Position numbers and translations under genes: made by a program | Shown here: piece by piece, positions 1-64,000 of the stretch | How the letters are laid out: the number at the start of each line of letters is the position of its first letter | How positions within the stretch are numbered: position 1 is the first letter of the stretch | The notes under the pieces: model-generated | What the model was told of the DNA's origin: nothing | What the model saw: only the letters and a program-made list of their open reading frames with translations | Databases searched by the model: none | NCBI GenBank assembly: GCA_017482205.1 | Contig: JAFUNK010000003.1 | Span: 1 to 64,000, forward strand | Reading direction: 5' to 3' | DNA length: 64,000 nt | Origin: Lachnospiraceae bacterium | GTDB taxonomy: Bacteria; Bacillota; Clostridia; Lachnospirales; Lachnospiraceae

Positions 1-1125
1 TATCCACCCAATTGTAGAATGACAGGTCTCTGTGGTGAGAAGTATTGTAGTAGGCGGTGTTGGACCTGTACGGAGCATGATTGCACACAGTACTGTGACA
101 GGTGTGTTACACATACCTGCAAAAAGACGGAGAAAGCACCTCTTGTGTGTGACTCGTGTAGCCTGAAAAACAAGAAAACGTGCAAGTATAACAAATACTA
201 CTACATTGCTGAAAAAGCAGATGCAAAGGCAAAAAAGACACGTTCAGAATCACGTGAAGGAGTTCGGTTGACAACGGAAGAATTACGAACTTTAGACGAG
301 ATACTGTCACCGCTCATCCGTCAGGGACAGCCCCTATCTCATATATGTAATGCACATGGCGAAGAAATAAAAGTATGTGAAAGAAGCATCTACAATTACA
401 TAGAGGCAGGCGAACTTAGTATATGCAACCTGGATTTAAGACGTAAAGTGAAATACAAAAAACGTCGTAAGAAACAAACAGAGATTAAGTGTAATAAGTT
501 CAACTACAGACAGGGCAGAACATATGAGGATTTTCAGAAATATATGGAGGAGCATCCTGATACGCCGGTAGTTGAGATGGATACCGTCAGAGGACTTAGA
601 AGCAAGGAGCAGGTGTTGCTTACACTTATGTTTAACAGGAATTCTGTGATGCTGCTGATATTGATAGAAGATGAATCAATGGAACCGGTGATAGAAGTCT
701 TTGATAAGCTTACGAAAGCATTGGGAATCAGGAGATTCCGTAAACTGTTTCTGGTGATTTTGACGGATAACGGACGTTGTTTTAAAGATGCATTAGCACT
801 TGAATATACGAAGACAGGCGCACCCAGAACAAAAATCTTTTACTGTGATCCGCAGGCATCGTGGCAAAAACCTCACATCGAAAAGAATCATGAATTTATA
901 AGATATGTCATTCCGAAGGGAAAAACATTCAAAGGTTATACCCAGGAAGATATAACACTGATCGCAAATCATATCAACAGTACAACAAGACCGGGACTGG
1001 GATATAAAAGTCCATATGAGCTTGTAGAAACTGAAGAAATGAAAAAACTGTTGAAAGTGCTTAACATGTTTCCGGTCTCCGCAGACGAGATATGTTTAAG
1101 TCCAAAGTTACTAAGTAAAAAATAG
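1..1125 (+). CDS. IS30-family transposase (5' end outside the window)
   Basis: The reading frame is open from base 1; a Met at base 19 lies inside the Cys-rich N-terminal region, so the gene very likely starts upstream of the window. A Cys-rich zinc-binding-like region comes first (CSRRCWTC, CDRC, CDSCSLKNKKTC), then a helix-turn-helix region (LSHICNAHGEEIKVCERSIYNYI), then a DDE integrase core with Asp in VVEMDTVRG, Asp in LTDNGRCF and Glu in KNHEFIRYVIPKG. The closing HINSTTRPGLGYKSPYE region is typical of IS30-type transposases of clostridia. The visible part has no frameshift, so the element may be active. The other end of the IS is not visible. Confidence 0.9.
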   Translation, partial: YPPNCRMTGLCGEKYCSRRCWTCTEHDCTQYCDRCVTHTCKKTEKAPLVCDSCSLKNKKTCKYNKYYYIAEKADAKAKKTRSESREGVRLTTEELRTLDEILSPLIRQGQPLSHICNAHGEEIKVCERSIYNYIEAGELSICNLDLRRKVKYKKRRKKQTEIKCNKFNYRQGRTYEDFQKYMEEHPDTPVVEMDTVRGLRSKEQVLLTLMFNRNSVMLLILIEDESMEPVIEVFDKLTKALGIRRFRKLFLVILTDNGRCFKDALALEYTKTGAPRTKIFYCDPQASWQKPHIEKNHEFIRYVIPKGKTFKGYTQEDITLIANHINSTTRPGLGYKSPYELVETEEMKKLLKVLNMFPVSADEICLSPKLLSKK

Positions 1126-1395
1126 GAATGAAAAGCAGATAGTTAATCATCCATAATTGCTACAAAGTGGGTTGCATTAACTTTTGCAGAAGAAAATGCG
1201 AGCCGCTATTTTGGCATGTAAACAATTAAGCCTTATTCAACAGTTTCAATCGAATTATATCACATAAAATACCAGAAAAACAGAAAATACAATAATTAAT
1301 GTATTGGAAAACCTTTTGACTTTGCAATAAGTTTTTCATTTAAGCTAAAAAATAAAAGGCCGGACAACCTCAAAATGGGTGAGAAAGGAGAAAAA
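1126..1395. other. Intergenic, probable IS30 right end and leader of the next gene
   Basis: No gene is seen here. The stretch GTGGGTTGCATTAACTTTTG around 1167-1186 lies where an IS30 terminal repeat would be expected, but the left end of the element is outside the window so the match cannot be tested. The remainder is AT-rich and ends with a good ribosome binding site (AAAGGAG, 1384-1390) for the gene starting at 1396. Confidence 0.35.
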
Positions 1396-2013
1396 ATGGG
1401 TATGAGAATGATAAGTAAAGAATCAACAAGTATGGTATATCATAGGGCGGAATGCAGGTATGCACGAAAAATTTATAAAGAAAACCGATTACAGATGAAC
1501 TGGGAGGATGCTGAGTGGAAAGGATATCGTCCATGCAAATGTTGTGACAGTATCAGTTTCCTTTATAGTATGGAACTGGACAACATTGAATGTTTTGCAG
1601 AGCAACACAATTTGGATATCGATTTAAAAAACAATAAAATCTATGTCAGAACAGATGTAGGCTGCTGGAAGATTGTTTATAAGAAAGGTAACCAGAAATT
1701 TATACTGTTACATAGGAATTATGTTGATGGGCGTATTGCTCTTGATGAGGTGGATAATGCACCCTATCATCGGCAAGGCGATATGGGTGAAGCAGGAAGT
1801 ATTATGAAATACCTGAAATATATTCAAAAGCATGATGCATTTAAACAAAATATGCCGACGGACTATCGGCATATGCCGCGGAATACCAAGAGGCAAAAAG
1901 CTTATTACCGGTCAGCAAAAAGAAAAGCCCAAAAGTGTAGTGCCAGACGATTGGATAGTTTATTTGTTTTGATTGAAGGGCAGCAAAATATTAAGAGTTT
2001 ATCATTTTGTTAA
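1396..2013 (+). CDS. Hypothetical protein with Cys/His metal-binding-like N-terminus
   Basis: Start chosen at ATG 1396 because AAAGGAG ends 5 nt upstream; an in-frame ATG at 1375 lies before that site. The N-terminal 50 residues contain MVYHRAECRYARKI followed by YRPCKCC. The YH-x3-C-x-Y ... PC-x-CC pattern resembles the small metal-binding motif (Ada-like) found at the ends of some nucleases and recombination proteins. The rest has no family I recognise; the C-terminus is strongly basic (RNTKRQKAYYRSAKRKAQK), suggesting nucleic-acid contact. It sits between the IS30 element and a HIRAN gene, 18 nt upstream of the latter, and is probably accessory cargo. Function unknown. Confidence 0.65.
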   Translation: MGMRMISKESTSMVYHRAECRYARKIYKENRLQMNWEDAEWKGYRPCKCCDSISFLYSMELDNIECFAEQHNLDIDLKNNKIYVRTDVGCWKIVYKKGNQKFILLHRNYVDGRIALDEVDNAPYHRQGDMGEAGSIMKYLKYIQKHDAFKQNMPTDYRHMPRNTKRQKAYYRSAKRKAQKCSARRLDSLFVLIEGQQNIKSLSFC

Positions 2014-2031
2014 TCAAGGGAGGAAAAGACT

Positions 2032-2373
2032 ATGGAAAAAATCTATTTTACAATTGCGGGAACCAAACATCATTACGGTCAGGAATACTTCGAGCCGAAG
2101 ATGGAAGTGAGATTGATAAAAGAACCGGATAATGAGTATGACAAAGAAGCTATCAAGGTGGAAGTGGACGGATTGGGACTTGTGGGTTATGTAGCTAACA
2201 GTCCTTACACCGTACAGGGAGAGAGCATGAGTGCAGGGCGACTTTATGACCGCATTGGTAATACTGCAAAGGGCGTTGTGAAGTATGTGTTACCGCAGGG
2301 GATTCTTTGTGAGTTGATGCTGGGGATTGTTGTAGGGAAAGAGAGAACAGTTTATAACATTTTTGGGGAATAG
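2032..2373 (+). CDS. HIRAN domain protein
   Basis: A 113-residue protein whose whole length looks like a HIRAN domain: FTIAGTKHHYGQEYFEP, then VRLIKEPDNEYDKEAIKVEV with the Asn-x-x-Asp-x-x-Ala core, then GLVGYVANSPYTV. HIRAN domains bind DNA ends or damaged DNA and occur alone in bacteria as well as fused to SNF2 helicases. The ribosome binding site AGGGAGG lies just before the ATG. It lies 18 nt after the Cys/His protein and may be cotranscribed with it. Its closeness to the SNF2 helicase at 3.2 kb is suggestive only, since another gene and a separate promoter lie between them. Confidence 0.8.
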   Translation: MEKIYFTIAGTKHHYGQEYFEPKMEVRLIKEPDNEYDKEAIKVEVDGLGLVGYVANSPYTVQGESMSAGRLYDRIGNTAKGVVKYVLPQGILCELMLGIVVGKERTVYNIFGE

Positions 2374-2539
2374 GTACAGTGCATTTTTTGTTGTGAAAGT
2401 TAAAAAGGTGCCAGTTATGTTAAGGTGTAAAGGCAGGGACGGTGTACAATGGGAAATGGTGAGAGTGTAAAAAATGTAAATAAAGTTTACTTGTTTTGAA
2501 TGAAAAATAGAATTTTATTTTAGAAAAGGAGTATAGGCT

Positions 2540-2839
2540 ATGGCAATGCATGATTGGAACCATGACGGTAAGAAAGATATGGTAGATAATTTTATTGAGT
2601 ACCAGATATATAAGGATGTGACAGGACAGAAGAATGAACCATCTTATACACCAAGCAGAGGTAACGGTATGTCTACCTTCGGGGCTATTGTAAGTGTGAT
2701 TGCTGGTCTGTTCATGCAGGCTGCTTTATATGTAGCACTGGGAATTGATGTTGATGATGTACCTGTATTTGTCATCATTATTTTGTGGGCCGTATTCTCA
2801 GCAATTGCAGCTGTTGTAGTGGAGAAAATAGGGTTATAA
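2540..2839 (+). CDS. Small two-helix membrane protein with an EF-hand-like N-terminus
   Basis: 99 residues. The N-terminus MAMHDWNHDGKKDMVDNFIEY has the D-x-N-x-D-G-x-x-D spacing of EF-hand or dockerin-like calcium loops. Two hydrophobic helices follow (about residues 48-68 and 74-95), and there is no signal peptide, so the N-terminal part is probably cytoplasmic. AAAAGGAG precedes the ATG. I do not know its function; similar short proteins are scattered in clostridial genomes. It is preceded by 166 bp without a gene (2374-2539). Confidence 0.7.
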   Translation: MAMHDWNHDGKKDMVDNFIEYQIYKDVTGQKNEPSYTPSRGNGMSTFGAIVSVIAGLFMQAALYVALGIDVDDVPVFVIIILWAVFSAIAAVVVEKIGL

Positions 2840-2900
2840 GACAATGGGAATTGGCGGTTGCTGGTTCCCTATTTCCAGTGTCAGAAATCTCAAGATTTGA

Positions 2901-2929
2901 TTGCTATTATTCCGATAGTGGAATATAAT
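2901..2929 (+). promoter_or_regulatory. Promoter of the defence island with an embedded inverted repeat
   Basis: A -35 like TTGCTA (2901-2906) and a perfect -10 TATAAT (2924-2929) are separated by exactly 17 nt. The spacer holds the inverted repeat TTCC-N6-GGAA (2910-2923), which a dimeric repressor could occupy to block RNA polymerase. The next gene (2955) encodes a small DNA-binding protein that is a natural candidate for autoregulation. The promoter is seen directly; the regulator assignment is inference. Confidence 0.65.
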
Positions 2930-2954
2930 AGAAGACAATAGGGAGGTTTCACAT

Positions 2955-3137
2955 ATGGAATATTTAACAACAGTAGAAATGTCTAAAAGATGGAATATTT
3001 CTTCAAGAAGAATCGGTGTTTTGTGTACTGAGGGAAGAGTTGAAGGAGCGATAAAGAAGGGTAAGATGTGGCTGATTCCATCCGATGCAGTGAAACCAGT
3101 AGATGGCAGATTTAAAGTAAATAAGGTAGAAGCATAA
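2955..3137 (+). CDS. Small winged-helix/excisionase-like DNA-binding protein
   Basis: 60 residues: EYLTTVEMSKRWNISSRRIGVLCTEGRVEGAIKKGKMWLIPSDAVKP. The layout (helix-turn-helix that 'reads' an amino-acid motif, then a wing ending in MWLIP-x-DA) is that of MerR/excisionase-like helix-turn-helix proteins. GGGAGG precedes the ATG by 8 nt. It is the first gene behind the promoter at 2901-2929 and lies 61 nt before the helicase gene, so it probably regulates the restriction/helicase operon. Small regulators of this type commonly head defence operons in Firmicutes; the specific role here is inferred. Confidence 0.8.
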   Translation: MEYLTTVEMSKRWNISSRRIGVLCTEGRVEGAIKKGKMWLIPSDAVKPVDGRFKVNKVEA

Positions 3138-3198
3138 TCGGCATCTGCGGTGGACTGCAACTACAACAAGAGATTACGAGTGAAAGAAGGTACGGGAA

Positions 3199-6100
3199 TT
3201 GATGGAGCTTATTGATAATGTCAACAAAACCTTAAAGGATGATTTGACGGTTAGCATTCAGAAGGATAGCAAAGTTTCTATAGCGGCTGCATGCTTCTCA
3301 ATCTATGCATTTCAGGAGCTTAAGAGAGAACTTAAGAATGTGGATGAATTGCGATTTATATTTACATCTCCGACATTCATTAAGGAAAAGGCAAAGAAAG
3401 AAAAACGAGAATTTTACATACCAAGGCAGACCAGAGAACGTAGCCTATATGGCTCTGAATTTGAAGTGAAGCTCAGAAATGAAATGACACAGAGAGCCAT
3501 AGCCAAAGAATGTGCAGAGTGGATTCGTAAGAAAGCCACATTTAAGTCCAATGTTACCAGTGAGAACATGATGGGCTTTATGAACGTGGATTCTAACAGC
3601 TATATGCCGATTAATGGATTTACTACCATTGACCTGGGATGTGAGCGAGGAAACAATGCCTATTATCCGATACAGAAGACTGACACACCAATGAGCCAAT
3701 TCTACCTTGATTTGTTTGAACAGATTTGGAACGATGAAGCACGCTTACAGGAAGTAACGGATGAGGTGATTGACAGTATTACTACGGTATATAATGAGAA
3801 TTCCCCTGACTATATCTACTTTGTGACACTTTACAATATTTTCAATGAGTTTCTGGAAGATGTATCAGAGGATGTGTTGCCGAATGAAGCTACTGGTTTT
3901 AAAGAGAGTAAAATTTGGAATCTGTTGTATAACTTCCAGAAGGATGCAGTGTTAGCCATCATCAATAAGCTGGAGAAGTATAACGGTTGTATCTTGGCAG
4001 ACTCCGTAGGTCTTGGTAAGACATTTACCTCTCTTGCCGTTATTAAATATTATGAGAACCGTAATAAATCCGTTTTGGTATTGTGCCCTAAGAAACTGGC
4101 AAATAACTGGAATACGTATAAGGATAACTATGTAAATAATCCGATTGCGGCTGATAGAATGCGTTATGATGTATTATTCCATACTGACCTTAGCAGGGAT
4201 GAGGGAACATCTAATGGTTTGGATTTAGACCGTTTAAATTGGGGGAACTATGACTTAGTGGTTATTGATGAGTCCCATAACTTCCGTAACGGTGGACGAG
4301 TATCGCAGGATGGAGATAAGGAAAACCGTTATTTGAAACTACTTAATAGAGTAATCAGAAAAGGTGTAAAGACGAAGGTGTTAATGCTTTCCGCTACACC
4401 AGTTAATAATAGATTTGTTGATTTAAAGAATCAGATTGCCCTTGCCTATGAAGGTGAGAGTAGCGTGCTGGATGGTAAATTGAACACCAGCAGAAGCATT
4501 GAGGATATCTTTAAACAGGCTCAAGGTGCGTTTAATACTTGGAGTAAGTGGGAGCCACAGGACAGAACCACATCAAGACTTCTTAAAATGCTGGATTTTG
4601 ATTTCTTTGAGGTGCTGGATAGTGTAACCATTGCAAGGTCTAGAAGACATATTGAAAAGTATTATGATACATCAGATATTGGTACATTTCCTAAGAGAAA
4701 CATCCCGATATCAAAGAGACCTGGGCTGACAGACCTTAACACTGCTATTAACTACAATGAAATCTTTGAACAGCTTAGCATGTTGCAGCTATGTATTTAT
4801 ACACCGACTTTGTTTATCCTGCCATCGAAGCTTGAAAAATACATGAGTAAGTATGACAGCAGACAGGTAAAGGGTGGTCTTACACAGTCAGGACGTGAGC
4901 AGGGTATCAGAAGACTTATGGCAACGAACCTGATGAAACGTATGGAAAGCTCAGTGTATGCGTTCCGCCTTACATTAGTAAGAATCAAGGATTACATTGA
5001 TAAGACCATAGAGACGATTACAGAATTTGAAAATACTTCCTACTCACAGAGCATGGTATTAAGTGATATCACCAATATTCATGAAGCAGAATTTGATGGT
5101 GATGATTTAAATGATGATGTTCTGGCAATTGGTAAGAAGGTTAGAATTGACCTTGCGGACATGGACTACAAAACATGGAAACATGAGCTGGAAAAAGACC
5201 AAGAAATATTAGACTTACTGGTGTGCATGATTGCAGATATTACCCCTGCTCATGATAGTAAGTTACAGGAATTGTTTGATGTGATTGATGAAAAGCAAGA
5301 GCATCCGATTAATGCTGGAAATAAGAAGATTATTATCTTTACGGCATTTGCAGATACCGCAGATTATTTGTTTGAAACAGTGGGGGTATATGCTAAGAAG
5401 AAGTTTGGATTAGACACAGCCTTGATAACAGGTTCCGTAGATGGTAAGACAACTATTCCTGGTCTTAAGACGGATTTGAATACGGTACTTACCTGTTTCT
5501 CACCGATATCCAAAGGTAAGAATTTGCTCCTGCCAAATAATACGGATGAGATTGATATTTTGATTGCTACTGACTGTATTTCAGAAGGTCAGAACCTTCA
5601 GGACTGTGATTACTTAATCAATTATGATATCCATTGGAATCCAGTTAGAATCATTCAGCGATTCGGGCGTATTGACCGTATCGGAAGTAGAAATGAGTGT
5701 ATTCAGCTTGTAAACTTCTGGCCTGACTTAACACTGGATGAGTACATCAATTTAAAAGCCAGAGTAGAAACCAGAATGAAGATTGTGGACATGACAGCTA
5801 CTGGCGATGACAACGTATTAAGTCCAGAAGAAAAGGGCGATTTGGAATATCGTAAGCAGCAGCTTAAACGATTACAGGAAGAGGTAGTGGATATTGAAGA
5901 AATGTCTTCTGGAATATCCATTATGGACTTAGGTTTAAATGAGTTCCGTTTGGATTTGCTGGATTATATGAAGACGCACCATGATGTTGAAAATGCACCA
6001 TACGGTATGAATGCGGTAGTAAAGGGTAATGATGAGCTGCCGCCTGGAGTTATCTATGTTCTTCGTAATGTGAAGAATGAAGTAAATATTAACAGCCAGA

Positions 6101-6441
6101 ACCGTTTGCATCCGTTCTACTTGGTATATATGTCAGATGATGGAGAAGTAGTCATTGACCATTTATCACCGAAAGAGATGTTGGATTCCTTCCGATACCT
6201 TTGTAAAGGTAAAACAGAACCTGACAAAGCATTGTGTGTTGCCTTTAATGAAGAGACGCAGGATGGCAGAAATATGAGTAAGTATTCTGAACTGCTGGGT
6301 GATTCTATTGCGTCCATCATAGAAGTAAAGGACGAGAACGATATGGACAGTTTCCTAAGCGGTAAGCAGATGAGCTTCTTATCGGAAACGATTAACGGAC
6401 TGGATGATTTTGAATTAATCAGCTTCTTGGTTATCCAATAG
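3199..6441 (+). CDS. SNF2-family helicase with PLD-like N-terminal region
   Basis: 1080 residues. An N-terminal region (about 1-160) starts like a phospholipase D-like module of SNF2 proteins (VSIAAACFSIYAFQELKREL...LRFIFTSPTF), but I see no HxK catalytic motif, so it is probably structural. The helicase core follows: Walker A ADSVGLGKTFTS (about 267-278), DEAH-type box VVIDESHNFRN (about 355), motif III LSATPVNNR (about 397), and C-terminal motifs TDCISEGQNLQ and QRFGRIDRIGSR (about 820). SNF2-type enzymes translocate on duplex DNA. The start is TTG 3199 or the adjacent ATG 3202; AAGAAGG ends at 3190. It lies 27 nt before the DUF4391 gene, so they likely form one operon, presumably acting on DNA in defence. 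Confidence 0.9.
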   Translation: MMELIDNVNKTLKDDLTVSIQKDSKVSIAAACFSIYAFQELKRELKNVDELRFIFTSPTFIKEKAKKEKREFYIPRQTRERSLYGSEFEVKLRNEMTQRAIAKECAEWIRKKATFKSNVTSENMMGFMNVDSNSYMPINGFTTIDLGCERGNNAYYPIQKTDTPMSQFYLDLFEQIWNDEARLQEVTDEVIDSITTVYNENSPDYIYFVTLYNIFNEFLEDVSEDVLPNEATGFKESKIWNLLYNFQKDAVLAIINKLEKYNGCILADSVGLGKTFTSLAVIKYYENRNKSVLVLCPKKLANNWNTYKDNYVNNPIAADRMRYDVLFHTDLSRDEGTSNGLDLDRLNWGNYDLVVIDESHNFRNGGRVSQDGDKENRYLKLLNRVIRKGVKTKVLMLSATPVNNRFVDLKNQIALAYEGESSVLDGKLNTSRSIEDIFKQAQGAFNTWSKWEPQDRTTSRLLKMLDFDFFEVLDSVTIARSRRHIEKYYDTSDIGTFPKRNIPISKRPGLTDLNTAINYNEIFEQLSMLQLCIYTPTLFILPSKLEKYMSKYDSRQVKGGLTQSGREQGIRRLMATNLMKRMESSVYAFRLTLVRIKDYIDKTIETITEFENTSYSQSMVLSDITNIHEAEFDGDDLNDDVLAIGKKVRIDLADMDYKTWKHELEKDQEILDLLVCMIADITPAHDSKLQELFDVIDEKQEHPINAGNKKIIIFTAFADTADYLFETVGVYAKKKFGLDTALITGSVDGKTTIPGLKTDLNTVLTCFSPISKGKNLLLPNNTDEIDILIATDCISEGQNLQDCDYLINYDIHWNPVRIIQRFGRIDRIGSRNECIQLVNFWPDLTLDEYINLKARVETRMKIVDMTATGDDNVLSPEEKGDLEYRKQQLKRLQEEVVDIEEMSSGISIMDLGLNEFRLDLLDYMKTHHDVENAPYGMNAVVKGNDELPPGVIYVLRNVKNEVNINSQNRLHPFYLVYMSDDGEVVIDHLSPKEMLDSFRYLCKGKTEPDKALCVAFNEETQDGRNMSKYSELLGDSIASIIEVKDENDMDSFLSGKQMSFLSETINGLDDFELISFLVIQ

Positions 6442-6468
6442 CCATAGCTGTAGATTGTGAGGTTACAA

Positions 6469-7089
6469 ATGAGTGTACATGGGTTGCCGAGCAGCACAGA
6501 AATAAGAAAGCCTGTACATAAAAAGCTTCTCTATGCAAAGTTTCCAACGGAACTGAGCGGTGAGAGACGAAAACAATTTGATGATGATATTGGTAGAATC
6601 ATTGTAACGAATGAGATTTCGCCTATATCGGTAAACATCAAAGAGGGAGAACAGGTCAAGTCGATTTTTGTGCTACAAGTAGAACTTAAGAACAAAGCGT
6701 ACAATGAAAGAAATATTGTGCTTATATCGAAACTGTTCGGACAGCATCTGTTGATTGCATTGAAATATGCGGATGAAGTTCAGCTGGCGACCTATCAGAC
6801 ATGGTTGTTACATTCTGAGTGGATGGGTGCAGATGATGCTGGTGTTATATTATCGGGACTTGATTTAGATGCAGTCTGGGAGAGTTTGGTTACACAGGTA
6901 TCAGGTATTGTAGTGGCTGCTGAGAATAGCTTGGATGAGCAGATTGTTATTGAGCAGGAGAAAGCTAAGCTGTTGAAACAGATAGAGGACCTGGAGAAAA
7001 AGGCACGTAAGGAAACCCAGGCTAAGAAGAAGTTTGAAATGTTCCAGCGATTAAAAGCGTATCAGAAGCGATTGGAGGAGATGAATTGA
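6469..7089 (+). CDS. DUF4391 domain protein
   Basis: About 206 residues. Start at ATG 6469, 5 nt after GTGAGGT; a GTG at 6457 is less likely. The core (VHKKLLYAKFPTELSGERRKQFDDDIGRIIVTNEISP...GEQVKSIFVLQVELKNK...LLIALKYADEVQLATYQTWLLHSEWM) is the pattern of DUF4391 proteins. The C-terminal 55 residues are a charged coiled coil (EQEKAKLLKQIEDLEKKARK). From general experience this family is annotated next to helicases and type III methyltransferases; no biochemical activity is known to me. It sits between the helicase and a membrane gene, whose start codon overlaps its stop, indicating translational coupling. Confidence 0.85.
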   Translation: MSVHGLPSSTEIRKPVHKKLLYAKFPTELSGERRKQFDDDIGRIIVTNEISPISVNIKEGEQVKSIFVLQVELKNKAYNERNIVLISKLFGQHLLIALKYADEVQLATYQTWLLHSEWMGADDAGVILSGLDLDAVWESLVTQVSGIVVAAENSLDEQIVIEQEKAKLLKQIEDLEKKARKETQAKKKFEMFQRLKAYQKRLEEMN

Positions 7090-7910
7090 AGAAAATTAGA
7101 GAAATGCTGAAATGGAGAAAAACAGCTGCTGGTAAAATTTCTATTATTCTTTTAATTTCAAGTGTGATTTTGCTTGTGATAGCATGTTCACCATGGGGAA
7201 ATTTTACGGAAAGAACGGCAAACAATATTAATAATATTTTATTTGGAATTGCTACAAATTTGTTGGGGATTATCGTTACAGTATCGTTTGTTCAATATTT
7301 TATAGATAAGCAGGATGAACAAGAAGAACTTATTCAAGAGAAGAATATGATTATAAAATACAACAGGGTTATGAATCTGTTTTTAAAAAAATATAAAAAG
7401 TACTATAATTGCGTAACTAATCCAATGGTGGAAAGAAAAAATATTGATGCATTAACTCTTAATCCGAAGTTTCAATTTCAAGATATGCGAGATATGTATC
7501 GACAATCTTTGTTTTTATCAGATGGTTTTTACGAACCGTCGATAGTTCTTTTTTATAGAGCCGAAGATAATTTGAGAAGTTATATTATTAAAATGTTGGA
7601 AAATATACAATTTAAATATCATGAAGAATTGTATGACCTACTCATAGAATTTGTTGAGTTATCGCAGTCAATAGATGTGAGAGGTTCTATATTAGATGAC
7701 ATATTAGTAAAAAAAATTGATGAAAAATTTTTGAGAGAGATAGAGGGATACATTAAAGAAGCAGAACAGCATAAATGGGTCGAGAGAGCATTAGAAGGTA
7801 ATTTGGTTTCAAATGTAATGCTACCATATGTGCAGTTGTATTGGCTAATTCAAAAAGAAGCAGAGTTGTTGATTAGATATGAAGAATATATATCGAAAAT
7901 CGCTAAGTGA
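7086..7910 (+). CDS. Unknown membrane-anchored protein inside the restriction operon
   Basis: 274 residues from a TTG start at 7086 that overlaps the previous stop; GGAGGAG (7074-7080) is correctly spaced, supporting this start over ATG 7104. Two hydrophobic helices (about 17-37 and 50-70) form an N-terminal anchor; the remaining 200 residues are a charged, mostly helical cytoplasmic domain (YFIDKQDEQEELIQEKNMIIKYNRVMN...). I recognise no family. The DNA is visibly more AT-rich than the helicase before it and the res gene after it, hinting that it was inserted or swapped separately. A membrane protein within a type III restriction operon is unusual; it could be a membrane effector or a passenger. 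Confidence 0.8.
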   Translation: MKKIREMLKWRKTAAGKISIILLISSVILLVIACSPWGNFTERTANNINNILFGIATNLLGIIVTVSFVQYFIDKQDEQEELIQEKNMIIKYNRVMNLFLKKYKKYYNCVTNPMVERKNIDALTLNPKFQFQDMRDMYRQSLFLSDGFYEPSIVLFYRAEDNLRSYIIKMLENIQFKYHEELYDLLIEFVELSQSIDVRGSILDDILVKKIDEKFLREIEGYIKEAEQHKWVERALEGNLVSNVMLPYVQLYWLIQKEAELLIRYEEYISKIAK

Positions 7911-7933
7911 ATACAAGATGGAGGTACAGAGAA

Positions 7934-9916
7934 ATGAATAGATTAGATATGCAGACAAGGAATATTGCAGATGAAAATTATGCGGCATTGGTGAAATTGT
8001 TCCCGAATGCTTTAACAGAAAAGATAATTGGTTATGATGAGGAAGGCAAGGCTGTTATTGAAAGAGCTATTGATGTAGATATACTTAGGCAAGAGATATC
8101 CTGTAGTGTGGTTGAAGGTAGGGATGAAAGATATCAGTTTACATGGCCTGACAAAAAAAGAACGATACTTCTTGCAAATGCTCCGATAGCAAAAACACTT
8201 AGACCCTGTAGAGCTGAAAGTGTTGATTTTGATAATACAGAAAATTTATATATTGAAGGTGATAATCTTGAAGTTTTAAAACTGTTGCAAGAGACGTATC
8301 TTGGAAAAATTAAACTTATATATATAGACCCACCATATAATACAGGCAATGATTTTGTATATGAGGATGATTTTTCACAATCTATAGAAGATTATTTAGC
8401 TAATAGTTTTCAATATGACATTGAAGGAAATAGGCTTGTTCATAATCCTGAATCAAATGGTCGCTATCATACGGATTGGTTGAATATGATATATCCTCGT
8501 TTAAAATTAGCTAAGAGTTTATTATCTGACGATGGAGTAATTTTTATTTCAATAGATGATAATGAAGTTGATAATCTAAAGAAAATATGTGATGAATTAT
8601 TTGGAGAAGAAAATCATCAAGCAACTATTAGTTATGTACGAAAGACGTCAGGAAAACAGGATAGTACAAACTTTATGAAGTCAACCGAATTTATTGTGAT
8701 TTATAGTAAGAGTGATTTATGGGAATGTAGACCATTAATTGCAGAAGACAATGTTACTGATAGATATAACAAAGCTGATGCAGATGGAAGAAGATATAGA
8801 GAAACGGATTTGAGAAAAACTGGTAGCGGAGATAGAAGAGAAGATAGACCATTGATGTGGTATCCATTTTATTACAATGCTGATAAGGAACATTTGGTAG
8901 TGTGTGAAAAAGAAAATCCTGATTATATACAGAAAGGGTATAAAGAAATATGGCCAATAAAACCAGATGGTTCAGAAGGTAGATGGAGATGGGGGTATTC
9001 GACAGCAGTTGCAAATCTAAATTTTTTAGTTGCTAGAATTATGCCAAAATATAAAGCAGAAGATAAGTATACTGTATATGAGAAAGACTATATTGATAAA
9101 AATGGTGATGTGCGTACAGTGAAAGAACATACCAGTTGGGATAGAAAAGAGTTTAATTCAGACAATGCAATGCAAGAATTTAAGAATCTTGGGTTTAGTA
9201 ATCAACTATTTCCATTTCCTAAAAGTTCTGCATTAATTAAGCACATAATATATCTTGCAAATTGTGAAGAGGGTATAATTTTAGATTTCTTTTCAGGGTC
9301 AGGTACTACTGCACAGGGAATACTGAGACAGAATGCAGAAGATGGTAGTAAAAGAAAATTTATAATGGTTCAACTTCCAGAAAAAACTGAAGACAAAAGT
9401 GAAGCAAAAAAAGCAGGCTATGATACGATTTGTGAGATAGGCAAAGAACGTATTCGTCGTGCAGGTGCTAAGATAAAAGAAGATTACGGTATGGTGGCAA
9501 GTGATTTAGATGTAGGTTTTAGAGTATTAAAAGTAGATACATCTAATATGAAAGATGTGTATTATAGTCCATCGCAAGTAGGTCAGCAGTCGTTATTTGA
9601 CATGACAGACAATATCAAAGAAGACCGTACACCAGAAGATTTATTATTCCAGGTAATGCTTGATTTGGGTGTTTTGCTTTCAAGTAAGATTGAAGAGAAA
9701 ATTATTGCTGGCAAGAAGGTGTTCAATGTTGCTGACGGTTTCTTAATGGCATGCTTTGATAATGATGTTACGGAAGAGACTGTAAAAGCAGTAGCACAGG
9801 AAAAGCCATATTACGCAGTATTCAGAGATAGTAGTATGGCGAATGACAGCGTTGCTACAAACTTTGAACAGATTTTTGCAACTTATAGTCCGGAGACAGT
9901 AAGGAAGGTGTTGTAA
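7934..9916 (+). CDS. mod: Type III restriction-modification DNA methyltransferase (Mod)
   Basis: About 660 residues. Start at ATG 7934, 8 nt after GGAGGT; a GTG at 7907 precedes that site. Motif IV IYIDPPYNTGNDF (about residue 131) comes before the SAM-binding motif ILDFFSGSGTT (about 453), the order of beta-class N6-adenine methyltransferases, which includes type III Mod. The long region between holds the target recognition domain. Mod recognises the site and methylates adenine, and is needed by Res for cleavage. The first three quarters are strikingly AT-rich while the last 400 bp resemble the neighbouring genes, suggesting exchange of the recognition and catalytic part. The stop overlaps the RhuM start by one base. 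Confidence 0.95.
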   Translation: MNRLDMQTRNIADENYAALVKLFPNALTEKIIGYDEEGKAVIERAIDVDILRQEISCSVVEGRDERYQFTWPDKKRTILLANAPIAKTLRPCRAESVDFDNTENLYIEGDNLEVLKLLQETYLGKIKLIYIDPPYNTGNDFVYEDDFSQSIEDYLANSFQYDIEGNRLVHNPESNGRYHTDWLNMIYPRLKLAKSLLSDDGVIFISIDDNEVDNLKKICDELFGEENHQATISYVRKTSGKQDSTNFMKSTEFIVIYSKSDLWECRPLIAEDNVTDRYNKADADGRRYRETDLRKTGSGDRREDRPLMWYPFYYNADKEHLVVCEKENPDYIQKGYKEIWPIKPDGSEGRWRWGYSTAVANLNFLVARIMPKYKAEDKYTVYEKDYIDKNGDVRTVKEHTSWDRKEFNSDNAMQEFKNLGFSNQLFPFPKSSALIKHIIYLANCEEGIILDFFSGSGTTAQGILRQNAEDGSKRKFIMVQLPEKTEDKSEAKKAGYDTICEIGKERIRRAGAKIKEDYGMVASDLDVGFRVLKVDTSNMKDVYYSPSQVGQQSLFDMTDNIKEDRTPEDLLFQVMLDLGVLLSSKIEEKIIAGKKVFNVADGFLMACFDNDVTEETVKAVAQEKPYYAVFRDSSMANDSVATNFEQIFATYSPETVRKVL

Positions 9917-10941
9917 TGGGGAAGACATATGAAGTATCTGAACTGGGTGATATGCTGATTTACCAGAATGAGAAAGGCGATACAAAGGTAGATGTTTACT
10001 TTTTTGAAAAAGATATCTGGATGAGTCAAGCTGCGATTGCCCAGATGTATAATACGACACCACAGAATATCACTATGCATATAAAGAACATCTATGAGGA
10101 CGGTGAATTGGATGAGGATTCAACTTGTAAGGAATTCTTACAAGTTCAAACTGAGGGTACCCGACAGATAAAGAGAAATAAGAAACATTATAATTTTCGT
10201 ATGATTTTGGCAATCGGATATAGGGTTCGTTCTAATGTTGGTGTACATTTTAGAAATTGGGCGTCAGGAATACTGGAAGAGTATACAAGAAAAGGCTTTG
10301 CCATGAACGATGAAAGATTAAAGAATCCGAAGCAGTTTGGTGAAGATTATTTTGATGAACTCTTAGAAAGAATTCGTGATATCCGTGCTTCTGAAAAGAG
10401 ATTTTACCAGAAGATATGCGAAATCTATAAAACATCCATTGATTATAGCAGCAGGGATGAAGAAGCAAAATTGTTTTTTAAGACGGTGCAGAATAAGATT
10501 CACTATGGTGTTCATGGTCATACTGCCGCAGAATTGATTATGCAAAGAGCAGATGCAACTAAGGATAACATGGGATTAACAACATTTGAAGGTGCCAAGG
10601 TTCGCAAAAAGGATGTAGATATTGCAAAGAATTATTTGAGTGAAGAAGAGATGTCAGAGCTTAACCGAGTAGTTACCATGTATCTGGATTTTGCAGAAGA
10701 CCAGGCAAGAAGACGTATTCCGATGTATATGAAAGACTGGGAAGAAAAGTTGAATTCCTTTTTGAATATGACAGGGAGAGAAGTGCTTTCCGGAGCAGGG
10801 CATGTATCAGCTGACCAGGCGAAGAAACATGCATTAAAGCAGTATGCAATCTATGATGAGCACAGATTGCAGATGCAGGAAGAACAGGTAGTGGATGAGC
10901 TAATGCAAAGTGCAAAAGATATCAAAATGGGAAAGAAGTAG
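9916..10941 (+). CDS. RhuM family protein
   Basis: 341 residues matching the RhuM ('virulence protein') pattern: LIYQNEKGDTKVDVYFFEKDIWMSQAAIAQMYNTTPQNITMHIKNIYEDGEL, then FRMILAIGYRVRSNVGVHFRNWA, then a C-terminal TYDFAEDQARRR-like segment (LDFAEDQARRRIPMYMKDW). The N-terminal part contains a helix-turn-helix-like stretch (MSQAAIAQMYNTTPQNI). RhuM proteins are often found between genes of restriction systems; their role is not established. Here it separates mod from res, with overlap TAATG at the mod stop and 12 nt before res, so all three are likely translated together. Confidence 0.9.
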   Translation: MGKTYEVSELGDMLIYQNEKGDTKVDVYFFEKDIWMSQAAIAQMYNTTPQNITMHIKNIYEDGELDEDSTCKEFLQVQTEGTRQIKRNKKHYNFRMILAIGYRVRSNVGVHFRNWASGILEEYTRKGFAMNDERLKNPKQFGEDYFDELLERIRDIRASEKRFYQKICEIYKTSIDYSSRDEEAKLFFKTVQNKIHYGVHGHTAAELIMQRADATKDNMGLTTFEGAKVRKKDVDIAKNYLSEEEMSELNRVVTMYLDFAEDQARRRIPMYMKDWEEKLNSFLNMTGREVLSGAGHVSADQAKKHALKQYAIYDEHRLQMQEEQVVDELMQSAKDIKMGKK

Positions 10942-10953
10942 GAGGTGCACGTA

Positions 10954-13900
10954 TTGAAATTCAATTTTAAAATACAGCAGTATCAGACGGATGCTGTTGA
11001 TAGTGTGGTTGGAGTTTTCAAGGGGCAGCCTTATTCTGACCCTGTAAATTATAGAAGGGATATTGGTAAAGTAAAATCATCTGTTTCCTATTCCCAGATG
11101 TCCTTTGTGGATTCTATGTTCGAACAGCAGGAATTGAATCTTACAGATGACTTTGATGATGCTGGATTTAAGAATGAAATCGTTGCATTACCTGATGCAG
11201 CGTTGCTTGCCAATATCAGAGAAACACAGCAGAACAACAATGTGAAGTTATCAGACAAGTTAATCAACAACTTGGGTAGATGTTCTTTGGATGTGGAGAT
11301 GGAGACCGGTACCGGTAAGACCTATGTATATATTAAGACCATGTATGAGCTGAACAAGCATTATGGCTGGTCAAAGTTTATTGTAGTCGTACCATCTATT
11401 GCTATTAGGGAAGGTGTAAAGAAGTCATTTGAGATTACGCAGGACCACTTTATGGAGCAGTATGGTAAGAAGGTTCGCTTCTTTGTGTATAACAGTAGTA
11501 ATCTGAATCAACTAGATGCATTTTCAAGCAATTCAGGTATCAATGTTATGATTATCAATATGCAGGCTTTTAACACGTCCATGAAGGAAGGTGGTAAGAG
11601 TAAAGAAGCACGTATTATCTACGATAAGAGAGATGAATTCGGTAGCAGAAGACCGATTGATGTTATCAAGGCCAATAATCCGATTATTATTTTGGATGAA
11701 CCGCAGAAAATGGGCGGTGATGCAACACAGAAAGCATTACAGAATTTTAATCCATTGTTCTGCTTGAATTATTCCGCTACCCATAAAGAGCATCATAATC
11801 TGGTGTATGCGTTGGATGCAGTAGATGCTTACAATCAGAGATTGGTTAAGAGAATTGAAGTAAAAGGCTTCCAGGTAAAGAATTTTCGTGGTACGGACAA
11901 GTATCTTTATCTGGAGAGTATCATTGTTTCACCGAAGCATCCGCCGAGAGCACGTATAGAGTTTGAGGTTAAGTACGATAAATCCATAAATCGTGAAATG
12001 AGAATCCTTGGTGTGGATGATAACCTGTATGAGTTGTCAAAGAACATGGAGCAGTATAAGGGATATCGTATCTCTGAGATAGACCCGATTACAGGTTCTG
12101 TTACCTTTACTAATGGTGAAGTGATTCGCAAGGGTGATGTGGTTGGTGATGTTTCTGAAGAGGATATGAGAAGAATCCAGATTCGTGAGACAATCATTTC
12201 CCACATGGAGAAGGAAGAAGAATTATTTAATCGTGGTATTAAGACATTATCTTTGTTCTTCATTGATGAGGTTGCGAAGTACCGTATGTATGATGAAGAT
12301 GGTGAAGAGCTGCTTGGCGAGTACGGACAGATGTTTGAGGAAGAATACCGTGATGTGGTAAACAATTACATTACGATTTTTGATACGCCATACCAGAGAT
12401 ATTTGAAAGCTATCGAGGTAGAGGCTACTCATAAAGGTTACTTTAGTATTGATAAGAAAGGTTGTGCTGTAAACAGTGATATCAAGAGAGGTTCTGATTT
12501 CTCAGATGATATTTCAGCATATGACTTAATCCTAAAGAATAAAGAAAGACTACTTAGTTTCACTGAGCCTACAAGATTTATTTTCTCTCACTCTGCTTTA
12601 AGAGAAGGTTGGGATAATCCAAATGTATTCCAAATCTGTACCCTTAAGCACAGTGACAGTACCACGATGAAGAGACAGGAAGTAGGCCGTGGTCTTCGTT
12701 TATGTGTAAATCAGGAAGGCTTCCGTATGGATGAACAGAGTCTTGGTAAAGACCTGGTACATAAAGTAAATAAGCTTACTGTTGTTGCTAGCGAAAGTTA
12801 CAAGGAATTTGTTACTGATTTACAGAGACAGATTAAGGAAGTTCTTTATGACAGACCGACCAAAGCATCCAAGGAATACTTTGTTGGTAAGACTGTTCAG
12901 GTGGACGGTATTCCGCAGAAAATATCAGACCAGCAGGCTACAGCAATTTATAGATATTTACTTAAGAATGATTACATTGATGACAATGAGCATATCACAG
13001 AGCAGTACCGTGCTGATTTAGAAAATAACGCACTGGCTCCGCTGGCAGAAGAACTTAAGCCAATGACGGAAGGTATTCATAAACTTGTACAGAGTATCTT
13101 TGATGATAAGATTCTGGAAGATATGATTGGTAATGGTAACGAAACAACCGTTCCGAGCAATGATTTGAATGAGAATTTTGCCAAGAAGGAATTCCAGACA
13201 TTGTGGAATTACATCAATCATAAGTATGCATATACTGTTGATTTTGATAGTAATGAGCTTATTAAGAAAGCCATAGAACAGATTGACAGAGAGTTATTTG
13301 TATCTCAGTTGCAGTATACCGTATCCAAATCAGAACAGCGTGATGTGATGAATGCAATGATGGTAAGAGAAAGCAATTCTTTCTATGAAGCCAAGTCCAG
13401 CACAACTACGCTGAAGCATTCTGAAACCAGCCAGATTAAGTATGACCTGATTGGTAAGATTGCAGAAGGTACTGTGCTTACAAGAAAGACTGTTGCAACT
13501 ATTTTACAGGGCATCAGCCCGATTAAATTTGCTATGTTCAAAAATAATCCAGAGGAATTTATTACAAAGGTTATCAGGCTGATTAAGGAACAGAAGGCAA
13601 CTATGATTGTGGAGCATATTTCATATGACCAGATTGAAGGCAAGTACGATAGCTCAATCTTTACAGCAGAGAAGCACGCAAGCTTTGACAAGGCATACAG
13701 AGCAGAAAAGCACATTCAGGACTATGTATTTACGGATGGCACCGCTGAAAAGAGCGTAGAGCGTAGATTTGCAGAAGAACTGGATGGAGCAAAAGAAGTA
13801 TGCGTATATGCGAAGTTACCGAAAGGTTTTGCAATTCCAACACCTGTAGGAAGCTATTCTCCTGACTGGGCGATTGCATTCTATGAAGGTACGGTGAAGC

Positions 13901-14082
13901 ACATTTACTTTATAGCAGAGACCAAAGGTACAATGGAAAGCTTGGAGCTTAGACCGATAGTGAAAGCTAAGATTTCCTGTGCAAGAAAGTTGTTCAATGA
14001 GATTTCTACAGAGAATGTGGTGTACCATGATGTAGATAGTTACCAGAGTCTGCTTAATATTATGAATAGTATAGAGAAGTAG
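10954..14082 (+). CDS. res: Type III restriction enzyme Res subunit (helicase-nuclease)
   Basis: About 1042 residues. A GTG at 10945 lies inside the ribosome binding site GGAGGTG, so the TTG at 10954 (MKFNFKIQQYQ) is the better start. Walker A is METGTGKTYVYIKT (about 117), the DExx box is IILDEPQKMGG (about 247), motif III-like NYSATHKE, and motif VI-like QEVGRGLRLCVN follow. At the C-terminus SPDWAIAFYEG...HIYFIAETKGTME gives the PD...E-T-K arrangement of the type III endonuclease domain (about 969-990). With Mod it forms the ATP-dependent type III complex cutting DNA away from head-to-head sites. No frameshift is visible, so the system looks intact. Confidence 0.95.
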   Translation: MKFNFKIQQYQTDAVDSVVGVFKGQPYSDPVNYRRDIGKVKSSVSYSQMSFVDSMFEQQELNLTDDFDDAGFKNEIVALPDAALLANIRETQQNNNVKLSDKLINNLGRCSLDVEMETGTGKTYVYIKTMYELNKHYGWSKFIVVVPSIAIREGVKKSFEITQDHFMEQYGKKVRFFVYNSSNLNQLDAFSSNSGINVMIINMQAFNTSMKEGGKSKEARIIYDKRDEFGSRRPIDVIKANNPIIILDEPQKMGGDATQKALQNFNPLFCLNYSATHKEHHNLVYALDAVDAYNQRLVKRIEVKGFQVKNFRGTDKYLYLESIIVSPKHPPRARIEFEVKYDKSINREMRILGVDDNLYELSKNMEQYKGYRISEIDPITGSVTFTNGEVIRKGDVVGDVSEEDMRRIQIRETIISHMEKEEELFNRGIKTLSLFFIDEVAKYRMYDEDGEELLGEYGQMFEEEYRDVVNNYITIFDTPYQRYLKAIEVEATHKGYFSIDKKGCAVNSDIKRGSDFSDDISAYDLILKNKERLLSFTEPTRFIFSHSALREGWDNPNVFQICTLKHSDSTTMKRQEVGRGLRLCVNQEGFRMDEQSLGKDLVHKVNKLTVVASESYKEFVTDLQRQIKEVLYDRPTKASKEYFVGKTVQVDGIPQKISDQQATAIYRYLLKNDYIDDNEHITEQYRADLENNALAPLAEELKPMTEGIHKLVQSIFDDKILEDMIGNGNETTVPSNDLNENFAKKEFQTLWNYINHKYAYTVDFDSNELIKKAIEQIDRELFVSQLQYTVSKSEQRDVMNAMMVRESNSFYEAKSSTTTLKHSETSQIKYDLIGKIAEGTVLTRKTVATILQGISPIKFAMFKNNPEEFITKVIRLIKEQKATMIVEHISYDQIEGKYDSSIFTAEKHASFDKAYRAEKHIQDYVFTDGTAEKSVERRFAEELDGAKEVCVYAKLPKGFAIPTPVGSYSPDWAIAFYEGTVKHIYFIAETKGTMESLELRPIVKAKISCARKLFNEISTENVVYHDVDSYQSLLNIMNSIEK

Positions 14083-14122
14083 CTAGGCAAGTGGTACATG
14101 GTATTTGAAAGGAAGGGCGATT

Positions 14123-14350
14123 ATGGCTGGAGAAATTAAATATGAAATCATAGAAGAGCTTGGAGTGCTCTTTGAAAGTGCCAAGGGATGGACAAAAGAA
14201 TTGAATCTCATTTCATGGAATGGCGGTGCTCCTAAGTACGATATTCGTGATTGGGCACCTGAACATGAGAAGATGGGCAAAGGTGTTACACTCAGCGAAG
14301 AAGAAGCTAAAAAGCTGTATGTGTTATTAAGTAAGGTTGTTGAGGATTAA
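14123..14350 (+). CDS. YdbC-like PC4 family protein
   Basis: 75 residues, start at ATG 14123 after GGAAGGG. Sequence IKYEIIEELGVLFESAKGWTKELNLISWNGGAPKYDIRDWAPEHEKMGKGVTLSEEEAKKLYVLL is the bacterial PC4/YdbC single-strand DNA-binding fold seen in Firmicutes (Trp and aromatic residues, DIRDW motif, closing GVTLSEEE helix). The family binds single-stranded nucleic acid. It lies 40 nt after res and may share its transcript. It could assist DNA unwinding by the helicases of the island, although YdbC relatives also occur alone in ordinary chromosomal positions. Confidence 0.8.
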   Translation: MAGEIKYEIIEELGVLFESAKGWTKELNLISWNGGAPKYDIRDWAPEHEKMGKGVTLSEEEAKKLYVLLSKVVED

Positions 14351-14403
14351 AATATCAAGCATTATAATTTGCATAAGATTTTGCAAGTTAGGAAAGGAAA
14401 GTC

Positions 14404-15414
14404 ATGAAAGCGGAATTAATGGAGTTACTTGAGGGATTTTCCAAGACTTTAACGGTCTGGAAATATAATAGCTATGTGTTTAAAGTAAGAGATTATTTTA
14501 TTCCTTATTTATTAGAGAATAAACAGGGAATGTCTGTTGAGAGAGTCTTCCGGGAAGAGTTTACAAGAATGGACATAGTGAATGCAACGGTATATTATGT
14601 TGAGCATAATCGTAATGTAGAAAGTCTATCCGCTATACATGACTTTCTGGTGATGCTGAATGTTCTATTTGGTTATATTTTTGAAAAATACCCTAATTCC
14701 AATTTGCAACAGTACAAATCGTTTACAGTGTTTCAAAACGAAATAATAGAAGCATTGGAAAGCAAGGGAATATCGCTGAAAAGCAAAGAAGTATATCCTT
14801 CATTAGATTATGAAAAGTTTGATTTTGTCATTAATTACGTTAAGACAACTAATGTAAGGGATTGTAGGTTAAAGAAGTTCAAAACCAATGCAATAGCAAT
14901 AAAATTATTAATATTGTATGGTATAAGCTTAGACAAGCTTTCTGCTTTAAAAGTGAATAATTATGATTACAAAAGGCGTGCAATAGAAATTCCTGGAAAT
15001 GATGAAAGAGATAAAATCTATTTAGAAATTCCTTATTCTTTGGCGTTAGAGATTGAAGAATACTTGGAAAGCAGAAATGCTAAAAAATCGGATTATTTAC
15101 TTGCAAAGAATTCAAATACGCAAATTGATCCATCTTTCGTTAAGGATACCTTGGATGTCATAAGGCAAGAATATGAAGAAATTTTTGATAAGGATGATGG
15201 CGTAAATCAGTTTACTGTTACCGGAATACAAAAATTTGCTATTGTACAAATGATTTTGGCAGGTATGAATCAAGCTGTAATAAAAGAATTTACAGGTCAA
15301 GGTGATGATATACTTGAGGATTGCCAGAGGCAGGTTAATGTTGAAAAGAAAATAGATATTAACCGGCATATTAATTTTACAATGCGTGGTATTGAAACAT
15401 ACGATATAATATAA
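14404..15414 (+). CDS. Recombinase-fold protein lacking tyrosine-recombinase catalytic residues
   Basis: 336 residues. The N-terminal half resembles a SAM-like core-binding domain; the C-terminal half follows a phage-integrase layout. The segment KLLILYGISLDKLSALKVNNYDYKRRAIEI (split here as YGISLDKLSALK, about 171) aligns with the usual TGLRISELLAL block, but the catalytic Arg position is Ser. The later block VTGIQKFAIVQMILAGM (about 271) aligns with HxLRHTFAT..LL.AG, but His, Arg and His are replaced. No convincing Tyr nucleophile follows (EFTGQGDDILEDC). It is thus probably a non-catalytic DNA-binding relative. AGGAAAGG precedes the ATG. It lies 53 nt after the YdbC gene, at the end of the operon. 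The alignment is by eye. Confidence 0.6.
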   Translation: MKAELMELLEGFSKTLTVWKYNSYVFKVRDYFIPYLLENKQGMSVERVFREEFTRMDIVNATVYYVEHNRNVESLSAIHDFLVMLNVLFGYIFEKYPNSNLQQYKSFTVFQNEIIEALESKGISLKSKEVYPSLDYEKFDFVINYVKTTNVRDCRLKKFKTNAIAIKLLILYGISLDKLSALKVNNYDYKRRAIEIPGNDERDKIYLEIPYSLALEIEEYLESRNAKKSDYLLAKNSNTQIDPSFVKDTLDVIRQEYEEIFDKDDGVNQFTVTGIQKFAIVQMILAGMNQAVIKEFTGQGDDILEDCQRQVNVEKKIDINRHINFTMRGIETYDII

Positions 15415-15504
15415 GCACTTAATAAAGAGTTTAAGTTTTCGGCTATATTTTTTTGGGGGTACATTTTACATGAATAAAGTCACTCTGTTTACAATGTAAA
15501 TGGG

Positions 15505-15564
15505 TTGAAGTTTTTATGTTTTGATGTATAATAGAGGAAGAAAGTACGCAAGATAATACGCAAG
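15505..15564 (+). promoter_or_regulatory. Promoter of the fic gene with direct repeats downstream
   Basis: TTGAAG (15505-15510) and TATAAT (15527-15532) are 16 nt apart. Just downstream, around the expected transcription start, TACGCAAG occurs twice (15545-15552 and 15557-15564), 12 nt apart, which is close to one helical turn and could be an operator. GGAGGTG follows before the ATG at 15582. An inverted pair ATTTTACAT/ATGTAAAT lies upstream (about 15462-15500). Confidence 0.55.
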
Positions 15565-15581
15565 TACGTGGAGGTGTTTAA

Positions 15582-16574
15582 ATGGGAAATTACAAGCCAC
15601 CTTTTACAATTACAAATGAGATATTATCATATGTTTCCTCTATTTCGGAAAAGATTGGACGCATTACAGCAACCGGTAATTTGGAAGCGAAACCGCATCT
15701 TAGAAAGAATAACCGTATTAAGTCTATCCATTCTTCACTAAAAATTGAAGCCAATTCTCTTTCTTTGGGGCAGGTTAGGGATGTAATCAACGGAAAGATG
15801 GTATTGGGTGAGCAGAGAGAAATTCAGGAAGTAAAAAATGCTTATGCGGCCTATGAACGATTCAGTGAAATTCAACCATATAGCATTAAAAGTTTAAAGC
15901 AGTTCCACGGCATTATGACAAAATATGTTGTAGAAGAATCCGGTAATTTTCGACGAGGTGAGGAAGGTGTATTTAATGGTGAACGGTGTATTTTTATGGC
16001 ACCGCCGGCATATCTGGTTCCGCAGCAAATGGACGAACTTTTTGGCTGGATGAGAGAAGCACATGGAAACATTCACCCGTTGGTTTTGAGCAGTGTATTC
16101 CATTATGAATTTGTTTTTATTCATCCATTTTCTGATGGGAATGGTAGAATGGCAAGACTGTGGCATACAGCGCTGCTTTCTCAGTGGAAGCCAATATTTG
16201 AATATATTCCTATAGAAAGCCGGATTGAAAAGTTTCAGGATGAATACTATGACGCGATTGCTAAGTGCCATGTGGATGGTTCATCTACCATTTTTATTGA
16301 GTTTATGTTGGTGCAGATTGATAAGATCTTGGACGATATTTCTTTGCAAATCAGTGAGGATAATGAACAGCTTTCCGAGTACATCAAAAAACTTCTTGAG
16401 GTAATGGAATATGATATTCCCTATACGAGCAAGGTGCTTATGGAAAAATTGGGACTGAAATCGAGAGAGGGATTTCGTAGGAATTACCTACATCCGGCAG
16501 TAGAGATGAATCTTGTCCGTATGACAGTTCCGGATAAACCTAACAGCAAGAATCAAAGATATATAAAAGGCTAA
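15582..16574 (+). CDS. fic: Fic domain protein (AMP-transferase type), class II
   Basis: 330 residues. The Fic motif HPFSDGNGRMARLW (about 180-193) is complete, with the catalytic His, so the protein should transfer AMP or a similar nucleotide group to a target. The N-terminal SSLKIEANS (about 49-57) matches the (S/T)xxxE(G/N) inhibitory helix region of class II Fic proteins, in which the Glu blocks ATP binding. The C-terminal 80 residues look like a winged helix (YTSKVLMEKLGLKSREGFRRNYLHPA). It has its own promoter, is followed by a terminator, and closes the accessory island. Stand-alone regulatory enzyme or toxin-like effector are both possible; no separate antitoxin gene is seen. Confidence 0.9.
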   Translation: MGNYKPPFTITNEILSYVSSISEKIGRITATGNLEAKPHLRKNNRIKSIHSSLKIEANSLSLGQVRDVINGKMVLGEQREIQEVKNAYAAYERFSEIQPYSIKSLKQFHGIMTKYVVEESGNFRRGEEGVFNGERCIFMAPPAYLVPQQMDELFGWMREAHGNIHPLVLSSVFHYEFVFIHPFSDGNGRMARLWHTALLSQWKPIFEYIPIESRIEKFQDEYYDAIAKCHVDGSSTIFIEFMLVQIDKILDDISLQISEDNEQLSEYIKKLLEVMEYDIPYTSKVLMEKLGLKSREGFRRNYLHPAVEMNLVRMTVPDKPNSKNQRYIKG

Positions 16575-16603
16575 CTGCACTAATAAATAAACTTACGTTT
16601 GAG

Positions 16604-16677
16604 AAAACCGGTAAATTAGGCTGAAAGGCTTGATTTACCGGTTTTTTGCTTCACAGGAATTTCCTATGAAGCAAAAG
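16604..16677 (+). terminator. Terminator after fic, followed by a second hairpin
   Basis: AAAACCGGTAAAT (16604-16616) pairs perfectly with ATTTACCGGTTTT (16633-16645) and runs into a T tract, a classic intrinsic terminator. Immediately after, GCTTCA-x-AGGAA and TTCCT-x-TGAAGC form a second inverted repeat up to 16677. Together they mark the boundary between the accessory island and the region beginning with the hybrid kinase. Confidence 0.8.
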
Positions 16678-16779
16678 CCGACCGCAGGATACACATTACT
16701 TGCAATCAATATCCATTTGAAATATAATAATATAGGATGTTAAAAATTAGCGTGCAGCGTTTATGGTACAGGTGAAGAT

Positions 16780-18672
16780 ATGGGAATTCATGGTTTAGGA
16801 ATAGGTTGTATAATTATTGTTTCAGTAATTGCATATCTGTTTTTTTCTGTTAAGAGAAAGAATACAAAAATGCATAGGATATACGGTGCTATGATTCTTA
16901 CGGCACTGACGCATTTGTTGGCTGAGCAGGGAGCTCTTTATACGTTGACGCATATGGAAACGGTACCGGCATGGATAAATCGCGGAGTACATCAGATTTT
17001 CCTGCTTTTGTTTCTGGTAATTTTCTATGAAGTATATTTATATATAATTGCCATGATAGAGGAGGAAAAGAAAGACAGGATAAAAAAAGGGAATTGGATT
17101 CTCTTACCTTTTATTTTGTCGACGATTGGGGTGTTGGTTCTCCCTATTTATTATAAACACGAAGCAGCGGCCAGCTACTCGTATGGTCCCGGAGTTGTAG
17201 TAATTTATGTCAGTGTCTGCGTTTTGGCAATAACCGCAGTAGTCTATCTGATGAGTTTTAGGGATATTATTACCGCAAAAAAGAAAAAAGCAATTATTAT
17301 ATCATTAATTTGCGAAGTGGGAGTTGGAGTGTATCAATTTTTAAACCCAACCTGTCTTTTATCCAGTGTTGGTATTGTACTGCTCTGTATTGGCTTTTAT
17401 CTCACGGTAGAAAGTCCGGATAACGTGTTAATTGAACTTCTTCTGGATGAGAAGAGAAAGGTGGAGGAAGCCAGAGAGGAAGCCGTTATGGCCAATCAGG
17501 CCAAGGGACGTTTTCTGGCACAGATGTCCCATGAGATTCGAACGCCCATTAATGCGATACTCGGAATGGATGAGATGATATTAAGAGAAAGCACGGAAGA
17601 AAATATACTGGAATATGCGGAGGACATTAGTGGTGCAGGTCAGTTGCTTCTTTCCATTGTCAATGAGATTCTGGACCTTTCCAAAATTGAATCAGGAAAG
17701 ATGGAGATTGTGGAAACAGAGTACAATTTAAGTAAGCTCATAGAGGATTTGACGGCTATGATAGCTCTAAAAGCACAATCTAAAAATTTAGTTTTTAATG
17801 TAGATGTAGAAAAAACACTTCCTGTTAATCTGTATGGTGATGATTTACGTATCAGACAAATACTTACCAATCTGCTTTCCAATGCAATAAAGTATACGAA
17901 AGAAGGAAAAATTGAATTAATTATTACGGGTGAAATCAGGGAGGATAAGGTATATCTTTGTTGCCGTGTAACAGACACCGGAATTGGAATTAAGGAAGAA
18001 TACATTACCAGCCTGTTTGAGGAGTATAGGCGAATCGAGGAAGATTCTAACCACTATGTGGAGGGAACAGGTCTGGGGCTTAATATTACCATGCGGTTAT
18101 TGGGCCTGATGGGCAGTAAATTGCAGGTCCGTAGTGAATACGGAAAAGGGTCTGAATTCTTTTTTGAGCTTCAACAGGAAGTCAGAGGGGCTATGACCAT
18201 TGCAGAATGGGATAAGGAAAATGAGCATGTACAGGCTAAAAGGAACTGGAAGGGCTCATTTATGGCACCCAAAGCAAGGTTCCTTGTAGTAGACGATAAT
18301 ATGTTAAACAGAAAGGTCTTTGTTAAACTGTTACAGCATACTAAAATTCAGATTGATGAAGCAGAAAGTGGTTTTGAATGTATCGACAAAATGAAGGAAC
18401 ATAGCTATGATATAGTCTTTCTGGATCATATGATGCCTGAAATGGATGGAAAGGAAACTTTGCATCGTTTAAAAGAAATGAAAGATTATCCCAGTGAGAA
18501 AGCTGTTGTGGTAGCTTTGTCAGCAAATGCAGTTGTAGGGGCCGGAAAACAATACATTAGCGAAGGCTTTGATGATTTCCTTCCAAAACCAATTATATAT
18601 AAGGATGCGGAGGAGTTGATTTTAAAATTTCTGCCGTCTAATCTTGTTGAGTATATACAGGATGCAGAGTAG
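16780..18672 (+). CDS. Membrane-bound hybrid histidine kinase
   Basis: 630 residues. About seven hydrophobic segments occupy residues 1-215, giving a membrane sensor without an obvious extracellular domain. Then come a HisKA dimerisation domain with the phospho-acceptor His in FLAQMSHEIRTPINAILG (about 251), an HATPase domain (LLSNAIKYT about 365, DTGIGIKEE, GTGLGLNI) and a C-terminal receiver domain (VVDDNMLNRKVF about 503, phospho-acceptor Asp in FLDHMMPEMDG about 548, and PKP). No separate response regulator or output domain is nearby, so the signal probably passes to a distant partner. It is followed by a terminator-like hairpin at 18710 and stands alone. The stimulus is not known. Confidence 0.9.
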   Translation: MGIHGLGIGCIIIVSVIAYLFFSVKRKNTKMHRIYGAMILTALTHLLAEQGALYTLTHMETVPAWINRGVHQIFLLLFLVIFYEVYLYIIAMIEEEKKDRIKKGNWILLPFILSTIGVLVLPIYYKHEAAASYSYGPGVVVIYVSVCVLAITAVVYLMSFRDIITAKKKKAIIISLICEVGVGVYQFLNPTCLLSSVGIVLLCIGFYLTVESPDNVLIELLLDEKRKVEEAREEAVMANQAKGRFLAQMSHEIRTPINAILGMDEMILRESTEENILEYAEDISGAGQLLLSIVNEILDLSKIESGKMEIVETEYNLSKLIEDLTAMIALKAQSKNLVFNVDVEKTLPVNLYGDDLRIRQILTNLLSNAIKYTKEGKIELIITGEIREDKVYLCCRVTDTGIGIKEEYITSLFEEYRRIEEDSNHYVEGTGLGLNITMRLLGLMGSKLQVRSEYGKGSEFFFELQQEVRGAMTIAEWDKENEHVQAKRNWKGSFMAPKARFLVVDDNMLNRKVFVKLLQHTKIQIDEAESGFECIDKMKEHSYDIVFLDHMMPEMDGKETLHRLKEMKDYPSEKAVVVALSANAVVGAGKQYISEGFDDFLPKPIIYKDAEELILKFLPSNLVEYIQDAE

Positions 18673-18709
18673 AGGAGAGCATCGTAAAGCAACTCGCCGC
18701 AGGCGCGAG

Positions 18710-18729
18710 AATGTGCTGGCACATTTTTT
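18710..18729 (+). terminator. Short terminator after the hybrid kinase
   Basis: AATGTG (18710-18715) and CACATT (18720-18725) form a tight stem with a four-base loop followed by a T run. A small GC-rich inverted repeat (CTCGC...GCGAG) lies just before it. Confidence 0.65.
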
Positions 18730-18752
18730 GCTATGACTAATAAAGGAGCCCC

Positions 18753-19448
18753 ATGAAAAATAAACCTACCTACAACTTTTTCATCCCCTGCACACTACTA
18801 ATCATATTAGTAACCCTATTCTTTATTTTTGCAAGCAGGAAACCAAAAGAAGAGGAAAATGTCGCAAACACTAATATTGCAGAATCCATCCCTTCTTTTG
18901 CAGTAACGGTTAAGACACCTTATTACACAGGGCAGGGCGTAGTATATGCCACAGATGAAAACATTGCTTATGTGGTAACTACCGGACATTTGACAGAAGG
19001 CATTACCGCAGGAGAATTTTGTACAGTTACGCTGCATGACGGTACAGAGAGCGATGCAGTGCTGATATATTGCTCCGAAACGGCAGATGTGGCTTTTTTA
19101 ATGCTGGAAATGCAAGGAAAGGTAGAGACAGTACCTCAAAACAGAGAACAGTTTGACCGGTTACAGGCGGAAAGTCTTGTGACTGCTTATAGTATGACAA
19201 ACGGTGCCTTGAAACAGAGCACAGGGACAATTATTGAGCCATGGATTTATCTGGAAGATTTTTCGTTGGATATGATGCTTGTGAAAATGGATGCCGAAGC
19301 CGGTATGTCCGGTTGTGCTGTTTTGGATGAAGAAGGCTGTTTTGCAGGGGTTTTATGTGGTGTGAGTGAAACCGGTGAGGCAGCAGTATTGCCTTTTTCT
19401 ATTATTGAGTCAGAATGGATTATGACAGGCAGGGAGAGGGATTCTTAA
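18753..19448 (+). CDS. Membrane-anchored trypsin-like serine protease domain protein
   Basis: 231 residues. One N-terminal hydrophobic helix (FFIPCTLLIILVTLFFIFA, about 9-27) anchors an extracellular domain. The chymotrypsin/HtrA triad can be traced: His in VVTTGHLTEG (about 78), Asp in TADVAFLML (about 111) and Ser in EAGMSGCAVLDEEG (about 186). The usual GNSGGP is here GMSGCA, so the oxyanion loop is divergent. There is no PDZ domain, and at about 230 residues it is shorter than HtrA/DegP. It has AAAGGAG before the ATG and stands between the hybrid kinase and the metal GTPase genes. It may process or sense envelope proteins; activity is not certain. Confidence 0.75.
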   Translation: MKNKPTYNFFIPCTLLIILVTLFFIFASRKPKEEENVANTNIAESIPSFAVTVKTPYYTGQGVVYATDENIAYVVTTGHLTEGITAGEFCTVTLHDGTESDAVLIYCSETADVAFLMLEMQGKVETVPQNREQFDRLQAESLVTAYSMTNGALKQSTGTIIEPWIYLEDFSLDMMLVKMDAEAGMSGCAVLDEEGCFAGVLCGVSETGEAAVLPFSIIESEWIMTGRERDS

Positions 19449-19591
19449 ATGATAATAAATTCCCACTTGGTATTCTTGACATTCCATAAAAATTGTTCCA
19501 CAATAGGATATTAGGAAATAGTGGAAAATATGGTGTACGGTGCGTTGTCCGGCACAAAGAAGTATATATACAACGCAGAAAAGAGGCTGTT

Positions 19592-20842
19592 ATGACAAAG
19601 ATAGATATTTTTTCCGGCTTTTTGGGAGCAGGAAAGACTACATTGATTAAGAAGTTATTGAAGGAAGCACTGGCGGATACAAAGGTGGTGCTGATTGAAA
19701 ATGAATTTGGAGAAATCGGTATAGATGGCGGCTTTTTGAAAGAGGCAGGCATTGAAATAAAAGAGATGAATTCCGGTTGTATCTGTTGTTCTCTGGTAGG
19801 TGATTTTGGTGCTTCTTTAAAGGAAGTATTGACTACTTACACACCGGAGCGTGTGCTGATTGAGCCCTCAGGCGTGGGAAAGCTTTCTGATGTTATCAAA
19901 GCAGTAGAAGATGTAGCTGCAGACATTGATGTACAGGTAAATAGTGCAGTTGCAGTAGTAGATGCTTCTAAATGTAAGATGTATATTAAAAACTTTGGCG
20001 AATTTTTCTGTAACCAGATTGCACATGCAGGCACTATTATCTTAAGCAGAACTGCCGGTATGAGTCAGGACAAGCTGGAAAAATGTATCGAAATGATTAG
20101 AGAACATAACGCACAGGCAACTATTATTACTACTCCTTGGGATGAACTGGCAGGCGAAGATATTTTAAATACCATAGAAGGTGCTGATAAACTGGAACAT
20201 ATGATGGAGGAATTATTGGAGGAAGAACATCATCACCATGACCATGATGAGGAGTGCTGTCATGGACACCATCATCACGACCATGACGAGGAGTGCTGCC
20301 ACGGCCATCATCATGACCACGACGAGGAGTGTTGCCGCGGTCATCATCATCATGACCACGACGAGGAGTGCTGCCACGGACACCATCATGATCACGACGA
20401 GGAGTGTCACCACGGACACCATCACGACCACGACGAGGAGTGTCACCACGACCACCACCACGAGCATGAGCATCATCACCACGACCATGGTGAGGAATGC
20501 ACCTGTGGTTGTCATGACCATCACCGCGAACATGATCATGACGGACACCACCACCATCATCATGCGGATGAGGTGTTTACAAGCTGGGGCAAGGAGACAC
20601 CGGTTGTATATACACAGGAGAAGATTACAGACATTCTGACTGCGTTGGATGGCGGAGAGTATGGTATGGTTCTGCGTGCCAAAGGGATGGTGCCTGCTCA
20701 GGACGGTACTTGGATTTATTTTGACTATGTACCGGAGGAAAGAGATATCCGTGCAGGTAAGGCACAGGTAACCGGTAAACTCTGCGTAATCGGTTCCAAA
20801 CTGGATGAGGCTAAGTTGGAAGAGTTATTTGGAGTAAAATAG
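19592..20842 (+). CDS. G3E (CobW/Zng1-like) metallochaperone GTPase with His-rich repeats
   Basis: 416 residues. The start is ATG 19592 (MTKIDIFSGFLGAGKTTL), after AAGAGG; an upstream in-frame ATG would add 33 unlikely residues. Walker A is GFLGAGKTT, the metal-binding CxCC motif is in NSGCICCSL, and the C-terminal COG0523/CobW domain ends the protein. Between GTPase and C-terminal domain lies a His/Asp/Glu/Cys-rich stretch (about residues 211-328), including six DHDEEC repeats, likely to store or capture zinc or nickel. Proteins of this family deliver metal to client enzymes at the cost of GTP. It is followed 18 nt later by a second GTPase-like gene and then a ZIP transporter. Confidence 0.92.
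   Translation: MTKIDIFSGFLGAGKTTLIKKLLKEALADTKVVLIENEFGEIGIDGGFLKEAGIEIKEMNSGCICCSLVGDFGASLKEVLTTYTPERVLIEPSGVGKLSDVIKAVEDVAADIDVQVNSAVAVVDASKCKMYIKNFGEFFCNQIAHAGTIILSRTAGMSQDKLEKCIEMIREHNAQATIITTPWDELAGEDILNTIEGADKLEHMMEELLEEEHHHHDHDEECCHGHHHHDHDEECCHGHHHDHDEECCRGHHHHDHDEECCHGHHHDHDEECHHGHHHDHDEECHHDHHHEHEHHHHDHGEECTCGCHDHHREHDHDGHHHHHHADEVFTSWGKETPVVYTQEKITDILTALDGGEYGMVLRAKGMVPAQDGTWIYFDYVPEERDIRAGKAQVTGKLCVIGSKLDEAKLEELFGVK
20227..20460 (+). repeat. In-frame His-rich tandem repeat in the GTPase gene
   Basis: A unit of about 13 codons (HHH-DHDEEC-C/H-HG) is repeated six times with slight length variation (three or four His at the start). The DNA copies are near identical, so copy number can change by slippage without shifting the frame. 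Confidence 0.85.
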
Positions 20843-20860
20843 GAAGGGCATGGATTTGTT

Positions 20861-21790
20861 ATGAAATCAGTTTATGTGATTAACGGATTTCTGGAAAGCG
20901 GAAAGACGGAGTTTATTGCTTATACATTGGCACAGCCTTATTTTCAGACCAAAGGCACCACATTGTTGATTCTTTGTGAAGAGGGCGAAGTTGAGTACGA
21001 AGACGAACTCTTAAAAAAGACAAGAACGGTTCTGGAGTTGATTGATGAGGAAGAAGAGTTTACTCCTTCCCGTCTTTTGGAACTGGAAAAGAAGCACAAA
21101 CCGGATAGAATTATCATAGAATATAATGGTATGTGGAATTTTAAAAATATGAAACTGCCTTGGCATTGGAAAATTGACCAGCAGATTACCACTATCGATG
21201 GTTCCACATTCCCCATGTATTACACCAATATGCGTTCTTTGCTTGCGGAGATGATAAGAAATTCTGAGATGATTATTTTTAACCGCTGTGACGGTATCAA
21301 GGATTTGAACGGTTACAAGAGAAATATCAAAGCTATCAATCCCAAGGCAGATGTTATTTTTGAAGACGCAAATGGTGAAATTACGGAAATTCTGGAAGAT
21401 GATTTACCCTATGATTTGAAGCAGGATACATTGGAACTGGACGATTACGGATATGGTATCTGGTATTTGGACAGTATGGAGCGTCTGGACAGATATATTG
21501 GAAAAACATTGGTATTCACTGCCATGGTCTTAAAGCCGGACGGTTTTAAGAAAGGATATTTTGTGCCGGGACGCATGGCGATGACCTGTTGTGCAGATGA
21601 TATGGCATTTTTGGGATATGTCTGTGAATATGCAGGTGCAGATGCTTTAAATCAAAAAGACTGGGTAAAGGTGAAGGCTACCGTTACCAAAGAATACTGG
21701 GAAGATTATCAGGGTGAGGGTCCCGTTCTTCATGCTGTCAGCGTGGAGAAGACCAAGGCACCGAAGAACGAAATCATTAGTTTTAACTAG
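20861..21790 (+). CDS. CobW-like GTPase fused to a DUF1980/YcgQ-like C-terminal domain
   Basis: 309 residues. The N-terminus MKSVYVINGFLESGKTEFI has a P-loop like that of G3E proteins but with GFLESGKTE in place of GFLGAGKTT, and the CxCC metal motif is missing. The C-terminal part (GYFVPGRMAMTCCADDMAFLGYVCEY...WVKVKATV) resembles the DUF1980 (TIGR03943/YcgQ) domain, usually found with predicted zinc or cobalt permeases. The combination suggests a metal-handling partner for the preceding GTPase. It lies 18 nt after that gene with AGGAAGGG before the start. No YcgR-type permease is nearby; the ZIP transporter downstream may fill that role. Confidence 0.75.
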   Translation: MKSVYVINGFLESGKTEFIAYTLAQPYFQTKGTTLLILCEEGEVEYEDELLKKTRTVLELIDEEEEFTPSRLLELEKKHKPDRIIIEYNGMWNFKNMKLPWHWKIDQQITTIDGSTFPMYYTNMRSLLAEMIRNSEMIIFNRCDGIKDLNGYKRNIKAINPKADVIFEDANGEITEILEDDLPYDLKQDTLELDDYGYGIWYLDSMERLDRYIGKTLVFTAMVLKPDGFKKGYFVPGRMAMTCCADDMAFLGYVCEYAGADALNQKDWVKVKATVTKEYWEDYQGEGPVLHAVSVEKTKAPKNEIISFN

Positions 21791-21851
21791 ATGCGACAGT
21801 ACATTCTGTTGCAACAATACAGGTTGGTATATTAACTTAGTATGTCGCATC
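21790..21851 (+). promoter_or_regulatory. Hairpin leader before the ZIP transporter (candidate cis-RNA element)
   Basis: GATGCGACA (21790-21798) pairs perfectly with TGTCGCATC (21843-21851), and TAC/GTA extends the stem past a bulged G. The 44-nt interior could form smaller helices. No T run follows, so it is not a simple terminator. It begins at the stop codon of the preceding gene and lies 30 nt before the ZIP start. Confidence 0.5.
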
Positions 21852-21880
21852 GGTATAGTTTAGAAAGGTAAGGCACTTGT

Positions 21881-22672
21881 ATGAATGTATTTTTAGCGGC
21901 ATTGGAAGGTACAGGATTCGCCTGGCTGATGACTTCGCTGGGAGCAGCAGTTGTATTTTTCTTTAGAAAGGGAATGAAGGAGTCCGTGCATAAAGCAATG
22001 CTGGGATTTGCTGCGGGCGTTATGATTGCAGCCAGCGTATGGTCTTTGCTGATGCCGGCTATTGAGCAGGCAGAAGAAAGCGGGCAAATTGGCTGGATAC
22101 CGGCAGCAGGCGGTTTTTTACTGGGAGCACTGTTTTTACTTCTAATGGATAAACTGATTCCTCATTTACACATCGGAGAAGTGCAGGCGGAAGGCCCGAA
22201 AACTTCATGGCATAAGACCACACTTATGGTGTTTGCGGTAACCTTGCATAATGTACCGGAAGGTATGGCGATGGGGCTTGCTTTTGCTAATGCACAGTTA
22301 AACGGCGGGACTTTGGCACATTATGCGGGAGCATTTGCTCTTGCGGTAGGTATGGGGATGCAGAACTTTCCGGAAGGTGCGGCAATTTCTCTGCCACTGA
22401 AAAAAGAGGGTACGTCCTCTAAAAAGGCATTTCTCATGGGAAGCCTGTCAGGTATAGTGGAGCCGATTTTCGGTGTACTTACGGTTGCTTTGGCTTCAGT
22501 ATTGCTTCCGTATATGCCGTGGCTATTGTCTTTTGCGGCAGGTGCCATGGTTTATGTAGTGGTAGAAGAATTGATACCGGAAGCCCATTTGGGTGAGCAT
22601 TCCCACATAGGTACACTGGGTGTGTTGGCCGGTTTTATGTTGATGATGATACTGGATGTGGCATTGGGGTAA
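21881..22672 (+). CDS. ZIP family divalent metal transporter
   Basis: 263 residues, about eight hydrophobic helices. The family signatures TLHNVPEGMAMGLAFAN and MGMQNFPEGAAISLPL are both present; in ZIP proteins their His, Asn and Glu residues form the binuclear metal site in the membrane. A cytoplasmic loop with HLHIGEVQAEGPK separates helices 3 and 4. Such proteins import zinc (or other divalent ions). AGAAAGG precedes the start. It follows two GTPase-like metal chaperone genes, supporting a zinc-uptake and allocation module. The transcript may be controlled through the hairpin leader at 21790-21851. Confidence 0.93.
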   Translation: MNVFLAALEGTGFAWLMTSLGAAVVFFFRKGMKESVHKAMLGFAAGVMIAASVWSLLMPAIEQAEESGQIGWIPAAGGFLLGALFLLLMDKLIPHLHIGEVQAEGPKTSWHKTTLMVFAVTLHNVPEGMAMGLAFANAQLNGGTLAHYAGAFALAVGMGMQNFPEGAAISLPLKKEGTSSKKAFLMGSLSGIVEPIFGVLTVALASVLLPYMPWLLSFAAGAMVYVVVEELIPEAHLGEHSHIGTLGVLAGFMLMMILDVALG

Positions 22673-22676
22673 GAAA

Positions 22677-23447
22677 ATGGCATTACAGACAGAAAAAGAA
22701 ATCATACAGTTACAAAGACGCCTGAAGGATTTAGCAGATAAGTCCTTCAGGCAAAATATATATACCTTTAGCGGATTTTTAGGCTTGGCAGAGCTGGAGG
22801 TTTATTATAGGATGGAAAAAGAGTTGTTCTTTTCCCATCCCGCTTTATTTGGAGGGGATGAGGGGGCAGAGCGCAAAATGGTACGCTTTGGCTCTCCCAA
22901 AGATTTTGGTTATGAAGAAGAATATCCGATTTCCTGTCTTCATGTGAAGCCGCTGCTTGCTAAGTTTGCAGATAAGCTTTCCCACAGGGATTTTCTTGGT
23001 GCACTGATGAATTTGGGAATGGAGCGAAGCTGTATTGGTGACATCAGGGTAGGTGAAAAAGAGGGTTTTTTATATTGTCAGTCTTCCATGGCAGAATATA
23101 TTTGTGAAAACTTAACCCAGATTAAGCATACCCATGTAAAATGTGAAGTAGTGGAGCAGATAGGCAGCACAGGAGCAGACGAGCCCGAAGAACAAAGTAT
23201 ACTGGTAAGTTCACTGCGGCTGGATGGCTGTATAGCGAAGCTTTATAATATTTCCCGCAACGAAAGTCTCTCATTGTTTCAGAGTGGCAGAGTGTATGTG
23301 GACGGCAGACTTACGGAAAACAACAGCCGTGCACTGAAAGGCGGAGAAGTAGTGAATGTGAGGGGATATGGCAAATTCGTATATAAGGGTGTGAAATACG
23401 AAAGCAAAAAAGGAAAACTTTGCCTGGAGATGTCAGTTTATCGGTAG
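22677..23447 (+). CDS. ylmH: YlmH-like S4-domain RNA-binding protein
   Basis: About 256 residues. ATG 22677 is preferred over ATG 22656, which lies inside the ZIP gene; length then fits the family. The N-terminal half (RRLKDLADKSFRQNIYTFSGFLGLAE...DRDFLGALMNLGMERSCIGDI-like segment HRDFLGALMNLGMERSCIGD) and the C-terminal S4 domain (LRLDGCIAKLYNISRNESLSLFQSGRVYVDGRL) are characteristic of YlmH. In Firmicutes this protein binds the ribosome/RNA and often sits in the cell division cluster; here it is separate. Its stop codon overlaps the ribosome binding site of the next gene. Confidence 0.9.
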   Translation: MALQTEKEIIQLQRRLKDLADKSFRQNIYTFSGFLGLAELEVYYRMEKELFFSHPALFGGDEGAERKMVRFGSPKDFGYEEEYPISCLHVKPLLAKFADKLSHRDFLGALMNLGMERSCIGDIRVGEKEGFLYCQSSMAEYICENLTQIKHTHVKCEVVEQIGSTGADEPEEQSILVSSLRLDGCIAKLYNISRNESLSLFQSGRVYVDGRLTENNSRALKGGEVVNVRGYGKFVYKGVKYESKKGKLCLEMSVYR

Positions 23448-23455
23448 GAGGTAAT

Positions 23456-24328
23456 ATGTTTTCATATACGATAACGGAATGGTTATTTTTCTTTTATTTT
23501 TATTGTTTTTTCGGATGGTGCTTTGAATCCGCTTATGTTTCATTGCGGAATAGAAAGTTGATTAACAGAGGATTTATGCGGGGGCCGTTTTTGCCACTTT
23601 ATGGTAGCGGAGCACTGATGATGTTACTTGTATCAAGGCCTTTTACAGAGCATTGGTGGGCTGTTTATGTAGCCGGCTGCATTGGGGCAACCATATTGGA
23701 ATATGTGACCGGTGTGGTGATGGAAGCACTGTTTAAAGTGAGGTATTGGGACTATTCCGACCAAAAATTTAATGTTAAGGGATATATATGCTTAAGTTCT
23801 TCTTTGGCGTGGGGCGGACTTACACTACTTATGTGTTATGTGCTGCATCAGCCGGTAGAAAATCTGATGCAGATGATTCCGAAAGGAATATTGTATGTAC
23901 TTGTTCTTGGACTGACGGTTTATATTGTCAGTGATTTCAGTCTGGCGTTTAAGGCAGCTTTGGATTTCAAGGAAGTGCTTTTATACATGGATAAAGCGAA
24001 AGACGAACTGGCAAGGATGCAGAAACGTCTGGATGTGGTAATAGCAGTGGCGGAGGATGAATGGAATACCAGAAAGGAAGCCATTGAGGAATCCATAGAA
24101 AAGAGTAAAGAAGCGATTGAACAGAGAAAAGCGTCTGTGAAAGACGGTGTTGAAATATGGGCAGAAAAGCTGGAACAGAAAAAAGAGGCTGTCTATACAG
24201 AATATTTGTTAAAGAAAAAGCAAAAGTCCATATCAAAACGGTTGTGGAATAACCCGTCCATGCGTTCGGTAAAATATAAAGACGCATTGGAAGAATTAAA
24301 GAAAAAAGTAGTAGAGAGAAAGCGGTAG
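23456..24328 (+). CDS. CmpB-like (PF06541) membrane protein with coiled-coil tail
   Basis: About 290 residues. TAGGAGG at 23445-23451 fixes the start at ATG 23456. Five hydrophobic segments fill the first 180 residues, with the signature FFGWCFESAYVSL, NRGFMRGPFLPLYG, ILEYVTGVVMEALFKVRYWDYS typical of the family named 'putative ABC transporter permease' (CmpB). The last 110 residues are charged and helical (coiled coil, YMDKAKDELARMQKRLD...). No ABC ATPase is nearby, so transport is doubtful. A short paralogue without the tail occurs at 32701-33099. Confidence 0.85.
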   Translation: MFSYTITEWLFFFYFYCFFGWCFESAYVSLRNRKLINRGFMRGPFLPLYGSGALMMLLVSRPFTEHWWAVYVAGCIGATILEYVTGVVMEALFKVRYWDYSDQKFNVKGYICLSSSLAWGGLTLLMCYVLHQPVENLMQMIPKGILYVLVLGLTVYIVSDFSLAFKAALDFKEVLLYMDKAKDELARMQKRLDVVIAVAEDEWNTRKEAIEESIEKSKEAIEQRKASVKDGVEIWAEKLEQKKEAVYTEYLLKKKQKSISKRLWNNPSMRSVKYKDALEELKKKVVERKR

Positions 24329-24360
24329 GCAGGAAGAAAAGGATATATACTTCGGGAGTC

Positions 24361-24407
24361 ATTGCTTGGCAGTTTCTGAAAGAAAGTCAATCCAATTGCC
24401 AGGCGAT
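24361..24407 (+). other. Hairpin after the CmpB-like gene
   Basis: ATTGCTTGGCA (24361-24371) pairs with TGCCAGGCGAT (24397-24407) through 11 bp including two G-U pairs, which points to an RNA structure. It directly precedes the longer structured element at 24415-24554 and could be part of the same transcript. No T run follows. Confidence 0.45.
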
Positions 24408-24414
24408 ATAACAG

Positions 24415-24554
24415 GCTGTATTTCTATACCTGTAAAGGACCTTTGGTCAATGTCAGCACTTAGCGAGAGAATCGGTTACGATTATCGAGCTTAGTACTGT
24501 TACATTGACCATGAGCGAAAGCGAGTCCGTACAGGATAGAAATACAGCTTTTTT
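24415..24554 (+). ncRNA. Candidate structured RNA ending in a terminator
   Basis: Nested inverted repeats form one long imperfect hairpin: GCTGTATTTCTAT (24415-24427) with ATAGAAATACAGC (24536-24548); CCTGTA with TACAGG; GGAC with GTCC; TGGTCAATGT (24444-24453) with ACATTGACCA (24502-24511); and an inner AATCG/CGATT. A side hairpin GAGCGAAAGCGAG has a GNRA-type loop. The structure ends with six Ts (24549-24554). The pairing of several separate helices around internal loops looks like a folded RNA rather than a simple terminator. No coding frame fits. It could be a small RNA, or a complex terminator of the gene upstream. I do not recognise a known family. Confidence 0.5.
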
Positions 24555-24593
24555 ATTGCGACCTTTGTTAATAAATTATCACAAAAAATATGC

Positions 24594-24661
24594 ATGTAAG
24601 GGCTTACATTTCTGAAAATTCTGTGTTATGATAACGTAGTAAAGAATGTAACCGCTTACAT
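24594..24661 (+). promoter_or_regulatory. Hydrogenase operon promoter with two LacI/CcpA-like operators
   Basis: Two 16-bp palindromes share the form ATGTAA-N4-TTACAT: 24594-24609 and 24646-24661. Their centres are 52 bp apart, about five helical turns. A -10 TATGAT (24627-24632) lies between them; CTTACA in the first operator, 18 nt upstream, can act as -35, and the second operator begins about 8 bp after the expected start. The second copy fits the catabolite-response element pattern TGNAANCGNWNNCA; the first differs at the central CG. Binding by CcpA or another LacI-type repressor, possibly with looping, is inferred. Confidence 0.6.
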
Positions 24662-24706
24662 TTGCATAAAAAGATAACCGTTACGGTTTGAGGAAATGAG
24701 GAAAAG

Positions 24707-26557
24707 ATGAGCCGTTTAAAGATTGCAACACCCAATAAGGCACAACTTACAGTAGAGAGACTGTACAAGGATTTAGAGAGACATATTGTAGCCAGCCCGC
24801 CGGGATTGTGTCCCGTGGACTTGCAGTTGACTTTTTTAAAACTCTGTCACGCACAGACCTGTGGTAAGTGTATTCCCTGCAGAGTCGGCTTGGGACAGCT
24901 GGCACATTTGATGGAGGATGTGCTGGAAGGCAGGGCTACTTTAAAAACATTGGATTTACTGGAAGAGACTGCAAACAACATTATGGATTCTGCGGACTGT
25001 GCCATCGGCTATGAAGCAGCACATATGGTGCTGGCAGGCTTAGACGGTTTCAGGGAAGATTACATATATCATATTGAGCATGGAAAGTGTTCTTATCATA
25101 TTACCCAGCCTGTACCCTGTGTGGCATTGTGTCCCGCAGGTGTGGATATTCCGGGATATATTGCACTGGTGGGCGAAGAACGTTATGCGGATGCGGTAAA
25201 ACTTATCCGTAAGGATAATCCTTTCCCCACGGCATGTGCACTTATCTGTGAGCATCCTTGTGAGGCAAGATGCCGGCGCAACATGATTGATGGTCCTGTT
25301 AACATCAGGGGATTAAAACGAATGGCAGTGGACAATGCCCGTGCCAATACGGTGGAAGTACCCCAAAAGGCAGAAAGCACCGGCAAGAGGGTGGCAATCG
25401 TAGGTGGTGGTCCCGGTGGCTTGTCAGCCGCATATTATCTGGAACTGATGGGACACCATGCAGTAGTATTTGAAGAAAAATCCAAGCTGGGCGGTATGCT
25501 CAGATACGGTATCCCCAATTATCGTTTCCCCAGAGAGCGTTTGCAGGAGGATATCGATGCTATTTTATCCACCGGTGTAGAGGTGCATTTAAATACCCGT
25601 ATCGGTAACGGTGAGGGAGAAATTCCTTTTGAAAAATTAAGAGAAGAGTATGATGCAGTTTATGTTGCAATCGGTGCCCATACAGATAAGAAAATCGGTA
25701 TTGAAGGTGAAGAGTCCGAGGGGGTTATTTCTGCGGTAGAGCTGCTTAGAAATATCGGCGAAGAGAAGATGCCTGACTTTAAGGATAAGACCGTGATTGT
25801 AGTTGGTGGCGGTAATGTTGCCATGGACTGTACCCGTTCTGCTATCCGACTGGGGGCAAAGAAGGTGAGTATTGCTTACAGACGCCGTCAGGAGGATATG
25901 ACTGCACTGCCTGAGGAAGTAGAGGGTGCAATTGCAGAAGGTGCGGAATTGTATAGCTTAAAAGCACCCAACAGAATTGAAGCGGATGAGAACGGCAAGG
26001 TGGTGGCTCTGTGGGTAGAGCCCCAGATTATCGGACCTATCGATGCGTGGGGAAGAGCCCGTCCCATTCAGGCAGAAGTACCGCTTATGCGGATTCCCTG
26101 TGATGTGGTGGTGGTAGCTATCGGACAGGGTATTGAAACCCGTCATTTTGAAGAAGCGGGACTTTCCGTAAAGAGGGGAACACTGGCAGCCATGAGTGAC
26201 AGTGAAGTGAAGGATGTGCCCGGTGTATTTGCAGGCGGTGACTGTGTAACAGGACCGGCTACGGTTATCCGTGCTATCGGTGCGGGAAAGGTAGCGGCAG
26301 CAAATATTGACGAATATCTGGGGTATCATCATGTGATTCCCTGTGATGTAGAAATTCCCCAGGTCAAATATGATGATAAAAAGCCCTGCGGAAGAATACA
26401 GATGGGCGAAAAGGAAGCTGCGGAAAGAAAGGCAGATTTCGATGCGTTTGAAAACTGTATGACGAAGCAGGAAGCCTGTCAGGAGGCAGGCAGATGCTTG
26501 CGTTGTGACCGTTACGGTTACGGCAGCTTAAAGGGAGGCAGAGCAGCAATATGGTAA
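24707..26557 (+). CDS. NAD(P)-binding flavoprotein with NuoF-like Fe-S domain, hydrogenase partner
   Basis: 616 residues. The first 110 residues carry the NuoF C-terminal-like iron-sulphur motif CGKCIPCRVG...DCAIG. Next is the GltD/NfnB-like module: Cys clusters CVALCPAGVDIPGYI and CEHPCEARCRR, an FAD site VAIVGGGPGGLSAAYYLE (about 226), an NAD(P) site VIVVGGGNVAMDC (about 365) and the closing GVFAGGDCVTGPATVI. It probably passes electrons between pyridine nucleotide, flavin and the hydrogenase encoded immediately downstream (ATG overlaps this stop), as in multimeric NAD(P)-dependent [FeFe] hydrogenases. The FMN-binding NuoF and NuoE parts are absent. AGGAAATGAGGAAAAG precedes the start. Confidence 0.88.
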   Translation: MSRLKIATPNKAQLTVERLYKDLERHIVASPPGLCPVDLQLTFLKLCHAQTCGKCIPCRVGLGQLAHLMEDVLEGRATLKTLDLLEETANNIMDSADCAIGYEAAHMVLAGLDGFREDYIYHIEHGKCSYHITQPVPCVALCPAGVDIPGYIALVGEERYADAVKLIRKDNPFPTACALICEHPCEARCRRNMIDGPVNIRGLKRMAVDNARANTVEVPQKAESTGKRVAIVGGGPGGLSAAYYLELMGHHAVVFEEKSKLGGMLRYGIPNYRFPRERLQEDIDAILSTGVEVHLNTRIGNGEGEIPFEKLREEYDAVYVAIGAHTDKKIGIEGEESEGVISAVELLRNIGEEKMPDFKDKTVIVVGGGNVAMDCTRSAIRLGAKKVSIAYRRRQEDMTALPEEVEGAIAEGAELYSLKAPNRIEADENGKVVALWVEPQIIGPIDAWGRARPIQAEVPLMRIPCDVVVVAIGQGIETRHFEEAGLSVKRGTLAAMSDSEVKDVPGVFAGGDCVTGPATVIRAIGAGKVAAANIDEYLGYHHVIPCDVEIPQVKYDDKKPCGRIQMGEKEAAERKADFDAFENCMTKQEACQEAGRCLRCDRYGYGSLKGGRAAIW

Positions 26558-28380
26558 AAGAAGTACATTTATTGATAGATGGGATAGAGGTGTGTGTACC
26601 CGAAGGAACTACCGTAATGAAGGCCGCGGCTACCGTTGGTATTGAAATCCCCCATTTATGTTTCTTGGAAAAAATCAATGAAATCAGTGCCTGCAAGGTC
26701 TGCGTGGTAGAACTGAAGGGAAAACAAAAGCTGATTACAGCCTGCAACAGTAAGGTGGAAGAAGGAATGGTGGTATTTACCAATTCTCCCAAGGTAAGAA
26801 GTGTCAGAAGAACTAATGTGGAGCTGATTTTATCCCAGCATGACTGCCATTGTGCCACCTGTGTACGTAGCGGTAACTGTGCGTTACAGAAACTGTCCAA
26901 CGATTTGGGCATTATTGAAGTACCTTATAAAGAAGAAGTACCGGTTACCCCTTGGAATCACAATTTCCCTTTAATCAGGGATTCCAGCAAATGTATTAAG
27001 TGTATGCGTTGTGTGCAGATTTGTGATAAGGTGCAGGATATGCATATCTGGGATGTGCAGAATACCGGTTCCAGAACCACTGTGGATGTGGCAAGAAACA
27101 TTCCGATAGAAGCATCTGACTGTACTCTTTGCGGACAGTGTATTACCCATTGTCCTACCGGAGCACTGCGGGAGAGAAACGACATTCCCAAGGTGTTTGA
27201 AGCATTGGCAGACCCGGAAAAGATTACGGTGGTACAGGTGGCACCTGCGGTACGTACCGCATGGGGTGAGGATTTGGGGCTGGATGCAGCCGATTCCACG
27301 GAAGGCAAGATGGTGGCAGCCTTAAAGCGGATTGGTTTTGATTATGTGTTTGATACCAATTTTACGGCAGATTTAACTATTATGGAGGAAGGAACGGAAT
27401 TACTGACCCGTTTGCAGGAGCCACAAAAATATGCATGGCCCATGTTTACCTCCTGTTGTCCTGCATGGGTGAATTTTGTGGCAAAGAGATATCCCAAGTA
27501 TTTGAGAAATCTTTCTACCGCTAAGTCGCCCCAGCAGATGTTCGGTGCTATGGTAAAGACATATTTTGCAGAAAAGAAGGGGATTGACCCTAACAATATT
27601 TGTTGTATTTCCATTATGCCCTGTGTGTCCAAAAAGCGCGAGGCGGCACTGCCTTATATGAAGAGTGCAGGGGCAGGACAGGATGTGGATATTGTATTAA
27701 CCACCAGAGAGTTTGCAAGAATGCTTCGGGCAGAACATATCAACCCCAAGGTGTTAAAGGAGCAGCCTTTTGATTCTATCTTGGGTGAAAGTACCGGTGC
27801 GGGTGTTATCTTCGGTGTGACCGGAGGTGTAATGGAAGCTGCGTTAAGAACTGCTTATGCAGTGGTAGAGGGGCAAAATCCCCCTGCGGATGCTTTTAAA
27901 CAGGTAAGAAAAACGGAAGCAGAGGAAAAGGCATGTACATCCGGCGGTTGTGAAAGCTGCAGTGCCTGCGGCGGTGAAGAAACCAGAGTGTTAGGAAACA
28001 GAAAAGAAGCAGAATTTGCACTGGGTGATAAAAAGTTACGTGTCTGCACCGTCAGCGGATTAGGAGAAGCAGAGCATCTGATGCAGGATATCATAAACGG
28101 AAGGGCAGAGTATGATTTTGTAGAAGTAATGTCCTGTCCCGGCGGCTGTGTAGGCGGTGGCGGACAGCCTATTCATGACGGCTGTGAAATGGCTTTTGTG
28201 CGTGGTAAGGAGCTGTATGAACTGGATGAGAAACGTCCTTTGAGATTTTCACATGAAAATGAGGAAGTAAAGCAGTTGTATGCAGAATTTTTGGGTAAGC
28301 CTTTAAGTCATAAGTCCCATGAGCTTCTTCATTCAGACCATGTAAACGAATTGTATTATTTTGCAAAGAATTATCTATAA
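26551..28380 (+). CDS. hydA: [FeFe] hydrogenase catalytic subunit
   Basis: 609 residues. In order: a plant-type [2Fe-2S] domain (CFLEKINEISACKVCVVE, later CNSK), the His-Cys3 cluster site HDCHCATCVRSGNC (about 95-105), two [4Fe-4S] motifs (CIKCMRCVQIC and CTLCGQCITHC), and the H-cluster domain with L1 TSCCPAWVNF, L2 MPCVSKKREA and L3 MSCPGGCVGGGGQP. All catalytic cysteines are present, so it should reduce protons or oxidise H2. An extra Cys motif CTSGGCESCSACGG (about 461-475) lies between L2 and L3. It overlaps the preceding flavoprotein gene. No maturases (HydE, F, G) are in the window. Confidence 0.96.
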   Translation: MVKEVHLLIDGIEVCVPEGTTVMKAAATVGIEIPHLCFLEKINEISACKVCVVELKGKQKLITACNSKVEEGMVVFTNSPKVRSVRRTNVELILSQHDCHCATCVRSGNCALQKLSNDLGIIEVPYKEEVPVTPWNHNFPLIRDSSKCIKCMRCVQICDKVQDMHIWDVQNTGSRTTVDVARNIPIEASDCTLCGQCITHCPTGALRERNDIPKVFEALADPEKITVVQVAPAVRTAWGEDLGLDAADSTEGKMVAALKRIGFDYVFDTNFTADLTIMEEGTELLTRLQEPQKYAWPMFTSCCPAWVNFVAKRYPKYLRNLSTAKSPQQMFGAMVKTYFAEKKGIDPNNICCISIMPCVSKKREAALPYMKSAGAGQDVDIVLTTREFARMLRAEHINPKVLKEQPFDSILGESTGAGVIFGVTGGVMEAALRTAYAVVEGQNPPADAFKQVRKTEAEEKACTSGGCESCSACGGEETRVLGNRKEAEFALGDKKLRVCTVSGLGEAEHLMQDIINGRAEYDFVEVMSCPGGCVGGGGQPIHDGCEMAFVRGKELYELDEKRPLRFSHENEEVKQLYAEFLGKPLSHKSHELLHSDHVNELYYFAKNYL

Positions 28381-28463
28381 GATTTGTGAAAACGGTTGCG
28401 TGCAGTACCGGAAGCAACCGGTAAAAAGAGATTTGTGTAAAGGTAAAAATATAGGTTAAAAAT

Positions 28464-28510
28464 AACGGTCAGGAAGCCGGTGTGCCGGTTGTACCTGACC
28501 GTTGTTTTTG
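28464..28510. terminator. Terminator between convergent hydA and pyrI
   Basis: AACGGTCAGG (28464-28473) pairs with CCTGACCGTT (28494-28503), with an inner CCGG/CCGG, followed by a T-rich tract. It can serve hydA on the plus strand. Confidence 0.8.
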
Positions 28511-28557
28511 TTTGTGATATTTGTGCAGGGCTTTTTTTAATGCCGGTATTGTAAAAT

Positions 28558-28989
28558 TTACAGGTTTTTGCTGCCCTTTTCCTCGCAGTATTTACAACGG
28601 TATACTTCTTTTTCTTCATCGGCTAACAGGAAGATGTGGGGAAGTTCCTGTTCGATGGAAGTAATACAGCGGGGATTTTTACAGCGGATGACATTTTTAA
28701 TCATCTTGGGAAGTACCAGAGCTTTCTTGTGTACGATTTCACCGTCTTTAATTACATTCACGGTAATATTGTGGTCTAAAAATGCCAGTACATCCAAATC
28801 CAACTGGTTGATGTCACATTCTACTTTTAAAATGTCTTTTTTACCCATTTTGTTGCTGCGGGCATTTTTGATAATGGCAACGGTACAGTCCAATTTGCCT
28901 AACTGTAAATGCTCGTAAATGTCCATACTTTCCCCGGCTTTGATGTGATCCAGTACAAAACCTTCTTCGATTTTTCCTACATTTAACAT
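28558..28989 (-). CDS. pyrI: Aspartate carbamoyltransferase regulatory subunit
   Basis: 143 residues. N-terminal allosteric domain (VGKIEEGFVLDHIKAGESMDIYEHL...) and C-terminal zinc domain with four Cys in RCKNPRCITS and YRCKYCE. PyrI binds nucleotide effectors and tunes the catalytic PyrB trimers in pyrimidine synthesis. It lies 15 nt after pyrB, in the order usual for clostridia. A good AGGAGG precedes the start on the minus strand. Confidence 0.95.
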   Translation of the reverse strand: MLNVGKIEEGFVLDHIKAGESMDIYEHLQLGKLDCTVAIIKNARSNKMGKKDILKVECDINQLDLDVLAFLDHNITVNVIKDGEIVHKKALVLPKMIKNVIRCKNPRCITSIEQELPHIFLLADEEKEVYRCKYCEEKGSKNL

Positions 28990-29004
28990 TGTCCGTAACC
29001 TCCT

Positions 29005-29922
29005 TTATGCGACTGTGATGTTTAACAGGGTAAGAATCAGTGCCATGCGGACATACACACCGTACTGTGCCTGCTTGAAGTATGCGGCTCTGGGGTCACT
29101 GTCCACTTCTACGGAAATTTCATTGACTCTGGGCAGAGGATGCAGTACCAGCATATCAGAGCTTGCAAGAGCCAGCTTTTCAGTGTTTAGGATATAGAAG
29201 TCTTTTAAGCGGACATAATCTTCTTCATTGAAGAAGCGTTCTCTCTGTACTCTGGTCATGTATAAGATATCCAGAGTGGGCATTACATTTTCTAAACGGA
29301 TAACTTCTTCATAAGGAATGTTCTTTTCTTTTAACATGTCGGTAATGTAGTCCGGTACTTTTAACTCTTCGGGAGAGATGAATACAAAGCGTACATTGGG
29401 ATAGCGCACCAGAGCGTTAATCAGGGAGTGTACGGTACGACCGAATTTTAAGTCGCCGCAAAGACCGATGGTTAAGTTGTCCAGGTGGCCTTTCAGACTG
29501 CGGATAGTCAACAAGTCTGTTAATGTCTGGGTGGGGTGCTGGTGACCGCCGTCACCTGCGTTGATAACCGGAATGCCGGATTTTTCAGCGGCAACCATGG
29601 GAGCACCTTCCTTGGGATGACGCATGGCACAAATGTCTGCGTAGCAGGAAACGGTACGGATAGTGTCGGATACGCTTTCACCTTTTGCAGCAGAAGAGTT
29701 GGAAGCATCAGAAAAGCCCAAAACCTGACCGCCTAAGCGTAACATGGCGGATTCAAAGCTCAATCGGGTACGTGTGCTGGGTTCATAAAAACAGGTAGCA
29801 AGAATTTTGCCGTTGCAGGCACTTGCGTATTTGGCAGGATTTTTTTCAATGTCATCTGCCAGCTTAAATAGATTTTCCAGTTCTTCCACAGAAAAATCAA
29901 GAGGACTCATTAAATGTTTCAT
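29005..29922 (-). CDS. pyrB: Aspartate carbamoyltransferase catalytic subunit
   Basis: 305 residues, full length. Carbamoyl phosphate-binding motif [15 protein letters not shown] and aspartate-binding regions ([23 protein letters not shown]) are complete. It condenses carbamoyl phosphate and aspartate in the first committed step of pyrimidine synthesis. AGAAAGGTGAG precedes the start, and just upstream the leader has a hairpin GTCCGC-CCT-GCGGAC (29941-29955), which is not a recognisable PyrR attenuator but could influence initiation. Confidence 0.97.
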
Positions 29923-29983
29923 ATTGTATACTCACCTTTCTGTCCGCAGGGCGGACGCTTTTGTTTTAACAGACTTGCCCGAA

Positions 29984-30016
29984 AAAAATCGAAGAGGATA
30001 AATCTCTTCGATTTTT
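29984..30016 (-). terminator. Terminator after the nitroreductase gene
   Basis: AATCGAAGAG and CTCTTCGATT form a perfect stem with flanking A and T runs, so it can end transcription on the minus strand (nitroreductase) before pyrB. Confidence 0.8.
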
Positions 30017-30019
30017 ATA

Positions 30020-30559
30020 TCATTTATAGGATAGTAATTCCTCCACGGGTTTACGTCTGGGAGCAACAGGCTCTTCAGCAGGATAACCTACGGGAATAAG
30101 GGCAACCAGTTCTCTGTCTTCGGGAACCTCTAATAAAGAAGCTGCTTTAGCTTCATCAAAGATACCTAAAATAACGGTGCCGAGTCCCTGCTCATAAGCT
30201 GCAAGGCAAAATGCTTCAGTAGCAATGCCGGCATCAAACATCTGCCATCCCCCTTCTTTTGGGGTGCTGAAAGAACCGTCTCTTTCAAAGCCGCTTCTGT
30301 TTTTGATAAAGGTAACGGCAATGAGTAGCGGTGCATTTTTGATGATTTCACCATTTTTTGCATAGGCGGATGTGCATTCGTCTGCAATCTTGTCTTTTAA
30401 AGCACCCTCTACGGCAATGTAGCGGGTAATCTGGGTATGCTTCCAACTGGGAGCATAAGAAGCTGTTTCTACAATGTTTTCCAGTACATCGTGAGGAACG
30501 GGCCTGTCCGTAAACTGACGGATACTTCTGCGTCCTCTGATACATTCATTGGCTGTCAT
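30020..30559 (-). CDS. Nitroreductase family protein
   Basis: 179 residues from the start at 30559, supported by AGGAGG at 30565-30570 (complement). An in-frame Met upstream would add residues translated from a duplicated leader and is rejected. The N-terminus CIRGRRSIRQFTDRPVP is the FMN-binding nitroreductase signature; further family blocks are ETASYAPSWKHTQ, and the C-terminal GLGTVILGIFDEAKAASLLEVPEDRELVALIPVGYPAEEP. Such flavoenzymes reduce nitro compounds or quinones with NAD(P)H. The gene appears monocistronic, ending at the terminator at 29984-30016. Confidence 0.92.
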   Translation of the reverse strand: MTANECIRGRRSIRQFTDRPVPHDVLENIVETASYAPSWKHTQITRYIAVEGALKDKIADECTSAYAKNGEIIKNAPLLIAVTFIKNRSGFERDGSFSTPKEGGWQMFDAGIATEAFCLAAYEQGLGTVILGIFDEAKAASLLEVPEDRELVALIPVGYPAEEPVAPRRKPVEELLSYK

Positions 30560-30564
30560 GCAAT

Positions 30565-30644
30565 CCTCCTTTAATTTTGCGAAGCAAAATCCGAGCCCTT
30601 TGGCGAGGGGAGGATTTGCCTCCTTTAATTTTGCGAAGCAAAAT
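30565..30644 (-). repeat. Duplicated hairpin plus ribosome-binding-site leader
   Basis: A 26-bp segment occurs twice without change (30565-30590 and 30619-30644), 54 bp apart. Each copy contains the palindrome ATTTTGCGAAGCAAAAT followed, on the minus strand, by AAAGGAGG. Only the copy next to 30559 has a start codon at the proper distance. Confidence 0.75.
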
Positions 30645-30706
30645 ATTTCTTTTGGATATGATACCACAAAAGGGGGCTATAATCAACGCTAAAATTTTGA
30701 TATTGC

Positions 30707-30735
30707 TTGCATATCGCTAAGAATTACATTATAAT
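30707..30735 (+). promoter_or_regulatory. Promoter of the PH-like protein gene
   Basis: TTGCAT (30707-30712) and TATAAT (30730-30735) are separated by 17 nt, 60 bp before the gene at 30797. Confidence 0.6.
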
Positions 30736-30796
30736 AGAAAAGAAATAAAAAGGTGGTCTTTAAATGCAGACTTTTTAATTATGAGGAGTGATACAA

Positions 30797-31195
30797 ATGG
30801 CAAAAGAATTGGATAAGGATATAATGTTTCGTGAAAGAAAACGTTGGTTGTTTTTAGGTTTGCCTTTTACTTTTACGGTATATATTCTCAAAGATGATAT
30901 GCTTACTGTCGATACCGGCTTTTTTAAGAAGGTAGAGAACGATTGCTATATGTACAAGATTCAGGATGTGCAGCATACTGCCAGCCTCGTGGAGAGAATG
31001 TTTGGACTGGGTACGATTACCTGCCATACAGGAGATACCACGCATCCTACATTAAAACTGGTGCATATCAAAAATTCCAAGCAGATTAAGAACTATATTT
31101 TAGAGGCTTCCGAGGCAGCACGTATGCGTCGCAGAACTTTAAATACACTGGATATCGGTACAGGAGATATTGATGTGGCGGATATAGATGCCTGA
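30797..31195 (+). CDS. PH-like (bPH2/YdbT-type) domain protein
   Basis: 132 residues, start at ATG 30797 after GAGGAG. The sequence RWLFLGLPFTFTVYILKDDMLTVDTGFFKKVENDCYMYKIQDVQHTASLVERMFGLGTITCHTGD has the pattern of bacterial PH-like domains (start: 'L-x-x-G-x-x', D-V-Q core followed by 'ERxFGLGTI'). It has no membrane segment, unlike the usual YdbS/YdbT proteins, so it is probably cytoplasmic. It stands alone between a promoter and a terminator. Function unknown. Confidence 0.8.
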   Translation: MAKELDKDIMFRERKRWLFLGLPFTFTVYILKDDMLTVDTGFFKKVENDCYMYKIQDVQHTASLVERMFGLGTITCHTGDTTHPTLKLVHIKNSKQIKNYILEASEAARMRRRTLNTLDIGTGDIDVADIDA

Positions 31196-31271
31196 TGATA
31201 TACAATTATTGTGGTTTGCGGATTAAAGAACGGATAAGTTATAATATATTATATTTATAAAGTTTAAGAGG

Positions 31272-31299
31272 GACGGTGGTAGTGTTACACCGTCTTTTT
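31272..31299 (+). terminator. Terminator before the MATE gene
   Basis: GACGGTG (31272-31278) and CACCGTC (31288-31294) with a nine-base loop, followed by five Ts. It separates the PH-like gene from the MATE exporter; as it lies 60 bp before the latter it could also act as an attenuator. Confidence 0.75.
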
Positions 31300-31360
31300 G
31301 ACGGAATGAAAGAAAAGACGGAAAAATTGTCTTTGGAAAGAATGAGAGGCTTAATGCATT

Positions 31361-32767
31361 ATGGAACTGGATATGACGAAAGGCAGCCCTACGAAGCTGA
31401 TTGCAAAGTTTATCATACCGATTATTATAGGAAATATATTTCAGCAGCTTTACAGTATGGCAGATACCATTATTGTAGGGCATTTTGTGGGTGTGGATGC
31501 ATTGGCGGCAGTAGGAGCTACCGGCTCTATCACTTTTTTGATACTGGGATTCACCCAAGGGTTAACCACCGGATTTACGGTATTGACGGCACAGCGTTTT
31601 GGTGCAGGAGATAAAGAGGGCATGAAACAGAGCATCGGCAGTGCCTATATACTGGCAATGGTGCTGGCAGTGGTTATGACGGTTCTCACTTATACGCAGA
31701 TGGATAAGCTGCTGCATCTGATGAATACGCCGGACGATATTTATGAGATGACAAAGTCGTATATTCTGATTATTTGTCTGGGGCTTTCCTGCAATATTTT
31801 GTATAATCTTTTGGCAAGTGTACTGCGTGCCATTGGAAACAGTGTATTACCGTTGGTATTTTTAGTGATTGCGGCAGTTTTAAATGTGGGACTGGATATT
31901 TTATTTATTGCCGTATTTGATATGGGTGTGGACGGAGCAGCTTATGCAACGGTTATTTCACAGGGAGTATCGGGCATTTTGTGTCTGATTTATATTTTAG
32001 TGGCAGTACCGGCGGTCAGAATTGAAAAAAGGCATTGGAAACCGGAAGGACAGTGTGTAAAGAACCAGATTACCATTGGACTGCCCATGGCTTTACAGTA
32101 TTCTATTACGGCAATCGGTACGATAATGGTACAGTCTGCATTGAATTTGTTAGGCTCTACGGTTGTGGCTGCGTATTCCGTAGCGGGAAAGGTGGAAATG
32201 TTTGTAACCCAGCCTTATGGAGCAATGGGAACGACTATGGCTACCTATGGTGCTCAGAACAGAGGGGTGAATGACCTTGACAGAATACGAAAGGGTGTCA
32301 GAAGTGCAACAATAATGACTGTTATTTATTCGGTTATTATATATGGAGTGATGCTTTGGGTACTGCCTTATATGGTAAGACTTTTTATCACAGAGGCAGA
32401 GGTTGCAATGGTTTACGGCTATGTATGGGATTATGCGGTTTTGTGCGGTGCATTCTTTATTCCGTTGGGGCTGATATTTGTATACCGTCATGTTTTGCAG
32501 GGGTGTGGTTTCGGTGTACTACCCATGATGGGAGGTTTTGTTGAGCTTATCTGTCGCGGCGTAGTGGCTTTTCTGGCAGCAAAATACATGAGTTATATCG
32601 GTATATGCATGGGAAATGTAGCTGCATGGAGCATTACGGCGGTATTCTTTGTGATTTTGTATATGGTATTGATGCGGCATATGAAGCGAATGAAAACTGC
32701 TTACGAATCATGTTCCGCAAGCAGTCTTTCAAACAGCAGTCCGGCCATGAACCAGAGTGGTAAATAG
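31361..32767 (+). CDS. MATE family efflux transporter
   Basis: 468 residues with about twelve membrane helices in two similar halves. The beginning MTKGSPTKLIAKFIIPIIIGNIFQQLYSMADTIIVGHFVGVDALAAVGA is diagnostic for MATE exporters, which expel drugs or metabolites in exchange for Na+ or H+. The last 22 codons overlap the end of the convergent gene at 32701-33099, so the C-terminal tail (SCSASSLSNSSPAMNQSGK) may be a read-over extension. A related MATE gene is at 61435. Confidence 0.94.
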   Translation: MELDMTKGSPTKLIAKFIIPIIIGNIFQQLYSMADTIIVGHFVGVDALAAVGATGSITFLILGFTQGLTTGFTVLTAQRFGAGDKEGMKQSIGSAYILAMVLAVVMTVLTYTQMDKLLHLMNTPDDIYEMTKSYILIICLGLSCNILYNLLASVLRAIGNSVLPLVFLVIAAVLNVGLDILFIAVFDMGVDGAAYATVISQGVSGILCLIYILVAVPAVRIEKRHWKPEGQCVKNQITIGLPMALQYSITAIGTIMVQSALNLLGSTVVAAYSVAGKVEMFVTQPYGAMGTTMATYGAQNRGVNDLDRIRKGVRSATIMTVIYSVIIYGVMLWVLPYMVRLFITEAEVAMVYGYVWDYAVLCGAFFIPLGLIFVYRHVLQGCGFGVLPMMGGFVELICRGVVAFLAAKYMSYIGICMGNVAAWSITAVFFVILYMVLMRHMKRMKTAYESCSASSLSNSSPAMNQSGK

Positions 32768-33099
32768 TCTAACCGGATAAGTTTTTTGATGTGCCATCGG
32801 GAGGAACTGTAATCCCAGGGACAGAGTTGTTTTTTGCTTAAAAGCGTACCTGTCAAAAATTCGGCCGAAAAAATCAGAGATGCATAAGTGAGCCCTCTGA
32901 CAAAGGGGGATTTTCCTTTTAATAACCGACAGACAGGTGCTAAAAAACAGGCACATCCGTAAATGGGAAACATCCACAGGGAGGTATTCCCACGCAGGGT
33001 AAATTGTCTTCTTCGAAAAGAAGAAAAGGCTGTAAATATGATTTCCATGCACCAGCCTAAAATGCCACAGTGGATAAAATTGTGAATATATTTTTTCAT
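32701..33099 (-). CDS. Small CmpB-like (PF06541) membrane protein
   Basis: 132 residues from ATG at 33099. The frame is open further upstream, but only the part from MKKYIHNFIHCGILGWCMEIIFTAF onward looks like protein: GNTSLWMFPIYGCACFLAPVCRLL, LTYASLIFSAEFLTGTLL, CPWDYSSSRWHIKKLIRLDYLPLWFMAGLLFERL are the typical blocks of the family. Four membrane helices. The ribosome binding site is weak. Its 3' end overlaps the convergent MATE gene by 67 bp and its start lies 35 bp from folC, which runs the opposite way. Function not known. Confidence 0.75.
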   Translation of the reverse strand: MKKYIHNFIHCGILGWCMEIIFTAFSSFRRRQFTLRGNTSLWMFPIYGCACFLAPVCRLLKGKSPFVRGLTYASLIFSAEFLTGTLLSKKQLCPWDYSSSRWHIKKLIRLDYLPLWFMAGLLFERLLAEHDS

Positions 33100-33134
33100 G
33101 GAAAACAGTATCCCACGAAAAGGAGAAAATATAC

Positions 33135-34436
33135 ATGAACTATGCACAGACTTTGGAATATGTGGAATCTTTAAAGATGTATGGGATTGTTCCGGGACTT
33201 TCCAATATAACAGAACTTTGCAAAAGACTGGGAAATCCGCAGGATGCACTTTCCTTTGTGCATATTGCAGGTACAAACGGAAAGGGTTCCGTGCTGGCTT
33301 TTGTATCCACCATATTAAAATGTGCAGGATATAAAACAGGCAGATATATTTCTCCGGTGATTTCAAATTATTGTGAAAAAATACAGATAAATGGCAGACC
33401 CATTACCAAAAAGGCAATTTGTGAATATATGGAAGAGGTAAAGACAGCCTGTGAAAGTATGGTTGCGGACGGGCTTTCACATCCTACACCTTTTGAGGTG
33501 GAAACAGCACTGGCTTTTTTGTATTTTAAAAGAAGTGGTTGCGATATTGTGGTGTTGGAAACCGGTATGGGTGGCAGAGAAGACGCCACGAATTTGATTA
33601 CCACTACCAAGGTGGCGGTGCTTTCTTCCATCAGTATGGATCATATGCAGTTTTTGGGCAATACATTGGAAAAAATCGCGTGGCAGAAGGCAGGAATAAT
33701 AAAAGACAACTGTTATGTAATGAGTGCAAAGCAGGAAAATGAGGCTTTGGAGGTTATCAGACAGGAAGCGGAGGAAAAAAATGCATCATTGGCGGTGGTA
33801 AAGGATGCAACTAAGGTAAAGTATGGTCTGGAAAAGCAAAGGTTTACTTATGAAACAACGGAAGGGACATGCTTTTCCAATTTGGAAATTACATTGGCAG
33901 GAAAGCATCAGGTTGAAAATGCCGTGCTGGCAGTAGAGGTTATTGAAAAACTTTCTCATTGTGGTTATGCAGTATCGGAAAAACAGTTGCGGAAAGGATT
34001 GCTTGAAACGGCATGGATAGGCAGATTTCAGGTTCTTTCCAAGAAACCGCTTTTTATAATAGATGGAGCACATAATGAAGATGCAGCCAAAAAACTTGCG
34101 GATTCTGTCCGTTTTTATTTTACAAACAAGCGAATTATCTATATAATAGGAATACTAAGGGACAAAGAATATGAAAAAGTAATTGCGGAAACATATGCCT
34201 ATGCAGACCAGATTATTACCGTAACACCGCCGGAAAATGAGCGTGCCCTTCCGGCACTGGAACTGGCACAGACCGTAAAGGAGTATCATCCTAATGTGAC
34301 AGTTGCGGGCAGCTTGGAGGAAGCCGTGGAGATGGCGTATCTTCTGGCGGGAAAAGAAGATGTGATTATCAGTTTCGGTTCTTTGTCGTATTTGGGAAGA
34401 TTGACAGAAATTTTGGGCAAACGAGAGAAAAAATAA
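33135..34436 (+). CDS. folC: Bifunctional folylpolyglutamate/dihydrofolate synthase
   Basis: 433 residues. The Mur-ligase-type ATP site [16 protein letters not shown], the DEGATSMDH-like block [25 protein letters not shown] and the C-terminal [13 protein letters not shown] are all present. It adds glutamate to dihydropteroate and folates. AAAGGAG precedes ATG. It is the first gene of the folate operon; its stop overlaps the ATG of folE by one base (TAATG). Confidence 0.97.
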
Positions 34437-35011
34437 TGCCGAAAGGAAGCAGCAAAGCGATGGATAAAGCAAAAATTGAGGCAGGTGTAAAATTAATTCT
34501 GGAAGGGATTGGTGAGGATGTAGGCCGTGAAGGACTACTGGATACACCGGCACGCATTGCCAGAATGTATGAAGAGACATGTGCGGGAAACAGCGAGGAT
34601 GCGGGAGTACATCTGAAAAAGACATTCAGCGTGGAAAACAGCGGTATGGTAGTAGAAAAGGATATCGTGTTTTATTCTACCTGTGAGCATCATATGATGC
34701 CTTTTTACGGCAAAGCCCATATTGCCTATATTCCGGACGGCAAAGTAGTAGGCATCAGTAAACTTGCCAGAACGGTGGAAGTATATGCAAAGAGATTACA
34801 GATTCAGGAACGCATGACCGGGCAGATTGCAGATGCTATTATGGAGCATTTAAGTCCTAAGGGAGTAATGGTGATGTTAGAAGCAGAGCATATGTGTATG
34901 ACTATGCGTGGTGTGAAAAAGCCCGGCAGTAAAACAGTAACATTGGCTTCCAGAGGTGTCTTTGAAGAAGATGGAGCATTAAAGGAACAGTTTTTCCATA
35001 TGATAGATTGA
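34436..35011 (+). CDS. folE: GTP cyclohydrolase I
   Basis: 191 residues, or 183 if ATG 34460 (after GAAAGGAAG) is used. Zinc ligands are in [14 protein letters not shown] and [10 protein letters not shown]; the signature [27 protein letters not shown] follows. It opens the GTP ring to form dihydroneopterin triphosphate, the entry to folate. It is translationally coupled to folC. Confidence 0.97.
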
Positions 35012-35114
35012 CGGTACAACGGACAGGAAAACGGATGAAAAATTCGGTTAAGCAAAACAGCCGGACATTCAAATAGGGAATGGAAAACAGATAACCGAAT
35101 GCAGGTGTGGAACA

Positions 35115-35597
35115 ATGGAACGAATTGATAAAATATTAAATCAGGATTTATTTTTAAAATATCTGCACCTGAATGAAGAGGCAGAGAAGAATAGGATTTT
35201 TTGCCACCATGATATGGTACACTTCCTGGATGTGGCACGGATTGCATGGATACTGAACTTGGAAGAAGGGCTGGGAATTGCGAAAGATTTGATTTATGCG
35301 GCAGCCCTGCTTCATGATATCGGCAGACATATGCAGTATGCAGACGGTACGCCCCATGAGAAGGCGTCGGCAGTATTGGCACTTGAAATACTGAAAGAGT
35401 GCGGATTTGATGATAAAGAAACGCGTGTTATTATTTCGGCAATAGAAACACACCGTGATAGTGAGGTTGCAACAGAGGCTACTTTAAACGGTATTCTTTA
35501 CAGGGCAGACAAAGCCAGCAGACCATGCTTTGCCTGCAAGGCAGAAAAGCAGTGTGACTGGAAGAAAGACAAGAAAAATAAGACCATAAAGTGGTAA
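35115..35597 (+). CDS. HD-domain hydrolase of the folate operon
   Basis: 160 residues with HD-superfamily metal ligands in CHHDMVHFLDVARI and AALLHDIGRHMQY, then ISAIETHRD. A Cys cluster near the C-terminus (CFACKAEKQC) is unusual. HD proteins cleave phosphate esters. Placed between folE and folP, it may act on a pterin phosphate (removal of phosphates from dihydroneopterin triphosphate has no dedicated gene here), but that is inference from position. It follows folE by 103 nt and precedes folP by 21 nt. Confidence 0.88.
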   Translation: MERIDKILNQDLFLKYLHLNEEAEKNRIFCHHDMVHFLDVARIAWILNLEEGLGIAKDLIYAAALLHDIGRHMQYADGTPHEKASAVLALEILKECGFDDKETRVIISAIETHRDSEVATEATLNGILYRADKASRPCFACKAEKQCDWKKDKKNKTIKW

Positions 35598-35618
35598 GGC
35601 CTGCGGAGGGTAATTAGT

Positions 35619-36431
35619 ATGAAAATCGGTAACAGAGAATTTAAAGAGCACGGTAAGACTTATATCATGGGTATTCTGAATGTGACGCCGGATTCCTTTT
35701 CTGATGGAGGCAGTTGGAATGCTTTGGACCGGGCTCTTTTTCATGTAGAAGAAATGTGCAAAGAAGGAATGGATATCCTGGATATCGGCGGGGAATCCAC
35801 AAGACCTGGATATACACTGCTTTCAGATGAGGAAGAAATTACCAGAGTGGTGCCGGTAATAGAAGCAGTAAAGAAACGGTTTGATATACCGGTTTCTCTG
35901 GATACCTATAAAAGTGGTGTGGCAGAAGCAGGGATAGATGCAGGTATAGATTTGATAAATGATATCTGGGGGCTTAAATATGATGACAAAATGGCAGAAG
36001 TCATTGCTAAGAGCAAGTTACCCTGCTGTCTCATGCACAATAGGAAGAATACAGAGTATGTGGATTTTCTGAAAGATGTGGAAAAAGATTTACGAGAAAC
36101 CCTTGCATTGGCAGAGAACGCGGGGATAGAGAAAAATAAAATTATTTTAGATCCGGGAGTAGGGTTTGCAAAAACCTATGAACAAAATCTGCACATAATA
36201 AATCATTTGGAGCAATTGCATGAACTGGGCTGTCCCGTGCTGCTTGGCACCAGCCGCAAATCAGTTATCGGTCTGACACTGGATTTGCCCACAGAAGAAC
36301 GGTTAGAAGGAACTCTGGTAACCACAGTTATGGGTGTTATGAAAGGTTGCAGTTTTGTGCGTGTCCATGATGTAAAAGAAAACTATCGGGCTGTTAAGAT
36401 GGCAGAAGCGATTTTGAATAGTCGGATATAA
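35619..36431 (+). CDS. folP: Dihydropteroate synthase
   Basis: 270 residues with both family signatures: MGILNVTPDSFSDGG and DILDIGGESTRPGY. It joins p-aminobenzoate to the pterin diphosphate. The sulphonamide target. GGAGGG precedes the start. Other pterin-binding blocks (LDTYKSGVAEAGIDAGIDLINDIWG, LDPGVGFAKTYEQN, GTSRKSVIG) are complete. Confidence 0.97.
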   Translation: MKIGNREFKEHGKTYIMGILNVTPDSFSDGGSWNALDRALFHVEEMCKEGMDILDIGGESTRPGYTLLSDEEEITRVVPVIEAVKKRFDIPVSLDTYKSGVAEAGIDAGIDLINDIWGLKYDDKMAEVIAKSKLPCCLMHNRKNTEYVDFLKDVEKDLRETLALAENAGIEKNKIILDPGVGFAKTYEQNLHIINHLEQLHELGCPVLLGTSRKSVIGLTLDLPTEERLEGTLVTTVMGVMKGCSFVRVHDVKENYRAVKMAEAILNSRI

Positions 36432-36514
36432 GATGTTGAAGTATGTTCCTATGTCAGATATAGGATATTGGATGTGAAATGAATATGAACGATACCCAAA
36501 CGGCAGGAGGAAGT

Positions 36515-37366
36515 ATGCAGGGATTGGATCAAATCAAAATTGAAAATTTAGAAATATTTGCCCACCATGGGGTATTTGCTGAGGAAAAGCAGAACGGACA
36601 AAATTTTTATGTGAATGCGACGCTGCATACAAATTTACGACTGGCAGGATTAAATGATGACTTAACTTTGTCTACGCATTATGGAGAAGTCAGTCTGTTT
36701 ATTAAGGAGAAAATGACGGAAGTTACCTATGATTTGATTGAGACAGCGGCAGAGAGAGCGGCAGAAGCCATTTTACTTCAGTTTCCTTTGGTAAAGGCAT
36801 TAGAATTAGAATTGCGAAAGCCCCATGCACCTATTCCTATGACTTTTGAATCCGTATCGGTAAAGATATACCGCAGTTGGCATAAGGCATACATAGCATT
36901 TGGCTCCAATATGGGAGATTCTGAAAAGTATATTGCAGATGCCCTCAAGGGTCTGTCAATGGATAATAGATGCAAAGTGATAAAAGTGAGCGACATTATC
37001 CGTACTAAGCCCTACGGTGGAGTAGAACAGGCAGATTTTTATAATGGTGTACTGGAGCTGGACACCTTGTATACAGAGGGAGAACTACTTGACAGGCTGC
37101 ATGAATTGGAACAGGCGGCAGGCAGGGAGCGCAAGATACACTGGGGTCCCCGTACATTGGATTTGGATATTATTTTTTATGATAAAGAGATTTATGAGGA
37201 TGACAGACTTTGTATTCCCCATGCGGATATGCAGAACAGGGATTTTGTATTAAAACCCATGGTGCAGATTGCACCTTATTTTAGGCATCCTGTATATGGT
37301 CAGACTATGACACAACTTTTGCAGGCATTGGAAGCAGGAAAAAGGAGCAATTATGGGAAAGTATGA
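36515..37366 (+). CDS. folBK: Fused dihydroneopterin aldolase / HPPK
   Basis: About 283 residues. AGGAGG (36505-36510) favours ATG 36515; an upstream ATG at 36479 would add twelve residues. The first 115 residues are dihydroneopterin aldolase (IKIENLEIFAHHGVFAEEKQNGQNFYV); residues from about 125 are 6-hydroxymethyl-dihydropterin pyrophosphokinase (AYIAFGSNMGDSEKYI, HWGPRTLDLDIIFYD, IPHADMQNRDFVLKPMVQIAP). The fusion covers the two steps before folP. The stop codon overlaps the start of the next gene by 14 bp. Confidence 0.95.
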   Translation: MQGLDQIKIENLEIFAHHGVFAEEKQNGQNFYVNATLHTNLRLAGLNDDLTLSTHYGEVSLFIKEKMTEVTYDLIETAAERAAEAILLQFPLVKALELELRKPHAPIPMTFESVSVKIYRSWHKAYIAFGSNMGDSEKYIADALKGLSMDNRCKVIKVSDIIRTKPYGGVEQADFYNGVLELDTLYTEGELLDRLHELEQAAGRERKIHWGPRTLDLDIIFYDKEIYEDDRLCIPHADMQNRDFVLKPMVQIAPYFRHPVYGQTMTQLLQALEAGKRSNYGKV

Positions 37367-37811
37367 TGTAGATTTGATGGACGGTTACGACGGAAAAGCC
37401 TGTATCTATGATGAAAAGAAGGAAAAGCGATACCAATCGACCATATGGATTTGTATTATGGTTTGTATGATATTGGCATTGATACGAGGTGTAACCTGGC
37501 ATATGGAAGAGGTATATATTGCACTTCATTATCAGACGCTGGAAGCAGAATATAATGAGAAGTCGGATTATGCCTATTATGTGGATGCAAACGGTAAGAT
37601 GCAGCAGTGTAGTATGGACGGTTATGAAGTGGATATAAGGGATGGTAAAGTTACGCTTTATTATAATGAAGATATGTCCGAGATACGTCCCGTCAATACA
37701 TTCTGGTTTTGGGGAAAAGTTTATATTTTCTTAGGCGGAATCATTGCGGTATGTGCATGGAGAATTGCCAGAATATATACTAAGAAAAGGCATAGTGATG
37801 TAGCAGAATAA
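37353..37811 (+). CDS. Hypothetical two-helix membrane protein
   Basis: 152 residues, start overlapping the end of folBK and preceded by AAAAGGAG inside that gene. One helix at about 28-48 and one at about 113-133 enclose an extracellular domain of about 65 residues (YAYYVDANGKMQQCSMDGYEVDIRDGKVTLYYNED). No family recognised. It is the last gene of the folate operon by position and is followed by a terminator. Confidence 0.75.
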   Translation: MGKYDVDLMDGYDGKACIYDEKKEKRYQSTIWICIMVCMILALIRGVTWHMEEVYIALHYQTLEAEYNEKSDYAYYVDANGKMQQCSMDGYEVDIRDGKVTLYYNEDMSEIRPVNTFWFWGKVYIFLGGIIAVCAWRIARIYTKKRHSDVAE

Positions 37812-37864
37812 GATGAGTTTTAGGGTAAAAAGAAGATTATAGACAAAAATTGACAGTGTTTTTT

Positions 37865-37899
37865 GGTGCTTTTGCATAGTAGTTGAAAGCACCTTTTTT
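37865..37899 (+). terminator. Terminator of the folate operon
   Basis: GGTGCTTT (37865-37872) pairs with AAAGCACC (37886-37893), followed by six Ts. Confidence 0.85.
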
Positions 37900-38039
37900 A
37901 TGGTACAATAAAAATACTTTTACGGTTTGCAATTGTGTTGCGTTAAAGTGCCACAAAATATTTTATGTGATGGAGTAAAACCGAGGCAAGGTACATAAAT
38001 GCAACAAAAGAAAAAGAGATTTAATTTGGAGGAAACAAA

Positions 38040-39341
38040 ATGATCTGGTCAAAAGAAGAAACTATGTCCAGAGCGGAAATAGAAGCGATACAGCTTACCC
38101 GCTTAAAGGATACCGTTAAGCAGGTATGGGATAAGGTACCCGCTTACAGGAAAAAGATGGAAGATGCAGGAGTAAAACCCGAAGATATACAGACCTTAAA
38201 AGATTTGGCAAAGATGCCCTTTGTTACGAAACAGGATTTGCGTGACAATTATCCTTTCGGTTTGTTTGCAGTGGATAAGGAAGAACTGGTGCGTATCCAT
38301 GCATCCAGCGGTACTACCGGTAAGCCTACGGTGGTAGGTTACACCAAAAGAGACTTGGAAATGTGGACCGAGTGCGTCTCCCGTATTGCAGCCATGGGTG
38401 GTGCCACTAAAAAGGATGTGGCACAGATTTGCTTCGGTTACGGTATGTTTACCGGTGCACTGGGCTTACACTTTGGACTGGAAAATATTGGTGCCACACT
38501 GGTGCCTTCTTCTACCGGTAACTCTGAAAAGCAGATTATGTATATGAAGGATTTCGGCACTACATTGCTGGTGGCTACCCCTTCCTATGCGCTGCGTCTG
38601 GCAGAAGTGGCATTGTCCATGGGAATCGACCCTAAGAAGGATTTAAATGTAAAAATCGGTCTGGTGGGAAGTGAATTGTTAACAGAAGCCATGCGTGAAG
38701 AAATGCACAAGCTCTGGGGCGATGACATGTTAGTAACCTCCAACTACGGTATGAGTGAACTGATGGGTCCCGGTGTGTCCGGTGAGTGTGAGCATATGTG
38801 CGGTATGCATATCAATGAAGACTATTTTATTCCGGAAATCATTGACCCTAAGACCGGCGAAGTATTGCCTCCCGGTGAAAAGGGTGAATTGGTAGTGACC
38901 TGTATTTACAAAGAAGGTTTGCCCCTCATCCGTTACAGGACCAAGGATGTAACCAGACTGATTTATGAACCTTGTAAATGCGGACGTACTACCTGCCGTA
39001 TGGAAAATCTGGACGGACGTACCGATGATATGTTAAAAATCCGCGGTGTAAACGTATTCCCCAGCCAGATTGAAGAAGTGATTTTAAGTGTGGATGAAAT
39101 CGGTCCTCACTATGAAATCATCTTAACCCGTAAGGACCATGCCGACCGTATGGAAATACGTGTGGAACTGTTAAAAGAAACCGATTCCTACAAAGAATTG
39201 GAAGAAATAGAAAAGAAAATCAAATCAAAACTCCGTATTGTTTTGGGACTGGATGCCAAAATCAGCTTAGAGTCCCCCAATACCTTACAGAGATTTGAAG
39301 GCAAAGCAAAAAGAGTAAAAGATTTAAGAGAGGGAATATAA
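38040..39341 (+). CDS. paaK: Phenylacetate-CoA ligase (first copy)
   Basis: 433 residues. AMP-binding signature [15 protein letters not shown], then YGMSELMGPGVSGEC and [24 protein letters not shown]. Forms aryl-acetyl-CoA from an aryl acetate, ATP and CoA. GGAGGAAAC precedes the ATG. It is the first gene of an operon with iorA and iorB and a second copy of itself, which points to interconversion of aryl acetates (phenylacetate, indoleacetate) and aryl pyruvates rather than to aerobic phenylacetate breakdown, whose genes are absent. Confidence 0.95.
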   Translation: MIWSKEETMSRAEIEAIQLTRLKDTVKQVWDKVPAYRKKMEDAGVKPEDIQTLKDLAKMPFVTKQDLRDNYPFGLFAVDKEELVRIHASSGTTGKPTVVGYTKRDLEMWTECVSRIAAMGGATKKDVAQICFGYGMFTGALGLHFGLENIGATLVPSSTGNSEKQIMYMKDFGTTLLVATPSYALRLAEVALSMGIDPKKDLNVKIGLVGSELLTEAMREEMHKLWGDDMLVTSNYGMSELMGPGVSGECEHMCGMHINEDYFIPEIIDPKTGEVLPPGEKGELVVTCIYKEGLPLIRYRTKDVTRLIYEPCKCGRTTCRMENLDGRTDDMLKIRGVNVFPSQIEEVILSVDEIGPHYEIILTRKDHADRMEIRVELLKETDSYKELEEIEKKIKSKLRIVLGLDAKISLESPNTLQRFEGKAKRVKDLREGI

Positions 39342-39343
39342 TC

Positions 39344-41086
39344 GTGGCAGAGAAGAAAATTATGTTGGGAAACGAAGCGATAGCCAGAGGTGCTTATGAA
39401 GCAGGTGTGAAGGTATCTGCGGCTTATCCCGGTACTCCCAGTACAGAAATCAGTGAAAATATTGTAAAATATCCGGAGATTTACGCAGAGTGGTCTCCTA
39501 ACGAAAAAGTAGCAATGGAAGTGGCTATCGGTGCATCCATCAGCGGTGTAAGAGCCATGGCTTCCATGAAGCATGTTGGTGTGAATGTGGCAAGTGACCC
39601 CTTATATACCATTTCTTACGGTGGTGTAAACGGTGGTCTGGTACTGGTGGCAGCAGATGACCCGGGCCTTTACAGTTCCCAGAATGAACAGGATACCCGC
39701 TGCGTGGCACGTGCCGCAATCGTACCGGTATTGGAGCCTTCCGACAGTGCGGAAGCAAAAGAGTTTATGAAGTTTGCATTTGAACTCAGTGAAGATTACG
39801 ACACACCTGTTATTTTACGTACAACCACAAGACTTTCCCATTCTCAGGGTGTTGTGGAGTTAAATGACAGAGTTGTGCCCGAGGACAAAGCCTATGAGCG
39901 TAATCCTGCGAAGTTTGTTATGATGCCCGGCAATGCAAAAGGCCGTCACGTATATGTGGAAGAACGCATGAACCGTCTGATGGAAGATGGTTGTAACTTT
40001 GCCATCAACAGGGCAGAGTACAGAGATACCTCTATCGGTTTTATTACCAGCGGTATTCCGTACCAGTATGTAAGGGAGGCATGCCCCAACGCTTCCGTAT
40101 TAAAGCTGGGTATGGTACATCCCCTTCCCAAGAAGTTAATTGAAGAATTTGCTTCCAAGGTGGATAAATTATACATATTTGAAGAATTAGAGCCCGTTAT
40201 CGAAGAACAGGTACGTTCCTGGGGCATTGAGGCAGTGGGCAAAGAAATCTTTACCCGTCAGGGTGAATACAGTGCAAACCTGCTTCGCAAGGTATTATTA
40301 AACGAAAATCCTCAGAAGGAAGCGGCAGAGCAGGTACCTGCAAGACCTCCTATTCTGTGTCCGGGCTGCCCGCACAGAAGTGTATTCTCCGTATTAAACA
40401 AATTAAAAATTCATGCTGCAGGCGATATCGGATGTTACACCTTAGGTGCAGTGGCACCGTTAAGTGTCATTGATACTACCGTATGTATGGGTGCCAGCAT
40501 TTCTACCCTGCATGGTATGGAAAAAGCAAAAGGCAAGGATTATATTAAGAACTGGGTAGCCGTAATCGGTGACTCTACCTTTATGCATACCGGTGTAAAC
40601 TCCCTGATGAACATGGTTTACAATCAGGGCACCGGAACTGTTATGATTTTGGATAACTCTACCACAGGTATGACCGGTCATCAGGACAATGCCGCAACCG
40701 GTAAGACCCTGATGGGAGAAACCGTACCCGCTATCAATATTTATCACCTCTGCAAATCCATGGGCATCAACCATGTGATTGAGGTAAATGCCTTTGATTT
40801 AAAAGAACTGGAACGTGTGATAAAAGAAGAAACCCAAAGAGACGAAGTTTCCGTTATTATCACAAAATCTCCCTGCGTACTGTTAAAGGGCAATGTATTC
40901 CCCAACGTATGCAGACCCATTCCTGAGAAGTGTAAGAAGTGTGGTGCGTGTTTGCGCCCCGGTTGTCCTGCACTGACCAAGAATGCAGACGGTACCATTT
41001 CCATCGATGAAACCATGTGTAACGGTTGCGGACTGTGTAAAAATCTTTGCATGTTCGATGCCATCGACTGCGTACCGAGAAACTAA
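39344..41086 (+). CDS. iorA: Indolepyruvate ferredoxin oxidoreductase alpha subunit
   Basis: 580 residues from a GTG start, 2 nt after paaK. N-terminal pyruvate-oxidoreductase-type domain (ARGAYEAGVKVSAAYPGTPSTEISE), thiamine diphosphate domain (CPGCPHRSVFSVL, GDIGCYTLGA, VAVIGDSTFMHTG), and two [4Fe-4S] clusters at the C-terminus (CKKCGACLRPGC and CNGCGLCKNLC). Converts aryl pyruvates plus CoA to aryl-acetyl-CoA with reduction of ferredoxin, or the reverse. Oxygen-sensitive, typical of strict anaerobes. Confidence 0.97.
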   Translation: MAEKKIMLGNEAIARGAYEAGVKVSAAYPGTPSTEISENIVKYPEIYAEWSPNEKVAMEVAIGASISGVRAMASMKHVGVNVASDPLYTISYGGVNGGLVLVAADDPGLYSSQNEQDTRCVARAAIVPVLEPSDSAEAKEFMKFAFELSEDYDTPVILRTTTRLSHSQGVVELNDRVVPEDKAYERNPAKFVMMPGNAKGRHVYVEERMNRLMEDGCNFAINRAEYRDTSIGFITSGIPYQYVREACPNASVLKLGMVHPLPKKLIEEFASKVDKLYIFEELEPVIEEQVRSWGIEAVGKEIFTRQGEYSANLLRKVLLNENPQKEAAEQVPARPPILCPGCPHRSVFSVLNKLKIHAAGDIGCYTLGAVAPLSVIDTTVCMGASISTLHGMEKAKGKDYIKNWVAVIGDSTFMHTGVNSLMNMVYNQGTGTVMILDNSTTGMTGHQDNAATGKTLMGETVPAINIYHLCKSMGINHVIEVNAFDLKELERVIKEETQRDEVSVIITKSPCVLLKGNVFPNVCRPIPEKCKKCGACLRPGCPALTKNADGTISIDETMCNGCGLCKNLCMFDAIDCVPRN

Positions 41087-41105
41087 GGTGAGGGAGGAAA
41101 AATAA

Positions 41106-41675
41106 GTGGAAACAAGAAATATTATGATAGTAGGTGTCGGCGGACAGGGAACCCTTCTTACCAGCCGTATTTTAGGCGGTATCACGGTAGAAGCCGGCTA
41201 TGATGTTAAATTATCCGAAGTGCACGGTATGGCTCAGCGTGGCGGTAGCGTAGTTACTTTTGTCAGATACGGTAAGGAAGTAGCAGAGCCTATTGTGGAA
41301 GAAGGTTGTGCAGATGTACTGATTGCGTTTGAAAGACTGGAAGCACTCCGGTATGCACACTTTTTAAAAGAAGGCGGTGCACTGATTGTCAATGACTGGA
41401 GAATTGACCCCATTACGGTAGTAACCGGTGCTGCGGCATATCCTGAAAACATCATTGAAAAACTGTCTGAAAAATATAAAGTATACAGCATCAATGCAAT
41501 GGAAGAAGCAGCCAAACTTGGCAATGTAAAAGCATTTAATGTGATTGTTTTAGGTCTTGCAGCCAAGCACATGGATTTTGAAAAAGACATGTGGCTTAAG
41601 GTAATCGAAAACACAGTACCCCCCAAGACCATTGAAATTAATAAAAAAGCATTTTTAACAGGTTACGAAAACTAA
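41106..41675 (+). CDS. iorB: Indolepyruvate ferredoxin oxidoreductase beta subunit
   Basis: 189 residues from GTG 41106, preceded by GGGAGG. IMIVGVGGQGTLLTSRILGGI is the gamma-domain signature of the 2-oxoacid ferredoxin oxidoreductases. It forms the heteromeric complex with IorA. Located 19 nt after iorA. Confidence 0.96.
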   Translation: METRNIMIVGVGGQGTLLTSRILGGITVEAGYDVKLSEVHGMAQRGGSVVTFVRYGKEVAEPIVEEGCADVLIAFERLEALRYAHFLKEGGALIVNDWRIDPITVVTGAAAYPENIIEKLSEKYKVYSINAMEEAAKLGNVKAFNVIVLGLAAKHMDFEKDMWLKVIENTVPPKTIEINKKAFLTGYEN

Positions 41676-41738
41676 AGCCTCTTTGCGACAGAAGACAGAT
41701 TCCGCCACAGGGAGAGAAAAAAGGAGAGGTGTAGCAAA

Positions 41739-43037
41739 ATGATTTGGAACGAAACAAAAGAATGCATGAGCCGGGACGAAATGCGTGTTCTGCAGAGTGC
41801 AAGATTAGTGAAAACTGTAGAAAGAGTATATCATAATGTACCTTTTTACCGTAAAAAAATGCAGGAGTTAGGCTTGGAACCCGGTGATATCAAAGGCATT
41901 GAAGATTTACAGAAATTGCCTTTCACCACCAAAAATGACTTAAGAGATACTTATCCTTTCGGATTGTTTGCGGCTCCCCAGTCTGAAATTGTCAGAGTCC
42001 ATGCATCCAGCGGTACTACCGGTAAAGCTACTGTTGTAGGATATACCCGTAAGGATTTGGATATCTGGAGTGAGTGTGTGGCAAGAGCGTTAACCATGGC
42101 AGGTGTATCCAGAAACGATATTATTCAGGTGGCATACGGTTACGGTTTGTTTACCGGCGGTCTGGGTGCCCATGGTGGTGCAGAAAAATTAGGCGCCATG
42201 GTAGTACCGATGTCTACCGGTAATACCAAAAAGCTGACTACCATGATGAAGGACTTTGGTGTTACAGCCATTGCATGTACCCCTTCTTATCTGTGTCATA
42301 TTGCGGAAACTTTGGAAGAAGAGGATGCCATTAAAGATATTAAGTTAAAATGTGCAATCTGTGGTGCAGAGCCTTGGACAGAGAATATGCGTAAGCAGGT
42401 GGAACAGAAATTACATATCCATGCACATGATATTTACGGTCTCAGTGAGGTTATGGGTCCCGGTGTGGCTTGTGACTGTGAGTACCACAAGGGCTTACAT
42501 GTATATGAAGACCATTTCTTGCCTGAAATTATTGATCCGGAAACGTTACAGCCTGTTGCGCCCGGCGAAACCGGAGAACTGGTATTTACCACTATCACAA
42601 AAGAAGGTATTCCTCTGCTTCGTTATCGTACCAGAGACTTAACCAGCATTGATTATAGTCCTTGTGAGTGCGGACGTACCCTTGCAAGAATCAGCAGATT
42701 TAAAGGACGTTCCGACGATATGTTAATTATCCGCGGTGTCAATGTGTTCCCTTCCCAGATTGAAGCAGCGCTTCTTGAAATGGGTGAAACAACACCTCAC
42801 TACATGATGATCGTAGACCGAGTAGGTAATCTGGATACCTTAGAGGTACAGGTAGAAGTAGAAGAGAGATTCTTCTCCGACGAAATCAAAGAATTAGAGA
42901 AGCTGACCAAGAAGATTGCAACCGTTATCCAGCATGCAATCGGTCTTGCAGTAAAAGTAAAACTGGTAGAGCCCAAAACAATCGAACGCAGCATGGGTAA
43001 AGCCGTACATGTAATCGACAAACGTAAACTGGTATAA
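41739..43037 (+). CDS. paaK: Phenylacetate-CoA ligase (second copy)
   Basis: 432 residues with the same motifs as the first copy ([50 protein letters not shown]), but clearly diverged along its length. The two ligases flanking iorAB may differ in substrate (for example phenylacetate against indoleacetate). AGGAGAGG precedes the start; 15 nt separate its stop from the ACT gene. Confidence 0.95.
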
Positions 43038-43052
43038 GAGAGGAGAACGCTT

Positions 43053-43475
43053 ATGTATATTAAACAATTATCCGTATTTATCGAAAACAGAGAAGGACGC
43101 CTGGAAGAAGTACTGGATGTACTGAAACAAAGCGGTGTCAATATTGTATCATTAAGTCTGGCAGATACCAGTGAATATGGTTTGTTAAGACTTTTGGTAA
43201 ACAATCCCGAGGCTGGAAAGAAAGCGTTGAGAGAAAACGGTTTTTCCGCTATGCTGACCGATGTTTTAGGTGTAAAGCTTTGCCACAGAGTAGGCTACTT
43301 GCAGGAATTGTTAGAGGTTATCTGTAAAAACGGAATCAATATTGAATATATGTATGCACTTTCCACCGGAACGGATGATGCATCCATTGTTATCAAGACT
43401 TCCGATTTGGAAAAGGCAGCAGCAATCTTAAAAGAAACTGCTGTAGAACTGGTGACCCAGGAAGAAATTGCTTAG
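43053..43475 (+). CDS. Tandem ACT-domain protein
   Basis: 140 residues: two ACT repeats (QLSVFIENREGRLEEVLDVLKQSGVNIVSLSLADT at 5-40, and the weaker HRVGYLQELLEVICKNGINIEYMYAL at about 77-103). ACT domains bind amino acids. In anaerobes such small proteins accompany paaK-ior genes and probably sense an aromatic amino acid. GAGAGGAG precedes the start. Confidence 0.92.
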   Translation: MYIKQLSVFIENREGRLEEVLDVLKQSGVNIVSLSLADTSEYGLLRLLVNNPEAGKKALRENGFSAMLTDVLGVKLCHRVGYLQELLEVICKNGINIEYMYALSTGTDDASIVIKTSDLEKAAAILKETAVELVTQEEIA

Positions 43476-43493
43476 TATTTTGGAGACACAATA

Positions 43494-45032
43494 ATGATTG
43501 CAAAAATAATTATGTTGATTTTGTTTTTTGGAAGCATGATTGCAGTAGGTTTATATTCCAGAAAGCATGCAACGAATGTAGATGATTTTGTATTGGGAGG
43601 CAGAGGCGTGGGCCCGTGGCTTACGGCCTTTGCTTACGGTACATCTTATTTTAGTGCGGTAGTATTTGTAGGATATGCAGGACAGTTTGGCTACAAATAC
43701 GGTTTGTCCGCCACATGGATTGGCTTGGGAAATGCGCTGATAGGCTCCCTTCTTGCATGGGTAATCTTAGGACGCAGAACCCGTATTATGAGCAAACACT
43801 TGAAAGCAAAAACCATGCCGGATTATTTCGGAAAAAGATATGACAGTAAAGCACTGCGTCTGGCAGCTTCTGCCATATCCTTTATTTTTCTGATTCCCTA
43901 TACCGCATCCGTATATAACGGTTTGTCACGTTTGTTTGAAATGGCATTTAATATTCCTTATGCAGTCTGTGTAATAGTTATGGCAGCACTGACCTGCGTA
44001 TATGTGATTTTAGGTGGTTATATGGCAACTGCCATCAACGATTTTATTCAAGGAATTATTATGCTCTTTGGTATTGTGGCAGTCATAGTGGCAGTATTAA
44101 ACGGGCAGGGTGGATTTATGGAAGCAGTATTTAAGCTTTCCGAAATTCCCAGTGATGTAGCGATAACCCAGGGGCAACAGGGAGCATTTGCTTCTTTCTT
44201 CGGACCTGACCCCCTAAACCTGTTGGGTGTAGTTATACTGACATCCCTAGGTACATGGGGACTTCCCCAGATGGTACATAAATTCTACGCTATCAAGGAC
44301 GAAAAGGCAGTAAAGACCGGAACGATTATCTCTACTATATTTGCAGTAGTAGTTTCCGGCGGCTGCTATTTCCTTGGCGGATTTGGCAGACTGTTTGATA
44401 CCGATGCAATCCGTAACGCAGAAGGCGGTATTATCTATGACGCAATTATCCCCACAATGTTAAATACGTTACCGGATATTTTAATCGGTATTGTAATTGT
44501 ATTGGTATTGTCCGCATCCATGTCTACTCTTTCTTCTTTGGTACTGACCTCCAGTTCTACACTGACACTGGATTTTATCAAAGGTACTGTGATTAAGAAA
44601 ATGAGTGACAAACAGCAGCTTTTATGGATGCGTGTTCTGTTAGTATTCTTTGTTGTAATTTCCGTTGTGCTGGCACTTGACCCGCCTACTTTTATTGCAC
44701 AGCTTATGGGTATTTCATGGGGTGCACTTGCCGGTGCATTTTTGGCACCGTTCCTTTACGGATTGTACTGGAAGGGTGTTACCAAAGCGGCTGTTTGGGC
44801 AAGTTTTATCACAGGCGTAGGTATTACCGTATTAAATATGTTTATTAAGTTTATTGCTTCTCCTATCAATGCAGGGGCAGCAGCCATGGTTGCCGGTCTG
44901 ATTGTAGTGCCGATAGTCAGTCTGATTACTCCTAAAATGAAAAAGGAGGATACCGATAAAATTTTTGCCTGTTATGAAGAAAAAGTAACGGTGGAAAAGA
45001 AATTGGTGCTGACCAAAGAAGAACAGGAATAG
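43494..45032 (+). CDS. Sodium:solute symporter family protein
   Basis: 512 residues, about thirteen membrane helices. SSS family blocks: VDDFVLGGRGVGPWLTAFAYGTSYFSAVVFVGYAG, TMPDYFGKRYDSKALRL, GYMATAINDFIQGIIMLFG, VLSASMSTLSSLVLTSSSTLTLDF. Resembles proline/solute PutP-type importers driven by Na+. Position 18 nt after the ACT gene suggests import of an aryl acid or an amino acid for the operon; substrate unproven. Confidence 0.93.
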   Translation: MIAKIIMLILFFGSMIAVGLYSRKHATNVDDFVLGGRGVGPWLTAFAYGTSYFSAVVFVGYAGQFGYKYGLSATWIGLGNALIGSLLAWVILGRRTRIMSKHLKAKTMPDYFGKRYDSKALRLAASAISFIFLIPYTASVYNGLSRLFEMAFNIPYAVCVIVMAALTCVYVILGGYMATAINDFIQGIIMLFGIVAVIVAVLNGQGGFMEAVFKLSEIPSDVAITQGQQGAFASFFGPDPLNLLGVVILTSLGTWGLPQMVHKFYAIKDEKAVKTGTIISTIFAVVVSGGCYFLGGFGRLFDTDAIRNAEGGIIYDAIIPTMLNTLPDILIGIVIVLVLSASMSTLSSLVLTSSSTLTLDFIKGTVIKKMSDKQQLLWMRVLLVFFVVISVVLALDPPTFIAQLMGISWGALAGAFLAPFLYGLYWKGVTKAAVWASFITGVGITVLNMFIKFIASPINAGAAAMVAGLIVVPIVSLITPKMKKEDTDKIFACYEEKVTVEKKLVLTKEEQE

Positions 45033-45081
45033 ATACTGACTGATATATGTAGAGCCGTATGACGGCAGAATGTGAGGAAAT

Positions 45082-46410
45082 ATGATTATTATCATTGTAG
45101 TCATATTAGGTTTTATAGGACTTTGTCTGTATGGCATACTGATGCCGAAGTTTATGGTAAAACAGGGAAGAATGGTAGATGCCAGAGTAATAAGCTGTGA
45201 AACAAAAATGGTGCAGCTGGGGGATGAAACAGGTTCCTATAATGAAGTAACCGTAGATTTTTACGGTATACACGGGGAAACCATCCAGAAAAAATTCAAA
45301 TCGGAAGAATATTATGAAGTGGGGGCAGTGCTGCGCTCCCGTTACATAGACAAAACAGACCGTTTTATGCCGGAAGCTGACAAAGATGTAAAAAATAACA
45401 GTGGTTTGTGGTTTGTCATAGGTTTTTTGGTGCTTTTGCTGATATTTATATTGAGTGTCTTTTTGTTGCAGGATGAAGACGGAGAACTGCCTGCCTGGTT
45501 TGGAATGGGCTTTGGTTACTTTATCAGCATTCTGTTTATGTTAGTGGGCGTTGGCGGAATCAAAAACAGTGTACGCCTAAAGAAAAACAGTCACAGGATG
45601 CAGGTGATTCCGGGGTATCTTGTGGATTATACGGTAAATCCAGGTGGAACGGATGACCCGGACACCTATCGGCCCATTTATGAATATGAAATGATGGGGA
45701 TTTGTTACCGGTATCAGGGTAAAGTATCGGGCAGTGGCAAAAAATACCGCACTATCGGACGTAAAGTACATATGTTGCGGGACTGTGAAACAGGAGAAGT
45801 GGTCTGCAAAGAAGATGAGAAGGCTGCCGGAAAAATACATTTGATATTTGGATTTGTAGGGCTAATCGTTTTCCTTATGCTTCTGGCAGGAAGTGCAGGC
45901 TTATTTAAAAATGCTGATACCACGGGAAATGTGAATGATAGAACGGATACAGAAAACGCAGGAAGTACAGGTCGGGGAGAGGATAGTACAGACAGTAGCC
46001 GGGATGAGTCCAAACTAATGGTATACATTATATATCCCGTGGGAGAAGAAAAATTCTCTTACAGTATAGAAATTACGGAGTCAGGTAAGGGAAGTATGAT
46101 ACTGTTTCCGTCCGTTACCGTCAGCGGGAAAGGTGTTGACCAATACATTGACTTTAAGGTATCCATATCCGATATTGTCAAAATAGGCAGGTGGATAGAA
46201 GAGGCGGATGTTGAAAATCTGGATCTGGAAAATGTGGATGATGCAGCAATGACCATTACCGTATATGTGACGGAAGGAAAGGAACAATACGATGGCAGAG
46301 GCACATTGGATATGCAACCCTACGGTGACCTGTACGAACTTCTTTCCGAGATAGTACCGGCAGAGGTATGGGATGAAATGCAGGAGAGAGAAACGACATA
46401 CTATAATTAG
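45082..46410 (+). CDS. Hypothetical membrane protein with DUF3592-like region
   Basis: 442 residues. An N-terminal helix, then a DUF3592-like domain (VDARVISCETKMVQLGDETGSYNEVTVDFYGIHGETIQKKF), two helices (about 113-133 and 143-163), a second similar region (QVIPGYLVDYTVNPGG...YRPIYEYEMMGICYRYQGKVSGSG), a further helix (about 256-276), a Ser/Thr/Asp linker and a C-terminal domain of about 120 residues. No known function. TGAGGAA precedes the ATG. It ends before the promoter of the rimP operon. Confidence 0.8.
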   Translation: MIIIIVVILGFIGLCLYGILMPKFMVKQGRMVDARVISCETKMVQLGDETGSYNEVTVDFYGIHGETIQKKFKSEEYYEVGAVLRSRYIDKTDRFMPEADKDVKNNSGLWFVIGFLVLLLIFILSVFLLQDEDGELPAWFGMGFGYFISILFMLVGVGGIKNSVRLKKNSHRMQVIPGYLVDYTVNPGGTDDPDTYRPIYEYEMMGICYRYQGKVSGSGKKYRTIGRKVHMLRDCETGEVVCKEDEKAAGKIHLIFGFVGLIVFLMLLAGSAGLFKNADTTGNVNDRTDTENAGSTGRGEDSTDSSRDESKLMVYIIYPVGEEKFSYSIEITESGKGSMILFPSVTVSGKGVDQYIDFKVSISDIVKIGRWIEEADVENLDLENVDDAAMTITVYVTEGKEQYDGRGTLDMQPYGDLYELLSEIVPAEVWDEMQERETTYYN

Positions 46411-46493
46411 ACTTAGTGGGGCTGCTAACTATTCCTATAACTGAAAAATACCGGAAAAAGTACAGTTTTATGGTTCTTTTTTGAAAAATACAG

Positions 46494-46575
46494 TTGACAT
46501 TTAAAAAGAACAGGTATACACTGACTATAGTTGAATACTGTTAATAATCAAAGAGTGGAACGCGTTCCACTCTTT
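46494..46575 (+). promoter_or_regulatory. Promoter-like sequence and perfect 26-bp palindrome before rimP
   Basis: TTGACA (46494-46499) is consensus; TATACA (46515-46520) is a plausible -10 with a short 15-nt spacer. About 30 bp later a perfect 26-bp palindrome (46550-46575, half AAAGAGTGGAACG) is followed by a T-rich stretch. It may be a terminator or attenuator in the leader of the nusA operon, which is autoregulated in many bacteria. About 105 bp of leader remain before rimP. Confidence 0.55.
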
Positions 46576-46680
46576 ATTCTTTGCAAAAGGCACTGATATG
46601 ACTGTATCCGACGTAGGAATTTATTAAGTGAAATTCCACAATAAACTTACAACTAAATACAGAAAGGAACAGGTGAGTAC

Positions 46681-47145
46681 ATGTCTAAAAGAGACACATA
46701 CGAATCCAAAACGGAAGCATTGCTTCTGCCCATTGCCGAAGCTAACGGCGTGGAAATTTATGACGTGGAATACGTCAAAGAAGGTGCGGACTGGTACTTG
46801 AGAGCTTACATTGACAAAGCAGAGGGTGTAAACATTAACGACTGTGAAAACGTAAGCCGTGCCTTATCGGATGCACTGGACAAAGAAGACTTTATTGAAG
46901 ATGCCTATATTTTAGAGGTTTCCAGTCCGGGACTTGGCAGAACCTTAAAAAAGGATAAGCACTTAGAAAAAAGTCTGGGTTGTCAGGTAGAAGTAAAGAC
47001 CTACAAGCCCATTGACAAATGTAAAGAATTTGAAGGTGAATTAAAGGCTTATGATGCGGAGACTATAACCGTGGAAACAGAAAACGGCGAAATGGTATTT
47101 GCAAAAAGTGATGTAGCATTAATCAGATTGGCATTTGATTTTTAA
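46681..47145 (+). CDS. rimP: Ribosome maturation factor RimP
   Basis: 154 residues: GVEIYDVEYVKEGADWYLRAYIDKAEGVNINDCENVSRALSDALD, then YILEVSSPGLGRTLKKDKHL. Needed for 30S subunit maturation. AGAAAGGAACAGG precedes the ATG. First gene of the rimP-nusA-infB operon typical of Firmicutes. Confidence 0.96.
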   Translation: MSKRDTYESKTEALLLPIAEANGVEIYDVEYVKEGADWYLRAYIDKAEGVNINDCENVSRALSDALDKEDFIEDAYILEVSSPGLGRTLKKDKHLEKSLGCQVEVKTYKPIDKCKEFEGELKAYDAETITVETENGEMVFAKSDVALIRLAFDF

Positions 47146-47188
47146 CTATAATTAAGAACTGCCATAAACGGTACAAGTTGTACAAAGC

Positions 47189-47242
47189 GAATCCGACAGA
47201 TGGCAATTGACCGCAACCGGTACGATAGGTGCAGACGGATTC
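47189..47242 (+). other. Inverted repeats in the rimP-nusA spacer
   Basis: The 140-bp gap is long for this operon. GAATCCG (47189-47195) and CGGATTC (47236-47242) can close a stem around a smaller GTACA-AGT-TGTAC motif just upstream and AACCGGT inside. There is no T run, so it is possibly an RNA structure affecting nusA expression or processing. Confidence 0.35.
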
Positions 47243-47285
47243 TTTATCAGATAGAAATAAAAAACAAACAGGAGGATAACGGAAA

Positions 47286-48449
47286 ATGAATAAGGAATTA
47301 ATGGAAGCATTAGACATTTTAGAGAAGGAGAAAGAAATCAGCAAAGAGACTTTGTTTGAAGCAATTGAAAACTCTCTGGTAACCGCCTGCAAGAACCACT
47401 TTGGCAAAGCAGACAATATCAAAGTAGAAATCAACAGAGAAACCTGCGATTTCTTATGCTATGCAGAAAAAGAAGTAGTAGAAACCAAGGATGATGTAGA
47501 AGATGATTGCTTACAGATTGCTTTGGAGGATGCAAAGGCAGTATCCAAGAAAGCAAAGGTTGGCGATATTTTAAACGTAGAAATCAAGTCCAAGGAATTC
47601 GGACGTATCGCTACCATGAACGCTAAAAACGTAATTTTACAGAAAATCAGAGAAGAAGAAAGAAGCGTTATTTACAACCAGTACTACGAAAAAGAAAAAG
47701 ACGTGGTAACCGGTGTAGTACAGCGTTATGTAGGACGTAATATCAGCATTAACTTAGGTAAGGCAGATGCTATGCTTGCAGAAAGCGAGCAGGTAAAGGG
47801 TGAAGTATTCAAGCCCACCGAAAGAATTAAAGTATACATTCTGGAAGTAAAGAACACCCCTAAGGGACCCCGCATCAATGTAAGCCGCACACATCCGGAG
47901 CTGGTTAAGAGATTATTCGAATCTGAAGTAACCGAAATCAAAGACGGTACCGTAGAAATTAAGAGCATTGCCCGTGAAGCAGGCAGCCGTACCAAGATTG
48001 CAGTATGGAGCAACAACCCCAATGTAGATGCGGTAGGTGCATGTGTAGGTATGAACGGTGCCAGAGTAAATGCGATTGTAGAAGAACTGCGCGGCGAAAA
48101 GATTGATATCGTAAACTGGGATGAGAACCCCGGTAACCTGATTCAGAATGCATTGTCTCCTGCAAAGATTGTAGCAGTATTTGCAGATCCTGATGAAAAG
48201 ACCGCAAAGGTAGTTGTACCTGACTATCAGTTATCCTTAGCAATCGGTAAGGAAGGTCAGAACGCAAGACTGGCAGCAAGACTGACAGGATACAAGATTG
48301 ATATCAAGTCCGAAACCCAGGCGAAGGATGCACCCGGATTCCGTTACGAAGACTACATGGACGAATATGATGAGTATGATGATGAAGAATATGTAGAAGA
48401 AGGATACGAAGAATCCGACGCGGAGGCTTTTGATATCGAAAATGAATAA
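47286..48449 (+). CDS. nusA: Transcription termination/antitermination factor NusA
   Basis: 387 residues: N-terminal polymerase-binding domain (NKELMEALDILEKEKEISKETLFEAIENSLVTACK), S1 domain (VTGVVQRYVGRNISINLGKADAML), and KH domains (GSRTKIAVWSNNPNVDAVGACVGMNGARV, LAIGKEGQNARLAARLTGYKIDIKSE). The C-terminal 35 residues are very acidic, as is common in Firmicutes NusA which lacks the gamma-proteobacterial repeats. AGGAGG precedes the start. Confidence 0.97.
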   Translation: MNKELMEALDILEKEKEISKETLFEAIENSLVTACKNHFGKADNIKVEINRETCDFLCYAEKEVVETKDDVEDDCLQIALEDAKAVSKKAKVGDILNVEIKSKEFGRIATMNAKNVILQKIREEERSVIYNQYYEKEKDVVTGVVQRYVGRNISINLGKADAMLAESEQVKGEVFKPTERIKVYILEVKNTPKGPRINVSRTHPELVKRLFESEVTEIKDGTVEIKSIAREAGSRTKIAVWSNNPNVDAVGACVGMNGARVNAIVEELRGEKIDIVNWDENPGNLIQNALSPAKIVAVFADPDEKTAKVVVPDYQLSLAIGKEGQNARLAARLTGYKIDIKSETQAKDAPGFRYEDYMDEYDEYDDEEYVEEGYEESDAEAFDIENE

Positions 48450-48714
48450 GAAAATTCCTTTAAGACAGTGTATCGGCTGTGGGGAGATGAAAAGCAAAAA
48501 AGAAATGATGCGTATTTTAAAAACCCCTGAAGGCCCCATTGTTTTAGATATAACAGGTAAAAAGAACGGAAGAGGCGCATACCTTTGTATGAGTGCCGAT
48601 TGTCTGAAAAAGGCAAGAAAGAATAAGGGACTGGAACGTTCCTTCAAAATGAGTATTCCGGATGAGGTATACGAGGAACTGGAAAAGGAGTTTGGTGAGC
48701 TTGCAGCAGAATAA
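48442..48714 (+). CDS. ylxR: YlxR family RNA-binding protein
   Basis: 90 residues beginning MNKKIPLRQCIGCGEMKSKKEMMRI and continuing with NGRGAYLCMSADCLKKA, the YlxR signature. Start at ATG 48442 overlaps the nusA stop, so translation is probably coupled. Cytoplasmic RNA-binding protein of the nusA-infB operon. Confidence 0.94.
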   Translation: MNKKIPLRQCIGCGEMKSKKEMMRILKTPEGPIVLDITGKKNGRGAYLCMSADCLKKARKNKGLERSFKMSIPDEVYEELEKEFGELAAE

Positions 48715-49015
48715 AATATATTCCCTGATAGGGTTGGCGGCGAGAGGCCGTAATGTAGTAAGCGGTGAATTTCAAACCGAAACCGCAATAAAGAGTAATA
48801 CGGCAGAATTGGTTATTGTGGCAGAGGATGCATCGAACAACACCAAAAAGCTTTTCAGAGATAAGTGCTCGTTTTACGAAGTTCCCATTTATACATATGG
48901 GACGAAAGAAGAATTGGGTCATGCCATAGGAAAGGTGCCGCGGGCTTCGATTGCTCTTACAGACGCGGGGCTGGCGGAGGCCGTAAAGAAACATCTGGAA
49001 GCATTGGAAAATTAG
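48701..49015 (+). CDS. ylxQ: YlxQ-like L7Ae family RNA-binding protein
   Basis: About 104 residues: NKIYSLIGLAARGRNVVSGEFQTETAIKSNTAELVIVAEDASNNTKKLFRDKCSFYEVPIY, the L7Ae-type kink-turn-binding fold. AAAGGAG at 48684-48690 favours the TTG at 48701 (spacing 10) or the GTG at 48695 (spacing 4). It overlaps the ylxR end and precedes infB by 15 nt. Confidence 0.9.
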   Translation: MQQNKIYSLIGLAARGRNVVSGEFQTETAIKSNTAELVIVAEDASNNTKKLFRDKCSFYEVPIYTYGTKEELGHAIGKVPRASIALTDAGLAEAVKKHLEALEN

Positions 49016-49030
49016 GAGGTAGTAACAAGC

Positions 49031-51973
49031 ATGGCGAAAATAAAAGTACATGAACTTGCAAAAGAATTAGATAAACAAAGTAAAGAAATCATAGCGTTTC
49101 TGCAGGAAAAAGGCATTGAGGCAAAAGCAGCACAGAGCACCATTGAAGATGATGCAGTGGCTATGGTAAGAAGTCATTTCGGCGGAAAAACCGCAGAGAA
49201 AGCAGTAAAATCAGAATCTGCTGTGCCTGCACAGACAGACAAAGCAGAAGTTGTCGAACAAGAAAGTAAAACAGATAATACCGCTGCACAGGCTGCTGGT
49301 GGGGAGGATGCACCCAAGAAGAAAAAGAAAATTATTTTTGTAAGCAATCCCCAGAACTCCAGAGCACCCGGACAGCAGGGCAACAGACCTCAGGGCGGAA
49401 ACAATAATCCCAACCGAAATCAACAGGGTAACAGACCTGCACAGGGAAGTCGTCCTGCACAGAATGTAAGACCCGGACAGAATGCACCGGTCAGACCTAT
49501 TAAACCGCTGACGCCGCCTTCTCCTACACCCAGTGTACAGATGGTGCCGCCGCCACAGCCTCAGAAGAGTCAGAATAGTGCTGCGGCAGCTGCACAGAAG
49601 GAAACAGTGCAGAATGCACCCGTACAGACAGCACCTGTACAGGTAAGTACCCCTGTAAGAACAGAAAATAATCAGAATAGAAGCGAAGCACAGGGCAGCA
49701 GACCTCAGAATGGTCAGAACAGACCGCAGGGAGGACAGGGAAATGGACAGAACAGAACCCAGAACGGTCAAAACAGACAGGGAGGAGAAAGACCTTCCTA
49801 TGGTAACAGAGAAAATGGAGGAAATCGCGATAACAGAGGCGAAAGAACTCAGGGCCAGAGACAGGATAGAAGACCTGATGGTAATGGCAGAACGAATTCT
49901 TTCGGTAATCAGGGCGGTTTCCGCAATAACAATGCTTCTGCATCTGGCGAAAGGAATTTCGGCGGTAACGGCCGCGATAACAGAGGCAATGGCGGACAGA
50001 GAGATAACTTCAGAAAGCCGGGACAGGGCAAAGGCTTTGTGGCAGAAGCTCCCATTAAAGAGGCTGAAAAGCACAGAGACGAAGAAAAACGTCGTATCAG
50101 TCAGGAAAAAGATAAACGTTCCAAAAAGGACTTCATGTACGAAGAGGAAGATGCACAGGTAAAGAACAAGCCCGGCAGATTCATCAAACCGGAAAAGAAA
50201 AAAGAAGTAGTGGAAGAAGTTATCAAAGTCATCGTATTGCCTGAGACCATTACTATTAAGGATTTGGCAGACAAGATGAAAATGCAGCCTTCCGCTATCG
50301 TAAAGAAACTCTTTATGGAAGGTAAGATTGTAACCTTAAATCAGGAAATTTCTTACGAGGAAGCTGAAAATATTGCAATGGAATATGAAATCCTTTGCGA
50401 AAAAGAAGTAAAGGTAGATGTCATCGAAGAACTTCTGAAAGAAGATGAGGAAGAAACTGAAAACTTAGAAGACAGACCTCCTGTAATCTGTGTTATGGGT
50501 CATGTTGACCACGGTAAAACTTCCTTGCTTGATGCAATCAGAAAGACCAATGTAACCGATAGAGAAGCAGGCGGTATTACCCAGCATATCGGTGCATATA
50601 CCGTATCCGTAGGTGGCAGAAAGATTACTTTCTTAGATACTCCCGGACACGAAGCATTTACCGCTATGCGTATGCGTGGCGCAAACTCTACCGATATCGC
50701 AATCTTGGTAGTTGCGGCAGACGACGGTGTAATGCCTCAGACTATCGAAGCAATCAACCATGCAAAGGCAGCAGGCATTGAAATTGTAGTAGCAGTCAAT
50801 AAGATTGATAAGCCCAGTGCCAATATTGACCGCGTAAAGCAGGAATTGACAGAGTACGAACTGATTTCTGTAGATTGGGGCGGAAGCACTGAATTTGTAC
50901 CCGTATCCGCAAAATCCGGTGAAGGTATTGAAGATTTGTTAGAAACAATTCTGTTAACAGCAGATATTCTGGAACTGAAAGCAAATCCCAACAGACGTGC
51001 AAGAGGTCTGGTAATCGAAGCTGAGTTGGATAAGGGACGCGGTCCGGTAGCAACCGTACTGGTGCAGAAGGGTACTCTGCATGTAGGTGACTTTATTTCC
51101 GCAGGTGCAAGCCACGGTAAAGTACGTGCCATGATTGATGATAAGGGCAGAAGAGTAAAAGAAGCAGGTCCTTCCACACCTGTAGAAATCTTAGGTTTAA
51201 GTGATGTACCCAGCGCGGGTGAAGTATTTATTGCACATGAAAACGATAAGACTGCAAAATCCTTTGCAGAAACCTATCAGGCACAGAATAAAGAAAAGAA
51301 ACTGGAAGAAACTAAGAGTAAGATGTCTCTGGATGACTTGTTCTCCCAGATTCAGGAAGGCAATTTGAAAGAGCTGAACCTGATTGTCAAAGCAGACGTA
51401 CAGGGTAGTGTAGAAGCAGTTAAGCAGAGCCTGATGAAGCTTTCCAACGAAGAAGTTGTGGTAAAATGTATCCACGGCGGCGTAGGTGCCATTAACGAAT
51501 CCGACGTTATGTTAGCGGGTGCATCCTCTGCAATTATCATCGGTTTTAATGTAAGAACCGATGCTACTGCAAAGGCAACTGCTGAAAGAGAAGGCGTGGA
51601 TATCCGTCTGTACAAGGTTATCTATCAGGCAATCGAAGACATCGAAGCAGCTATGAAGGGTATGTTAGACCCTGTATTCGAAGAAAAAGTTATCGGTCAC
51701 GCAGAAGTCCGCCAGATCTTTAAGGCTTCCGCAGTTGGTAACATTGCAGGTTCTTATGTGCTGGATGGTATGTTCCAGAGAAACTGCAAGGTGCGTATCA
51801 CCAGAGAAGGCAATCAGATTTTCGAAGGCGAGTTAGCTTCCTTAAAGCGTTTCAAGGACGATGTAAAAGAAGTAAAAGCAGGCTTCGAATGTGGTCTGGT
51901 ATTTGAAGGTTTCGACCAGATGCAGGAGTTCGATATCGTAGAAGCGTATATCATGGTTGAAGTACCGAGATAA
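49031..51973 (+). CDS. infB: Translation initiation factor IF-2
   Basis: 980 residues. IF2 N-terminal domain ([25 protein letters not shown]), then a long low-complexity linker rich in Gln, Asn, Gly, Arg and Pro (about 90-370), a second N-domain ([23 protein letters not shown]), the GTPase domain ([12 protein letters not shown] about 490, [14 protein letters not shown]) and the C-terminal fMet-tRNA-binding domains. The linker is one of the longer ones for Firmicutes and has many GQN/NRPQGG repeats. Brings initiator tRNA to the 30S subunit. Confidence 0.98.
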
Positions 51974-52006
51974 ATGAGGAGCGGTTTTCCAAAATGATTT
52001 CTTTTC

Positions 52007-52111
52007 GCAAGCTGATTTTGCCAAGCACTTTGGTGAGCCTCAATACGTCAATCGTGTTCGCCAATGGGCTTCACGATTTTGAGTCTCACCGCCGTGGCAA
52101 AAAAGGCTTGC
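52007..52111 (+). other. Strongly folded intergenic element between infB and rbfA
   Basis: Four nested perfect arms: GCAAGC (52007) with GCTTGC (52106); TTTTGCCA (52016) with TGGCAAAA (52095); GGTGAG (52032) with CTCACC (52085); AATCGTG (52050) with CACGATT (52072). Together they fold 105 nt into one long hairpin with internal loops. There is no T run after it and no coding frame. The 235-bp gap here is large for this normally tight operon. It may be an mRNA processing or stability element or a mobile palindromic insertion. Confidence 0.55.
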
Positions 52112-52208
52112 TGCAAGAAATATTTTGGGAAAACAAGTCCCCACTTATCTTCGGTGGAAGATGTAGTGCCTGAGAGAAATGTGAAAGCATTTTTCGGAAA
52201 GGGAAAAG

Positions 52209-52583
52209 ATGAGAAAAAATAGTGTAAAAAGTACCCGTATCAATGGTGAGGTACAGCGTGTACTGGCGGAGATTATCCGAGGAGACATTAAGGATCCCCG
52301 TATCAGTCCCCTGACCAGTGTAGTGGCTGTGGAGGTAGCACCTGATTTAAAGACATGTAAGGCTTATATCAGCGTGCTTGGCGATGAAAAGGCAAGACAG
52401 GATACCTACAAGGGCTTAAAGAGTGCAGAGGGGTATATCAAAAACCAGCTTGCCAGAATTATCAATCTGCGTAACACACCCGAAATTACCTTTGTAATGG
52501 ATCAGTCCATTGAATACGGTGTCAATATGTCAAGAAAGATTGATGAAGTAATAGGACAAATGCCCGAACGAAACGAAGAATAA
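52209..52583 (+). CDS. rbfA: Ribosome-binding factor A
   Basis: 124 residues: RINGEVQRVLAEIIRGDIKDPRISPLTSVVAVEVAPDLKTCKAYISVLGDEKARQ, the RbfA KH-like fold; the C-terminal IEYGVNMSRKIDEV completes it. Acts in late 30S maturation. AAAGGGAAAAG precedes the ATG. Confidence 0.97.
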   Translation: MRKNSVKSTRINGEVQRVLAEIIRGDIKDPRISPLTSVVAVEVAPDLKTCKAYISVLGDEKARQDTYKGLKSAEGYIKNQLARIINLRNTPEITFVMDQSIEYGVNMSRKIDEVIGQMPERNEE

Positions 52584-52607
52584 AACGGGCAGAAAGGCAG
52601 GATAAAT

Positions 52608-53582
52608 ATGAATCTGCTGAAAGAATGTGAAGGCGTAAAAACAATAGGTATCAGTGCACATATAAGACCCGACGGAGATGCCATCGGGTCTACAATGGCA
52701 CTGTATTTATATCTTAAAAAAGCAGTTCCGAATGCAGAAGTGAAGCTGTTTTTGGAAACACCACCTGACTGCTTCGGACACTTAAAGTATCTTAATGAGA
52801 TAGACTCTACATATGAGTGGGAGGGAGACTTTGATGTCTTTTTTGCACTGGATGCGGCAAGTGACAGATTGGGAAAGGCTGAAGACTTTTTTAAGAATGC
52901 AAAAAAGAAAATCAATATAGACCACCATATCAGTAATGCAAGTGGCTGTGGTGATGTCAATGTAGTAATGCCCAAGGCCGGCTCTACCGCAGAGGTGCTT
53001 TTCGGACTTATGGAAGAAAGTTATCTGGATGAGGATATTGCAGTAGCTCTTTATACCGGTATTATCCATGATACCGGTGTATTCCAGTATTCCAATACAT
53101 CTCCCGAGACCATGCAGATTGGTGCAAAGCTTATTGGATATGGGTTTAATTTTTCCAAAATTATCGAAGAGAGCTTTTATCAGAAGACCTATCTGCAGAA
53201 CCAGATTTTAGGCAGGGCATTGATGGAAAGCATCCGTTTTATGGATGGCAGATGTATTGTAAGCTGCATAGATAAAAAGATGATGGAGTTTTACAATGTA
53301 GTACCCTCTGATTTGGACGGTATTGTAAATCAGCTTCGAAACATCAAAGGTGTGCACTGTGCCATCTTTATGTATGAAATAGGGCTGATGGAATATAAAG
53401 TAAGTATGCGTTCCGATGAAAAGGTAAACGTATCAAAGGTAGCCTCTTACTTTGGCGGCGGCGGACACGTACGTGCTGCCGGTTGTACCATGAAGGGCAC
53501 ATTCCATGACGTAATCAATAATTTGTCCCTGCATATAGCAGCACAATTAGAGGAAGAGGAAGCATGTACAACGGAGTCATAA
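52608..53582 (+). CDS. nrnA: DHH/DHHA1 phosphoesterase (NrnA-like oligoribonuclease)
   Basis: 324 residues with DHH ligands in AHIRPDGDAIGSTMAL and INIDHHISNASG and the DHHA1 signature GGGGHVRAAGCTMKG. NrnA-like enzymes degrade short RNA oligomers and pAp. Located 24 nt after rbfA as in other Firmicutes; its end overlaps truB by 19 bp. Confidence 0.94.
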   Translation: MNLLKECEGVKTIGISAHIRPDGDAIGSTMALYLYLKKAVPNAEVKLFLETPPDCFGHLKYLNEIDSTYEWEGDFDVFFALDAASDRLGKAEDFFKNAKKKINIDHHISNASGCGDVNVVMPKAGSTAEVLFGLMEESYLDEDIAVALYTGIIHDTGVFQYSNTSPETMQIGAKLIGYGFNFSKIIEESFYQKTYLQNQILGRALMESIRFMDGRCIVSCIDKKMMEFYNVVPSDLDGIVNQLRNIKGVHCAIFMYEIGLMEYKVSMRSDEKVNVSKVASYFGGGGHVRAAGCTMKGTFHDVINNLSLHIAAQLEEEEACTTES

Positions 53583-54460
53583 ATATTTACAAAGAAAAAG
53601 GCTTTACTTCCCACGACGTAGTGGCAAAAATGCGTGGGATATTAAAACAGAAAAAGATTGGACATACAGGCACCCTGGATCCGGACGCGGAAGGGGTGCT
53701 TCCCGTCTGTTTAGGCTCGGCAACCAAGCTTTGCGATATGCTGACGGATAAAGAAAAAGAGTATGTGGCAGTAATGCGACTTGGTGTAGTAACCGATACG
53801 CAGGACTTATCCGGGACTGTCTTAAAGGAGATGTCTGTAAATGTGTCAGAAGAAGAGGCATTAACAGCTATTAAAAGCTTTGAAGGAGAATATGGGCAGA
53901 TTCCGCCCATGTATTCTGCCTTAAAGGTGGATGGCAAAAGGCTATATGAGCTTGCACGCCAGGGAAAAGAAGTAGAAAGAAAGCCCAGACAGATTACCAT
54001 TTTTGAAACAGAGATTCTTTCTGTAAATATGCCGGAAATTACCTTTAGAGTGCGTTGCTCCAAAGGTACTTACATTCGTACCCTCTGCCATGATATTGGA
54101 GAAAAATTAGGTTGTGGGGCAGCAATGGCAGACTTAAAGCGTACCCGGTCCGGGCAGTTTAAGGCGGAGAGTGCGGTTACCCTTTCACAATTAGAACAAA
54201 TTCGGGACGAGGATAGTGTGGACAAGGTACTGATTCCGGTGGATGAAATGTTTGCAGATTACGCAGCAGTCCATGTACCCGAAGAAATCACAAGATTGGT
54301 ACAAAACGGCAACAGCTTTTATCTAAACCAGATATTTGAAAGAAGAATGTTTGGTAATGAAGAGCCGGTGCGTGTCTATGATCGTACAGGCAGGTTTTAC
54401 GGTGTATACAAATTTACCCGTGCAGGAAACAAATTTGTTCCTTGGAAGATGTTTTTATAG
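53564..54460 (+). CDS. truB: tRNA pseudouridine(55) synthase
   Basis: 298 residues: NIYKEKGFTSHDVVAKMRGILKQKKIGHTGTLDPDAEGVLPVCLG with the catalytic Asp in GTLDPDAEG (about 39). The C-terminal segment (AVHVPEEITRLVQNG...VRVYDRTGRFYGVYKF) resembles the PUA-type end of the family. Modifies U55 in the T loop of tRNAs. GGAAG precedes the start inside nrnA. Confidence 0.97.
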   Translation: MYNGVINIYKEKGFTSHDVVAKMRGILKQKKIGHTGTLDPDAEGVLPVCLGSATKLCDMLTDKEKEYVAVMRLGVVTDTQDLSGTVLKEMSVNVSEEEALTAIKSFEGEYGQIPPMYSALKVDGKRLYELARQGKEVERKPRQITIFETEILSVNMPEITFRVRCSKGTYIRTLCHDIGEKLGCGAAMADLKRTRSGQFKAESAVTLSQLEQIRDEDSVDKVLIPVDEMFADYAAVHVPEEITRLVQNGNSFYLNQIFERRMFGNEEPVRVYDRTGRFYGVYKFTRAGNKFVPWKMFL

Positions 54461-54570
54461 AGAAGAATTCATGAGTGTGAAGAGATGTGGATATAAGGGA
54501 ACACATTTTAATGGAATTGTCGAATAGGAAACTTGCTTTTCCAAAATCGTTCTCTTGTCAAAAATTGAAT

Positions 54571-54611
54571 TTGACGCGAAGCGTCAACGAGGAAAACGCA
54601 GAGCGTTTTTC
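54571..54611 (+). terminator. Two small adjacent hairpins after truB
   Basis: TTGACGC-GAA-GCGTCAA (54571-54587) and AAAACGC-AGA-GCGTTTT (54593-54609), the latter with one further T. The second looks like a terminator for the upstream operon. Confidence 0.6.
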
Positions 54612-54749
54612 GAGTCTGGGTGTGTAGATAGATTAAAATTGAGCGAGCTCTTTTGTGTACGATGACAATTGAACACAGTTCGATTATATGGGTAAAAGTT
54701 GAATTTGCAAATATTTTGGTGGAGCAGAGAGAGTAGAGGCAGTTAGAGA

Positions 54750-55072
54750 CCGACTGGATATAGAGAAAGTTCGTGGCGGTCGGGGCACAATGTCACTTTC
54801 AATCCGACCGGAGAGCAAAAAAGCCTGATGTAGTCGGGGCAAAGTAGTGTCAAAAAGCCGACTGGAAGGCGAAAAAGTCTTGTTTAGTGGGGATAGGTAG
54901 CAAATTTTCTCCGACTAAAAGTGAGAAAACACGATTCAGTCGGACACGTGAAGAGAAATGTGTCCGACTAATGAAGTAAAAAGGTACATTTAGTCGGTCG
55001 GAACTAGTTCTGCAAATCCCAATTTAGCGAACACAAGAAACTTTCTGGTTGTCGGAGCAACAAATCCCAATT
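54750..55072. repeat. Alternating inverted-repeat array of ~27-nt units between truB and ribF
   Basis: CCGACT and AGTCGG motifs alternate at a near-constant step: 54750 CCGACT, 54778 GGTCGG, 54804 CCGACC, 54832 AGTCGG, 54858 CCGACT, 54886 AGTGGG, 54911 CCGACT, 54938 AGTCGG, 54964 CCGACT, 54992 AGTCGG; then degenerate CCCAAT at 55018, TGTCGG at 55050, CCCAAT at 55066. Steps are 25-28 nt up to 55018. Units are also related outside the hexamer (54804 and 54858 share GC-AAAAAG; 54778 and 54832 share GTCGGGGCA), so this is a decayed 54-bp tandem repeat. The array fills most of a 676-bp gap with no gene. Any unit can pair with either neighbour; the best is AGTCGGACAC/GTGTCCGACT (54938-54969). Confidence 0.7.
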
Positions 55073-55136
55073 CATCTATATGCTTGTGCGATAAAACATA
55101 GTTCTGAAATCAGAATATGAAAGAAAGGAGGCATAT

Positions 55137-56057
55137 ATGCAGATTATCACAGGAACTACCGATTTTAAATTACAGGAAAAGACTGCGGTAGCAATCGGAA
55201 AATTTGACGGTGTCCATATCGGGCACAGAAGTCTTTTGGCGGAAATCCTAAAGCAAAAGGAATCCGGCAAAAAAGCCTGTGTATTTACTTTTGACCCGCC
55301 TCCGGCAGTTTTTTTCGGGAAAACAGAAGAAAAAGAACTGACGACCAAAGAAGAAAAACGAAAAATCTTTAAAGAGTTGGGGATTGACATTTTAATAGAA
55401 TTTCCCATGAATGCGACTACAGCAGCAACGCCACCTGAGGAATTTGTGCAAAATATTTTGTTTACACAGATGCAGGCAGGCTTTGTAGCGGCAGGTACGG
55501 ATTTGTCTTTTGGAAATAAAGGAGCCGGAAATGCAGCACTTTTACAACAAATGGCTAAAGAATGTGGTGTGGACGTTTCTATTATAGACAAGATTTTGCT
55601 GAATGAAAAAGAGGTCAGTTCCACATATGCAAGGGAAGCTGTGGAAATAGGTAATATGGAACTGGCAGAAAAACTGCTGGGCATGCCTTATAGTGTAGAA
55701 GGTATTGTGGAACATGGCAATCACATGGGACACAAGATGGGAATGCCCACCGTCAATCTGATACCGGAATCAAATAAATTGTTACCGCCCTGTGGTGTTT
55801 ATTATGCAGGCGTTCTCATGGAGGGCAGATATTATAAAGGTATCAGTAACATCGGCTATAAGCCTACCGTGAAAGAAAAGGAAAAACGTCTGGGGGTAGA
55901 AACCTATCTCTACGATTATGACGGAAATGCTTATGGTAAAGTCATTACAGTGGAGTTTTATTCTTTTAAGCGTCCGGAGCAGAAATTTGAAAATCTGGAA
56001 GCGTTGCAGAAACAGGTAAAAGAAGATATTGTTTCAGGACAACTTTATAATCGTTAA
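55137..56057 (+). CDS. ribF: Bifunctional riboflavin kinase / FAD synthetase
   Basis: 306 residues. N-terminal FAD synthetase (AVAIGKFDGVHIGHRSLL, with STYAREAVEIGNME), C-terminal riboflavin kinase (GNHMGHKMGMPTVNLIPE, CGVYYAG, VETYLYDYDGNAYGKVITVEFYSFKRPEQKF). Produces FMN and FAD. AGAAAGGAGG precedes the ATG. Separated from truB by the repeat array, which is atypical. Confidence 0.97.
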   Translation: MQIITGTTDFKLQEKTAVAIGKFDGVHIGHRSLLAEILKQKESGKKACVFTFDPPPAVFFGKTEEKELTTKEEKRKIFKELGIDILIEFPMNATTAATPPEEFVQNILFTQMQAGFVAAGTDLSFGNKGAGNAALLQQMAKECGVDVSIIDKILLNEKEVSSTYAREAVEIGNMELAEKLLGMPYSVEGIVEHGNHMGHKMGMPTVNLIPESNKLLPPCGVYYAGVLMEGRYYKGISNIGYKPTVKEKEKRLGVETYLYDYDGNAYGKVITVEFYSFKRPEQKFENLEALQKQVKEDIVSGQLYNR

Positions 56058-56144
56058 AAGCAGCGGCTTTTGCAAGACTGATATGTGGAAAAGACGGTTT
56101 TGTAACAGCCGTTTCTTAATTTTACAGGAAAATACCGGTAATGG

Positions 56145-56174
56145 TTGACAGAGGCAGAAACAGACGGTTATAAT
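56145..56174 (+). promoter_or_regulatory. Promoter of the NlpC/P60 gene
   Basis: TTGACA (56145-56150) and TATAAT (56169-56174), both consensus, 18 nt apart; about 80 bp before the ATG at 56256. Confidence 0.75.
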
Positions 56175-56255
56175 AAGTCTGTAATAATTTTGTAATAAAG
56201 TATGCAACTGAGAACAATCGGATATAGATAGAGAACATAAGCGAAAGGAATATAG

Positions 56256-57311
56256 ATGAACAGAAACAAAAGAGTGATACGTTTGTTAAGTCTTTGTGTT
56301 GCCGGCGCAGTACTGGCAGGTGCACAAATCCCCATAGAAGCCTACGCATCGGAAAAAGTGAATTTGCAGGAGGTAATACCTTCCGCAGGGGCGGCTTCTT
56401 TAGTAAGTATGACCCTTGATGAAGAAGAATGCATTGCAGTAGCAGAAGCCTCCCATGAGGCTTTCTGGGGATATACCAATTTAGGAATTGCCAATGTAGA
56501 AAGTGGTAACTTAAATGTACGTGCCATTCCCGGAACGGACGGTAAACTGGTGGGTAAGATGCCTAAGGGGTCAGCCTGTGAGATTTTGGAAGTAACAGAG
56601 GACGGTTGGGCTCACATTATTTCCGGTGAAGTGGAAGGGTATGTGAGCATGGATTATCTTTACATAGGTGCAGATGCCAAGATGAGAGCCTTGGAGCTGA
56701 TTCGTACCGTTGCAATTGTAAACGCAGATTCCTTAAAGGTAAGGGATGAAGCCAGTCAGGACAGTGCAGTGCTGACACAGGTTCCAAACGGAGAAGAACT
56801 GGAAGTAATAGAAGTGCTGGACGGTTGGGTAAAGGTATCCATCGACGGTGAGGAAGCATATGTTTCCGCAGATTATGTAACCGTGGAAGAAAAACTGGAT
56901 ACAGCGGTAACCATGAGTGAATTGCGTTATGGTCAGGGCGTATCTGATTTACGTGTAGATATTGTAGAATATGCATTACAGTTTGTGGGTAATCCCTATG
57001 TATGGGGGGGCACCAGCCTGACTAAGGGTGCGGACTGCTCCGGTTTTACTATGTCCGTATACAAGAATTTTGGTATTAGTTTGTCCCACTCTTCCAGAGC
57101 ACAGGCAAATGAAGGTACAAGAATTACTGCAGATGAATTGCAGCCCGGCGATTTGATATTCTATGCAAACAGCTCAGGAACCATCAACCATGTGGCAATG
57201 TATATCGGTAACGGTCAGGTAGTACATGCAAGTAGTGCCAAGACAGGTATTAAGATTTCTAAGTACACTTATCGTACACCGGTAAGATATGTAAGCATTC
57301 TGCAGGAATAG
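56256..57311 (+). CDS. Secreted NlpC/P60 cell-wall hydrolase with two SH3 domains
   Basis: 351 residues. Signal peptide (RLLSLCVAGAVLAGAQIPIEAYA, about 9-31). Two bacterial SH3 repeats (NVESGNLNVRAIPGTDGKLVGKM... about 82-140; NADSLKVRDEASQDSAVLTQV... about 155-210) bind the wall. The C-terminal NlpC/P60 domain has Cys in GGTSLTKGADCSGFTMS (about 261), His in INHVAMYIGNG (about 311) and His in VVHASS. It cleaves peptide bonds in peptidoglycan. GAAAGG precedes the start. Monocistronic, with its own strong promoter. Confidence 0.95.
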   Translation: MNRNKRVIRLLSLCVAGAVLAGAQIPIEAYASEKVNLQEVIPSAGAASLVSMTLDEEECIAVAEASHEAFWGYTNLGIANVESGNLNVRAIPGTDGKLVGKMPKGSACEILEVTEDGWAHIISGEVEGYVSMDYLYIGADAKMRALELIRTVAIVNADSLKVRDEASQDSAVLTQVPNGEELEVIEVLDGWVKVSIDGEEAYVSADYVTVEEKLDTAVTMSELRYGQGVSDLRVDIVEYALQFVGNPYVWGGTSLTKGADCSGFTMSVYKNFGISLSHSSRAQANEGTRITADELQPGDLIFYANSSGTINHVAMYIGNGQVVHASSAKTGIKISKYTYRTPVRYVSILQE

Positions 57312-57391
57312 AAGAGAAATAAATCCTGCCAGTCAAGGTCGCTGTATCATTGCCTTTCAGATAATGTCAAGGCGGCAGAAGGTGAGGAAAA

Positions 57392-57742
57392 ATGGAACAG
57401 ATACAAAACGGCTTTATGCATGTGAGTGAAGCGGTACACAGAGAAATAGATGAAACGATGCCTCCCGAGGAGGAAATGCAGGATTTGGCAGAATTTTTCA
57501 AGGTGTTTGGTGACCCCACCCGCTTGAAAATTCTGTACATATTGAAATACTCGGAAATGTGTGTATTGGATATTGCGAAGATGTTGTCCATGACCCAGTC
57601 AGCCATTTCACATCAGCTTCGGGTGTTGAAGCAGATGGACTTAGTAAAGAACAGAAGAGAAGGAAAAACCATTTTTTATTCTCTTGCTGACAGCCATATA
57701 GTGACTATTTTAAGTCAGGGTCTGGACCATATTGAAGAATAA
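57392..57742 (+). CDS. ArsR/SmtB family zinc-type transcriptional repressor
   Basis: 116 residues, winged helix (DPTRLKILYILKYSEMCVLDIAKMLSMTQSAISHQLRVLKQMDLVKNRREGKTIFYSL). The C-terminus ends with D100-x-H102-x10-H113-x2-E116, the alpha-5 site of SmtB/CzrA sensors for zinc and cobalt. The cadmium-type CxC in the recognition region is absent (only one Cys, SEMCVLD). It likely represses zinc export genes until zinc binds. Target likely the P-type ATPase at 58862-61153, whose promoter has a matching operator. GAGGAA precedes the ATG. Confidence 0.88.
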   Translation: MEQIQNGFMHVSEAVHREIDETMPPEEEMQDLAEFFKVFGDPTRLKILYILKYSEMCVLDIAKMLSMTQSAISHQLRVLKQMDLVKNRREGKTIFYSLADSHIVTILSQGLDHIEE

Positions 57743-57754
57743 GAGGGAAAAGGC

Positions 57755-58243
57755 ATGGTAAAAAAAGGTATAAAAGTCTTAACCGGTATTGCACTCGCCT
57801 TACAGGTGTTGGGCATAGTGCTAACCTTTCTTATTGTGACAAATCAGAGGCTTGTCATGGAAATGTTAGGTGGGTTGGATGTAGAAGAAATTGAGACTAT
57901 GATTTTTCCCGTTACTACGATAGCAACAAAGATACTTCCGCTGATTGCATTCGGCATATTTTGTATAGTAGTATTTTCCGGAAAGCCGGTAAGTGCCAAC
58001 GGAAAAGTAGCGGCGGTGGTCAGCTTTGCACTATACGGTACAATTCCTATGATTTTGTCCTATATATCCAGACTGGAGACTATGTATCTTGCAAGAAACT
58101 ATGGCATGATGGTATTGGCAGGATATAGTACGATTGATTCAGCGATTGCTTTGGTATGCAGTCCTTTAGTGACAGGTGCTTTTGCTTTATTTGGTTTGGC
58201 AGCCGGTGGTTATATTTGGAGTGAGTCGAACAAAACACATTAG
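57755..58243 (+). CDS. Hypothetical four-helix membrane protein
   Basis: 162 residues, about four hydrophobic helices (about 5-30, 48-73, 82-105, 125-155). No recognisable motif. It starts 12 nt after the ArsR gene with AGAGGGAAAAGG upstream, so they are probably cotranscribed. Function unknown. Confidence 0.75.
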   Translation: MVKKGIKVLTGIALALQVLGIVLTFLIVTNQRLVMEMLGGLDVEEIETMIFPVTTIATKILPLIAFGIFCIVVFSGKPVSANGKVAAVVSFALYGTIPMILSYISRLETMYLARNYGMMVLAGYSTIDSAIALVCSPLVTGAFALFGLAAGGYIWSESNKTH

Positions 58244-58335
58244 TCAGCATAAAACGGATTGTGCAGTCATAATAAAAGGACAGGAAACATTATAAACTAA
58301 AATAATTATAAATATAATATCAAAGGAGAATTCAA

Positions 58336-58634
58336 ATGGATTACAACAACAATAATTACAATAACTACAACAGTGGTACAGGCTTTTATCAGCCTATGCC
58401 CCCCAGGAAAAGAAAGGCTTATCCATTGCATCCATGGTGTTGGGTATCTGTGGCTTCTTAGCATGGTGTCTTCCTTTAGTAGGCTATCCGGTATGTATCG
58501 TCGGACTGATACTGGGTTGTATAGGTATTAAAAAGGGTGGAAAAGGAATGGCTATCGCAGGTATTATCATGAGTGCCATTACCCTTGTACTTACTCTTGG
58601 TAATTCTATTCTGGGTGTATTAATGTATTTATAA
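58336..58634 (+). pseudogene. DUF4190-like small membrane protein, frameshifted in a C tract
   Basis: An ATG at 58336, 5 nt after AAAGGAGAA, starts a Tyr/Asn-rich segment (MDYNNNNYNNYNSGTGFY) that reaches a run of six Cs (58399-58404) and then leaves the frame and stops. With one more C the frame joins exactly to PPQEKKGLSIASMVLGICGFLAWCLP, continuing through two membrane helices to 58634 (99 residues), the layout of DUF4190 proteins. The second half alone would start at ATG 58434. The event may be a true mutation, slipped-strand phase variation or a sequencing error. Confidence 0.75.
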
Positions 58635-58648
58635 AAAATGAAATAGAC

Positions 58649-58852
58649 GGGGCTGTTGCAAAATAGCAATTCCCGAATCGTTTGTAAAAAGTTTCTTTGC
58701 AGACACGCTCTCGCTCGTGCCGAACGTAACGGTACTACGCATTCTCCTTCGCAAAATTGCTCGTAGAATGCAAGTGCCGACGTCCGCCAAAGGTCTGCAC
58801 CGGAAAGCTTTTTACAAACGTTTCGGAAACTAATCTATTTTGCAACAGCCCC
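58649..58852. mobile_element. MITE-like palindromic element with IS6-like ends
   Basis: The ends GGGGCTGTTGCAAAATAG (58649-58666) and its perfect complement (58835-58852) bracket 204 bp. Inner arms also pair: CGTTTGTAAAAAG (58679) with CTTTTTACAAACG (58808), GCAGAC with GTCTGC and GCATTCT with AGAATGC. The terminal CTGTTGCAAA is like IS6-family ends. No gene inside. No matching 8-bp target duplication is visible at the edges. It sits between convergent genes and could also work as a terminator. Confidence 0.6.
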
Positions 58853-58861
58853 TTTTGCATT

Positions 58862-61153
58862 TTATTTTTTATACAAAATTCTTACAGAATTAAGAATGCA
58901 CAGCATGGCTACACCGGTATCCGCGAATACAGCCAGCCACATGGAAGAGATACCCATCAGTCCCAGTATCATAAAGATGACCTTGACTGCAATGGCAAAT
59001 ACTACGTTCTGGGTGGAAATGCGGCTTGTAATGCGGGCGATGCGGATAGCGGCAGGAACGGCTTCCATATCGGAGGTCATAAATACCACGTCTGCAGCTT
59101 CAATAGCCGCGTCTGCACCACTACCCATGGCAGCACCTACATCTGCACCGGCAAGTACGGGGGCATCGTTGATACCGTCGCCCACAAACATAACCGTACC
59201 ATGTTTTTCTCTGATTTCGGTAAGGTGGGAGAGTTTTTCTTCCGGTAACAGTCTTGCATGTACTTCATCTATGCCGGTTTCGGCGGCAACCGCTTTTGCA
59301 CTTTCTTCGGCATCACCGGTCAACATAGCGGTGATAAGTCCCATTTTCTTTAAAGAACCCACTGCGTTTTTTGCATCCGCTTTTATAACATCAGCAATGA
59401 TAAGACTACCGATAAAAGTACCGTCTTTTGCCAACAATACCTCCGTTCCGTAAGAGGAAGGTATATAAGCAGAGTAATCTACTTTGTATTTGGTAAGGAG
59501 CTTTGTATTGCCACAAAGTATGGTAGAGCCGTTTTTTTCTAAAAGAATACCGTGACCGGAAATTTCAGTGATGTTACCGGTTTGTGTAACCGAAATATTT
59601 CTTTCCACAGCAGCTTCGCAGATACTCAATGCAATAGGGTGGGTAGAAGCCGCTTCACAAGCAGCTGCAAGAGCAATCAAGTCATTTTCGGAAATATCAG
59701 CAGAAGGAGCCGGTATGGCTTTCTGCAAGGTGAAATTACCTTTGGTGACGGTTCCTGTTTTATCCATAACAACGGTTTTTACACTCTTTAATGCTTCCAG
59801 TGCCACGCCACCCTTAAATAAGATGCCTTTCTTGGAACCGGCACCGATACCTGCGAAAAAGGCGAGGGGCACACTTAAAACCAATGCACAGGGGCAACTG
59901 ATAACTAGGAAAGTCAGTGCGGTATAAATCCACTGTTCCCAGTTTCCGGTAATCAGTGAGGGAACAATGGCTGTAAATAAAGCCAAAGCCACTACAAAGG
60001 GCGTATAAATTCTGGAGAAACGGGTAATAAACTTATCAATTTTGGGTTTGCTTGCTGCTGCAGTTTCCACAGAATTTAAAATTCTGGTTACCATGGATTC
60101 GGATAAAGGCTTATCTACTTTTACTTTTATTACGCCGGACAAATTCATGCAGCCGGAAAGAATGGCACTTCCTAAAGTAATGCTTACAGGAACCGGCTCT
60201 CCGGTTATGGGTGAGGTGTCCAGGCGGCTTTCACCGTCGATAACGGTGCCATCCAAAGGAATCCGGTCGCCGGGACGGACTAAAACAATGTCACCGGGTT
60301 TTGCATTTTCAGCAGGAATGATTTCTGTGGTATCACCGGTTACCAGATTGACTGTTTCGGGACGTAAATCCAGAGCATCCATAATCTGGCTGCGGCTTTT
60401 TGCTACGGCTCTGTGCTCAAACCATTCCCCAATGCGGTAAAAGAGCATAACGCCTACTGCCTCAGGAGCATAAGCTGCGTAAGCCCCGCCGGGCTCTTTT
60501 ATGATAAAAGCACCCAAAGTAGCAATACTCATTAAAAAATTCTCATCAAATACATTACCTTTAAAGATATTACGTACTGCGGTAATTACAATTTCCAGCC
60601 CCAGTATCAGATACGCAATAATATAAAGTGCAAGGGACAAAATAGGATGAATGGCTACGACAGGTTTTCCCAAGAGGAAAAGCAGTGCACCGATGCCAAT
60701 GCAGAGTAAGTCTTTACGGCTTTCTTTTTTTTCTGATTCTTTTGTTTCCTTGCGGATATCTTCTTTGGGAACCAGAGTCACATCCGGTTCAATAGAACGA
60801 CAGGCTTCTAACATCAGCGGCAGCAGAGCTTTTTGGTCTTTTGCGGCTACGCGTAGTTGTTTGGTGGCAAAAGTAATGGAGGCAGCCTCCACACCCGGCA
60901 ATTCGTTAATTTTTCGTTCCATTTTGGCAGCACAGTTGGCACAGTCCAAATTTTCTACAATATAAATGCAGACAGGCGTCTTTGTATCTGCAAAAACAGC
61001 TTTGTTATGTTCGTGGTGGTGTTCGTGCTCATGGTGTTCATGTCCGCAACCGCACTCGTCTTCGTGGTGGTGTTCGTGCTCATGGTGTTCATGCCCACAG
61101 CAGCATTCGTCCTCGTGATGGTGTTCATGATGATTATGTTCTTCGTGACTCAT
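58862..61153 (-). CDS. cadA: Heavy-metal (Zn/Cd/Pb-type) P1B ATPase with His-rich N-terminus
   Basis: 763 residues; the start is taken as ATG at 61153 (MSHEEHNHHEH) after GGAAAGGA; the frame extends 31 codons upstream but lacks a better site. The first 50 residues are His/Glu/Cys repeats (HHEDECCCGHEHHEHEHH), then an HMA domain with CxxC in ENLDCANCAAK (71-74), membrane helices, the CPC transport site SCPCALVLS (about 421), the phosphorylation site DKTGTVTKG (about 465), SEHPIA-type motif STHPIALSIC and GDGINDAPVLAGAD. Exports zinc, cadmium or lead from the cytoplasm. The operator in its promoter matches the zinc-type ArsR gene at 57392. Confidence 0.95.
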   Translation of the reverse strand: MSHEEHNHHEHHHEDECCCGHEHHEHEHHHEDECGCGHEHHEHEHHHEHNKAVFADTKTPVCIYIVENLDCANCAAKMERKINELPGVEAASITFATKQLRVAAKDQKALLPLMLEACRSIEPDVTLVPKEDIRKETKESEKKESRKDLLCIGIGALLFLLGKPVVAIHPILSLALYIIAYLILGLEIVITAVRNIFKGNVFDENFLMSIATLGAFIIKEPGGAYAAYAPEAVGVMLFYRIGEWFEHRAVAKSRSQIMDALDLRPETVNLVTGDTTEIIPAENAKPGDIVLVRPGDRIPLDGTVIDGESRLDTSPITGEPVPVSITLGSAILSGCMNLSGVIKVKVDKPLSESMVTRILNSVETAAASKPKIDKFITRFSRIYTPFVVALALFTAIVPSLITGNWEQWIYTALTFLVISCPCALVLSVPLAFFAGIGAGSKKGILFKGGVALEALKSVKTVVMDKTGTVTKGNFTLQKAIPAPSADISENDLIALAAACEAASTHPIALSICEAAVERNISVTQTGNITEISGHGILLEKNGSTILCGNTKLLTKYKVDYSAYIPSSYGTEVLLAKDGTFIGSLIIADVIKADAKNAVGSLKKMGLITAMLTGDAEESAKAVAAETGIDEVHARLLPEEKLSHLTEIREKHGTVMFVGDGINDAPVLAGADVGAAMGSGADAAIEAADVVFMTSDMEAVPAAIRIARITSRISTQNVVFAIAVKVIFMILGLMGISSMWLAVFADTGVAMLCILNSVRILYKK

Positions 61154-61231
61154 AGTAAAATCCTTTCCGGATATATTTAATAATATTTCCAAGTGTATGT
61201 ATTTATATAGTCCAATAAAACCATGAACGTA

Positions 61232-61281
61232 TGAATAATTGTTCATGTATATATCTAAACAGAAAAATATGTGTATGTCAA
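61232..61281 (-). promoter_or_regulatory. cadA promoter with ArsR-type operator
   Basis: On the minus strand TTGACA (61276-61281) and TTAGAT (61253-61258) are 17 nt apart. Just downstream, TGAATAATTGTTCA (61232-61245, plus-strand reading) differs at one position from the SmtB/CzrA half-site pattern TGAACA-N2-TGTTCA. It lies around the transcription start, as expected for repression. Confidence 0.65.
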
Positions 61282-61307
61282 TAGGAAAAAAGAAAATAAT
61301 AGGAATA

Positions 61308-61337
61308 TTGGAAAAAATAATAAGGATATAGTATACT
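61308..61337 (+). promoter_or_regulatory. Promoter of the second MATE gene
   Basis: TTGGAA (61308-61313) and TATACT (61332-61337) with an 18-nt spacer, divergent from the cadA promoter. Confidence 0.45.
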
Positions 61338-61434
61338 GAATAAATGTATTCAAAGATAAGAGCGGGCTTATAATATTTTGTGCAGGCCGGTCAGAGTGTA
61401 TACAAAGCGTGAGAGCGGCAGAATGAGAGGAAAC

Positions 61435-62802
61435 ATGAAAGAGGCAGATAAAAAGCAGAATATGCTCACGGGAAGTCCCGGAAAATCATTATTTTTCTTT
61501 GCGTTACCGATGATACTGGGAAATCTTTTCCAGCAGTTTTATAATATGGCAGACTCCGTTATAGTGGGGAGATATGTTGGCGAAAATGCATTGGCGGCAG
61601 TGGGTGCTTCCTATTCTTTGACAACTGTATTTATTATGGTAGCCATCGGTGGCGGTATCGGTGCGTCTGTGCTGACGAGCCAATATCTGGGAGCAAAAGA
61701 ATATGGAAAAATGAAGACCAGTATTTATACGGCACTATTTACCTTTCTGGCACTGGGGATTTTACTGGCAGTGGGCGGCTATTTTTATAACCGCCAGATT
61801 TTGATAGTCTTGAAAACACCGGAAAATATTTTAGAAGATGCAGTTACGTATTTAAGGATTTATTTCTGTGGATTGCCTTTTTTGTTTATGTATAATGTGC
61901 TTTCAGCCATGTTCAATGCATTGGGAAAGTCCAGAATACCGTTGTATCTGTTGCTGTTTTCCTCCGTACTGAATGTGGTGCTGGATTTATATATGGTAAG
62001 AGTACTGCATTTGGAGGTGGCAGGTGTTGCAATAGCAACCGTTATTGCACAGGGTGTTTCCGCAGTTATTTCTTTTTGCATTTTACTGAGGTATTTGAAA
62101 AAATATGGGACAGCTACAGCAGAGCAGGACCAAAAGCGAAAACTGTATGATACAGATATGTTGCGCAGAGGAACAAAGATAGCCATTCCGTCCATTATTC
62201 AGCAATCCATAGTCAGTATCGGAATGCTGTTGGTACAGTCTGTAGTAAACGGTTTTGGATCTTCTGTACTGGCAGGATATTCGGCAGGTACGCGAATTGA
62301 GTCCATCTGCATTGTGCCTATGATAGCAACAGGGAATGCAGTATCTACCTTTACTGCACAGAATCTGGGAGCAAAGCAGAGTGAAAGAGTAAAAAAAGGC
62401 TACTGTGCAGGTCTTTGCATGGTAGCGGTATTTGCAGTTATTATCTGTGTGGTGCTCCGGTTGTTCCACAGTAGTATTATTCAGATTTTTATGGAAGCGG
62501 ATGGTGGTATAGAGGCCTTACAGACCGGTAATGCGTATCTGACCTTTATCGCGTGGTTTTTTGTCCTGATAGGAGCCAAGGCTGTTACTGACGGAGTTCT
62601 GCGTGGTGCAGGTGACGTGAATATTTACATGATAGCCAATCTGGTAAATTTAGGCATTCGTGTATTGGTAGCCAATATCTTTGCCCCCATAGTGGGTGTG
62701 CAGGCAGTTTGGTGGGCAGTCCCCATAGGCTGGGGTGTAAACTTCTTAATATCCTTTATCAGGTATAAGACAGGAAAATGGAGTAAGAAACAAGTGATAT
62801 AA
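61435..62802 (+). CDS. MATE family efflux transporter
   Basis: About 455 residues, twelve membrane helices. Beginning NMLTGSPGKSLFFFALPMILGNLFQQFYNMADSVIVGRYVGENALAAVGA, as in MATE exporters, with TAQNLGAKQSERVKKG in the second half. Start at ATG 61435 (after GAGAGG) or 61423. Same family as the gene at 31361 but clearly different in sequence. Divergent from cadA, with only 224 bp between the two starts, so metal-linked regulation is possible but not shown. Its stop is 8 bp from the end of the convergent DUF5050 gene. Confidence 0.93.
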   Translation: MKEADKKQNMLTGSPGKSLFFFALPMILGNLFQQFYNMADSVIVGRYVGENALAAVGASYSLTTVFIMVAIGGGIGASVLTSQYLGAKEYGKMKTSIYTALFTFLALGILLAVGGYFYNRQILIVLKTPENILEDAVTYLRIYFCGLPFLFMYNVLSAMFNALGKSRIPLYLLLFSSVLNVVLDLYMVRVLHLEVAGVAIATVIAQGVSAVISFCILLRYLKKYGTATAEQDQKRKLYDTDMLRRGTKIAIPSIIQQSIVSIGMLLVQSVVNGFGSSVLAGYSAGTRIESICIVPMIATGNAVSTFTAQNLGAKQSERVKKGYCAGLCMVAVFAVIICVVLRLFHSSIIQIFMEADGGIEALQTGNAYLTFIAWFFVLIGAKAVTDGVLRGAGDVNIYMIANLVNLGIRVLVANIFAPIVGVQAVWWAVPIGWGVNFLISFIRYKTGKWSKKQVI

Positions 62803-62810
62803 ATATCAAA

Positions 62811-63848
62811 CTAATCCTCCGCATACTCTATTGCCGCATCCAGTGCGGTACTGAAGGTGCTTACGGATACAGGCCCGTTTACCGGTGTGCGGTAGACGGG
62901 TATTTCACTGCCGAAAGTAGTAAAATATACATAAGAAGAAGTAACATTGATGTTTGTATAATTACCCTCTGCAACGATTTCCACATTCTGACCGTCTAAA
63001 GTCATGCGTTTTAAGGCGGGCTCATCGGTAGAGTTTTTCTGATAGTACAGATAACCGCCTGCCAGATTAAAACAATCCACCCTGTCGTGGGTAAGAACCT
63101 CCACCACATCATTGTTTAAAGAATATCGGCACAGTTTGTAATTATCCGAAACATCCAGATAATATACATATCCTTCATGATAAACAGGATACCAGACATT
63201 GCCCTGCCATGCAACGGAAGAAGAACCGGTGGCAGTGTCATATCTGTAAAGATAGTGGTTATTTTCCGTGCCGTTGTAGTAGACAGTACCGTCAGTCATT
63301 GCACCGGCAAAATTCCAGCCGGTATTGGTCAGGATTTCCTCATCTTCACCGTCAACAGATAGTTTATAAAAAGAAGGACCGGTACTGTCGGAAGTCAGGT
63401 AATATAAATGGTTGTCAATCAGCTGTAGGTTAAAAATCAAATCATCAGACAGGTTAGTCACCTTTTTACCATTTAAGGCGGCACGGAAAAGTCCGTCAGA
63501 AGAGCGTACATATCCGAGACCGGAGGTGCCGGAAGCTCCTTCCTGATAGTAGAAGAGATAGTCTCCGCCGGCGTTGATATAAGCAACATCTGCATTGATT
63601 AACCGTTTCATATTGCTCTCATCAGGCGACATAGAGTAGAGTGCACCGCCGTCATAAGGGTTGGAAAAGTAAACAATGCCGTTGTATTCGCAGAAAAGTC
63701 CGCCGTTGTTGGCATTACCGGGGGTATTTCCTACGGTACCGGCGGGAATTGGGGTAATTTTATCTTTTTTAAATGCAAAAAAGATAAGTACAATAAAAAT
63801 AACTAAAAATATAATTCCAAATAAAATTGCTTTTACATTCTTTTTCAT
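62811..63848 (-). CDS. Membrane-anchored DUF5050 protein (propeller-like)
   Basis: 345 residues. One N-terminal helix (AILFGIIFLVIFIVLIFFAF, about 7-26) anchors an extracellular domain of repeated strands with the pattern 'G-x-L-Y-Y-x-N' (NGGLFCEYNGIVYFSNPYDGGALYSMSP, AGGDYLFYYQEG, LIDNHLYYLTSDS, GYVYYLDVSDNYKLCRY), as in DUF5050 proteins predicted to form a beta-propeller. Function unknown. The ribosome binding site is poor near the ATG. Promoter at 63912-63940. Confidence 0.88.
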   Translation of the reverse strand: MKKNVKAILFGIIFLVIFIVLIFFAFKKDKITPIPAGTVGNTPGNANNGGLFCEYNGIVYFSNPYDGGALYSMSPDESNMKRLINADVAYINAGGDYLFYYQEGASGTSGLGYVRSSDGLFRAALNGKKVTNLSDDLIFNLQLIDNHLYYLTSDSTGPSFYKLSVDGEDEEILTNTGWNFAGAMTDGTVYYNGTENNHYLYRYDTATGSSSVAWQGNVWYPVYHEGYVYYLDVSDNYKLCRYSLNNDVVEVLTHDRVDCFNLAGGYLYYQKNSTDEPALKRMTLDGQNVEIVAEGNYTNINVTSSYVYFTTFGSEIPVYRTPVNGPVSVSTFSTALDAAIEYAED

Positions 63849-63911
63849 GACCGGTTCCCGGTATAATGCGAGGCACTATACATTCCTTTCGTGTCAGTCT
63901 TCTTTTCTACT

Positions 63912-63940
63912 ATTATAGCCCTTGTTTTACTTGCTATCAA
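63912..63940 (-). promoter_or_regulatory. Promoter of the DUF5050 gene
   Basis: On the minus strand TTGATA (63935-63940) and TATAAT (63912-63917) are exactly 17 nt apart, giving a leader of about 60 nt to the ATG at 63848. Beyond 63940 the window ends with AAGGAG (63990-63995) on the plus strand, probably the ribosome binding site of a gene starting just outside. Confidence 0.7.
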
Positions 63941-64000
63941 GAGGGTTTTGGTATAAGATAAAAGGTAAAATAAAGAGTAAAACTCTAACGAAGGAGAACC

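Follow-up and report, generated by a model that had tools for sequence, protein, structure and literature searches.

HEL-DUF4391-Mod-Res: a widespread four-gene type III restriction cassette with interchangeable passenger genes

Type III restriction is usually treated as a two-gene affair of Mod and Res. The window analyzed here, a 64,000-nt stretch of contig JAFUNK010000003.1 from a Lachnospiraceae bacterium, holds such a pair within a run of nine genes, and the question is which of the neighbors belong to the same system. The nine same-strand ORFs at 2955–15414 were confirmed, and profile scans gave identities largely as the first-pass annotation had read them:

2955..3137, + strand: small HTH protein of 60 aa, probable regulator, peripheral (HTH_17 1.3e-4, under the Pfam cut-off)
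3199..6441, + strand: HEL, core gene 1, SNF2-type motor of 1080 aa with a degenerate PLD-like N-terminal region (Helicase_C 3.2e-15)
6457..7089, + strand: DUF4391 protein, core gene 2 (PF14335 1e-30)
7086..7910, + strand: protein of 274 aa with two hydrophobic segments and no Pfam match, cargo of the DUF4391/Mod gap
7907..9916, + strand: Mod, core gene 3, type III methyltransferase, DPPY intact (PADLOC MTase_III 6.2e-217)
9916..10941, + strand: RhuM (PADLOC PDC-S05), cargo of the Mod/Res gap (PF13310 5.6e-113; PDC-S05 3.9e-139)
10945..14082, + strand: Res, core gene 4, type III ATP-dependent endonuclease (PADLOC REase_III 7.7e-295)
14105..14350, + strand: YdbC/PC4-like ssDNA-binding protein, peripheral (PF02229 1.1e-11; YdbC structure 2ltd 1.6e-26)
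14404..15414, + strand: tyrosine-recombinase-fold protein that seems to lack its catalytic residues, peripheral (XerA model 1.6e-7; Phage_integrase 8.8e-4)

The ORFs are longest-start calls made without a gene finder; on these starts, neighboring genes from HEL to the YdbC-like gene overlap by up to 4 nt or stand at most 22 nt apart, with 61 nt between the HTH gene and HEL and 53 nt between the YdbC-like and recombinase genes. A single promoter for all nine genes had been proposed and a 10-of-12 match does lie at 2901–2929, yet the proposal is not supported, as promoter-like matches are no commoner in the region (37) than in shuffles (mean 48.7). The GC content is 0.372 on the island side (1–16600) and 0.427 in the remainder; the left edge of the island is out of sight because the contig starts at window position 1. 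A search of six other genomes of the same genus gave no match to DUF4391 or Res. The helicase match in the same-genus genome G214 (160 bits, 32% over part of HEL) is taken for another SNF2 family.

Window Mod is a beta-class type III methyltransferase, with DPPY at residue 141 and an AdoMet motif reading DFFSGSGTT; [DSN]PP[YFW] occurs in 77/77 relatives, and the strict AdoMet pattern F.GSGT, which is too narrow, fits 9/77. Window Res has an SF2 motor and a C-terminal PD-(D/E)xK domain, matching ResIII and RE_endonuc in Pfam and the EcoP15I Res structure 4zcf (4.9e-66); PD..(E/D)xK and DEP are found in 77/77 relatives and G[TS]GKT in 56/77. In six relatives, mod is broken exactly at the catalytic DPPY codons, and large serine recombinases adjoin the broken gene in three of the six.

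The RhuM and PDC-S05 profiles match RhuM over its full length, and the YdbC-like protein belongs to the PC4 family by sequence; similar genes stand 3' of Res in L064 and L065 and 5' of HEL in L216. Both matches of the recombinase-fold protein are below cut-off, its usual catalytic residues (Arg, His/Arg, Tyr) appear replaced, judged by eye, and it has no relative among the cassette loci compared or the plasmids searched. An HTH gene resembling that of the window stands 5' of HEL in L021, as does an NCBI-named MAD1-like HTH gene in E. coli NCTC11023.

The conserved four-gene unit

The conserved unit is HEL-DUF4391-Mod-Res, a widespread four-gene restriction cassette. DUF4391, Mod and Res follow HEL in the same order and on the same strand in 87 of the 91 non-redundant loci with at least 6 kb of downstream sequence, or in 89 if two diverged DUF4391 genes are counted (L064 and L065; PF14335 149 and 124 bits). 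These 91 were obtained from 134 loci by removing 12 with HEL below 900 aa or 600 bits, 6 near-duplicates and 25 whose downstream flank is shorter than 6 kb; the 80 loci from genomes are the top-scoring ones among at least 583 candidates, so that close relatives are over-represented. In the viral_contigs set, with near-duplicates kept, DUF4391, Mod and Res are all matched in 47 of the 58 loci that extend 6 kb or more beyond HEL.

The same arrangement was seen from the side of DUF4391: all 31 loci with upstream sequence have HEL, or what remains of it, immediately 5' of DUF4391, Mod is present in 31/31, and Res in all 28 with enough sequence downstream. Among 348 genomes of the phylum, HEL was found in 30, DUF4391 in 31 and both in 28; in named HEL regions, DUF4391 is recognized by profile in 11/12, with Mod and Res annotated next. 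The cassette is spread over many phyla, E. coli included, and is found in chromosomes and plasmids as well as in a phage record. In Lactiplantibacillus plantarum X7022, a 16.8-kb plasmid (L274) bears the four core genes with both gaps empty.

Where HEL and DUF4391 adjoin, the joint is at most 30 nt in 73/76 cases. Inserts are present at the HEL/DUF4391 joint in 11/87 loci, between DUF4391 and Mod in 43/87, and between Mod and Res in 35/87. Distance correlations over 77 loci, which share host phylogeny, give rho 0.73 for HEL-DUF4391, 0.72 for Mod-Res and 0.57–0.66 for the other pairs.

The idea of a multi-gene system thus stands in that there is more here than a Mod/Res pair, and falls as regards nine genes, since only four are conserved. 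The possibility raised in the first-pass annotation against its own proposal, that helicase and DUF4391 occur independently of Mod/Res in most genomes, does not agree with the data, because the two nearly always accompany Mod/Res. As they do so across phyla, a missing type III component may have been overlooked.

Possible role of HEL and DUF4391

HEL matches the PADLOC profile C3a139 "HKD+Snf2" over residues 1–1079 (1.8e-134). The motifs GLGKT, DES[HL] and QRxGR are found in 77/77 relatives and SATP in 76/77. An active HKD nuclease was considered and rejected: HxKxxxx(D/G) is absent from window HEL and occurs in 1/77 N-terminal segments (first 230 residues), with the looser HxK in 12/77. The C-terminal part of DUF4391 has a coiled-coil look; its top PDB match is a designed coiled coil (E 0.066), and no solved relative was found there.

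We give a probability of roughly 0.55 to a reading in which HEL-DUF4391 serves as an accessory motor arm of the Mod-Res cassette. By homology to EcoP15I, the mark set by Mod would lie on a single strand of an asymmetric site, and DNA bearing unmarked sites would be cut by Mod-Res. HEL is an SNF2-type DNA motor, its PLD-like N-terminal region lacking the nuclease motif, and would act as a pair with DUF4391. Mod-Res, or the lack of Mod marks, may guide the pair to foreign DNA; by moving along this DNA or remodeling it, the pair would extend the reach of restriction or keep it going once Res is blocked. Conservation, order, coupling and motif states are seen directly in the loci; a complex, recruitment and an antiphage role are what we infer. 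The variety of HEL partners, Res genes free of HEL, the precedent of the type III system Eco86II and shared phylogeny weigh against the motor-arm reading.

The foremost alternative, which we consider unlikely, is that HEL-DUF4391 is an independent defense module, sharing only its transfer and expression with type III Mod-Res. HEL does have other partners: in L059 it stands with two UvrD helicases and a DUF4391-like gene that scores 16.5 bits, under the cut-off, with Mod and Res absent from the 12.7 kb of sequence available, and in L326, L332 and L343 with a type IIG-like methyltransferase plus an ATPase-like third gene. Mod and Res are retained in L227 and L228, where HEL has decayed to remnants, and the third gene of Eco86II was dispensable for methylation and not seen in the active fraction, according to the available text of PMC8259958. 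In the Res tree (FastTree, midpoint-rooted, 154 tips, 11 Fitch changes), 21 tips are HEL-negative; the upstream sequence exceeds 5 kb for 14 of them and is shorter for 7. The fixed order and tight joints with Mod-Res in 87/91 loci from many phyla, together with co-occurrence in 28/30 HEL and 28/31 DUF4391 genomes, argue against mere travel.

Other exceptions are HEL directly with Res (L333), HEL followed by an unrelated ORF and the contig end (L248), and HEL, DUF4391 and a Mod fragment with Res absent (L144). On plasmids, no second copy of the L059 partner genes was found beside HEL; the 855-aa gene of L059 has two plasmid matches, neither with HEL annotated nearby. As candidate HEL relatives, the SNF2 genes that L184 and L191 carry near an ordinary Mod led nowhere: they are SNF2 by Pfam but score 30 and 43 bits against the HEL profile, and the plasmid hits of the L191 protein were partial and scattered.

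HEL (usually with DUF4391) could be a portable motor adopted by type III Mod-Res, by the IIG-like methyltransferase with its ATPase and by the UvrD pair. The type III form would watch Mod-Res and, when a phage blocks it, act itself and free the effectors in the gaps, much as PrrC is freed when EcoprrI is blocked; we regard this as speculative and improbable.

Slightly less probable still is that HEL-DUF4391 restrains or regulates Res, for example by shielding unmethylated host DNA after the cassette enters a new host. The cassette is carried on plasmids (107 of 72,556 plasmid records match HEL), for which becoming established in new hosts is important, and the need of Res for control is described in the available part of PMC12707154; but HEL-free cassettes exist and persist, and an ATP motor of 1080 residues would be a costly regulator.

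Passenger genes in the gaps

The membrane gene and RhuM of the window are interchangeable passengers outside the core. The first-pass annotation took both for parts of the system, a view that the other loci contradict, as they leave these gaps empty or fill them with many unrelated genes, some of them known defense genes. The scan covered 61 of 63 listed DUF4391/Mod inserts and 43 of 44 listed Mod/Res inserts, with the 25 commonest families listed.

A dedicated system of nine, or at least six, genes with the membrane protein and RhuM as fixed effectors is highly improbable: the joints in the window are tight and RhuM is confined to the Mod/Res gap among the 87 complete loci (8/8, window counted), but 33/87 complete cassettes have no insert of at least 90 aa (38/87 at 200 aa), clustering of the 103 inserts gives 65 groups, of which 46 are singletons, and a RhuM-like gene lies 5' of HEL in L117. 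Two viral contigs also carry RhuM in the Mod/Res gap.

The window membrane protein has hydrophobic segments at residues 18–36 and 48–66. It is matched in 2 of 294 other genomes of the order, one match being a 97-residue stretch with two stops; in neither genome was DUF4391 matched, or the helicase at E <= 1e-20. A preference of membrane cargo for the DUF4391/Mod gap was suggested by the first set, with a predicted membrane segment in 18/53 DUF4391/Mod inserts vs 1/38 Mod/Res inserts (p 1.7e-4), or 12/39 vs 1/21 by clusters (p 0.023, weaker at other thresholds); it was dropped because the viral set did not replicate it (5/23 vs 3/15, p 1.0). Nor are filled gaps special to HEL cassettes: 5 of 18 HEL-free Mod+Res loci also carry same-strand ORFs of at least 100 aa between the two genes (L183, L184, L187, L188 and L191, fetched for Res). 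The two gaps provide a position-based list of candidate defense genes.

Comparison with known systems

The four-gene cassette apparently has no name in the sources searched, the papers among them being openly licensed ones; like the first-pass annotation, we know of no named system with this make-up. Canonical type III EcoP15I shares the Mod and Res families and motifs with the cassette but has neither HEL nor DUF4391. PADLOC C3a139, matched by HEL without the HKD motif, is a protein profile, and no paper naming it was found among the openly licensed papers searched. DISARM DrmD, the BREX helicases, Hma and Dpd resemble HEL in the SNF2 core, as partial matches far below curated cut-offs. DISARM membership was rejected, since HEL scores 149 bits against the DrmD cut-off of 610; among the best 25 families for each of ten proteins, DrmB and DrmC are absent and DrmA is only a partial helicase match.

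Defense genes are reportedly embedded in R-M operons, as in a 2024 preprint by Payne et al. Such operons are like the cassette in having passenger genes between R-M genes, whereas in the window they are carried by a type III cassette of four genes, two of whose gaps are often filled. Examples in the available parts of the papers are PrrC, a passenger defense gene between the R-M genes of EcoprrI (PMC12707154), and DarTG2 within a type I R-M system (PMC12255303).

The nearest parallel is given by Eco86II and BspHIV (Murray et al. 2021, PMC8259958), described in the available text as type III R-M systems with an additional SNF2-type gene; more than 500 genomes are reported to have close homologues of it next to Mod and Res. 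As in the cassette, the motor gene is 5' of mod and res. BspHIV has no room for DUF4391 because about 140 bp of non-coding DNA separates helicase and mod in the paper's description. In the type III locus of E. coli NCTC86 (L276), which is taken to be Eco86II, the motor resembles DrmD (663.5 bits), its alignment with HEL is confined to the helicase core (28–31%), and Mod follows it directly, whereas DUF4391 stands between HEL and Mod in the window; the Mod (1040 aa) and Res (1126 aa) of L276 fall into other PADLOC type III clusters than those of the window. Membership of the Eco86II type was therefore rejected, the third gene of L276 being of a different SNF2 family and HEL not lying directly 5' of mod.

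Taken together, Eco86II appears to lack DUF4391 and to differ in its SNF2 family and its Mod/Res clade, and the conserved HEL-DUF4391-Mod-Res cassette, being unlike it, is therefore a new variant of type III restriction-modification. It raises the directly testable question of why type III restriction should have a second motor, and it seems comparable to the puzzle of the third gene in Eco86II, yet with a different motor and a fourth gene.

The island and its conserved core

The island at 2955..15414 holds nine open reading frames, every one on the + strand and at the place assigned to it in the first-pass annotation, and most of the gene names proposed there agree with our profile scans. In the type III methyltransferase Mod, DPPY lies at residue 141, and the type III endonuclease Res carries ResIII and PD-(D/E)xK-type domains, with EcoP15I Res as the sole PDB relative listed at E ≤ 0.001 (4.9e-66); both proteins look intact from their sequences. 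The SNF2-type helicase (HEL) matches the PADLOC profile 'HKD+Snf2' along its whole length (1.8e-134), with the HKD motif absent from its N-terminal region and present in only 1 of 77 relatives. A solved relative of the DUF4391 protein was not found by sequence. One promoter-like match (10/12) lies 5' of the HTH gene, and the frequency of such matches is at chance level. From about 16.8 kb onward the window looks like ordinary chromosome; the island is flanked by:

19-2373, upstream: contig-edge ORFs, namely a transposase-like ORF (by eye), one further ORF and a HIRAN-domain ORF
15582-16574, directly 3': Fic-family gene

Some of the cassettes themselves contain Fic genes.

Among 295 genomes of the order, DUF4391 was found in 14 and the helicase (E ≤ 1e-20) in 25, the weakest of which are by score other SNF2 proteins. 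One HEL scan of genome_contigs yielded 80 loci, the best 80 of at least 583 candidates, with record titles from Bacillota, Bacteroidota, Pseudomonadota, Verrucomicrobiota, Planctomycetota, Spirochaetota, Synergistota and others, and a phylum-wide DUF4391 search added 32 further loci to the annotated set. The pooled sets (134 loci) were reduced to 122 with HEL above 900 aa and 600 bits, to 116 without near-duplicates, and to 91 with at least 6 kb downstream. An independent set comprised 80 viral_contigs loci, 58 of them with at least 6 kb downstream, near-duplicates kept.

DUF4391, Mod and Res follow HEL in 87 of the 91 pooled loci, in each case with this gene order and with all four genes on the same strand. 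For this cassette the linkage of the genes, their order, their coupling and the state of their motifs are direct observations. Two of the four exceptions (L064, L065) have DUF4391 by Pfam (149 and 124 bits), L059 has a DUF4391-like gene with Mod and Res absent, and L144 lacks Res in the stretch in view. Viewed from DUF4391, HEL or its remnant lies upstream in 31/31 loci with upstream sequence, Mod downstream in 31/31, and Res in 28/28 where the contig reaches. Across the phylum, HEL occurs in 30 of 348 genomes, Pfam DUF4391 in 31 and both in 28. Of the two HEL-only genomes, G374 has a fragment containing stops, and in G602 (L248) an unrelated ORF comes after HEL at the end of a contig; of the three with DUF4391 only, one begins at a contig edge and two carry HEL remnants. 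All three partners were matched in 47 of the 58 viral_contigs loci; the 11 exceptions are L281, L286 and L311, whose mod is broken; L326, L332, L334 and L343, which have other partners; L333, where HEL is followed directly by Res; L346; and two at 28-29% identity. A tandem mod pair inside one cassette was seen in L069, L077, L102, L294 and L327.

Cargo genes and interruptions of mod

Inserts of at least 90 aa (at least 200 aa in brackets) occur among the 87 complete loci between HEL and DUF4391 in 11 (4), between DUF4391 and Mod in 43 (34) and between Mod and Res in 35 (28), with none in 33 (38). The 103 inserts form 65 clusters, 46 of them singletons, and the families listed include SIR2 + HerA, GajA- and AriA-like ATPases, Fic, TIR, Schlafen, RhuM, YhcG, Zeta, Shedu C-domain, Abi_2 and others. 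Apart from RhuM, which accounts for 10 of the 43 Mod-Res inserts scanned, every family is represented by few members. RhuM is confined to the Mod-Res gap in the 87 loci (8, the window counted) and occupies it in two viral contigs as well; in L117 it lies 5' of HEL. Because the gaps are variably filled or empty across the 87 loci, the membrane protein and RhuM of the window are cargo in known positions. Of the nine genes, conserved co-occurrence holds for HEL-DUF4391-Mod-Res and is not supported for these two. Filled Mod-Res gaps are not confined to HEL cassettes: 5 of 18 without HEL have them too. Extra defence genes in operon gaps have been published for other restriction-modification types (PMC12255303, PMC12707154, PMC12629846).

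The mod gene is cut at the same codon in six distinct places:

L281:7475
L286:14506
L311:5744
L313:14251
L093:13188
L020:6938 (G095:C45), together with the end of L267 (G095:C4)

The broken genes end in ...IYI[D/E] without PPY, and the same pattern has 231 intact matches among the compared loci, duplicates included. In genome G095 the right half that the broken gene lacks, from PPYNTG on, lies at the end of another contig; a second mod stands beside the broken one. By eye, TGATACAA recurs just 3' of four of the six breaks. Large serine recombinases lie near the breaks in L281, L286 and L311, and none was identified at those of L093, L313 and G095. We read these breaks as probable site-specific insertions by mobile elements at the catalytic motif IV codons; the shared break point looks like an attachment site placed where the codons have little freedom to vary.

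Named replicons and other partners of HEL

HEL at E ≤ 1e-50 was present in 107 plasmid records (72,556 searched) and 5 phage records (50,697 searched), and one gammaproteobacterial HEL was matched by DNA in 87 of 5,426 E. coli genomes. Twelve named regions were examined, from four E. coli strains (H6, NCTC11023, ECONIH5, CFT073) and seven plasmid hosts (E. coli, Acinetobacter, Listeria, Enterococcus, Vibrio, Lactiplantibacillus, Microcystis); the twelfth comes from the Erysipelothrix phage phi1605 record. Our own profile placed DUF4391 3' of HEL in 11/12, some annotated as something else, with annotated Mod and Res following in the same 11; in the Microcystis region (27% identity) their place is taken by an N-6 methylase and a MotA-like gene. 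NCBI annotation of these regions names parts, and a system name for the whole set was not seen.

On E. coli plasmid pEC21Z137-115K (L230) and others like it, the bare four-gene cassette adjoins repA. These IncFIB-typed plasmids are about 110 kb long, and a DNA polymerase III alpha gene is present on them too; we take them to resemble phage-plasmids. The phi1605 cassette (L275) lies near annotated macrolide-resistance genes, and another (L269) is on an Acinetobacter plasmid whose name mentions NDM-1.

In L326, L332 and L343, and probably also in L330 and L334, a HEL relative at about 39-42% identity is followed by a type IIG-like methyltransferase of 1200-1360 aa and a third gene resembling an ATPase, with Mod and Res absent; this set is possibly another system on the same motor. 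The L059 locus is as follows:

L059 (G277:C25), 68-11564, minus strand: HEL, DUF4391-like gene, two UvrD-type helicases; Mod and Res absent

It also carries 855-aa and 246-aa genes, both without a Pfam match.

Proposed mechanism and relation to known systems

Where HEL and DUF4391 are adjacent, their joint is at most 30 nt in 73 of 76 cases, and inserts between them are rare. Distances correlate at rho = 0.73 for HEL vs DUF4391, 0.72 for Mod-Res and 0.57-0.66 for cross pairs. Together these values fit two sub-modules, but phylogeny is shared by all. A strict dependence of HEL-DUF4391 and Mod-Res on each other is argued against by HEL with other partners, by Res without HEL, and by the decayed HEL of L227 and L228. 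On our best reading, Mod-Res would work as in EcoP15I, with HEL-DUF4391 as an accessory DNA motor arm added to it; recruitment, complex formation and antiphage action of the cassette are what we infer.

The term 'DUF4391' appeared in one openly licensed paper, as a table row on another topic, and PF14335, C3a139 and 'DUF4391 domain' were not found in such papers. Among openly licensed papers on type III systems that carry an additional SNF2 or PLD gene, the nearest case is that of Murray et al. 2021 (PMC8259958), who describe two type III systems with an extra helicase-like gene 5' of mod; there, methylation did not need this gene, and its product was not seen in the active fraction. A type III locus that we located in E. 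coli NCTC86 (L276) is presumably Eco86II. The SNF2 gene there resembles DrmD and can be aligned to the window HEL in the core alone, its Mod and Res are unlike those of the window, and DUF4391 is absent; the window cassette is therefore a separate case.
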